The notes under the pieces: model-generated
Database searches by the model: none
What the model was told of the DNA's origin: nothing
Seen by the model: only the letters and a program-made list of their open reading frames with translations
Shown: piece after piece, positions 1 through 35,459 of the stretch
How positions within the stretch are numbered: position 1 is the stretch's first letter
How the letters are laid out: each line of letters opens with the position of its first letter
Assembly: GCA_013150915.1 (NCBI GenBank)
Contig: JAADJE010000007.1
Coordinates: 1 to 35,459, forward strand
Length of the DNA stretch: 35,459 nucleotides
Reading direction: 5' to 3'
Source: Gammaproteobacteria bacterium
Lineage (GTDB): Bacteria; Pseudomonadota; Gammaproteobacteria; BMS3Bbin11
Made by a program: the position numbers and the translations under genes

Positions 1-9
1 ACACTAGCA

Positions 10-32
10 ATCGCGCCGAGCGACGCTCCTAC
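10..32 (-). repeat. REP-like element, single copy
   Basis: On the - strand this reads GTAGGAG followed by a small GC-rich palindrome and ending GCGCGAT. It is nearly the same as both arms of the inverted pair at 9420-9499, with one base missing in the palindrome. A 5' GTAG before a short hairpin is the known form of REPs moved by RAYT (TnpA-REP) transposases. No such transposase is in this window. Confidence 0.6.
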
Positions 33-95
33 AAATTAATTGTAAAGCACCCCGTAATTTGATGTCTTTAACACCCTGAAGCTTGCATGTTTACC

Positions 96-126
96 TACTG
101 ACTATCAGCGTCAGTAAGTTTATACT
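96..126 (+). promoter_or_regulatory. possible murA promoter with overlapping inverted repeat
   Basis: TATACT at 121-126 is a good -10. CTGACT at 98-103 is a weak -35 (TGAC matches) at 17-bp spacing. A 7-bp inverted repeat, TACTGAC/GTCAGTA (96-102 and 110-116, loop 7), overlaps the -35 and spacer and could be an operator. This is read by eye only; the 168 bases before murA hold no gene. Confidence 0.35.
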
Positions 127-167
127 GCGGCATTAATTCTGTTTCATCGCACGGTTTTTACTATTAA

Positions 168-2118
<1,951 letters not shown>

Positions 2119-2119
<1 letters not shown>

Positions 2120-3456
2120 TGAGCCGTTTTTCGATGCTGCAGCTGAATACCTGGGACGACGGTTTTACTGAGTCTCTGCAGGCACTGCTCAATCGCAGCC
2201 ATCAGCAGATAGAGGATGTAGACGGGATTGTCGCCGACATCATCAGCGACATTATAAAGCGCGGTGATCAGGCCTTGCTTGAATACACCCGTAAACTTGA
2301 TCGACTGGATGTCGCTGACCCCTCTGAACTTGAGATACCCAGTAGCCGACTGCAGCAGGCTATAGGTGCGATTTCAGATGCGCAGCGTGATGCATTGGAT
2401 GTCTCGCTACACCGTGTACGTGATTTTCACCAGCGGCAGTGTGGCAAGTCGTGGACCTATACCGACGAAACCGGCACTTTGCTGGGGCAGCAGGTAACGC
2501 CGCTGGATCGGGTCGGTATTTATATTCCCGGAGGGAAGGCTGCCTACTCCTCCACAGTGGTTATGACAGCTGTTCCTGCTCAGGTGGCAGGTGTTGGTGA
2601 AACCATCATGGTTGTGCCAGCGCCGGGTGGCGAGCTGAATGAACTGGTGCTGGCGGCTGCGGCGCTGGCCGGTGTTGATCGTGTATTCACAATTGGCGGG
2701 GCACAGGCCATTGCGGCGCTGGCCTATGGCACGAAAACTATCCCCGCCGTCGACAAGATAGTTGGCCCGGGCAATGCTTTTGTGGCCACAGCAAAACAGC
2801 GTGTGTTCGGTAAGGTGGGTATCGATATGCTTGCCGGGCCATCGGAAATTGTTGTGCTTTGCGACAGTGTTTGTGATCCCGCCTGGGTGGCCATGGATCT
2901 GTTTTCACAGGCCGAGCATGATGAGCTAGCACAGTCTATTCTGGTCACCACCTCCAGTGATTTTGCAACACGGGTACTGCAGGCCATGGAGGAATTACTG
3001 CCAAGCATGGAGCGCGAACCGGTTATCAGGGCCTCGTTAGAAGGGCAGGGTGCCGTCATTGTTACTGAGGATATAGATCAGGCCATTGACGTGACGAATC
3101 GTATTGCACCGGAGCATCTGGAACTGATTGTTGACGATCCACTGAGTGTCTCGAAACAAATTCTTCATGCTGGAGCTATCTTCATGGGAGCGTACAGCAG
3201 CGAAGTATTAGGCGACTATTGTGCCGGACCCAATCACACCTTACCAACCTCTGGCACGGCCCGATTCAGTTCCCCGTTGGGAACCTATGATTTTCAAAAA
3301 CGTAGCAGCCTCATTATGTGCACGCCGGAGTCGGCATCACAACTGGGTAAGACTGCATCGGTGATGGCCCGCGCAGAATCTTTAACGGCACATGCACGTT
3401 CGGCGGAGTATCGGATTAAAGGGTTGAAGTCGGAAGTTGGAAGTCAGAAGTCGTAG
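2119..3456 (+). CDS. hisD: histidinol dehydrogenase HisD
   Basis: HisD oxidises L-histidinol to L-histidine in two NAD-dependent steps, the end of the pathway. The 445 residues contain the family signature around [12 protein letters not shown] and [10 protein letters not shown]. The expected zinc ligands are all present: Gln264 and His267 in SQAEHDE, Asp366 in [10 protein letters not shown], and His425 in LTAHARS. These match E. coli Gln259, His262, Asp360 and His419. The general-base region APEHLEL is also present. The start overlaps hisG by one base (TAATG). The last 10 or so residues ([11 protein letters not shown]) do not look like HisD; they are encoded by four 7-bp repeats at 3426-3453 that run to the stop, so a repeat array has probably replaced or extended the natural C terminus. 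Confidence 0.97.
3426..3453 (+). repeat. heptamer array inside the hisD 3' end
   Basis: Four consecutive 7-base units: GAAGTCG, GAAGTTG, GAAGTCA, GAAGTCG. They encode the last residues of HisD and stop just before its TAG. The 7-bp period is shared with the other arrays of this window. Confidence 0.75.
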
Positions 3457-3515
3457 GCCACCAGAGCAGCGGTCAGAAAAAACTTGCGATTTATTGGTTT
3501 TGGTTTCAGTCTTTA

Positions 3516-3550
3516 GGCCCAGGACCCAAGACCCACAACCCAAGACTATT
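3516..3550 (+). repeat. heptamer array upstream of hisC
   Basis: Five 7-base units: GGCCCAG, GACCCAA, GACCCAC, AACCCAA, GACTATT. The array fills the 3' part of the 98-base hisD-hisC gap and ends four bases before the hisC ATG, where a ribosome site would normally lie. No good Shine-Dalgarno remains there. Confidence 0.7.
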
Positions 3551-3554
3551 CTTA

Positions 3555-4649
3555 ATGAACAGTAAAACATCGGCCACTCGCTGGGTGCGACAAATAATCC
3601 AGCAGCAAAACAGTTACCACGCGTCGCCCTCAGGTGACTTCATCAGGCTCGATGCGATGGAAAACCCCTGGTCAATGCCGAAAGCGCTGGAACAGTCCTG
3701 GCTCGATACCCTTATTGACCTGCAGCTGAACCGCTATCCGGACTCAGTTGCGATTGAGCTTGTCCAGCGTCTACGGGCCGTGATGGAAATCCCTGACGAA
3801 TCAGCCATCATGCTGGGCAATGGCTCGGATGAGTTGATCCAGGCCATACTGATGGCTATAGCCGGTAATGGCCGGACAGTACTTGCACCCGCACCGTCAT
3901 TTGTTATGTACGAAGTGTTGGCGCGGGCATGTCGTTTGTCTTATGTTGGCGTGCCGTTGCGGCAGAATTTCACGCTGGATATGCCTGCTATGCGTAGGGC
4001 GATCAACACCCATCAGCCTGCAGTCATATTTCTCGCCTCGCCAAACAACCCGACCGGTACGGTTTATCAGCAGGCGGAAATTGAAGAAATACTCAATCTG
4101 GCGCCAGGACTGGTTGTAGTGGACGAGGCCTACCACCCTTTCGTCAGGCCGGAAAGTGAAAGCGTTATCGCTCGATTAGCTGACAACCCCGATCTTATTG
4201 TAATGCGTACCCTGTCCAAGGTCGGCCTGGCCGGTATACGCCTCGGGCTTATTGCTGGCCACGCTGACTGGATAAGCGAACTGGATAAACTGCGATTGCC
4301 CTACAATATCAACAAGCTGACCCAGGCAACGGCTTCCTTCGCACTTGACCATTGGCAGGTATTTCAGGATCAGATTGGTGAAATTTGTCGTGAGCGCGAC
4401 CGGGTTTATGCTTCCCTATCATCCATCGAGGGTATTGAGGCATGGCCGAGTGATGCAAACTTTATCCTATTCAGGATATCCGATGATGGAGCTACGGCTA
4501 TCCATGCTCAATTACAGGCGCGGGGTATTTTAATAAAATGCCTGCATCGTGCTGGCAGTGCAATGGAGAACTGTCTGCGTGTTACAGTGGGTCGCCCGGT
4601 TGAGAATGATGCCTTTTTAAAAGAATTGTCCGAATTGCTGTTGAGATGA
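3555..4649 (+). CDS. hisC: histidinol-phosphate aminotransferase HisC
   Basis: HisC is a PLP enzyme (class I/II aminotransferase fold) that converts imidazole acetol phosphate and glutamate to histidinol phosphate. The 364 residues show the N-terminal substrate region IRLDAMENPW, the cofactor motifs SPNNPTGT and VVVDEAYHPF, and the Schiff-base lysine Lys222 in MRTLSKVGLAGIRLG. The C terminus GSAMENCLRVTVGRPVEN carries the conserved carboxylate-binding arginine. Its start is the first ATG after a heptamer array, with no obvious ribosome site, so expression may depend on transcription and ribosomes arriving from hisD. A bidirectional terminator follows at 4670, so the first his block ends here. 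Confidence 0.97.
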   Translation: MNSKTSATRWVRQIIQQQNSYHASPSGDFIRLDAMENPWSMPKALEQSWLDTLIDLQLNRYPDSVAIELVQRLRAVMEIPDESAIMLGNGSDELIQAILMAIAGNGRTVLAPAPSFVMYEVLARACRLSYVGVPLRQNFTLDMPAMRRAINTHQPAVIFLASPNNPTGTVYQQAEIEEILNLAPGLVVVDEAYHPFVRPESESVIARLADNPDLIVMRTLSKVGLAGIRLGLIAGHADWISELDKLRLPYNINKLTQATASFALDHWQVFQDQIGEICRERDRVYASLSSIEGIEAWPSDANFILFRISDDGATAIHAQLQARGILIKCLHRAGSAMENCLRVTVGRPVENDAFLKELSELLLR

Positions 4650-4669
4650 AAAGAAAAAAAGGCAGAAAA

Positions 4670-4706
4670 AAACCACCCGCCTTATCTATTCAGGCCGATG
4701 GTTTTA
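4670..4706. terminator. bidirectional terminator between hisC and the acidic-tail gene
   Basis: AAACCA (4670-4675) pairs with TGGTTT (4699-4704) and GCCT (4679-4682) with AGGC (4692-4695), with a small internal loop. There is an A-run on the left and a T-rich run on the right. It lies between two convergent genes and could serve both. Confidence 0.6.
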
Positions 4707-4776
4707 TTGCCTCCTGTGCAGACTTCTGCTGCAAATAAACGTTGTTACTGCAATAAACCTTCTTTCTGCTGAAGCC

Positions 4777-5436
4777 TTAAGATGATGTTCCTTCTGGCAT
4801 GTCTACCTCGTTATCGTCTTCTACCTCATTTTCGGTTTCCACTTCATTTTCATTTTCTACTTCATTCTCGTCGTCCATTTCATTTTTGGCCACATCATCA
4901 CTTTCACTGTCATCATTGATAGATGAGGGGTCGGAAGTATTTGATGAATCTGACTGACTGGATGAGTTGTCACTGGAACTGGAGCCACTACCACTTGCTG
5001 CTGCCATCACGCCGATGCCACCGACAGCGGCTACGCCCGCCAGTAATTGTGTTGCAGCAATTCCACCCGTTACGAGCACGCCATTGATGTAGGTTTTTTC
5101 GATAGAACTAATCCCCGTAAGCTTGAGATCCATCAGGCCAAAGTGGATATCATTAGGCGCGTTTTTACTTCCAACCATACCAAACTGCACATCAATCAGT
5201 GCCGGGCGTGACCTGAAATAGGTAAAGAGTGAGCCGGCACGGTCAGTAGATATGCGTGTCTGACCAAAACGAAAGCCCACTACAGACCTATCCATTTTGG
5301 GTGCAGAAGTTTGATTGCTAAGTGGAATATTGAGATACAGCATACCCACACGTTCAACCTCTGTTTCAAATGCCAGGGCCTGGCTAGCTGTAAATGAAAG
5401 CGCTGTGATCGCTGCAATTTTAATAGATGTTTTCAT
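4777..5436 (-). CDS. exported protein of unknown function with acidic repetitive tail
   Basis: I do not recognise the family. From the preferred start the product has 219 residues. It begins with a signal peptide (MKTSIKIAAITALSFTASQALA), followed by a globular part of about 100 residues and a hydrophobic, Gly/Ala-rich segment (LVTGGIAATQLLAGVAAVGG). Then comes a Ser-rich linker and a strongly acidic tail built from imperfect NEVE-type units. The ATG at 5436 is chosen over an in-frame GTG at 5451 because a GGAAG ribosome site lies just upstream of the ATG. The gene is divergent from the QseB-like regulator, and its promoter contains a PmrA/QseB-type box (5565-5581). I infer it is a target of that system and acts in the periplasm or envelope. 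The acidic tail could bind cations, but nothing here proves it. Confidence 0.75.
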   Translation of the reverse strand: MKTSIKIAAITALSFTASQALAFETEVERVGMLYLNIPLSNQTSAPKMDRSVVGFRFGQTRISTDRAGSLFTYFRSRPALIDVQFGMVGSKNAPNDIHFGLMDLKLTGISSIEKTYINGVLVTGGIAATQLLAGVAAVGGIGVMAAASGSGSSSSDNSSSQSDSSNTSDPSSINDDSESDDVAKNEMDDENEVENENEVETENEVEDDNEVDMPEGTSS

Positions 5437-5548
5437 GTTTTCTTCCTTCACACAAGAGTGAGATATTTCTCCAACAGTAAAAATTAGTTATCCATATTAC
5501 AGCCGACAGCGGCTGGTTGACAGGTAAAACCTGTTGTCCGTTAGGCAT

Positions 5549-5581
5549 ATTTTAGTCCTTGTTTCTTAAAATACCCTTAAG
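5549..5581 (-). promoter_or_regulatory. predicted promoter with PmrA/QseB-type box
   Basis: On the - strand, CTTAAG-N5-TTTAAG (5581-5565) fits the known PmrA-box consensus YTTAAK-N5-YTTAAK exactly. TAAAAT (5554-5549) follows as a -10, which places the box over the -35 position, the usual arrangement for activation by OmpR-family regulators. It faces the acidic-tail gene. Read from the + strand it is CTTAAA-N5-CTTAAG, so the regulator gene at 5738 could also be autoregulated. Confidence 0.6.
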
Positions 5582-5737
5582 AAATCAGTAAAATCCGATG
5601 AAAGTGATAAAAATATTGACTGGTGGGGAAAATACAGCTGTTGTCGGTTCCAGCATATTTACCCACCCCTTCAACATGATAGAGTTACGGGCAGCTCTTT
5701 TCAATGGTTAAACAGGGACACATATCCGAGCAATTAA

Positions 5738-6397
5738 ATGAGAATATTACTTGTAGAAGACAATGCCCTGCTGGGCGATGCCGTTTGTGTTGGTCTGACA
5801 CAGGCAGGGTTTACTGTTGACTGGGTTAAGGATGGAAGAGCGGCCCTAACAGCGGCCTCCGCTGGCTGGCATGACCTGGTTGTCCTGGATCTCGGGCTGC
5901 CGGGCATTTCAGGTCAGCAGGTGTTGTCTGCCTTACGTAAGGAGGCAAATGATATTCCGGTACTGATATTGACGGCCAGAGATACCGTTGATCAGCGCAT
6001 AGCCGGGCTGGATGCCGGTGCAGATGACTACATGACCAAGCCGTTTGACATGGACGAACTTTGTGCCAGGGTCAGGGCACTGCTGCGCCGACGGGCTGGC
6101 AGGGCGGCGCCTTTGCTTAATCATGGAGACATTATTCTTGATCCGGCAGCCCATGTCGCCACACAGCAGGGTGAATCGGTCAATCTATCACACAGAGAAT
6201 TCAGTATGCTGCAGCTTTTATTGGAGAGCGCCGGGCGGGTGCTTTCACGCCAGCATTTTGAAGAGAGTCTCTATGGGTGGGATGAGGAGATAGAGAGCAA
6301 TGCGATTGAGGTACATATCCATCATCTGCGAAAAAAGTTGGGCTCAGACCTGATTCGCACGGTTCGAGGTGTGGGCTATACGATAGACAAAGTATAG
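5738..6397 (+). CDS. OmpR-family response regulator, QseB/PmrA-like
   Basis: This is a 219-residue DNA-binding response regulator. Residues 1-115 are a receiver domain with acidic pocket Glu7/Asp8, phosphoacceptor Asp51 (VVLDLGLPG), Thr79 and Lys101 (MTKPFD). Residues about 125-219 are an OmpR-type winged helix. The recognition region LYGWDEEIESNAIEVHIHHLRKKLGS, described here in parts (WDEE, SNAIEVHIHHLR), closely follows QseB and PmrA. Its partner kinase begins 159 bases downstream. The only strong PmrA-type box I see is in the divergent promoter at 5565-5581, so the secreted acidic-tail protein is the best candidate target. The signal sensed cannot be read from the sequence. Confidence 0.93.
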   Translation: MRILLVEDNALLGDAVCVGLTQAGFTVDWVKDGRAALTAASAGWHDLVVLDLGLPGISGQQVLSALRKEANDIPVLILTARDTVDQRIAGLDAGADDYMTKPFDMDELCARVRALLRRRAGRAAPLLNHGDIILDPAAHVATQQGESVNLSHREFSMLQLLLESAGRVLSRQHFEESLYGWDEEIESNAIEVHIHHLRKKLGSDLIRTVRGVGYTIDKV

Positions 6398-6556
6398 GGC
6401 CTTCTATTAATCCATGACTATTCATTTTCCATCCCAAATCGTCCCTCTTTGTGTTAATAATCTTCGCAATAGCCAGGCTCACGCGTGATTCTTTCCTTGA
6501 TATGAACGTTTTGGAATGCAATCTGATCTACCCAGAATTAATAGAGGCACCCTAAA

Positions 6557-7924
6557 ATGACGCAGTCTATCCGGCTTCGACTTGTTTTTTTCATCGGCGG
6601 TTTAATGCTGCTGGTCTGGGGCGGGATCACGGCCAATAGTATTTATTCTGCACGGAAAGAGGTACAGGAACTTTTTGATGCACAACTCGCACAATCTGCC
6701 AGGGTGCTGCATGCCCTGATCCAGCATGAAATGGCAGAGGCCACGATAGAAGGGAAGAATGAAAATGCGATAGTGCTGGATGTATCGGCGCCCGGACATT
6801 TCTATGAAAGCAAGATTTCTTTTGTCGTCAGAGACAACAACGGTAAAGCCTGGTTTATGTCACAGCAGGCACCGGATTTTAGCATCGCAGCAGGGACCAC
6901 AGGATTCATTGATATCACGGGTGCCGATGATAAGTGGCGTGTGTTTGTAATGCGAGACAAGGTCGTCAATTTTACGGTAGAAGTTGCCCAGAATTATCAC
7001 ATACGTAATGAATTGGTTATGGAAATTACCCGCCACGTATTCTGGCCTTTCATCATTGCCCTGCCCTTACTTATGCTGATGATCTGGATAGGCGCAGGTC
7101 GTAGTCTCAGGCCGCTTGAGGCGATAGCGGATGAGGTGCGGCATCGCAACCCGCAGAATCTTGAGCAGATTGATGTGGCCAGGGTGCCGGCGGAAGTGCT
7201 GCCTTTATTTGTTTCCTTAAACACCTTATTGAGTCGTTTGAAGAAGGCATTAAGTAATGAACGTGGTTTCACATCGGATGCGGCACATGAGCTGCGAACC
7301 CCCCTGGCTGGAATCAAGGCCCAGGCCCAGGTGGCATTGAGAGCATCTAATGAAAAGGAAAAGGATGCGGCGATCAGGCATATCATCATCGGTATCGATA
7401 ATACTGCACACCTGGTGCGTCAGATGCTGATGCTGGCCAGGCTGGATCCAGACATCCCCAACAGAAAATTTGTACAACAGAATTTAACGCGTATTCTGAC
7501 AGAAGTGGCTGCTGATGTCGCAAGTCTGGCAGTGGAAAAGCATGTTGATCTGGAAGTGCGGCAGGCCGCAGGTGATATCAAAATAAGGGGACAGGCAGAA
7601 GCCCTGTCCGTGCTGGTCAGAAACCTGATTGATAATGCCGTCCGCTATACACCCGCAGGTGGCTGGGTAAAAGCAAGCATCTCCCGCGCACCGGAGGGTG
7701 TGATACTAAAAATTATGGACAGTGGGCCGGGGATAGCGGAAGAGGATAAAGGCAGAGTTTTTGACCGCTTCTATCGTGGCCTCGGCACCGGTCAGACCGG
7801 TAGCGGTCTGGGACTGTCCATCGTGCAGCGCGTTGTGGATCTGCATAATGCGAAAATAGACTTCCAGACAGGAAGAGGGAATGGAAAGGGGGTGACGGTT
7901 AAAGTGGTGTTTCCTTTAAAATGA
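6557..7924 (+). CDS. sensor histidine kinase, QseC/PmrB-like
   Basis: This 455-residue inner-membrane kinase has a first membrane helix near residues 8-28 and a periplasmic sensor region of roughly 130 residues. A second helix (WPFIIALPLLMLMIWIGAG) lies near residue 165, followed by a short HAMP-like linker. The H-box FTSDAAHELRTPL carries the phosphorylated His244, and the ATPase domain has an N-box (NLIDNAVRYTP, Asn356/Asn360) and a GSGLGLSIV glycine box. Topology and motifs follow QseC, whose SDAAHELR box and TGSGLGLSIVQR end are very similar. An AGAGG ribosome site lies 9 bases before the ATG. The 159-base gap from the regulator is unusual for such a pair; I see no gene or clear hairpin in it. 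Confidence 0.92.
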   Translation: MTQSIRLRLVFFIGGLMLLVWGGITANSIYSARKEVQELFDAQLAQSARVLHALIQHEMAEATIEGKNENAIVLDVSAPGHFYESKISFVVRDNNGKAWFMSQQAPDFSIAAGTTGFIDITGADDKWRVFVMRDKVVNFTVEVAQNYHIRNELVMEITRHVFWPFIIALPLLMLMIWIGAGRSLRPLEAIADEVRHRNPQNLEQIDVARVPAEVLPLFVSLNTLLSRLKKALSNERGFTSDAAHELRTPLAGIKAQAQVALRASNEKEKDAAIRHIIIGIDNTAHLVRQMLMLARLDPDIPNRKFVQQNLTRILTEVAADVASLAVEKHVDLEVRQAAGDIKIRGQAEALSVLVRNLIDNAVRYTPAGGWVKASISRAPEGVILKIMDSGPGIAEEDKGRVFDRFYRGLGTGQTGSGLGLSIVQRVVDLHNAKIDFQTGRGNGKGVTVKVVFPLK

Positions 7925-7925
7925 A

Positions 7926-7960
7926 GATCCAGGATCCAAGGCCAAAGATGACAGATCAAA
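7926..7960 (+). repeat. heptamer array after the QseC-like gene
   Basis: Five 7-base units in register: GATCCAG, GATCCAA, GGCCAAA, GATGACA, GATCAAA. The first begins right after the kinase stop. The units resemble those before hisC. Confidence 0.65.
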
Positions 7961-8022
7961 AAAATAACTTATTGACGTCAGTTACGATAGTTTATAGATT
8001 TTCGGTTTTTCAAGATTTCGTT

Positions 8023-8064
8023 TTTCAACTTTCAACTTTCAACTTTCAACTTGTAACTTGTAAG
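8023..8064 (+). repeat. heptamer array upstream of hisB
   Basis: Six 7-base units: TTTCAAC four times, then TTGTAAC and TTGTAAG. It ends 47 bases before hisB. The same TTTCAAC unit recurs at 35312 and, inverted, at 23117. Confidence 0.85.
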
Positions 8065-8111
8065 CGCTTTTCTGCTAAAATTCCCGAAACCATCAGTTTT
8101 GGTAAAAACTT

Positions 8112-8705
8112 ATGAATAAACGCACCGCCGAGGTATCCAGAACCACCCTCGAAACGCAGATCAGTATCACCCTGAATGTAGACGGAACCGGACGCTCGTC
8201 TTTTTCTACCGGTGTGCCTTTCCTGGAGCACATGCTGGAACAGATCGCCCGTCATGGACTGATTGATCTGGATGTTCAGGCGAAGGGTGATTTGCATGTT
8301 GATGCACATCACCTTGTTGAAGATATTGGTATTGTACTTGGCCAGGCCTTTAAGCAGGCGCTGGGGGACAAATGCGGCATGACCCGTTATGGCCACGCTT
8401 TTGTGCCATTGGATGAAGCCCTTAGCCGCGTGGTGATTGACTTTTCCGGTCGCCCCCAGATCGAGTATCGGGTGGACTTCCCACGTGCCAGTGTCGGTGA
8501 ATTTGAAACTGACCTGATACACGAATTTTTCCAGGGTTTTTGCAATCATGCGCTGGTGACCTTGCATATCGATAATCTCTGTGGTGATAACTCACACCAT
8601 ATCGCCGAGACGGTATTCAAGGCCTTTGGACGTGCCCTGCGCATGGCGGTAGAACCAGATGCTCGTATAGGCAACGCAATTCCATCGACCAAAGGAAGCC
8701 TCTGA
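8112..8705 (+). CDS. hisB: imidazoleglycerol-phosphate dehydratase HisB (monofunctional)
   Basis: HisB dehydrates imidazole glycerol phosphate to imidazole acetol phosphate, a manganese-dependent step. At 197 residues it is the single-domain enzyme, without the N-terminal histidinol-phosphatase domain fused to it in E. coli. The two metal-binding signatures of the family are present, HHLVEDIGI near residue 75 and [20 protein letters not shown] near residue 160, plus the FLEHML motif. It opens the second his block. The gene begins about 50 bases after a TTTCAAC heptamer array, and hisH follows after 31 bases. Because the phosphatase domain is absent, a separate histidinol-phosphate phosphatase must be encoded elsewhere. 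Confidence 0.98.
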
Positions 8706-8736
8706 GCAGAGCCGGCCAGTAATCGGGATATTAAAA

Positions 8737-9408
8737 ATGACCAGTATCATTGTTGTCGATTTCGGCATGGGCAACCTGCGTTCAGTTGCTAAAGCCTTCG
8801 AGCATGTTGCGCCTGGAGCCGATGTAATGATTTCAGCTGATGTTAGTGATATTCGTGCTGCAGATCGGGTCGTGTTGCCCGGACAGGGTGCGATAGGTGG
8901 TTATATAAAGGCCTTATACGATACTGATCTGGAGCCAGCCGTTCTCGATGCGGCGGCAAATAAGCCCTTCCTGGGTATTTGTCTGGGGCAGCAGGTCTTG
9001 TATGAATCCAGTGATGAGCATGGTGAAGAGGGCGAGAGTGTTAAAACGTTAGGTCTTTTCAAGGGGCATGCAAAACATTTCACCGACGTCTCCAGCGATC
9101 CACAGGCAATGATCAACCCGCAAACGGGTCATCAGTATCCCATCCCACACATGGGGTGGAACCAGGTAAAACAGACGATGAAACATCCGTTGTGGCAGGG
9201 TATTGCCGATATGGCGAGGTTTTATTTTGTCCACAGCTATTGTCTACAATCAGAGAATGAAGCCGATGTGGCAGGTGTCACCGAATACGGCGTGAACTTC
9301 ACCTCAGCGACAGCCCGCGACAACATTTTTGCCGTACAGTTTCACCCGGAAAAAAGCCAGCATGACGGGCTTAAGCTGCTGGAGAATTTTGTAAACTGGA
9401 AAATCTAG
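8737..9408 (+). CDS. hisH: imidazole glycerol phosphate synthase, glutaminase subunit HisH
   Basis: HisH is a class I glutamine amidotransferase that releases ammonia from glutamine and passes it to HisF for ring closure. The 223-residue protein has the nucleophile Cys82 in GICLGQQVL and the His203/Glu205 pair in QFHPEKSQ, completing the triad. The N terminus IVVDFGMGNLRSV is typical. It sits between hisB and hisA, as is usual. Eleven bases after its stop a REP-like inverted pair begins, separating it from hisA by 153 bases. Confidence 0.97.
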   Translation: MTSIIVVDFGMGNLRSVAKAFEHVAPGADVMISADVSDIRAADRVVLPGQGAIGGYIKALYDTDLEPAVLDAAANKPFLGICLGQQVLYESSDEHGEEGESVKTLGLFKGHAKHFTDVSSDPQAMINPQTGHQYPIPHMGWNQVKQTMKHPLWQGIADMARFYFVHSYCLQSENEADVAGVTEYGVNFTSATARDNIFAVQFHPEKSQHDGLKLLENFVNWKI

Positions 9409-9419
9409 TTGAAAGGAAG

Positions 9420-9499
9420 GTAGGAGCGCCGCCTCGGCGCGATGTTTTTTCATGGGCTTGATAGTATCTTAAACAATCGCGCCGAGGCGACGCTCCTAC
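9420..9499. repeat. REP-like inverted pair (BIME-like) between hisH and hisA
   Basis: Two 24-base arms (9420-9443 and 9476-9499) are inverted copies with one mismatch, separated by 32 bases. Each arm, read inward, starts GTAGGAGCG and contains its own small palindrome (GCGCCG...CGGCGC), so it can fold as two small hairpins or one long one. The GTAG head and paired arrangement match the known RAYT-associated REP/BIME class. A translation reading frame runs through it into hisA, but that is not the real hisA start. Confidence 0.8.
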
Positions 9500-9561
9500 A
9501 AATTTACAAAGACACTCTTGAAAGTCCAATTTATGAAGAGCAAGAAAAACAAAGGAAAAAC

Positions 9562-10308
9562 ATGCTAATCATCCCCGCGATTGATCTGAAAGACGGCCAG
9601 TGTGTGCGCTTGCGTCAGGGACGCATGGAGGATGATACAGTATTTTCAGATGACCCTGTCAATATGGCAGGGCGTTGGGTTGATGCGGGTGCGCGGCGGC
9701 TGCATATCGTTGATCTTAACGGTGCATTTGAGGGCCGTCCAGTCAATGAGCAGGTGATACGGGATATCGCGTCGGTCTATCCTGATTTACCCATACAACT
9801 GGGTGGTGGTATTCGTGACGCGGCCACGGCTGAAGCCTATATTGAAGCCGGTGTAGATTATGTCATCATCGGGACGATGGCGGTGCGTGAGCCAAAGTTT
9901 GTCAAAGCCTTATGCAGGGCCATCCCCGGTCATGTGTATGTGGGTCTCGATGCCAAAAATGGCATGGTGGCGGTTGATGGCTGGGCCAAAGACTCCGGTA
10001 TTGATATCACAGAACTGGCCCGCCAGTTCGAAGATGAGGGCATAGAGGGTATCATCTACACCGATATCTCCCGCGACGGCATGATGCAGGGCGTTAATGC
10101 CGAGGCAACGGCACGCCTGGCAGAGGCTTTGACTGTCCCGGTTGTGGCATCCGGCGGTATCACTACCCTGGCCGACATCGAACGCCTGCTGGAACATGAA
10201 GCGACGGGTATCAATGCCGCTATCATCGGCCGTGCCTTATACGAAGGTTCGTTAGATCTGGCCGAGTGCCAGCAATTAGCCGACCCGCCTGACAGAGCAG
10301 GAAAATAA
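9562..10308 (+). CDS. hisA: HisA, ProFAR isomerase
   Basis: HisA opens the ribose ring of ProFAR by an Amadori rearrangement to give PRFAR, the substrate of HisHF. The 248-residue (beta/alpha)8 barrel starts [20 protein letters not shown] with catalytic Asp8. Both half-barrel phosphate sites are visible (QLGGGIRD near residue 80 and VVASGGI near residue 195). I choose ATG 9562 because it has a purine-rich AAAGGAAAAA site just upstream and gives the family N terminus. The reading frame extends 40 codons further up to 9442, but those codons are the REP pair and its flank. hisF begins one base after the stop codon. Confidence 0.97.
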
Positions 10309-10309
10309 T

Positions 10310-11086
10310 ATGGGACTGGCAAAAAGAATTATTCCCTGCCTTGATGTGCGTGACGGGCGCGTAGTCAAAGGCGTGCAATTCGTTGATATCCGCGATGCCG
10401 GCAATCCGGTAGAGGTGGCAGCGCGCTATGATGAACAAGGTGCAGATGAAATCACTTTTCTTGATATCACCGCCTCTTCGGACAATCGCGATACCATCCT
10501 GCATGTGGTAGAGGAGGTGGCCAGCACGGTATTTATTCCACTGACGGTGGGAGGTGGTATACGTGTGCTGGATGATGTGCGCCGTATGCTGAACGCGGGT
10601 GCGGATAAAGTGGGTATCAACACCGCGGCTGTGTTTAACCCTGAATTTGTTAAACAGGCCTCCGGTCACTTTGGCTCACAGGCAATCGTGGTATCCATCG
10701 ATGCCAGGCAGGTAGAAGCCGGTGATAAGCCCCGCTGGGAGATTTTCACCCACGGTGGCCGTAGGGGTACAGGCCTGGATGCCTTGCAATGGGCAAAGAA
10801 AATGGCCGATTATGGTGCCGGAGAAATTTTACTGACCAGTATGGATAGAGACGGCACCCGGGATGGTTTTGATCTGGCCCTGACACGTGCGGTCTGTGAT
10901 ACTGTCGATGTGCCGGTAATTGCTTCCGGTGGCGTGGGCAACCTCGATCATCTGGTCGATGGTGTGAGTAAGGGACACGCCGATGCCGTGCTGGCCGCCA
11001 GCATTTTTCATTTTGGTGATTACACTGTGCAGCAGGCAAAGCAAAAGATGCATGATGCCGGTATAGAAGTAAGAATTACGGAATAG
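10310..11086 (+). CDS. hisF: imidazole glycerol phosphate synthase, cyclase subunit HisF
   Basis: HisF uses ammonia from HisH to turn PRFAR into imidazole glycerol phosphate plus AICAR, linking histidine and purine synthesis. The 258-residue barrel has the acid/base aspartates Asp12 ([12 protein letters not shown]) and Asp131 (VSIDARQ), equivalent to Asp11 and Asp130 of Thermotoga HisF. The phosphate-binding loops TVGGGIR and IASGGVG are present. It follows hisA immediately. A small perfect hairpin (AATAGCC/GGCTATT, 11082-11097) covers its stop codon, followed by a GTAGGAGCGACG fragment at 11098-11109 that looks like a broken REP. Confidence 0.98.
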
Positions 11087-11129
11087 CCCTGGCTATTGTA
11101 GGAGCGACGGACACAAAAGAGGTAAGCTA

Positions 11130-11516
11130 ATGGCGGATGACTGGTTGGATGAGGTTAAATGGGCGCCAGATGGCCTGGTCCCGGTCATTGCACAGGATGC
11201 TGAAACAGGCAAGTTGCTGATGATGGCCTGGATGAACCGTGAGGCACTGCAACTGACGGCCGATGGCGGTCATGCCGTATACTGGTCGCGCTCACGCGGT
11301 AAATTGTGGCGCAAGGGTGAAGAATCGGGTCACCATCAGGTAGTGAAAGAACTGCGTCTGGACTGCGATAATGACGCAATATTGATGAAAGTCGAGCAAA
11401 AGGGCGGGATAACCTGCCATACTGGTCGAGAAAGCTGCTTTTACCAGCGCTACGAAAATGGCCGCTGGCAGAGCGTGGAGCCGGTACTGAAAGACCCGAA
11501 AGAGATTTATAAATGA
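11130..11516 (+). CDS. hisI: phosphoribosyl-AMP cyclohydrolase HisI
   Basis: HisI opens the adenine ring of PR-AMP, the third step of the pathway, using zinc and magnesium. The 128-residue protein contains [22 protein letters not shown], the magnesium-binding DCDNDAIL and the cysteine cluster [10 protein letters not shown]. It is the single-function enzyme; the pyrophosphohydrolase is the separate hisE downstream, rather than an HisIE fusion. An AGAGGTAAG ribosome site precedes the ATG. The 69-base gap to hisE is almost filled by an inverted repeat. Confidence 0.97.
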
Positions 11517-11571
11517 TTTCACCACAGAGGGTCCTTAACCTTTAATTTTTCCTCTGATCACCGTGGTGAAA
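11517..11571. repeat. inverted repeat between hisI and hisE
   Basis: TTTCACCAC (11517-11525) pairs with GTGGTGAAA (11563-11571), and CAGAGG inside the left arm pairs with CCTCTG inside the right, with a 7-base bulge. It starts directly after the hisI stop. It resembles the CACAGAGG-type palindromic repeats seen again near 33582 and 35227 more than a terminator, since no T-run follows. Confidence 0.55.
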
Positions 11572-11585
11572 AACAGGTAGTTTGA

Positions 11586-11903
11586 ATGAATGACATTCTT
11601 GGACAATTGATGGAGGTACTGGAACAAAGGAAGTCGGTATCTGCTGACAGTTCCTATGTTGCCGGCCTGTACGACAAGGGGCTCGATGCTATACTGAAGA
11701 AGATTGGCGAAGAAGCCACAGAAACCGTGATGGCGGCAAAAGACGGTAATCGGCAGAAGATTGTTTATGAAACAGCTGATTTGTGGTTTCATACCCTGGT
11801 CATGTTATCTCACCAGGGATTGACGGCAGAGGATGTGCTGCAGGAGTTGGCGAGACGTTTTGGTTTGTCCGGTCTTGAAGAAAAGGCAAACAGGCCCACA
11901 TAG
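11586..11903 (+). CDS. hisE: phosphoribosyl-ATP pyrophosphatase HisE
   Basis: HisE hydrolyses PR-ATP to PR-AMP and pyrophosphate, the second step of histidine synthesis. The 105-residue all-alpha MazG-like protein has the metal-binding motifs [15 protein letters not shown] and [13 protein letters not shown]. It is the last his gene of the block; the tat genes follow on the same strand after 110 bases, an arrangement seen in many gammaproteobacteria. That gap contains a perfect 20-bp palindrome, which could attenuate or protect the transcript. Confidence 0.97.
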
Positions 11904-11932
11904 TACGTAGGTGTGGGGTGATTATTTACTGT

Positions 11933-11952
11933 ATTCCGGCATATGCCGGAAT
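11933..11952. repeat. perfect 20-bp palindrome after hisE
   Basis: ATTCCGGCATATGCCGGAAT is fully self-complementary. Its ATTCCGGC/GCCGGAAT halves match one of the two inner hairpins of the MITE copies at 13890 and 16846, so it is probably a remnant of that repeat family rather than a dedicated terminator. No T-run follows. Confidence 0.7.
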
Positions 11953-12013
11953 GGCGATGTTCGCGACAGTTTGCAGGGGAGTTAAACCTCGCAGAATTTT
12001 GATGGAGTAAGTT

Positions 12014-12256
12014 ATGGGTGTAGGTGGAATAGGTATCTGGCAGCTATTGATTGTACTGGTTATCGTCATGTTGCTGTTCGGGGGTAAGAAATTACGTAAC
12101 CTGGGCGGTGATCTTGGAGCAGGTATAAAAGGTTTCAAAAAGGCCATGGGCAATGAAATGTCCAAGGAAGATGAAACACCTGGCACCTTGGGATCGAAGA
12201 AAACTGGTGAAGTGATTGATGCGGAAGTAACTAGCAAAACTGAAGATAAGGTCTGA
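12014..12256 (+). CDS. tatA: Sec-independent translocase subunit TatA
   Basis: TatA forms the size-variable pore or membrane-weakening assembly of the twin-arginine export system. The 80-residue protein has a short N-terminal membrane helix ([18 protein letters not shown]), the hinge [10 protein letters not shown] and an amphipathic helix [14 protein letters not shown], then a charged tail, all standard. A GGAG ribosome site lies before the ATG. It starts a tatA-tatB-tatC run joined to the his block. Confidence 0.97.
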
Positions 12257-12286
12257 ATCTCCGTTCATCTCAGGGGATAATAAAAG

Positions 12287-12658
12287 ATGTTTGATATCGG
12301 GATGTTTGAAATGATCCTGATCGGGGTCATTGCCCTGTTAATCCTGGGTCCGGAGCGGATGCCTGAAGCAGCGCGAGCCGTTGGTCGTTGGGTCGGCAAA
12401 GCGCGTGTGATGATTACAGGTATCAAGGCAGATGTCGTCAGCCAGATGTCAACAACGGAACTTAATGAACTGCGACAGCTGCGCAACGATCTGACATCGG
12501 CACAGACAGAACTCAACAAGTTTAAGCATAGCGCGGCAGACGCAATAAATGAACAGCTTCCCTTGCAGGCCGCCGTGACAGAAACACCCAATATATCTTC
12601 CGACACATCTTCTGATACACCTAAAGATTCACCTCAAGATACCAAAAATCCAGACTAG
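12287..12658 (+). CDS. tatB: Sec-independent translocase subunit TatB
   Basis: TatB works with TatC as the receptor for twin-arginine signal peptides. The 123 residues begin MFDIGMFEMILIGVIALLILGPERMPEAAR, given here in parts (IGMFEMILIGVIALL; GPERMPEAAR), the typical TatB helix and hinge with the conserved Glu8 and LGPERLP-like motif. An amphipathic helix and a polar Ser/Thr/Asp-rich tail follow. Its stop codon lies within the left terminal repeat of the element at 12654-12757, so the last codon and stop may have been set by that insertion. Confidence 0.95.
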   Translation: MFDIGMFEMILIGVIALLILGPERMPEAARAVGRWVGKARVMITGIKADVVSQMSTTELNELRQLRNDLTSAQTELNKFKHSAADAINEQLPLQAAVTETPNISSDTSSDTPKDSPQDTKNPD

Positions 12659-12757
12659 TGTTCTACAGAGGAACAGCCATTGCCTTAGCATTGCGCCTTG
12701 TTGCGAAACACCACAGGGATGCTGAACCTGTAATTGTCACAGGGATAGAACACTAGT
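12654..12757. mobile_element. 104-bp MITE-like element between tatB and tatC
   Basis: The stretch is bounded by perfect 12-bp inverted repeats, ACTAGTGTTCTA (12654-12665) and TAGAACACTAGT (12746-12757). The left end contains the tatB stop and the right end abuts the tatC ATG. It has no coding capacity. The outer ACTAGT is itself a palindrome, so the true ends could be GTGTTCTA with a duplicated CTAG target, as made by YTAR-targeting IS5-group elements; that is inference. An AGGGA at 12740-12744 inside the element is the only candidate tatC ribosome site. Confidence 0.6.
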
Positions 12758-13873
12758 ATGAGCGAAGAGAGTAGTGTCCCCGATGAGGAACAGGCAGCCC
12801 AGCCCGAGTCCTTTATCAGCCATTTAATTGAACTGCGTGATCGTCTGCTGCGCGCTGTAATCGTTGTTCTGATCGTATTTGTTCCGGCCGCTATTTTTTC
12901 CGGCAGGCTGTTTACCCTGCTGGCAGCACCGATGCTTTCGGCACTCTCTACCAACGGTACGATGATCTCGACTGAAGTGGCCGGGCCTTTCCTGGTGCCT
13001 CTGAAATTTGCTTTTGCATTATCAATTGCCGTGGCTATCCCCTATTTACTCTATCAAGTCTGGTCCTTCATCGCACCCGGTCTGTATGACAAGGAAAAAC
13101 GCCTGGCTTTTCCACTGCTACTGTCCAGCACTATTCTTTTTTACTGTGGAATAGCCTTCGCCTACTTCGTAGTCTTTCCCATCATGTTTAGCTTCTTCCC
13201 AAGTGTCGCACCGATCGGGGTTGAAGTAACACCGGATATTAATCATTACCTGAATTTTGTGATAAAACTCTTCTTTGCCTTTGGTATCGTCTTTGAAGTG
13301 CCTATTGCAACAATATTGTTGGTCAAGGCCGGGATCACAACCCGTGAGAAGATGGCAAAAAAGCGTCAATACGTGGTGCTCGGTGCTTTTGTCGTCGGTA
13401 TGCTGCTAACCCCACCGGATATTTTTTCGCAGAGCATGCTGGCCATCCCAATGTGGTTACTGTTTGAGCTAGGGCTTTTTATGTCAAAGTTTGTAGGTGG
13501 CCCGCTAAAGACTGATGAGGAAGAGTCCGACGGCGATACTGATCTGGAGCCGACAAAAATTCCATCAGAAGAAACGGCTTCAGACACGGAGACTGCCGAG
13601 AAAGATACCAATGAAAATGATGTCATTACTCCCGCCATAATGCCGCAGCAGGCAAATGCCGGTGAATCGGAGGATGATGCCGTCGATGATATCGAGGAAG
13701 AAGAGGATATAGACAAACTGGCCAAAGAACTGGATGAACTGGAAGATATAACAGACTGGGTTCAACCAGAGCCTGATAATTCAGATGGAGAGGCTCCAGA
13801 CGAGAACGAACCAGAAGAGAACAAACCAGACGAGAACGAACCAGAAGAGAATAAGCCTGATAAGCCGAACTAA
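12758..13873 (+). CDS. tatC: Sec-independent translocase subunit TatC with long acidic tail
   Basis: TatC is the multispanning core of the twin-arginine translocase and binds the RR signal peptide. Residues about 1-250 follow E. coli TatC closely, with six membrane segments and the signatures HLIELRDRLLR, YQVWSFIAPGLYDKEKR, FAYFVVFP and FVVGMLLTPPDIFSQ. E. coli TatC has 258 residues; this one has 371. The extra 120 or so residues are a cytoplasmic, highly acidic, Pro-containing tail ending in two copies of DENEPEENKP, encoded by a 30-bp direct tandem repeat near 13800. The tail has no recognisable domain. The start directly follows the right end of a MITE-like element. Confidence 0.96.
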   Translation: MSEESSVPDEEQAAQPESFISHLIELRDRLLRAVIVVLIVFVPAAIFSGRLFTLLAAPMLSALSTNGTMISTEVAGPFLVPLKFAFALSIAVAIPYLLYQVWSFIAPGLYDKEKRLAFPLLLSSTILFYCGIAFAYFVVFPIMFSFFPSVAPIGVEVTPDINHYLNFVIKLFFAFGIVFEVPIATILLVKAGITTREKMAKKRQYVVLGAFVVGMLLTPPDIFSQSMLAIPMWLLFELGLFMSKFVGGPLKTDEEESDGDTDLEPTKIPSEETASDTETAEKDTNENDVITPAIMPQQANAGESEDDAVDDIEEEEDIDKLAKELDELEDITDWVQPEPDNSDGEAPDENEPEENKPDENEPEENKPDKPN

Positions 13874-13889
13874 TCCGGGTTTCAGCTTC

Positions 13890-14061
13890 ACTGCTGTCCC
13901 GTTAAGCTGATCTTATTTTGCTGTCGTTGTCGCAGTGCTTGGGATGCAGGGAACCCAATGGTGTTGTCATTCCGGCGTAGGCCGGAATCCAGCGGTTTCA
14001 AGGACTTACTGGATACCGGGTCAAGCCCGGCATGACGATGTGGCGTTAACGGGACAGCAGT
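13890..14061 (+). mobile_element. MITE family A, copy 1
   Basis: This is a 172-bp element with 16-bp perfect terminal inverted repeats ACTGCTGTCCCGTTAA/TTAACGGGACAGCAGT. The interior has no gene but two strong hairpins (ATTCCGGC/GCCGGAAT and CCGGG/CCCGG). The flanking 11-mers GTTTCAGCTTC and CTTTCACCTTT agree at 8 of 11 positions, consistent with an old 11-bp target duplication. It is the reverse complement of copy 3 and lies just after tatC. Confidence 0.85.
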
Positions 14062-14157
14062 CTTTCACCTTTCATCGTTTACCGCCCCCCCTGCTTGGTC
14101 AGAATACATGATCCTGTTAGGATGAACGTATATCACTCATGGTCAGGAGGCGTCATC

Positions 14158-14664
14158 GTGAAAAAATTAAGTTGTTTTGCTGCCTGTAAGGCCGCGTTAC
14201 TGTTACTTGTTAGTTTCTCAATTTTTCCTGCGGAAGCCGATGAACTTTACAAGTGGGTTGATGATAGGGGAAATGTAACCTATCAGGGCAGCCCTCCACC
14301 TGATAATGCTGCAAAAGTGGAAAGGTCAAACATTACTACGGGTAATAGAGCTGTGTTTGAGAGAGCAGAAGCTGTAAAGCCTGCAACAAAAAATGTGGAA
14401 CCGGTTATATTCTATTCTAAACTGGACTGTTCCTCCTGTAAGACGGCCCGGCTATATTTCGAAGAAAATGACATACCTTTTGAAGAGATTAATTTGTCAG
14501 AAAATAAGGCCGAAGAGGAGAAACTGGAAAGAAAACTGGGTTACAGCGGTACCCCAACCTTTGCAATAGGCGATAAATATGTTTCCGGATTTGAAAAGGG
14601 TATGCTGAAAAAAATACTCATGAATGAAGGCTATGAATTCCCTCCAGAGGAGAAAAAGGAATAA
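14158..14664 (+). CDS. exported DUF4124-glutaredoxin domain protein
   Basis: The 168-residue product has a signal peptide (residues 1-27, KAALLLLVSFSIFPAEA), a DUF4124 segment (ELYKWVDDRGNVTYQGSPPP, residues 29-48) and a C-terminal glutaredoxin fold (residues about 82-160). That fold carries a CSSC active site (Cys91, Cys94), a cis-proline motif GTPTFAIGD and a FEKG segment. DUF4124 is common in short exported proteins of gammaproteobacteria. I infer a periplasmic thiol-disulfide role; the partner is unknown. The GTG at 14158 is chosen because AGGAGG lies seven bases upstream; the frame stays open to a TTG at 14095 without support. MITE copies lie on both sides. Confidence 0.85.
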   Translation: MKKLSCFAACKAALLLLVSFSIFPAEADELYKWVDDRGNVTYQGSPPPDNAAKVERSNITTGNRAVFERAEAVKPATKNVEPVIFYSKLDCSSCKTARLYFEENDIPFEEINLSENKAEEEKLERKLGYSGTPTFAIGDKYVSGFEKGMLKKILMNEGYEFPPEEKKE

Positions 14665-14755
14665 AACATCACGTTATACTGCTTTGCCCTGGCCCATTTA
14701 CAAAGAGCGACATTTACAGCATTCAGAGACATGAAAACAATAAAAGCCAATTCTC

Positions 14756-14851
14756 GCCATGCCGGCGAAGGCCGGTATCCAGCGGTTTCAACGACTTACT
14801 GGATACCGGGTCAAGCCCGGCATGACGATGTGGCGTTAACGGGACAGCAGT
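14756..14851 (+). mobile_element. MITE family A, copy 2 (left end missing)
   Basis: This matches the right-hand 96 bp of copy 1 almost base for base, including the CCGGG/CCCGG hairpin and the right terminal repeat TTAACGGGACAGCAGT (14836-14851). The left terminal repeat and adjacent part are absent. It has the same orientation as copy 1. It takes up the middle of the 308-base gap between the two redox genes, which otherwise holds only an inverted repeat at 14869. Confidence 0.8.
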
Positions 14852-14868
14852 ACTTTAGGGATTATATT

Positions 14869-14890
14869 TTACGGGTTACATAACCCGTAA
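14869..14890. promoter_or_regulatory. 22-bp inverted repeat, possible operator
   Basis: TTACGGGTTA and TAACCCGTAA are perfect 10-base inverted arms around a CA centre, 83 bases before the DUF255 gene. The two-base centre makes it a better dimer binding site than an RNA hairpin, and no T-run follows. Its regulator is unknown. Confidence 0.35.
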
Positions 14891-14972
14891 CCCACACGCT
14901 CTTCCCGACTAACGGAATTTTCTTCACCCCCTGTGGTCAACAGGTAATGTACAGGCCAAAAAAGGGTGAACT

Positions 14973-16832
14973 GTGTATAAAATATTACTGAGCCTGCTCT
15001 TTTTACTGGGCATCAATCAGGCAACAGCAGCAGAACTACTTCAGAATCAGCTGGCCGGTAATCCCTCTCCTTACCTTGCGCTGCATAGTTCAGATCCCGT
15101 TGCCTGGCAAGCGTGGGATGAATCAGTGCTGGCGCGCGCGAAGGCCGAGAACAAACTGATCTATCTCTCTATTGGTTACTTCTCCTGCCACTGGTGTCAT
15201 GTCATGCAACGTGAATCCTATCAGGACAAAGAGGTGGCGAAATGGCTCAATGAACATTTCATTCCGGTAAAAATAGACCGTGAACTGGAAGAGGCATTAG
15301 ACGCAAGAATGATCGACTTTGTCGAAAAAACGCGCGGCCGTTCCGGGTGGCCTCTGAATGTATTCGTTACGCCTGAAGGCTACCCCCTCTATGCGGTCCT
15401 CTACATGCCACGCAATGAGTTTTTAACACTGATTACGGCGCTCCAGAATCTCTGGCAAAAAGACAGCGCAGGCATGGCTGCCCTCGCACGTGAAGACATC
15501 GGCGAGGAGATTCCCCTGCCTTCACGTCAATGGAGTAAACACGGAGCAGAACAGCTTGTTGAATCATTGACCGATGACGCACTGGAACGTGCAGACCCGA
15601 TAGAGGGCGGTTTTGGTGACCAGACAAAGTTTCCAAGCACACCGCAGCTGGATGTTCTACTGGACAGTTATGACAGGCAAGCTACTCCCGAATTAAAGGC
15701 ATTTCTGATCACTACACTAGACCAGATGGCAACTCAGGGGTTGCGTGATCACATAGGTGGGGGGTTTTTCCGCTACGCCACGGATCCGGGTTGGCAGACA
15801 CCGCATTTTGAAAAAATGCTCTACGACAATGCCCAGTTGGTGCGTGTCTATTTGCGTGCTGCGGAGCTGTTATCCCGTCCTGATTACAGAGAAATAGTCA
15901 GTGATACACTGAGGTTTATGCAGCGCGAATTGATGAGCAAAGAGGGCGCCATGGTCGCCTCATTATCCGCTATTGATTCCAATAACGTGGAAGGCGGCTA
16001 CTATCTGTGGACACAGGATGATTTGAAGGCGCTGCTCAGTAAAAAAGAAATGGCCATTGTCAAAAAAGTCTGGTTGGGCAAGGCCGCTGCACCCTTTGAT
16101 GCCGGTTATCTGCCGCTGTGGCAGGAGAATTATTCTGCGAAGCAAGGACTCCTGGTATCTGAACGGAAGCTGTTATCATCCGCCCGATTGAAAATGCTGA
16201 AGAAGCGTCAGTGGGAGCGTCAGTTGCCAGTTGATGACAAGTTACTTGCCGGTTGGAATGGACTGGCATTAAGTGCTTTTTCAATGGCGGCAAAACAAAT
16301 TGATAGTCCTGATCTGAGAAAAACAGCCGACTCGATTGCGCAGTACATTACCCAGTCATTATGGCAAGGTGACCATCTTGTTCGTGCGCGTAAGGGAGGT
16401 AAGGCAATGGGGCAGGCAAGCCTTGCTGATTATGCCTTCGTTGCAGAAGGGCTGTGGGATTACTCTCTGCTAACCGGTCGCAAAAAAGACAGGGCCTTGC
16501 TGCAGGCTGTCATCGATACGGCCTGGCAGTATTTCTACACATCGGGAGGCTGGAGCTTCGGCAGTATGGCCGTATTCGAGTCGGCCGGGCGCCAGGCTAT
16601 CATTGCGGACGGGCCGCAGGCCTCCCCGTCATCTACCCTGCTTAACATTAGCTATAAGCTGGCAAGAGAAACCGGCAATAAAAAGCTTGAGGAAAAAGTA
16701 AAAACAGCACTGGGTTATGATGCCATTTCCCTTAGCGGCAACACCTTCTGGTATGCCAGCCAGGTCAGAGCGATTTTCGAGGTTTTTAAAGACGAAGGAA
16801 AGATTAAAGGTAAAGTAGAGACCAAAAATTAA
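14973..16832 (+). CDS. exported DUF255/YyaL-type thioredoxin-domain protein
   Basis: The 619-residue product has a signal peptide (MYKILLSLLFLLGINQATAA) and an N-terminal DUF255 thioredoxin-like domain. Family hallmarks are NPSPYLALHSSDPVAW and the active-site YFSCHWCHVM (Cys72, Cys75). A long alpha-helical region resembling six-hairpin glycosidases follows, with GGFGDQTKFP, GGGFFRYATDPGW and PHFEKMLYDNAQ. Relatives include bacterial YyaL and eukaryotic SPATA20; their reaction is not established. Most relatives are cytoplasmic, so the signal peptide is notable. The GTG start has GGGTG eight bases upstream. Its neighbour, the exported glutaredoxin, also has a CxxC site, suggesting a shared envelope redox role. 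Confidence 0.88.
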   Translation: MYKILLSLLFLLGINQATAAELLQNQLAGNPSPYLALHSSDPVAWQAWDESVLARAKAENKLIYLSIGYFSCHWCHVMQRESYQDKEVAKWLNEHFIPVKIDRELEEALDARMIDFVEKTRGRSGWPLNVFVTPEGYPLYAVLYMPRNEFLTLITALQNLWQKDSAGMAALAREDIGEEIPLPSRQWSKHGAEQLVESLTDDALERADPIEGGFGDQTKFPSTPQLDVLLDSYDRQATPELKAFLITTLDQMATQGLRDHIGGGFFRYATDPGWQTPHFEKMLYDNAQLVRVYLRAAELLSRPDYREIVSDTLRFMQRELMSKEGAMVASLSAIDSNNVEGGYYLWTQDDLKALLSKKEMAIVKKVWLGKAAAPFDAGYLPLWQENYSAKQGLLVSERKLLSSARLKMLKKRQWERQLPVDDKLLAGWNGLALSAFSMAAKQIDSPDLRKTADSIAQYITQSLWQGDHLVRARKGGKAMGQASLADYAFVAEGLWDYSLLTGRKKDRALLQAVIDTAWQYFYTSGGWSFGSMAVFESAGRQAIIADGPQASPSSTLLNISYKLARETGNKKLEEKVKTALGYDAISLSGNTFWYASQVRAIFEVFKDEGKIKGKVETKN

Positions 16833-16845
16833 AGGTCCAGGGTTC

Positions 16846-17061
16846 ACTGCTGTCCCGTTAACGCCACATCGTCATGCCGGGCTTGACACGGCATCCAATA
16901 AGTCGTTGAAATCGCTGGATTCCGGCCTGCGCCGGAATGACGGAATTGTTTGCCGGAATGACGGAGAGATGTTATCGATAGTCATGTCTCCAACACCATT
17001 GGGGCATCCCAAGCACTACAACAACGACAGCAAAATAAGATCAGGTTAACGGGACAGCAGT
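16846..17061 (-). mobile_element. MITE family A, copy 3, with 11-bp target duplication
   Basis: This 216-bp element has 17-bp perfect terminal inverted repeats (ACTGCTGTCCCGTTAAC). It is bounded on both sides by exact 11-bp direct repeats GTCCAGGGTTC (16835-16845 and 17062-17072), a clear target-site duplication. It is inverted relative to copies 1 and 2 and about 44 bp longer, partly through an inner 21-bp tandem duplication near 16931-16965. Removing one target copy restores a 7-bp-period stretch, so it landed in a heptamer array. It fills most of the 311-base gap here. Confidence 0.9.
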
Positions 17062-17092
17062 GTCCAGGGTTCTAAAAACAAACGATTTCTCC

Positions 17093-17108
17093 GAGGGGCC
17101 TATCCCCC
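17093..17108 (-). terminator. weak terminator-like hairpin after pilE (operon 1)
   Basis: GGGG/CCCC arms around a short loop lie downstream of the - strand minor-pilin operon, and a T-rich stretch follows on that strand about 15 bases later. The fit is poor, so this is only a candidate. Confidence 0.3.
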
Positions 17109-17143
17109 GCAGCATGACAATAATCGGGTTTAATATCTTTCCA

Positions 17144-17581
17144 TTACCATCCCTCTTTGTCCTGCGCGTTTACTCGAACCTGTTTACGTCCGGTGGACCA
17201 CAGTTTGTACCCACTCACTGCATCATTTTTCTGATCACCGAGACTTTGTGATTCAAGAACAAAACAATTTACAAGACCGCAGCCCTCTGGATTGTTGACT
17301 CTTATCCGGTAATGAACAGCCCCCGATCCAGACCGGACATTATTCCATGCTCGTTCAGGGTAGCCGAGCTGCCTTAAATTAGTCGTATAGTTGGCATTTT
17401 TTGCATAATAATTTTCCAGTTTTTGCGCGGCTTCCATCAATGCCTGTTGAGCCTCTACACGGCGACTTACACGGATTGAGTTGTGATAGCTGGGGTAGGC
17501 AATTGCGCTTATAATTGCCACGATCGTCATGGCAATGAGGAGCTCAATCAGCGTGAATCCTTTGCCATCTGATTTGTTCAT
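17144..17581 (-). CDS. pilE: type IV minor pilin PilE-like (operon 1)
   Basis: This 145-residue prepilin is a PilE-type minor pilin, made as a precursor and cut by the PilD peptidase before entering the pilus or its priming complex. The leader is 8 residues (MNKSDGKG), followed by mature FTLIELLIAMTIVAIISAIAYPSYHNSIR (shown in parts: FTLIELLIAM; IAYPSY) with Phe1 and the key Glu5. A compact C-terminal domain contains two cysteines (PEGCGLVNCFV) that could form a disulfide. It is the last gene of operon 1 and its ATG overlaps the pilY1 stop by 4 bases. It resembles the pilE-type gene that ends pilY1 operons, not the main PilA pilin. Confidence 0.93.
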   Translation of the reverse strand: MNKSDGKGFTLIELLIAMTIVAIISAIAYPSYHNSIRVSRRVEAQQALMEAAQKLENYYAKNANYTTNLRQLGYPERAWNNVRSGSGAVHYRIRVNNPEGCGLVNCFVLESQSLGDQKNDAVSGYKLWSTGRKQVRVNAQDKEGW

Positions 17582-20500
17582 TTTTGTGGGTAAGTTGGAG
17601 GGTATTGATCAATCACCTCTTCCCAGCTAAGCGGGAAAAACCTGTTCGGTAGGCGGAATGTGTTTCCAGGACCAATGATGGTGAGCCCTTTACCGTTACT
17701 GTCATTATTGGCAGGGGAAGTAATAATCACTGGTGTGGGTGGATATCCCGATGACCGCAATTTCTTTGACCGGTCTGAAGCATCGAGATCATTATCTTCG
17801 TTTATATCCAGAACCGCCGTCCCGTCAATAAGCTTGATAGCATAAAGTGAATTATCACCCATCGATGATGTTGCAGCGCATATATCTTCACTTTCGGTAC
17901 GTCTGGCCTGAAAGCTTGTAAAGCTGATAACAGAGTTGAAAATGCGGGCTTTTGAAAATACTTTCTGCTTCACACCGTTATCCATCAGATTAATATACCA
18001 GCCGCTCTTGCCGGCAAGTTCTGTGCCGGCCTGAATGATTTCTGATTCACTCCCCTCCTGTATCAGGTTGTTGCTGGCATCGTACAGCTCATCTTCACCA
18101 ATGCTGATGTATTCTATTTCACCCTTGCTATTCCTGGGGGCCGTCCAGACAGCGGTGTCTTTAATCATGTAAAAGCGGTCAGTAACGGTATTTTTCAGCG
18201 GCTGAGGGATAAAACCGGAGCCGATGAGAATGGCAAGAAAGCGCTCACTTCCTCTGGAATAATAGGCGACTTCCGGCGCATTGAAAAAGCGTTTGAAACC
18301 CTCTCCCCTGTCATTGATATCTGCAATCATTCCACCACTGACCGTAGTATCCGAAAAAGCACTATCGGGGATATCAATTCTGAAAATACGGCCCCCAACA
18401 TCCGTCGCATACAGGCGATCAGTGACACCATTGCTGTTAATATCAACAGGAAGGATACCGATAATGCCATTTTTCATAGAGCCTATCTGCAGGCTGAAAT
18501 TGCCGCTATCTGTATCAGTGTCAGCGCTAAAATAAGCAAGTCGCTCACCATTAATTGCATCGATAACAAAAATAGCATTGCCATAATTATCATCAGTACG
18601 TACTGATGCCTTGTCCTGTGAGGGGTCATAACCACCACCAAAAACAAGCACGTCCTTGCCTGCGCTACCGTTCAGTTCCATATTAAGGAACCGGAGGTCA
18701 GACCAGGTCTGACCCAGGCGGCTAAAATTTGCAGAGCCAGTAGCATTGATCTGCCAGGCTAATTTAGGGGCGGTTCGATTGCTGATATCGAGAGCATATA
18801 ATGATCGACCGCCTCGGCGCATACCGAATACGGCGAATTTTCTGGTAATGCCATTGTCGACTGCTTCATAAACGATTAACGGCCCATCCAATCCATAATG
18901 TGGAATGCTGGACGGTGGGTTTCTTTTCAGTGCAGCAAGATCGGCCAACAGTTGCTGGGGTATAAAGGCCCATAGCTCATCGCCGCCACCCGGTGTGTTC
19001 CCACCGGTATTGAAGGCATGCAATATGCCTTCTGTGGTGTTAATCAACACCACACTATTTTCATTTTTATAGTTAACGACAACAGGCTTTGTATGAAGCG
19101 GGGCACCCATGGGCATGACCTCAGCCCTATCCCTACCCTGATACCTGCCCTGCCAGTTCACCCAGTTCAGTATTTTCAGTCGCTCATAAGCTGTGTTGAC
19201 CCCCAGCATTGATGGGCGAATTCTGCTGTTATCAACCTGAACACGATTCGGGCTGACAGAGGATGCTGCGGGAATATAGGTCAGATCTTTGCTTTCCCCA
19301 TCCAGCCAGGTATAGAGTTGACGCGTTGTACCTTTAGACATTCTTGAGCTTGCGCCATCCTGTTGTGTCTCAGCGGTTCCCCAATAGTCCTGTAAACCTT
19401 TTTGAAACATAAGGTCGTCATTAAAAACATCCCTATCATTCTGGTCACGTATAAATTGAAAACCCTCTTCGTCTATCCCTGTTTTATATTTCAGAAGATT
19501 GCCTTTCCAGAATATTCCCACCTCGGGACTGAATACCGGGACATAGATAAAACCACCACTGATAACCACCTTGTCTGGTCGGTATGGGATAGCAGGAGGC
19601 GTATAGCTGTAGGGTATGGATGTGTTCACCTCATCGATAATTTTGCTTAGGGCCTCTGTGATAGTAGATGCCGTTTGTCCCCGGTAATACGTGCCCCCAC
19701 CCCTGTAGGCGATAGTTTTCAAAAACATCTCTGCTTCTGAATTTTCAGGCGTTTGAATACCTATTGTGTGTGTAAGGACATGCTGTTTCCCCTTCCAGCC
19801 GGGGTAGCTTTCCTGCGGCATCAGGTCGGTGCCGTAGGCCCACTGGGCAATTTCCTGAGCACATAGACCTGGCTGGTTCTCGGTAGATGAAAAGGGTGCC
19901 GTGGTATCGCACGGCGTACCCTGGTATTCAGTCTTTATCACACGGTCAGTCCTGCCTGGCGTTCCAGGCGTCAGGAGAACCATAGCATTCGGTCGGCACC
20001 AATTGTCTTCTGCCTTGTTTTGTATAGCTTTAAGTGGTGAGGGGTACTCTTTTGGTGCTGAAACCTGTGATTCAATAATACTATTTTTATACCATCGAAC
20101 GGCCTCACTGAGGGCTTTTACAACAGGTGAACTCCCTTCGGGATTCAATTCTTCCACTGCCGATACAATCTTTGATTTGCCGTTTTTCCCCCCGATATAT
20201 TTAAAGTCTGAAAGGACGCGTATACGCGTCTCATCCTCGCTGTCAGTATTTGATGATGTATTCGAAGACATATTTGAATTAAAAGAGATTAGGGCAGCAT
20301 TAATATTCGTGTTGCTATCTTTATTCAGGATGCCCCCTTCATCAATCAATGCGGACAGTAACTTACGGCGATGACTGCCTTGCATATTTTTTGATTCATC
20401 TATGATAAGCAGTATGTTTGATGGAAGGGGAGTCACTGGGGGTGACAAGTAGATTTCTATATCATCGGCTTGCAGGGCAAATGAAAAGTACAGCAAAATA

Positions 20501-20583
20501 AGAAATACACCTGATTTTCCCACCCCCCGTCTAGTCACTCTTTTTTTCTTATGAAGGCTTGGCCGTTTACTGTTTTTCATCAC
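17578..20583 (-). CDS. pilY1: PilY1-type pilus tip protein, small form (operon 1)
   Basis: PilY1 caps the type IV pilus and acts in adhesion, mechanosensing and control of retraction. This 1001-residue copy has an unusually long basic start before the signal helix (VFLILLYFSFALQA). A VWA-like N-terminal region of about 300 residues and a C-terminal PilY1/PilC beta-propeller follow, with phrases such as VLINTTEGILHAFNTGG and FAVFGMRRGGRSLYALDI. A calcium loop of the DxNxNxxxD form sits at Asp714-Asp722, and a second acidic loop near Asp926-Asp937. The VWA metal site is altered: residues 62-66 read DESKN where DxSxS is expected. It overlaps pilX by 17 bases and pilE by 4. It has no insert like that in the second copy. 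Confidence 0.93.
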   Translation of the reverse strand: MMKNSKRPSLHKKKRVTRRGVGKSGVFLILLYFSFALQADDIEIYLSPPVTPLPSNILLIIDESKNMQGSHRRKLLSALIDEGGILNKDSNTNINAALISFNSNMSSNTSSNTDSEDETRIRVLSDFKYIGGKNGKSKIVSAVEELNPEGSSPVVKALSEAVRWYKNSIIESQVSAPKEYPSPLKAIQNKAEDNWCRPNAMVLLTPGTPGRTDRVIKTEYQGTPCDTTAPFSSTENQPGLCAQEIAQWAYGTDLMPQESYPGWKGKQHVLTHTIGIQTPENSEAEMFLKTIAYRGGGTYYRGQTASTITEALSKIIDEVNTSIPYSYTPPAIPYRPDKVVISGGFIYVPVFSPEVGIFWKGNLLKYKTGIDEEGFQFIRDQNDRDVFNDDLMFQKGLQDYWGTAETQQDGASSRMSKGTTRQLYTWLDGESKDLTYIPAASSVSPNRVQVDNSRIRPSMLGVNTAYERLKILNWVNWQGRYQGRDRAEVMPMGAPLHTKPVVVNYKNENSVVLINTTEGILHAFNTGGNTPGGGDELWAFIPQQLLADLAALKRNPPSSIPHYGLDGPLIVYEAVDNGITRKFAVFGMRRGGRSLYALDISNRTAPKLAWQINATGSANFSRLGQTWSDLRFLNMELNGSAGKDVLVFGGGYDPSQDKASVRTDDNYGNAIFVIDAINGERLAYFSADTDTDSGNFSLQIGSMKNGIIGILPVDINSNGVTDRLYATDVGGRIFRIDIPDSAFSDTTVSGGMIADINDRGEGFKRFFNAPEVAYYSRGSERFLAILIGSGFIPQPLKNTVTDRFYMIKDTAVWTAPRNSKGEIEYISIGEDELYDASNNLIQEGSESEIIQAGTELAGKSGWYINLMDNGVKQKVFSKARIFNSVISFTSFQARRTESEDICAATSSMGDNSLYAIKLIDGTAVLDINEDNDLDASDRSKKLRSSGYPPTPVIITSPANNDSNGKGLTIIGPGNTFRLPNRFFPLSWEEVIDQYPPTYPQK

Positions 20584-21076
20584 TCAGGCTCCTTTCTAAA
20601 TCCCTGTTATCTACCAATAGCAGCGTTTCCCGGTTGTGCGTTCTCGTATTGCTGCCATCCACTTCACCGTAGGCATCCGCACGGTAAATCAATGTTTTGA
20701 TATCCATGCTGTAACCGGAAAGTTTATATTCTCCGGGGGCACTTTCCCGGATGAACGTTAAATTCAGGTCGGCAGAAACGGCAGGCTGTCCGTTTGTCGC
20801 TGCAAATGAAATGTAATCAATCGTTTTTATGGGGCCGCTGGTAGCCGTAGGTGTCAGTACCTGTGGACGATCACTGGTTAATTTTACAAAGACACTTTCA
20901 GCGGCCTGAAAGCTTAATTGCTTATGCTGGTAATTCGCTGCAATGCGGCTGTCTATATTTGTTGCGCGCATGGCACTGATACTCAGCAGTGAAATTACCG
21001 CCAGTAAAATCATACTGATAACCAGCGCGACGCCCTGTTGTAACTGAATGCGTGCTTGTCGACTAAATCGGCTCAT
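20567..21076 (-). CDS. pilX: minor pilin assembly protein PilX (operon 1)
   Basis: PilX is part of the minor-pilin complex that primes pilus assembly and presents PilY1. The 169-residue protein starts with a basic leader ending QQG and a hydrophobic helix VALVISMILLAVISLLSISAM, followed by the family's TNIDSRIAANYQHKQLSFQAAES region. As usual in PilX, residue 5 after the cleavage site is not glutamate. Its start overlaps pilW by 4 bases and its end overlaps pilY1 by 17, so the genes are tightly coupled. Confidence 0.9.
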   Translation of the reverse strand: MSRFSRQARIQLQQGVALVISMILLAVISLLSISAMRATNIDSRIAANYQHKQLSFQAAESVFVKLTSDRPQVLTPTATSGPIKTIDYISFAATNGQPAVSADLNLTFIRESAPGEYKLSGYSMDIKTLIYRADAYGEVDGSNTRTHNRETLLLVDNRDLERSLSDEKQ

Positions 21077-21858
21077 TGGGCTTGTAGAACAGTATTCAGA
21101 TTACGTAAGTAGATAGTCGTGGAAAATACCTTGTATAGGTATTTGTCACCGGCCAGTACTGTGTACTCCAGGCCCGGTAATTGTAATAAAGTGTCTGTCT
21201 TTGCACGCATTTCTACGGGCAGACTATAATTCGATGAGAATACGAGTAGTCCCACATGAAAGGAGACGATACGTTGCCAGGCGGTGGACTGGCTGGCAGT
21301 AATGGCGATTTTCTCTATTTCCTTTGCCGTTAGATAACGGTTGGCATAGCCATCATTTGTGTCATCAAAACCATACAGGATTTTCATCATTTTAATGCCG
21401 GAAACCAGTGGTTGAGATCGACCAGTGTCTAATCGACACTTCAACTGATTGTCACGAATCAGCAGGTTTATGGTTGCAGGCGCGTCTGTATTTTTGCGAT
21501 CGATATAACGACTACAGGTCGTGCCACGCCGATAACGAACAGCGATGGCATCTGATTTTAATCCAGCACCTTCTACCGTCCCGCTGCGGCCCACAGGGGC
21601 AATCGCACTTGATGCCCTGTTACCCGCTTCACGGGCATCTATACCCATCCCTGCCATGGAAAGCGTTCGGCGTAATTCCTGTAGTGCAAATCGCCCATTT
21701 TCGTTTACAGATGAGAGTGCAGCACGTGCGATAAATGTCCTCTTACTCTGCAGGTAAACCCTGCCGGCGACGGCAATGATGAACATGGCAATCGTCATCC
21801 CTATCATCAATGATGTGAGGGTCTGGCCTGTACTGTACGTGTGGACGGGGGAAGTCAT
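21073..21858 (-). CDS. pilW: minor pilin PilW with degenerate prepilin site (operon 1)
   Basis: This is a 261-residue PilW-family minor pilin, recognised by its place in the operon and by NENGRFALQELRRTLSMAGMGI after the N-terminal helix, as in other PilW proteins. The prepilin region is abnormal: after the leader MTSPVHTYSTG the mature end would be QTLTSLMIG, with Gln at position 1 and Ser at position 5. The PilW of operon 2 has the normal FTLVE. Both neighbours are joined by 4-base overlaps. It may be processed poorly, or enter the complex without the Glu5 contact. Confidence 0.85.
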   Translation of the reverse strand: MTSPVHTYSTGQTLTSLMIGMTIAMFIIAVAGRVYLQSKRTFIARAALSSVNENGRFALQELRRTLSMAGMGIDAREAGNRASSAIAPVGRSGTVEGAGLKSDAIAVRYRRGTTCSRYIDRKNTDAPATINLLIRDNQLKCRLDTGRSQPLVSGIKMMKILYGFDDTNDGYANRYLTAKEIEKIAITASQSTAWQRIVSFHVGLLVFSSNYSLPVEMRAKTDTLLQLPGLEYTVLAGDKYLYKVFSTTIYLRNLNTVLQAQ

Positions 21859-22403
21859 AAGTCCTGTGCTATCCCCGGCATCACTGTCATGGACAAGACG
21901 TCCCTCTTTTCGCCATCAGCGCTGTTTCGTGTTCTTGTCAGCCAATTAATCTGAATCTGATAGACTCCGGCGGCTTGGGAAGTCACCATCAATTGACCGC
22001 CGGGCAGTGAATTCCTTACCCCGTTTGAGCAGCGAATTTCCCACAGGTCGTAGGCGGCGAGTTGTTCAGGCGTACAGATAGAGATGTCTGCAACGTCTAT
22101 ATTCACCGGGTTCATCGAGCAAATTACAGGGGGCTGAGTGCGGCAATAATCTGAATTATCGACAGGCAGGGCCGAAGAAAGATAACTGTCTGAACCGGGT
22201 TTGTTGGCACGCATCCTTTCTGTTAGCGAGCTGGCAAAATCAGAGGCTCTACCACGGTATTCAGCATTGCCTGCCCCTTGTAGAGAGGTCAATTGTAAGG
22301 CAGAGATGCCCAGCAGCCCTATGCCGAGAATAACAGCGGCAATCAGTACTTCAAGTAAGGATGTCCCTTCGTTTACAGCTCCTTTCGCAGGGTAGTCATT
22401 CAT
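21855..22403 (-). CDS. pilV: minor pilin PilV (operon 1)
   Basis: This 182-residue PilV-type prepilin has a leader ending NEG and a mature start TSLLEVLIAAVILGIGLLGISALQ; the short pieces TSLLEVL and GIGLLGISALQ are typical of PilV/PilI-like proteins, with Glu5 kept and Thr in place of Phe1. The conserved TSLTERMRANKPG-like region follows the helix. It overlaps pilW by 4 bases and lies 11 bases after fimT. Confidence 0.9.
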   Translation of the reverse strand: MNDYPAKGAVNEGTSLLEVLIAAVILGIGLLGISALQLTSLQGAGNAEYRGRASDFASSLTERMRANKPGSDSYLSSALPVDNSDYCRTQPPVICSMNPVNIDVADISICTPEQLAAYDLWEIRCSNGVRNSLPGGQLMVTSQAAGVYQIQINWLTRTRNSADGEKRDVLSMTVMPGIAQDL

Positions 22404-22414
22404 CAGTCAGCCCC

Positions 22415-22966
22415 TCAATAACAAAGAATACTGCGGCCATCAGGCAGGGTTCTACTCAGCCTGGGTCTGCCGGTAGAGGCGATGATCACAGCACGATTGG
22501 AATCATCGTGATTCTGTATACAGAAGCGTAAAGTCGTATTTGAGTTCCATGCGCGACCCGTTGGCAGATAAGCAAGAACCCTGCGTGAGCGGGAGGAGGA
22601 ATGAATTCTTATGTTGTTGTCTCCACCCTGAAAATAACGAAGCACTTCTTCGTTAGCATTACGTCGCCTGTTTCTGTCATTATCGACAAAAACGATATAC
22701 CCCTTTGCCCATTGTTTGTAGTCTGCGACACAAAGCAGCCCATCAATACTCGGGCAAAGTGCAACGACTTGCTCCCGTTTTACGGCTTCTGACCGTGCCT
22801 GGTATAAATGTGATAGAAAGAGATTTACGGATGTACTGATACGCGTGCGAGCACTTAACCACTGAAAACTGGGGACAGCGATAGTCAGTAAAATACTGAC
22901 AATCGCAAGTGTTGTGACGAGTTCAACCAGCGTATAGCCGGGAAAATCGGTGATCTGGAAATCCAT
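22415..22966 (-). CDS. fimT: GspH/FimT-type pseudopilin (operon 1)
   Basis: This first gene of operon 1 encodes a 183-residue FimT/FimU/GspH-type minor pilin. A short leader ends in Pro-Gly, followed by YTLVELVTTLAIVSILLTIAVPSF (YTLVEL; LTIAVPSF), with Glu5 present and Tyr in place of Phe1. The conserved LSHLYQARSEAVKREQVV motif of FimT proteins follows. ATG 22966 is chosen because GAGGAG lies 6 bases upstream; an in-frame TTG two codons earlier overlaps that site. Its promoter region is shared, back to back, with the two-component system at 23214. Confidence 0.9.
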   Translation of the reverse strand: MDFQITDFPGYTLVELVTTLAIVSILLTIAVPSFQWLSARTRISTSVNLFLSHLYQARSEAVKREQVVALCPSIDGLLCVADYKQWAKGYIVFVDNDRNRRRNANEEVLRYFQGGDNNIRIHSSSRSRRVLAYLPTGRAWNSNTTLRFCIQNHDDSNRAVIIASTGRPRLSRTLPDGRSILCY

Positions 22967-23016
22967 TTCCAACTCCTCTTTGATGTGTCATCAGCCTGAT
23001 CCCTGGCTGAGAGTCA

Positions 23017-23045
23017 ATTTCAAAATGATTTGATTGAATTGTCAA
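23017..23045 (-). promoter_or_regulatory. predicted sigma-70 promoter of minor-pilin operon 1
   Basis: On the - strand TTGACA (23045-23040) is a perfect -35. After 17 bases TGAAAT (23022-23017) matches the -10 at 4 of 6 positions. It lies 51 bases before the fimT ATG. No GG-N10-GC sigma-54 pattern was found for this operon. Confidence 0.5.
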
Positions 23046-23116
23046 GAGAAATTGTTGCAGAATTCGTGAGTCGGTGCATATTTCCCCAAACTGCGATATT
23101 CTGTAGCGATAAATCG

Positions 23117-23137
23117 GTTGAAAGTTGAAAGCTAAAG
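23117..23137 (+). repeat. short heptamer array before the two-component genes
   Basis: GTTGAAA, GTTGAAA, GCTAAAG. GTTGAAA is the reverse complement of the TTTCAAC unit found before hisB and at 35312. Confidence 0.55.
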
Positions 23138-23213
23138 GGCACTTCTATTCATCCCTGGGCGCGCCGCTCCTGCGGCATATCATTGCAAGCCAGCAAAAGA
23201 GGATAAATAAAGA

Positions 23214-23894
23214 ATGCGCGTTATGGTAGTCGAAGATGATCAGTCTGTGGCGGACTATCTTGTAAAAGGCCTGAGAGAGCAGGGCTATAGTGTTGATCAT
23301 GCGACAGACGGGGGCGAAGGACTGCTGCTTGCCAACACTGAAAACTACGATATTATCGTTATCGACCGCATGCTTCCTTCAGTGGACGGACTGACCATTG
23401 TCAAAAGTATTCGTGCAGCCGGTAAAACGACACCCATTCTTATCCTTAGCGCCCTTGGTGAGGTGGATGACCGTGTGGAGGGATTAAACGCCGGTGCCGA
23501 TGACTATCTCTCCAAGCCTTTTGCCTTTAGCGAGCTAATGGCCCGGATTAACGCACAGATGCGACGCAATACGGCCTCGACGTCAAATGTTACTGAGTTG
23601 AAGGTAGCCAACCTTCGGCTTGACCTGCTGACACATACTGCTACACGTGCAGGGCAGGTGATAGAATTGCAGCCACGTGAGTTCAACATGTTGGAATACC
23701 TGATGCGCAACGCCGGACAGGTGATTACACGCACCATGCTGCTTGAACATGTGTGGGATTATCAATTTAACCCACAAACCAATGTTATTGATGTGCTGGT
23801 CAGTCGTTTACGCAGGAAGATCGATAATGGGTTTCCCCAACCCTTACTGCACACTATCCGTGGAGCGGGATACATGATCAATGAAACCCGTTGA
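23214..23894 (+). CDS. OmpR-family response regulator between the pilin operons
   Basis: This 226-residue regulator has a receiver domain (Glu7/Asp8/Asp9, phosphoacceptor Asp51 in IVIDRMLPSVDG, and Lys in YLSKPFAF) and a winged-helix domain with LQPREFNMLEYLMRNAGQVITR and VDVLVSRLRRKI-type motifs. It is closer to the CusR/CopR/IrlR group than to QseB. Its end overlaps the kinase gene by 14 bases. It sits between two divergent minor-pilin operons, so both are natural candidate targets, but I found no shared binding site to prove it. An AGAGGA ribosome site precedes the ATG. Confidence 0.93.
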   Translation: MRVMVVEDDQSVADYLVKGLREQGYSVDHATDGGEGLLLANTENYDIIVIDRMLPSVDGLTIVKSIRAAGKTTPILILSALGEVDDRVEGLNAGADDYLSKPFAFSELMARINAQMRRNTASTSNVTELKVANLRLDLLTHTATRAGQVIELQPREFNMLEYLMRNAGQVITRTMLLEHVWDYQFNPQTNVIDVLVSRLRRKIDNGFPQPLLHTIRGAGYMINETR

Positions 23895-25260
23895 TTTTCT
23901 AAGCTCATCAACCTTTCGTTTTATTCTTTCCTATATGGCCTTGTTTGCAGGGTCAGTTTTGCTTTTGCTTGGTTTTATATACTGGTCTACGATTTCTTTT
24001 TTATCTCACCAGACCGATCTCTCGATTAAAAATGAGATCACCTGGCTATCCGGTATCTATAGAGATCACGGCCTGGATGGCCTGGTGTTAACCATAAACG
24101 AACGCTCATTGCGACACTTGAATGAGGAAGAATACTACTCTGTTGTTTCACCGGATTCACGCTTATTGGCCGGGAATCTGCCGGAAAGTTTCATCCCGCT
24201 ACTGGCGAAGGCAGGCTGGAAAAGCATTGAATTCAAATCACCGGATGTAGCGAACCGGATAATTCACGTGCGAGCGAAATCTATACAACTCACCGGTGGT
24301 GAGTTTCTTGTGGTCGGGCGTGACACACGGCAACTGGTCGTCTCGCATCAGTTAATTGTCCCCGCACTACTGTGGGGTCTGATGATAATGATCATCCTCG
24401 CCATTCTGGGCGGTGTTGTGATGAGTCGTAGCGTGTTAAGGCATATAGAGCGGATCAATCTGACCGTACGTGAGATTATGGCCGGTGATCTGACACGTCG
24501 CATACCGACCAGAGGGAGTTCAGATGATTTCGACCAGCTGGCCTGCAATCTCAATGACATGCTGGATGAAATTGAACATTTGATGGAAGGAATACGACAC
24601 ATATCTAACAGTGTCGCCCATGATTTACGTACGCCACTAACGCGCCTGAGGAATCAGCTGGAGGAGTTGCGGATAAAAATTGGTGAGAGCAGTCCTCATC
24701 TACAACACGTAGAAAACAGCATTCAATGTGCTGATCAACTGCTGGGAACATTCAGTGCCTTACTTCGAATTGCACGCATTGAAGCGGGCAGGCAGAAGCC
24801 CGTAATGAAAATAGTTGAGTTGCCACTATTGCTGGATGATGCAAAAGAGCTTTATGAGGCTGTGGCAGAAGACAAGCACATATCAATCACAACGAATAGC
24901 AGTGTGCCGGTATCAGTGCTGGCAGACCGGGACCTTTTGTTTCAGGCCATTACGAATCTGCTTGATAATGCCATTAAATATACGCAGGCGAACGGGGAGA
25001 TACATCTGACAACCACGTACAACGGGCAGTGTGCAGAAGTTAGAGTCGCCGATAATGGGCCAGGTATACCGGTACAAGAGCGTGAAAAAGTATTGCATCG
25101 TTTTTACCGTTTGGAGAAAAGTCGATCAGGAAAAGGAAACGGTCTCGGGTTAAGTCTGGTTGCGGCCGTAGTAAAAATGCATCACGGCACACTGTTGCTA
25201 TCAGATAATAATCCCGGCCTGAAGGCCACAATGACATTTGATGCATTTACCGGTCTTTAG
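23881..25260 (+). CDS. sensor histidine kinase between the pilin operons
   Basis: This is a 459-residue membrane kinase. A first helix near residues 15-38 is followed by a periplasmic region of about 120 residues, then a second helix (ALLWGLMIMIILAILGGVVM) near residue 170 and a HAMP domain (SVLRHIERINLTVREIMAGDLTRRI in parts: IERINLTV, MAGDLTRRI). The H-box SVAHDLRTPLTRLR carries His247, and the ATPase domain has NLLDNAIKYTQ and GKGNGLGLSLV. It overlaps its regulator by 14 bases. The overall form resembles heavy-metal or envelope-stress sensors of the CusS type, but the sensor part gives no clear ligand. A link to surface sensing or piliation is inferred from place only. Confidence 0.92.
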   Translation: MKPVDFLSSSTFRFILSYMALFAGSVLLLLGFIYWSTISFLSHQTDLSIKNEITWLSGIYRDHGLDGLVLTINERSLRHLNEEEYYSVVSPDSRLLAGNLPESFIPLLAKAGWKSIEFKSPDVANRIIHVRAKSIQLTGGEFLVVGRDTRQLVVSHQLIVPALLWGLMIMIILAILGGVVMSRSVLRHIERINLTVREIMAGDLTRRIPTRGSSDDFDQLACNLNDMLDEIEHLMEGIRHISNSVAHDLRTPLTRLRNQLEELRIKIGESSPHLQHVENSIQCADQLLGTFSALLRIARIEAGRQKPVMKIVELPLLLDDAKELYEAVAEDKHISITTNSSVPVSVLADRDLLFQAITNLLDNAIKYTQANGEIHLTTTYNGQCAEVRVADNGPGIPVQEREKVLHRFYRLEKSRSGKGNGLGLSLVAAVVKMHHGTLLLSDNNPGLKATMTFDAFTGL

Positions 25261-25265
25261 TGTCA

Positions 25266-25286
25266 GTCCAAGGTTCCAGAATCAAT
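25266..25286 (+). repeat. short heptamer array after the kinase
   Basis: GTCCAAG, GTTCCAG, AATCAAT follow the kinase stop in a 7-base register. The units resemble the GTCCAGGGTTC target of MITE copy 3 and the array at 7926. Confidence 0.4.
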
Positions 25287-25413
25287 AGGGGGGGTAACCA
25301 AGCCAGTTTTTCAGCCTACGGGTGTTCTTTGAAGGAATCAGTTTCCCGGGTCGTTTAGCTTCGAAATTTTCACTTTAAACTTGCGATTTAAGTAACATTA
25401 CAAAAATGTAACC

Positions 25414-25429
25414 TGGCGGAAAGGTTGCA
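25414..25429 (+). promoter_or_regulatory. predicted sigma-54 promoter of minor-pilin operon 2
   Basis: TGGCGGAAAGGTTGCA contains TGGC and TTGCA with exactly 10 bases between the invariant GG (25415-25416) and GC (25427-25428), the -24/-12 geometry of RpoN promoters. The fimT ATG lies 58 bases further on. An ACATT/AATGT inverted repeat lies just upstream (25395-25409). RpoN with PilR is known to drive pilin genes; this site is a by-eye match. Confidence 0.55.
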
Positions 25430-25487
25430 GATGAAAACTTCTTCTATACTCCTTTTTAGGTACTTGTAAGGATTAAACAGTAATTAC

Positions 25488-26027
25488 ATGATAAACCAAT
25501 TAAAAATAATAGAAAAAAGCACCGGGTTTACGCTAGTAGAATTGGTAGTGACTTTATCGGTTGCAGCGATATTACTCGCTGTGGCCGCTCCCAATTTCAG
25601 GCAGCTGATCCAGGATAACCGTCTAGTTGCCGGTGTCAATGAGCTGTCCGGTTCGATTAATGTGGCCCGAAGTGAAGCAGTTAAACGGGGCACTAGAGTC
25701 GTTGTTTGCAAAAGCGCCAATGGCTCAGATTGTGTGAGTACCGGTAACTGGGAGCAGGGCTGGATCATCTTTGTCGATAACAATAACGACGCGACACGTG
25801 ATACAGGTGAAGCCGTGTTGCGCATCCATGAAGCCGTCGAAGGGAATGTCACCATGACAGGTAACGGTAATGTGGCAGATTATATTTCTTACGTGCCTGA
25901 AGGGCGGGCCCAGACAACAGCTGGGGCCTCACAGGCCGGCACCATCAGTGCCTGTCTTTCAGGGAAACAGCGGGTTATGCAACTCACGTTTGTCGGTCGC
26001 CTCAAGATCACCCGGGGGACATGCTAA
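25488..26027 (+). CDS. fimT: GspH/FimT-type pseudopilin (operon 2)
   Basis: This 179-residue FimT/GspH-family prepilin has the leader MINQLKIIEKSTG and the mature start FTLVELVVTLSVAAILLAVAAPNF (FTLVEL; LAVAAPNF) with Phe1 and Glu5. The conserved LSGSINVARSEAVKRGTRVVVCKS region is followed by a GspH-type C-terminal beta domain (WEQGWIIFVDNNNDATRD; VPEGRA). It is the first gene of operon 2. The same motifs are present in the operon 1 copy but the sequences are well diverged, so the operons are old duplicates or separate acquisitions. The stop overlaps the pilV start. Confidence 0.93.
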   Translation: MINQLKIIEKSTGFTLVELVVTLSVAAILLAVAAPNFRQLIQDNRLVAGVNELSGSINVARSEAVKRGTRVVVCKSANGSDCVSTGNWEQGWIIFVDNNNDATRDTGEAVLRIHEAVEGNVTMTGNGNVADYISYVPEGRAQTTAGASQAGTISACLSGKQRVMQLTFVGRLKITRGTC

Positions 26028-26554
26028 TGCGTAGCAGCCAGGGGTTCACACTACTGGAGGTGTTAATCGCCGTCCTGGTTTTAGGTGTTGGCTTGCTGGG
26101 CATGGCTAAGCTGCAGACTGCCGCTCTACAGAGCACGTATAGCGCCAATCTTCGCACGGTGGCGACACAGTTGGCATATGAAATGACAGACCGTATCCGG
26201 GCAAACAAGGTAGGCTTCAAGAACGGGAGTTATGACAATCCAACTATCGGTACCGTGACAGATTGTGCCACAACGGATTGCGGTACCAACGCTATGGCGC
26301 AGTACGATATTGATCAATGGAACACAACACTGGCAGCTAATCTTGTCAATGGTCAGGGTGTTGTCTGTCTGGACAATACACCGAACGATGGTATTGACTC
26401 GAGTGGCGATGGCTTCATATCCAGTACCGAGGCCGCCTGTGATGGCGTGACCAGCGCGACCATGGGTAATCTCTATGTTGTCAAGATCTGGTGGCAGGAT
26501 GAGCGGGATCCTGCCAGTGCAATCAAACGCTTTGTCATTCCCTTTGTTCCATGA
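26027..26554 (+). CDS. pilV: minor pilin PilV (operon 2)
   Basis: This 175-residue PilV-type prepilin has a short leader MRSSQG and mature FTLLEVLIAVLVLGVGLLGMAKLQ (FTLLEVL; GVGLLGMAKLQ), followed by the typical QLAYEMTDRIRANK. The start at 26027 is preferred over ATG 26021 because the CGGGGG ribosome-site-like stretch is 8 bases away from it but only 2 from the earlier ATG; it also gives a TAATG overlap with fimT. The C-terminal half contains an acidic GDGFISSTEAA-like stretch that could bind calcium. Confidence 0.92.
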   Translation: MRSSQGFTLLEVLIAVLVLGVGLLGMAKLQTAALQSTYSANLRTVATQLAYEMTDRIRANKVGFKNGSYDNPTIGTVTDCATTDCGTNAMAQYDIDQWNTTLAANLVNGQGVVCLDNTPNDGIDSSGDGFISSTEAACDGVTSATMGNLYVVKIWWQDERDPASAIKRFVIPFVP

Positions 26555-26560
26555 TGTCCT

Positions 26561-27310
26561 ATGAAAATAATCGATAAAAACACACGAAACAATCGGCAGT
26601 CAGGGTTTACTCTGGTGGAACTGATGATTGCGCTGGTGGTGGGCCTGATACTCATCGGTGGAGTCCTTCAGATTTTTCTCAGTAACAAGCAGGCTTACCG
26701 CACCAATGACGCGCTGGCAAGGATTCAGGAGGATAGCCGCTTGTTGTCAGACATGCTGGGTCGCAATATACGTATGGCCGGTTATCGGGCGCAGCCAGAA
26801 GACAAGCGAGAGGAGATATTTCCCAACACTACCCTTTATATGGGGGGGGGTACAGATGGTCAGGTCGTTGCAGGGACGAGTAGCCGCATCTCAATTGCCT
26901 ATCAGGCTGACAACAATATTCTGGCATGCACCAGTACTGCCATCGCGGCAGGCAGTCTGGTCAAAACTGTTTTAAATCTCGAATTGGGTGTCTTGAAATG
27001 CAGGAGTGCCGTGTGTGCCCCCTGCAGCTCCAGTGACCCAACACTGAGCAGTACTGTCACCGGTGTGGATCTGGTCGAAGGCATCACGTCGCTTATTCTT
27101 ACCTATGGCATTGACACCGATGGCGACGGTGCGGCCAATCGTTATGCCAGTAGCATCTCACCAACAAACAGTGTAACCAGTGTGCGTGCCAGTTATACAC
27201 TGGAGAGTGTGGAAGAAAATACAGGTGTTTACGATGAGTCCACCAGTGCCAGGAAGAAATTGAGCAAAACCTTTACGACCACAATAGCACTGCGCAATCT
27301 TGTGCCCTGA
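26561..27310 (+). CDS. pilW: minor pilin PilW (operon 2)
   Basis: This 249-residue PilW-type prepilin has the leader MKIIDKNTRNNRQSG and the mature start FTLVELMIALVVGLILIGGVLQIF (FTLVELMIALVVG), followed by ARIQEDSRLLSDMLGRNIRMAGYR, the PilW signature. Unlike the operon 1 copy, Phe1 and Glu5 are intact. It has paired cysteines (CRSAVCAPC). Only six bases separate it from pilV. Confidence 0.93.
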   Translation: MKIIDKNTRNNRQSGFTLVELMIALVVGLILIGGVLQIFLSNKQAYRTNDALARIQEDSRLLSDMLGRNIRMAGYRAQPEDKREEIFPNTTLYMGGGTDGQVVAGTSSRISIAYQADNNILACTSTAIAAGSLVKTVLNLELGVLKCRSAVCAPCSSSDPTLSSTVTGVDLVEGITSLILTYGIDTDGDGAANRYASSISPTNSVTSVRASYTLESVEENTGVYDESTSARKKLSKTFTTTIALRNLVP

Positions 27311-27353
27311 GTAAAGAACGGAGCTGAGTAAGGAAAAAATTAGGAATAAACGG

Positions 27354-27890
27354 ATGAAACACAAACCAATGAAATATCAAACCGGTGTAGTACTCATTAC
27401 CAGTCTCGTTATATTGCTGGTTATGACTGTATTGGGTGTGACGGCGATCCAGTCCACTGTTCTGGAGGAAAGAATGGCGGGCAACTTTCGAGACAGGCAT
27501 CTCGCATTTCAGGCCGCCGAGGCCGCCCTGAGGAACGGAGAGACATGGATGCTGTCACTGGGCAGCGCGCCTATCCCGGATAGCACGGGGTCGACCGGTG
27601 TCGTAAACAAACTTAGCACCTTACCCAGTACCTGGAACTGGAGCAGTAGCTCAGCGGGGTTTGTTACCGTCAATGGCCTCGAATGGGCGGTTGCGACACC
27701 TGAGCGTGTCATCAATAGTTCTCCCAAGCGTCTTATCGAAGAAATAAAATTCATCAACGACGGGGATATGACCATTGGTACCGCCCAGGCCAAAGAAGGG
27801 AACATGCAGTATCGTATCACCGCTCGTGGCACCGGCGGCACTGACAACGCTATGGTTATAGCACAGGTCGTATTTTCCAGGAGGTATTGA
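27354..27890 (+). CDS. pilX: minor pilin assembly protein PilX (operon 2)
   Basis: This is a 178-residue PilX-family protein: a basic leader ending YQTG, the hydrophobic helix VVLITSLVILLVMTVLGVTAIQ, and the conserved TVLEERMAGNFRDRHLAFQAAEAALR that marks PilX N-terminal domains. Glu5 is absent, as is normal for PilX. The start ATG has AGGAATAAACGG upstream; a second in-frame ATG five codons later is possible. The pilY1 gene starts three bases after its stop. Confidence 0.92.
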   Translation: MKHKPMKYQTGVVLITSLVILLVMTVLGVTAIQSTVLEERMAGNFRDRHLAFQAAEAALRNGETWMLSLGSAPIPDSTGSTGVVNKLSTLPSTWNWSSSSAGFVTVNGLEWAVATPERVINSSPKRLIEEIKFINDGDMTIGTAQAKEGNMQYRITARGTGGTDNAMVIAQVVFSRRY

Positions 27891-27893
27891 AAG

Positions 27894-30800
27894 ATGGACA
27901 GGCAAAAAATAAATTTCTGGGCGGGCCTTGTTCTCGGCACGACCCTGGGCATGGCATCATTTTCAGCACAGGCCGCTCCGCTCAGTCTGGCGACCACCCC
28001 ATTATTTCTGGTTAACCAGGTTAAGCCTTCCGTGATGGTAATGCTCGACAATTCCGGCAGTATGAAAGTTGCAATGTACACCGGTGGGTTTAACGCCACC
28101 GTGACATATTACGGGATTTTTGAATCGGGTAAAAAGTATCAATATGACAGTACGATCCCTGTCGATACCTCTGCCTATGGCGTGACTATCGACACATCTG
28201 TTGCAGGGGCGTTTAAGGAAGACAGCAGTTGTACATTGGGTTCGGCGGCTAACTGCTGGAGTGGAAACTTTCTTAACTGGCTGACGACACGCCGCATTGA
28301 TGCCACACGGATGGTATTGGTCGGTGGCAAGATTGAGAACCGTGCCGGTTATGCCTACAACGGCAGCACCCTGGAATATAAGGTTGTTGGCAATAACGAA
28401 CGTTCAGATGGCTCCTTTACAAAGACTTCTTCAATCAGCAGCCAGTATTCCTCCATATCAGATAGCAAGTCGGTGCAGATTAACTCGCCGGCGAATAACG
28501 GGGTTGCTCAGACTGTTTATGATCCCTATGGCAAAATTTCCACGATGGGAGGGGGGGAGGGTTCCCTTTACGATAGCGGGGGCAGCATTATCGGTGAGTT
28601 TGGCAACGCATCCGCCACCACCAAGGTTGATGGCAGTAAAAATCTATTGCCATCGAGCTGGGCTCAGGTGACCTATAAAAACAGCTACACTGCTCCGGTC
28701 ATCATTGCCAAACCCCCAACACGTAATGGGGGTGACCCGGCAATCGTCAGAATTAAGAATGTCACCACGACAGGTTTCGAAATTGCCTTACAGGAGTGGG
28801 ACTACAAAGATGGCAATCATACGCAAGAGAGCCTGCCATACATGGTAGTTGAGGCGGGAAGGTATACCCTGTCAGGGGGAGGTAAGCTGGAGGCAGGGTT
28901 CCAATCTACAAATAGGTTACTTCAAGGACTTTGTTCCGGCTCGGTCAATAACCATACCGACGTTGGTTTTTCCTCGTCATTTCCGACTGTTCCGATTGTG
29001 CTTTCTTCTGTTATGACTTTCAACGACAGTGCGGCGGTAAATAGCCGTGCATGGAACGTTGGTACAGGGGGTTTCAGGCTTTCTCTTCAGGAGGAGGAAA
29101 ACGCCGACGGTAGCCACTCGACGGAACAAGTAGGCTATGTGGCAATAGAAGTCATGCGGATTGATGATACAGCATTACCGTTTTATCTCGAGGCGGGCAA
29201 AAAAAGTGGTATTTCCAGTGGAACCTCAACCGTAAATTTTTCGGCGAGTTTCCCGGGGACGCCCACTTTTCTTGCCGCAATGCAGACGATCAATGGTACT
29301 GATCCGGCTTCCCTGCGGACAAAATCTGTTGCAAATAATTCTTCTGTCATCACGCTGGATGAAGAAAAATCCTGTGACAGCGAAACAAGTCATACGGCTG
29401 AAAATATTGGTTACATCAGCGTGATGGGCGGTGGAGGGACTGATTACAATGTTGCCGTTGTCGTCCCGTCAGTCCAAGAGGGTGTGCTGCAGCAGGTTCA
29501 GAATGATGTTCGGCTGGGTATCTCTTTTTATCGATATAATCCGGCTCGTAGTGATATCTATAATGGCAATACCATTGCGGGTGGAACGATTAATTTCAAG
29601 ATTCCCCTCAACCCCTTCATAAAAAATGCTTCCGATACAGCCAACGGTGGGGGTTATCGGGATCTGTCCGGTTATATCGGTAGCGACATCACCGATATTA
29701 TCGATGCTATCGAGCATTATCCTCTGGTCTGGGGGACGACCCCACTGGCGGAAAATCTCTGGGAAGTCATCCAGTATTTTGAACAGGACAGCCCTTATTA
29801 CACGGCGGTGACAGCCGGATTTGAAGATTTCGATCAGGCGGATCCCCTGAATCCCGGGCGAGATCCATTCTATGATCCGCAATATGGAAAGAAGATGTCC
29901 TGTGCAAATTCAAATGTACTGATTTTTACCGATGGTGAGCCCTATAAGGATGCGGACATCCCCTCTGGCATTGTGGATTATGATGGTGGTGGCAATACCG
30001 TGACGGATTGTACGGATAGCACCACCAAAAACAAGGATTGTGCTGACACTAATCCCAACGCCTGGGGCCACGATAATCTTGACGATGTGGCTTACTGGAG
30101 TTTTTGTAATACAACAACGGGTTCCTGTCTCAATGCGGGCGTAGCAAAAAATCCGACACGTGACTTACGTTCTGACCTTGTTGGTGACCAGTACATCCGT
30201 ATTGATACGGTGGGCTTTGCCGGTGGTAACATCCGCCAGATTCTGCAGGATACGGCCAACAATGCTGGTGGTAAGGCCTACGCAGCGGCAGATGGTCTGG
30301 GTCTTGCCAGTACGCTAGTGACTGCTTTTGCCGATATAGCAAGTGGTTCCGCCGCATCGGTAGCAGTAACATCGGGCAGCTTGCAAAGTAGCAGTAAGTT
30401 GTTCCTGGCCCGCTTTAACAGCAATGACTGGAGTGGGGATATACTGGCGTTTGCTATCAATCCGGATGGCTCGCTGGAGAGTACTCTGGACGGCAATGGT
30501 TTAATGCAGCCCGGTGCTAACGGCTGGAAGGCCTCCACTCAAATACCCGCTGAGGCCGCCCGCGTTATTTTTTCTCATAATGGGGCAACGGGGAATACCC
30601 AGACAGGGATTGCATTCCAGTGGAATCAATTGTCCGGCACTCAACAGGGATTGCTGGGTGCTGAACCCATTCTTAAATGGCTGCGGGGAGACCAGAGCGA
30701 GGAAGCTGCAACGACGGGTTCAACGCTAAATCTAAGAAACCGCGCAATTACAGTTCTGGGTGACATTGTTCACTCTTCACCGTCGTATGTTGGCCCACCG

Positions 30801-32399
30801 GCATTTCAGTATCCTGACGACATGGAAGGAACCACCAATCTTTATTCAACATTCAAAACCGCCAAGTTAAACCGTCCCCCGATGATATATACGGGCGCGA
30901 ATGACGGCATGCTGCATGCCTTTGATGCGAGCACCGGGGTTGAAAAGTTTGCTTATGTGCCGAATGCGGTATATTCCCGTCTGGCTGCCCTGACGAGTCC
31001 GAGCTATGTTCATCAGTACACCGCTGACGGTGCGCCAATCGTTGTGGATGCATACTTCGGTGGTACATGGCGTACGATATTGGCAGCAGGTTTGCGAGGT
31101 GGCGGCCAGGCCATTTATGCGCTGGATGTCACTGACCCGGCATTCATCACGAACGAAACTACCGGTGCCAGCAAGGTGTTGTGGGAATACACCGATGCTG
31201 ATGACGTAGACCTGGGCTATACCTACAGCGAGCCCAACATCGTGCGGCTACAAAATGGTGACTGGGCGGCTGTATTCGGCAACGGTTTTAACAACACTGA
31301 AGCCGATGGCAACGCAAGTACCAGTGGTAATGCTGTGCTCTATGTCGTTAAACTTTCTGATGGTAGTTTGATCAAGAAAATAGACACGGGTGTCGGTCTG
31401 TCCAACTCTGCCAGTGGCGGCAGACCCAATGGTTTGGCGACCGTTGCACCGACAGATGTGGATGGCGATTCGATTACCGATTATGTTTATGCTGGGGATC
31501 TCTACGGGAACATGTGGAAATTTGATCTGACAGATATTAGCCCGGTTAACTGGGGTGTGTCGTACGGCGGTACACCATTGTTTACGGCCTGTGACGGCTC
31601 CCCCTGTACCGATACCAATCGCCAGCCGATAACAGTTCGCCCACAGGTAAGCGTGAATCCTACGCAGGGCGGATACATGATTTACTTCGGTACCGGGCAG
31701 TATATTGAAGACAGTGATAATGCAGTCACAAATCAGTTGACACAATCTTTCTATGGAATCTGGGATAAAAATGACGCTACCCTGGTGGCCTTTGATAAAG
31801 GGAACCTGAAAGAAAGAAAAATCCTTCTTGAAGTGGCTGCCGGAAATTTTGATGTTCGTATCACCAGCGGTGTGCTGGACGATGTTGCCAATGGTGGTGG
31901 TGTGATTAACTGGCCAACGCAAAAAGGCTGGTACATGGATCTTATTCTGGACGGTGCTACCGATAATAAGGGCGAAAGAGTTGCCAGTAATCCTATCTTC
32001 CGTCAGGGACGTATCGTCTTTACGACCCTGCTTCCCTCAGCGGAGGCCTGTGCCTCCGGTGGATCAGGATGGTTGATGGAGCTGGATGCCTACAAGGGGA
32101 CACGTCTTGATTTAACACCTTTCGATATCAATGAGGACGGGGTCTTTTCTGCCGCTGATAATGGTCAGGTAGACTGGGATATTAATGGTGATTCCTCGAT
32201 AGATGCCAAGGATACTGCGCCTCCCTCGGGTATCAGTTCTGGCCCTGTGGGCATTATAGTAATGCCAGGTATCATTGCAAATGATGACAATTCAAAAGAG
32301 TTTAAATATGCTGCCGGGTCAACAGGTAATGTCAAAGTGATTATCGAGCGTCCGGAGCCGGGTCAATCGGGGAGGCAGTCATGGCGTCAAATTCGTTAG
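27894..32399 (+). CDS. pilY1: PilY1-type pilus tip adhesin, large form with lectin-like repeats (operon 2)
   Basis: This 1501-residue PilY1 has a signal peptide ending FSAQA and a VWA domain with intact MIDAS Asp52-x-Ser54-x-Ser56 (MLDNSGSM). The VWA domain resumes at [10 protein letters not shown] near residue 680. Between these lie three related segments (about 266-321, 362-420 and 452-511) with the pattern SFP-x-P, an NV/NVT turn, QE-E/W and DG-x-H-x3-E-x-(I/V)GY, which I read as lectin-like beta-sandwich repeats. The C-terminal PilY1/PilC propeller spans roughly 950-1400 ([29 protein letters not shown]). It has a calcium loop DVDGDSITD at 1188-1196 and dockerin-like acidic loops at 1411-1422 and 1429-1440. 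It is 500 residues longer than the operon 1 copy. Confidence 0.95.
28689..29426 (+). other. triple lectin-like repeat region within pilY1 (operon 2)
   Basis: It encodes residues 266-511. The three segments are spaced about 90-96 residues apart. Shared features are a proline-rich strand start, NGGDPA or NGTDPA before an R-x-NV turn, a GF or VI strand, QE/DE acidic turns, an H-T/S-x-E motif and a GY or PY strand. H-type lectins and similar bacterial surface modules have this general pattern, but the assignment is by eye. Segment 1 is most complete; segment 3 is most diverged. Confidence 0.55.
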
Positions 32400-32953
32400 T
32401 AGAAGAGGGATGGATTAGAAAGTTTAAGCAAACGGCTATTCCATCTTTCAGCTACGGGGTCTCCTGTCTACGCGGGAAACAGAAACAGGGCGTGAACAGG
32501 CATGGCGTACGACAGCGAGGCTTTACCCTGATTGAACTCATGATTGTAATCGTCGTTATTGGAATACTTGCCGCTATTGCGTATCCCAGCTATCTGGATC
32601 AGATACGAAAGACACGCCGTAGCGATGGCAAGGCGGCTCTACTCGAGACTGCACAGGTGCTGGAGCGTTGCTTTACGGAGTTTAACAGCTACAACAATAT
32701 CAGCTGTCCAGCTGTAAATAATTCTAACAACGCCCAATTGTCCGCAGCCTACGCGACGTCAGAAGAAAACTTTTACACCGTGGCGGCAGCAGCATTGACG
32801 GCGACCGCATTCAGGTTGCAGGCGACGCCAGTAGGTGCCCATGCCGATGATAATGACAACAGTGTTGCAAACAGATGTGGCGTATTGACCTATAATCAGC
32901 TGGGTGCAAAAGGCGTCAGTGGGGGTACGCTGAGTGCCGCCGACTGCTGGTAG
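32381..32953 (+). CDS. pilE: type IV minor pilin PilE-like (operon 2)
   Basis: This last gene of operon 2 encodes a PilE-type prepilin with mature start [24 protein letters not shown] ([18 protein letters not shown]) and cysteines in [16 protein letters not shown]. From the ATG at 32381, which has a strong GGAGG five bases upstream and overlaps the pilY1 end by 19 bases, the leader before RQRG would be 47 residues. That is far longer than usual. An in-frame GTG at 32492 would leave a normal leader of 10 residues but has a poor ribosome site. I keep the ATG with that warning. A good hairpin terminator follows. Confidence 0.88.
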
Positions 32954-32990
32954 TTCAAAAGTTTTACGGCCCGGGGTTTGCGTAAAATCT

Positions 32991-33047
32991 AACCGGTTAC
33001 CGGTTTTATCTTTCGATCCCCCGGTCCCCTTTTGGAGGGGTTTATTA
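32991..33047. terminator. terminator pair between pilE (operon 2) and the SCP2-like gene
   Basis: AACCGG-TTA-CCGGTT (32991-33005) is a perfect hairpin followed by TTATCTTT on the + strand and preceded by an A-rich stretch for the - strand. A second hairpin CCCCT/AGGGG (33026-33040) is followed by TTTATTA. The genes on either side converge. Confidence 0.55.
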
Positions 33048-33055
33048 CTTCTACG

Positions 33056-33451
33056 CTAAACCGTGCCCATCACAGAAAAACTCTTAATGAAGGGTCCGGC
33101 CATGCGCGGGTCTTTCAGCATCGCAGAATAATCGCCGACAGCAAATTTCATTTTACCGGTGGTATAGGCCATACCAAGCCCGGCCATGCCGATGCCTTTG
33201 GATAGCCATTTTTCCCAGTTTGCCGGCTTGGCGCGGATGTCCCAGCTTAAGTTTTCACCATCGTATGAGCCCGCAGAAGTAACTTTGCCATTTTCCACCG
33301 TAATGACGCCTGTGGGACCGTCATCACCTACAAAACCGTAACCAATGACAGAGTTGAAATCGATAGCAGCCAACGCATCCGACAGATCCGGCTCATTGTT
33401 CCAGGCATCCATATAGCCCTTCATCCACTCATCAGAAAAGAGGTCAGCCAT
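33056..33451 (-). CDS. SCP2-like sterol-carrier-type protein
   Basis: This 131-residue soluble protein has no signal peptide. The segments TGVITVENGKVTSAG, LSWDIRAKPANWEKWLSKG and TGKMKFAVGDYSAML follow the layout of SCP2-family lipid-carrier domains in bacteria: ligand-binding strands, then a helix and the GD-Y-x-AM turn. Bacterial members are thought to bind lipids or hydrophobic small molecules, but the ligand is unknown. AGGAG lies upstream of the ATG. It has its own promoter region and stands alone, convergent with pilin operon 2. Confidence 0.6.
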   Translation of the reverse strand: MADLFSDEWMKGYMDAWNNEPDLSDALAAIDFNSVIGYGFVGDDGPTGVITVENGKVTSAGSYDGENLSWDIRAKPANWEKWLSKGIGMAGLGMAYTTGKMKFAVGDYSAMLKDPRMAGPFIKSFSVMGTV

Positions 33452-33581
33452 AATATTTCTCCTGTTTTTATTGCAGTAGTAGAAACCCGACTTGGGAACC
33501 GGGTTGTGTTAAATTCAACCTGTTCACAATAGCGTATATTTGGGAAAAATTGAAGAAGTTTCAAGATCAAAATCTGATATC

Positions 33582-33684
33582 TCTCGCGGAGTTCGCAGAG
33601 AACGCAGGGAGATCAAAAGCTTTTTCCTGTAAAACTTTTTGTAGTGTTTTTGGTTTCCCTGCGTTCTCTGCGAACTCCGCGAGA
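33582..33684. repeat. perfect 29-bp inverted repeat after dfrA
   Basis: Left arm 33582-33610 (begins TCTCGCGGAGTTCGC) and right arm 33656-33684 (ends CTCCGCGAGA) are exact reverse complements with a 45-base loop. It would make a very stable hairpin in RNA or a cruciform in DNA. It has no coding potential worth naming, although frames stay open through it. It fills most of the gap between dfrA and the SCP2-like gene. Related CGCAGAGAACGCAG words recur at 35227. Confidence 0.85.
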
Positions 33685-33718
33685 AAATTATCTTTTGACT
33701 TTGACTTTCCTTTCCCCT

Positions 33719-34219
33719 TTAACCTGTTTTTTTCCTGTCCAAAACAACAAACTCCAGATCAAACGGATTATCACCATCAGCAGCATGTTCCTGTCGAGAA
33801 ACTTCCTGCCATTCATCTGGATTGATTACAGGAAAATGTGTATCACCCACCAGATGTGAGGCAATCTGGGTCAAATAGAGCCGGTCAGCACGCGCCAGGG
33901 TTTGCTCATAGATTCTACCGCCACCGACGATCATGACCTCTTCAGCGGATTCTTCGTTTGCGATGGCCAGTGCTTCATCGACTGAATGTGCTAACCGACA
34001 GCCTTCAGCCTGGAAACGGGTATTTCGTGTGATGACGATGTTTGTCCTGCCGGGCAGTGCTCTGCCTATGGACTCCCAGGTACTACGCCCCATGATAATA
34101 GGCTTACCCATTGTGACGGACTTAAAAAATTTCAGATCAGCCGGCAGGTGCCAGGGCATGCCGCCCTCATTGCCGATGAGCCGTCCTTCATCTATCGCAA
34201 CAATAATAGAAATACGCAT
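33719..34219 (-). CDS. folA: dihydrofolate reductase
   Basis: This enzyme reduces dihydrofolate to tetrahydrofolate with NADPH, restoring the cofactor consumed by ThyA. The 166-residue protein has the family pattern MPWHLPADLKFFK with Trp23 and the catalytic Asp28, the NADPH motif MGRSTWESIGRALPGR, and VMIVGGGRIYEQ near residue 95. E. coli FolA is 159 residues. It lies downstream of thyA on the same strand, the two separated by 147 bases that are almost entirely heptamer repeats. There is no clear ribosome site in front of the ATG. Confidence 0.97.
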   Translation of the reverse strand: MRISIIVAIDEGRLIGNEGGMPWHLPADLKFFKSVTMGKPIIMGRSTWESIGRALPGRTNIVITRNTRFQAEGCRLAHSVDEALAIANEESAEEVMIVGGGRIYEQTLARADRLYLTQIASHLVGDTHFPVINPDEWQEVSRQEHAADGDNPFDLEFVVLDRKKTG

Positions 34220-34227
34220 AGGATCTT

Positions 34228-34365
34228 AGTTAAAAGTTAAGGTTAAAAATAAAGTTAAAAGTTAAAAGCTCAAAGTTAAAAGTAAACCCGTTTACGATAT
34301 TGTTGAGCTTTGAGCTTTGAGCTTTGAGCTTTGAGCTTTGAGCTTTGAGCTTTGAGCTTTGAGCT
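34228..34365. repeat. large heptamer array between thyA and dfrA
   Basis: The right part is nine exact copies of TTGAGCT (34303-34365), ending at the thyA stop codon. The left part is a degraded array of AGTTAAA-type units with one AGCTCAA, the reverse complement of TTGAGCT. As a result TTAAAAGCTCAAAG (34262-34275) and CTTTGAGCTTTTAA (34357-34370) are perfect inverted copies and can pair across the array. Confidence 0.95.
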
Positions 34366-34366
34366 T

Positions 34367-35161
34367 TTAAACCGCAATCGGTGCCCTGATTGCAGGATGT
34401 GACCGGTAGTTGTTTAGTGTAATGTCATCAAAGGTGAAATCAAACACCGATGTTATGTCCTGGTTTAAGCTCATCGTCGGCAGCGGGTAAGGCTCACGCG
34501 ACAGTTGCAGGTCTACCTGTTCAAGATGATTCAAATACAGGTGTGCATCACCAAAGGTATGTACAAAATCACCGGCTTCAAGCTTGCAGACCTGCGCGAT
34601 CATCATCGTTAATAAAGCATAAGAGGCGATGTTGAACGGTACGCCTAATAATATATCTGCGCTGCGCTGATACAACTGACAGGATAGCTTGCCGTCAGAG
34701 ACATAAAACTGAAACAAACTGTGACAGGGTGGCAGGGCCATGTTGTCGACTTCAGCCGGGTTCCAGGCACTGACGATCAGACGGCGTGAATCCGGCGTGT
34801 TGCGGATCATCTTAATCACATTGCTGATCTGATCTATTTTCTGCCCACCCGGTGCTGGCCATGAGCGCCACTGCGAACCATACACCGGCCCAAGGTCGCC
34901 GTTCTCATCAGCCCACTCATCCCAGATCCGCACACCATTATCTTTCAAATAACGGATATTGGTATCACCCTTCAAAAACCACAGCAACTCATGAATGATA
35001 GACCGCAGGTGCAGTTTTTTTGTCGTGACGAGCGGAAAGCCCTCAGCCAGATCAAAACGCATCTGATAACCGAACAGGGAAAGGGTCCCCGTCCCCGTAC
35101 GATCCGTCCGCTGCTGACCGTTATCACGCACGTGGCGCATTAGATCCAGGTATTGTTTCAT
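34367..35161 (-). CDS. thyA: thymidylate synthase ThyA
   Basis: ThyA methylates dUMP to dTMP using methylenetetrahydrofolate and gives dihydrofolate, which the neighbouring DHFR reduces. At 264 residues it has the same length as the E. coli enzyme. The nucleophile Cys146 lies in [13 protein letters not shown], with [10 protein letters not shown] for the phosphate-binding arginines and [18 protein letters not shown] for substrate contacts. The C-terminal [13 protein letters not shown] closes the active site. The end of the gene abuts the TTGAGCT array. Upstream (35162 onward) there are only repeats, and no clear promoter was found among them. Confidence 0.98.
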
Positions 35162-35226
35162 AGAGGCGCAGTTTAAAGTTTAACGCGTAAAGTTCAAAGG
35201 AAAATCTGCTTTTCCACATTTTTTTG

Positions 35227-35285
35227 AACCGCAGAAAACGCAGAGAAAGTCTTTACTTGTCTGTCCCTTGCGTCCCTCTGCGGTT
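35227..35285. repeat. imperfect inverted repeat upstream of thyA
   Basis: AACCGCAGA (35227-35235) pairs exactly with TCTGCGGTT (35277-35285), and the next bases pair in part (ACGCA/TGCGT). The CGCAGA and ACGCAGAGA words are shared with the 29-bp hairpin at 33582, so both probably belong to one palindromic repeat family. Confidence 0.55.
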
Positions 35286-35311
35286 AAAGCTTTTCTCGGT
35301 TTTGAGTTTTC

Positions 35312-35332
35312 TTTCAACTTTCAACTTTTAAC
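35312..35332 (+). repeat. heptamer array abutting MITE copy 4
   Basis: TTTCAAC, TTTCAAC, TTTTAAC. The first base of the MITE follows directly. TTTCAAC is the same unit as in the hisB array at 8023. Confidence 0.7.
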
Positions 35333-35459
35333 ACTGTTGTCCCGTTAACGCCACATCGTCATGCCGGGCTTGACCCATTAACGCCATATCGTCATGCCGG
35401 GCTTGACCCGGTATCCAGTAAGTCGTTGAAACCGCTGGATTCCGGCCTGCGCCGGAATG
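35333..35459 (-). mobile_element. MITE family A, copy 4 (cut by the window end)
   Basis: It starts with ACTGTTGTCCCGTTAA, one base different from the terminal repeat of the other copies, in the orientation of copy 3. A 33-bp unit is tandemly duplicated inside (35345-35377 and 35378-35410, two mismatches). The inner hairpin sequences follow and the element runs off the window edge. Confidence 0.8.

Follow-up and report, generated by a model that had tools for sequence, protein, structure and literature searches.

Gene X and its place in the histidine cluster

The window, by which we mean the whole stretch of 35,459 nucleotides that was analysed (contig JAADJE010000007.1 of a gammaproteobacterial assembly), contains a gene here called X. 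ORF positions and Pfam and NCBIfam searches confirm an earlier note on this DNA in that X is transcribed divergently from a QseB/QseC-like pair. The features of the locus are as follows:

4777-5436, minus strand: gene X, an ORF of 219 amino acids with ATG at 5436, encoding an exported protein without Pfam or NCBIfam family
5371-5436, minus strand: signal-peptide-like N-terminus of X, residues 1-22, read by eye (MKTSIKIAAITALSFTASQALA-FE, with an ALA-FE junction)
5080-5370, minus strand: conserved domain of X, residues 23-119 (GMLYLNIPL ... GFRFGQTR ... RPALxDVQFGMV ... LKLTGISS)
4993-5079, minus strand: Gly/Ala-rich hydrophobic segment of X, residues 120-148, a possible membrane anchor
4780-4992, minus strand: Ser-rich and then acidic tail of X with NEVE repeats, residues 149-219
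5549-5554, minus strand: -10-like hexamer TAAAAT, 10 bases past the box; TANNNT in 5/5 orthologous promoters
5565-5581, minus strand: PmrA/QseB-type box CTTAAG-N5-TTTAAG, from a motif search and an alignment of orthologs
5676-5704, minus strand: alternative promoter-like match facing X, TTGAAA-17-TATCAT, from a promoter scan (10 of 12 consensus bases)
5738-6397, plus strand: QseB/PmrA-like response regulator of the OmpR family, 219 amino acids, from domain and family searches
6557-7924, plus strand: QseC-like sensor kinase, 455 amino acids, with a 2CSK_N sensor domain

A GTG start at 5451, which would add five codons to X, is also listed among the ORFs. X and the divergent pair split a histidine biosynthesis cluster, with hisC on one side and hisB on the other (the his gene names were read off the translations by us). 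X is present in five of the seven genomes of the genus, and an ortholog of QseC is found in the same five; the two genomes without X are 60% and 71% complete. No match to X was found in a genome of another genus in the same family (G007, 81% complete). In all five carriers X is divergent from qseB inside the his cluster. For G002 this arrangement was judged by the lengths and order of the ORFs together with the QseB and QseC matches, and in G005 a contig break lies inside qseB, so that one contig carries X with 25 qseB codons and another the remainder. Two further loci (L002 and L003) encode X proteins identical to those of G006 and G001, respectively, and each protein was counted once.

Other observations on the window concern its surroundings. 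The his cluster (3555-11903) is broken at the same site by X and the pair in the five X-carrying genomes, in G005 across the contig break. Between qseB and qseC lies an element of about 160 bp (6395-6556) with inverted GGGCACCTCTATTRAT-like ends, which is MITE-like. Matches to this element, partial copies counted, number 22 in the genome of the window (G000), 42 in G002, 36 in G006, 29 in G004, 13 in G003, 1 in G005 and 1 weak match in G001. The qseB-qseC junction of G006 also holds a copy, and that of G002 an end-like motif. A second two-component pair of OmpR type is found at 23214-25260, flanked by two divergent sets of minor-pilin-like genes (17144-22972 on the minus strand and 25488-32953 on the plus strand), each of which includes one large PilY1-like protein by eye. 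Rfam at gathering scores gave no matches in the window.

Protein X and its relatives

The N-terminus of X reads by eye as the signal peptide that the earlier note had proposed. X is not taken for a lipoprotein: no Cys follows the signal peptide in the five orthologs, and none of the five proteins contains any Cys. Residues 1-148 are under constraint, with dN/dS of 0.08-0.24 in ten pairwise comparisons (dN 0.07-0.17, dS 0.50-1.81). The estimate is restricted to these residues, the tail being mostly not computable and left unused. The hydrophobic segment reaches a 19-residue Kyte-Doolittle maximum of 1.78-1.92 in the five orthologs. If it spans the membrane the tail would be cytoplasmic, otherwise periplasmic.

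The acidic tail with NEVE repeats is present as claimed, with 25 Asp and Glu, one Lys or Arg and no His in residues 149-219, but the repeat itself is the version of this genome only; others carry HEDEHENE or runs of Asp. The five ortholog tails contain 24-44 Asp and Glu and 1-3 Lys and Arg, and their numbers of His are 0, 4, 6, 9 and 10. The tail is thus conserved as acidity and not as sequence.

No Pfam or NCBIfam family was found for X when the full protein and its orthologs were searched. In Pfam to E 1 the matches were NMO, PARP and PFF1_TM, all sub-threshold and located on the hydrophobic segment and tail, and they vanish once the tail is removed. PDB sequence searches gave one match each (E 1.6 and 0.44), which were taken as chance. 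Structure prediction returned no usable model, either for the full length with five sequences (mean pLDDT 39) or for the mature domain with three (35). X was also considered as a YgiW-type BOF protein (PF04076) and rejected: BOF did not appear to E 1, nor to E 10 for the trimmed orthologs, and hhalign gave a probability of 6% against YgiW. There is no BOF match in the window's own genome, in a search whose control rings in E. coli. The Spy/CpxP domain is the mark of a CpxP-type kinase inhibitor, and membership of X in that family was likewise rejected, the Pfam search to E 1 giving only the three sub-threshold matches above.

Searches of the class yielded one remote relative (L053, E 3.2e-4), which was then added to the profile. 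It was kept from ten weak class matches, among which L060 and L062 were rejected by eye; two other weak matches to X (L008 and L009) were dropped as matching the low-complexity part only. The widened profile matches 30 of 53 genomes in the order of L053, its own genome and one match with an internal stop included. In the class 6 of 369 genomes match (four of the genus, two of the order of L053), and in the phylum 3 of 398 (the window's own genome, a weak one and one with internal stops). Another possible remote relative in the phylum (L107 in G648, 1339-1989, E 2.4e-5) combines a Gly/Ala segment with a domain that looks exported.

Alignment shows that the wider family keeps GMLYFN...HxFGFRxDR...PAxFDxK...GIDY and a hydrophobic segment at the end. 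Relatives of the other order have a charged or Ala/Glu-rich linker first and the hydrophobic end last; the order is inverted in the window's genus, where the acidic stretch closes the protein, behind the hydrophobic segment. The pattern Gly-x3-Gly-x3-Gly/Ala past residue 100 occurs in 21 of 28 members (in L085 within the linker), but the five proteins of the genus lack it. Scattered weak family or PDB matches turned up for single wider-family members. These searches point to a family without coverage in the copies of Pfam and NCBIfam that were used. Some wider-family genes adjoin rpoD-like or AhpC-like genes by eye (L053, L064-L092).

The earlier note had proposed a search for the same gene trio in other genomes. 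In the genus the trio holds, X lying beside the pair in five of seven genomes, so that the outcome which the note had named as refuting, a lack of conservation of X next to the pair, did not arise there; in the other order neither the pair nor the box was found beside members of the family. By tblastn at E 1e-5 no QseB or QseC match was found in the flanks of the relatives, about 1.5 kb per side and shorter at contig ends, and the box was found within 300 bases upstream of none of 26 relatives (duplicates L049-L052 and L063 and fragments L079, L081, L088 and L089 left out). In the genomes and flanks covered, only this genus ties X to the pair.

Box, promoter and regulator

The box of CTTAAG-GGTAT-TTTAAG is the single match to YTTAAK-N5-YTTAAK in the window, where 0.05 are expected and at least one occurs in 5 of 100 shuffles. 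It lies, as the earlier note had described, at the -35 position of a candidate promoter facing X; the -10-like TAAAAT follows after 10 bases. A -35 hexamer with a 17-bp spacer from TAAAAT would fall within the box. The plus strand also carries the looser HTTAAD form, and because TTAA is palindromic the box has a reading on each strand and alone gives no direction. Taken alone, a single box motif means little and is no more than chance: the strict pattern occurs 8 times in the window's own genome against 12 for a reversed control pattern, and 56 against 59 times over the seven genus genomes. Because the genus-wide count is near the control level, no larger box regulon is claimed.

Comparison of the orthologous promoters shows that the box is nevertheless a site conserved beyond chance. 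The strict form is found in 4/5 of them and the fifth (G006) starts with GTTAAG, that is, with G for Y in position 1. NTTAAK-N5-YTTAAK-N10-TANNNT occurs in 5/5 and in 0 of 2000 shuffles of each sequence, a figure which is descriptive, the TANNNT pattern having been chosen after inspection of the five sequences. When the five intergenic regions are aligned, 9 of 12 hexamer columns are invariant compared with 39 of 214 other ungapped columns (Fisher p 6e-5). Each of the five spacer columns varies, and the eight columns of the TTAA cores do not.

A promoter scan of 4600-5800 gave 2 promoter-like matches against 2.1 expected, and the box promoter of X is absent from its listing. The missing good -35 at the box promoter is expected of an activated promoter and proves nothing. 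One of the two matches is weak, on the plus strand and overlaps the box. The other is the alternative promoter-like match facing X listed above, and by eye a TAACTnTATCA block around its TATCAT hexamer is kept in 4/5 orthologs in the intergenic alignment. X may own this second promoter, or may have no need of the box, and our confidence in box-driven control of X is lowered because of this match.

Pfam domains place the pair in the OmpR family of two-component systems. The regulator consists of a receiver and a winged helix and the kinase of HisKA, HATPase_c and 2CSK_N, all five domains above the Pfam cut-offs; HAMP in the kinase is below its cut-off. The regulator scores 265.8 bits against the NCBIfam QseB family (NF007663, cut-off 345), the best of 106 families, and the kinase 311.5 bits against QseC (NF007664, cut-off 475), the best of 82. 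By the curated cut-offs the pair thus falls outside the QseB and QseC equivalogs, and its likeness to them in working does not fail thereby.

The residues by which Klebsiella pneumoniae PmrA contacts its box come from a docked model, as described in excerpts of PMC3973317. Among the contacts named in these excerpts, the regulator is identical at the same numbers for N188, H193, H195, R171, R198, R210 and G211, and has R for K153 and S for T187. Two residues suggested there for base specificity differ (N196 to H and E199 to K). E. coli QseB likewise has H193, H195 and H196. Among the 13 winged-helix (PF00486) matches in the window's genome, this regulator alone has the motif VHxHxLR.

A second conserved CTTAAG-N5-TTTAAG box was observed on the minus strand in two genomes (G000:C80:14313-14329 and G002:C15:41625-41641), 43 bases ahead of a gene for a small secreted protein that is PepSY-like by eye. 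After this gene follows another regulator of OmpR type, with a kinase in the G000 locus (L042), and cytochrome-like genes are divergent from it by eye. The regulator of this operon is without the two recognition histidines, and some other regulator may read such boxes.

Relatives of QseC with E up to 1e-50 were found in 128 of 340 genomes of the class, four genus members among them. The upstream analysis took the 26 best-scoring loci outside the genus, of which 24 were usable (L123 has no QseB match and in L111 the regulator starts outside the locus). In 8 of these 24 loci, from eight different families, a pair of TTAA 11 apart lies upstream of qseB. Other distances from 5 to 40 occur in 0-2 loci each, and in 500 shuffles the pairs 11 apart gave a mean of 0.32 and a maximum of 3. 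The genes adjoining the QseB relatives vary between loci by eye. The spacing is enriched near QseB relatives while their neighbours vary, and therefore the box goes with the regulator class; the adjacent envelope gene looks exchangeable between lineages. Between ygiW and qseB, E. coli K-12 has TTAACAACTTCTTAA, with TTAA cores at the same spacing and a second half-site, on the ygiW side (GTTAAG), that is outside the strict consensus. Such a TTAA pair occurs in 26 of 200 shuffles of the 5-kb E. coli stretch that contains it.

Control of X and comparison with known systems

The earlier note had predicted X as a target of the QseB/PmrA-like system, and this part of it is probably right, because the box is kept in 5/5 promoters, the pairing of X with the system is kept, the regulator has PmrA-type residues and loci of QseB relatives show an excess of this spacing upstream of qseB. 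Judged from these sequence features, control by the adjacent pair is likely, and we favour with some reserve the reading that the regulator activates X directly, X thereby being an envelope protein made on demand. The kinase would sense a condition of the envelope and phosphorylate the regulator, two molecules of which would bind CTTAAG-N5-TTTAAG head to tail, covering the -35 position of a promoter without a good -35. The bound regulator would then recruit RNA polymerase to the TAAAAT 10 bases downstream. X would be exported and its domain of about 95 amino acids would be periplasmic, with the Gly/Ala segment probably holding the protein at the membrane. For the polyanionic tail the likeliest role is one of charge, binding cations or cationic molecules, or else that of a linker, and X would work beside its pair as ygiW does beside qseBC. 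Among the readings of its function, a charge-based role in the envelope is the one that we would test first.

The same box could serve mainly the autoregulation of qseBC, with X expressed from another promoter such as 5704-5676 and retained next to the pair through inheritance. Both strands carry a reading of the box, the weak plus-strand match overlaps it, the alternative match faces X from upstream of the box in surroundings that are largely kept, and boxes upstream of other QseB relatives have different neighbours. We nevertheless regard this as rather unlikely, considering that N10-TANNNT towards X is kept in all five promoters whereas, by eye, three orthologs have an altered form of the window's plus-strand TAAAAT and a fourth has none that is recognisable. 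The promoter-like matches moreover are at the level of chance, and autoregulation is compatible with control of X. A different relation between X and the pair would make X a feedback or accessory partner of the QseC-like kinase, situated near the inner membrane like CpxP with CpxA or MgrB with PhoQ. The divergent layout of cpxP provides a parallel, X is co-conserved with the pair in all five carriers, and it appears exported by eye and is possibly membrane-held; accessory proteins of the envelope with an effect on kinases have been described (excerpts of PMC6075780 and PMC10576120). This role is possible though unlikely, since the family is found in so many genomes of the other order with no QseB or QseC match in the flanks and its domain seems independent of the kinase.

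The composition of the tail also suggests that X could bind metals or other cations, the pair being a cation-responsive system: all five tails are strongly acidic with at most three Lys and Arg, and four of them have 4-10 His. The tail of the window is without His, the five proteins are without Cys, the tail sequence is barely conserved, acidic tails can be mere linkers and the sensor region of the kinase gives only 2CSK_N, so cation binding is to be considered improbable. A bolder proposal, which we judge to be just as improbable, places X in an as yet undescribed family from two gammaproteobacterial orders, its members exported, retained at a membrane and bearing charged linkers or tails. 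In this genus a QseB/QseC pair would have recruited the family into a dedicated envelope module, and the acidic tail would titrate the cationic stress sensed by the kinase and thereby tune the kinase. If control of X by the pair is true, a QseB/QseC pair with its box would be a reusable cassette in which the adjacent envelope output is swapped between lineages, and the X promoter would be a simple reporter of what such a pair senses outside enteric bacteria.

Several known systems resemble this locus. CpxP is a divergently encoded exported protein controlled by the neighbouring regulator of CpxRA, and X is likewise divergent, of exported type and beside a regulator gene, but a Pfam search to E 1 gave nothing of CpxP type for it. 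The PmrA box regulons of Salmonella, Klebsiella and Acinetobacter share with the locus the TTAA half-sites with N5, and most of the PmrA contacts given in the excerpted source are found in the regulator. The site of Acinetobacter baumannii PmrA, upstream of pmrC and naxD, is TTTAAG-N5-TTTAAG according to excerpts of PMC10927774. In contrast to these regulons no larger one is visible here, the count of the motif being near that of the control.

In Vibrio cholerae, excerpts of PMC5636140 propose the activation of one conserved periplasmic protein (vca0732) as a major function of VC1638-39, and describe VC1639 as needed for the high transcript level of a YgiW-type protein under polymyxin B. As far as these excerpts go, the likeness lies in a two-component system with a periplasmic protein as target, but vca0732 differs from X in being a BOF protein and in being encoded on another chromosome than VC1638-39.

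The closest comparison is with ygiW-qseBC of E. coli and ygiW-preAB of Salmonella, in which the gene of a periplasmic-type protein is divergent from a QseB/QseC pair. E. coli QseB is 53% identical to the regulator over 216 amino acids and QseC 33% identical to the kinase over 452 aligned positions. In Salmonella, plasmid-expressed PreA, the QseB ortholog, raised ygiW 355-fold in a preAB mutant, as stated in excerpts of PMC2653508. As regards the control scheme, the earlier note's suggestion of an undescribed envelope-response module is not supported in view of ygiW-qseBC, which has the same layout and, between the genes, TTAA cores at the same spacing. The difference lies in the output: YgiW belongs to the BOF family and X aligns with it at the signal peptide only. 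The locus combines a familiar kind of control scheme with an unnamed output protein that is unrelated to YgiW.
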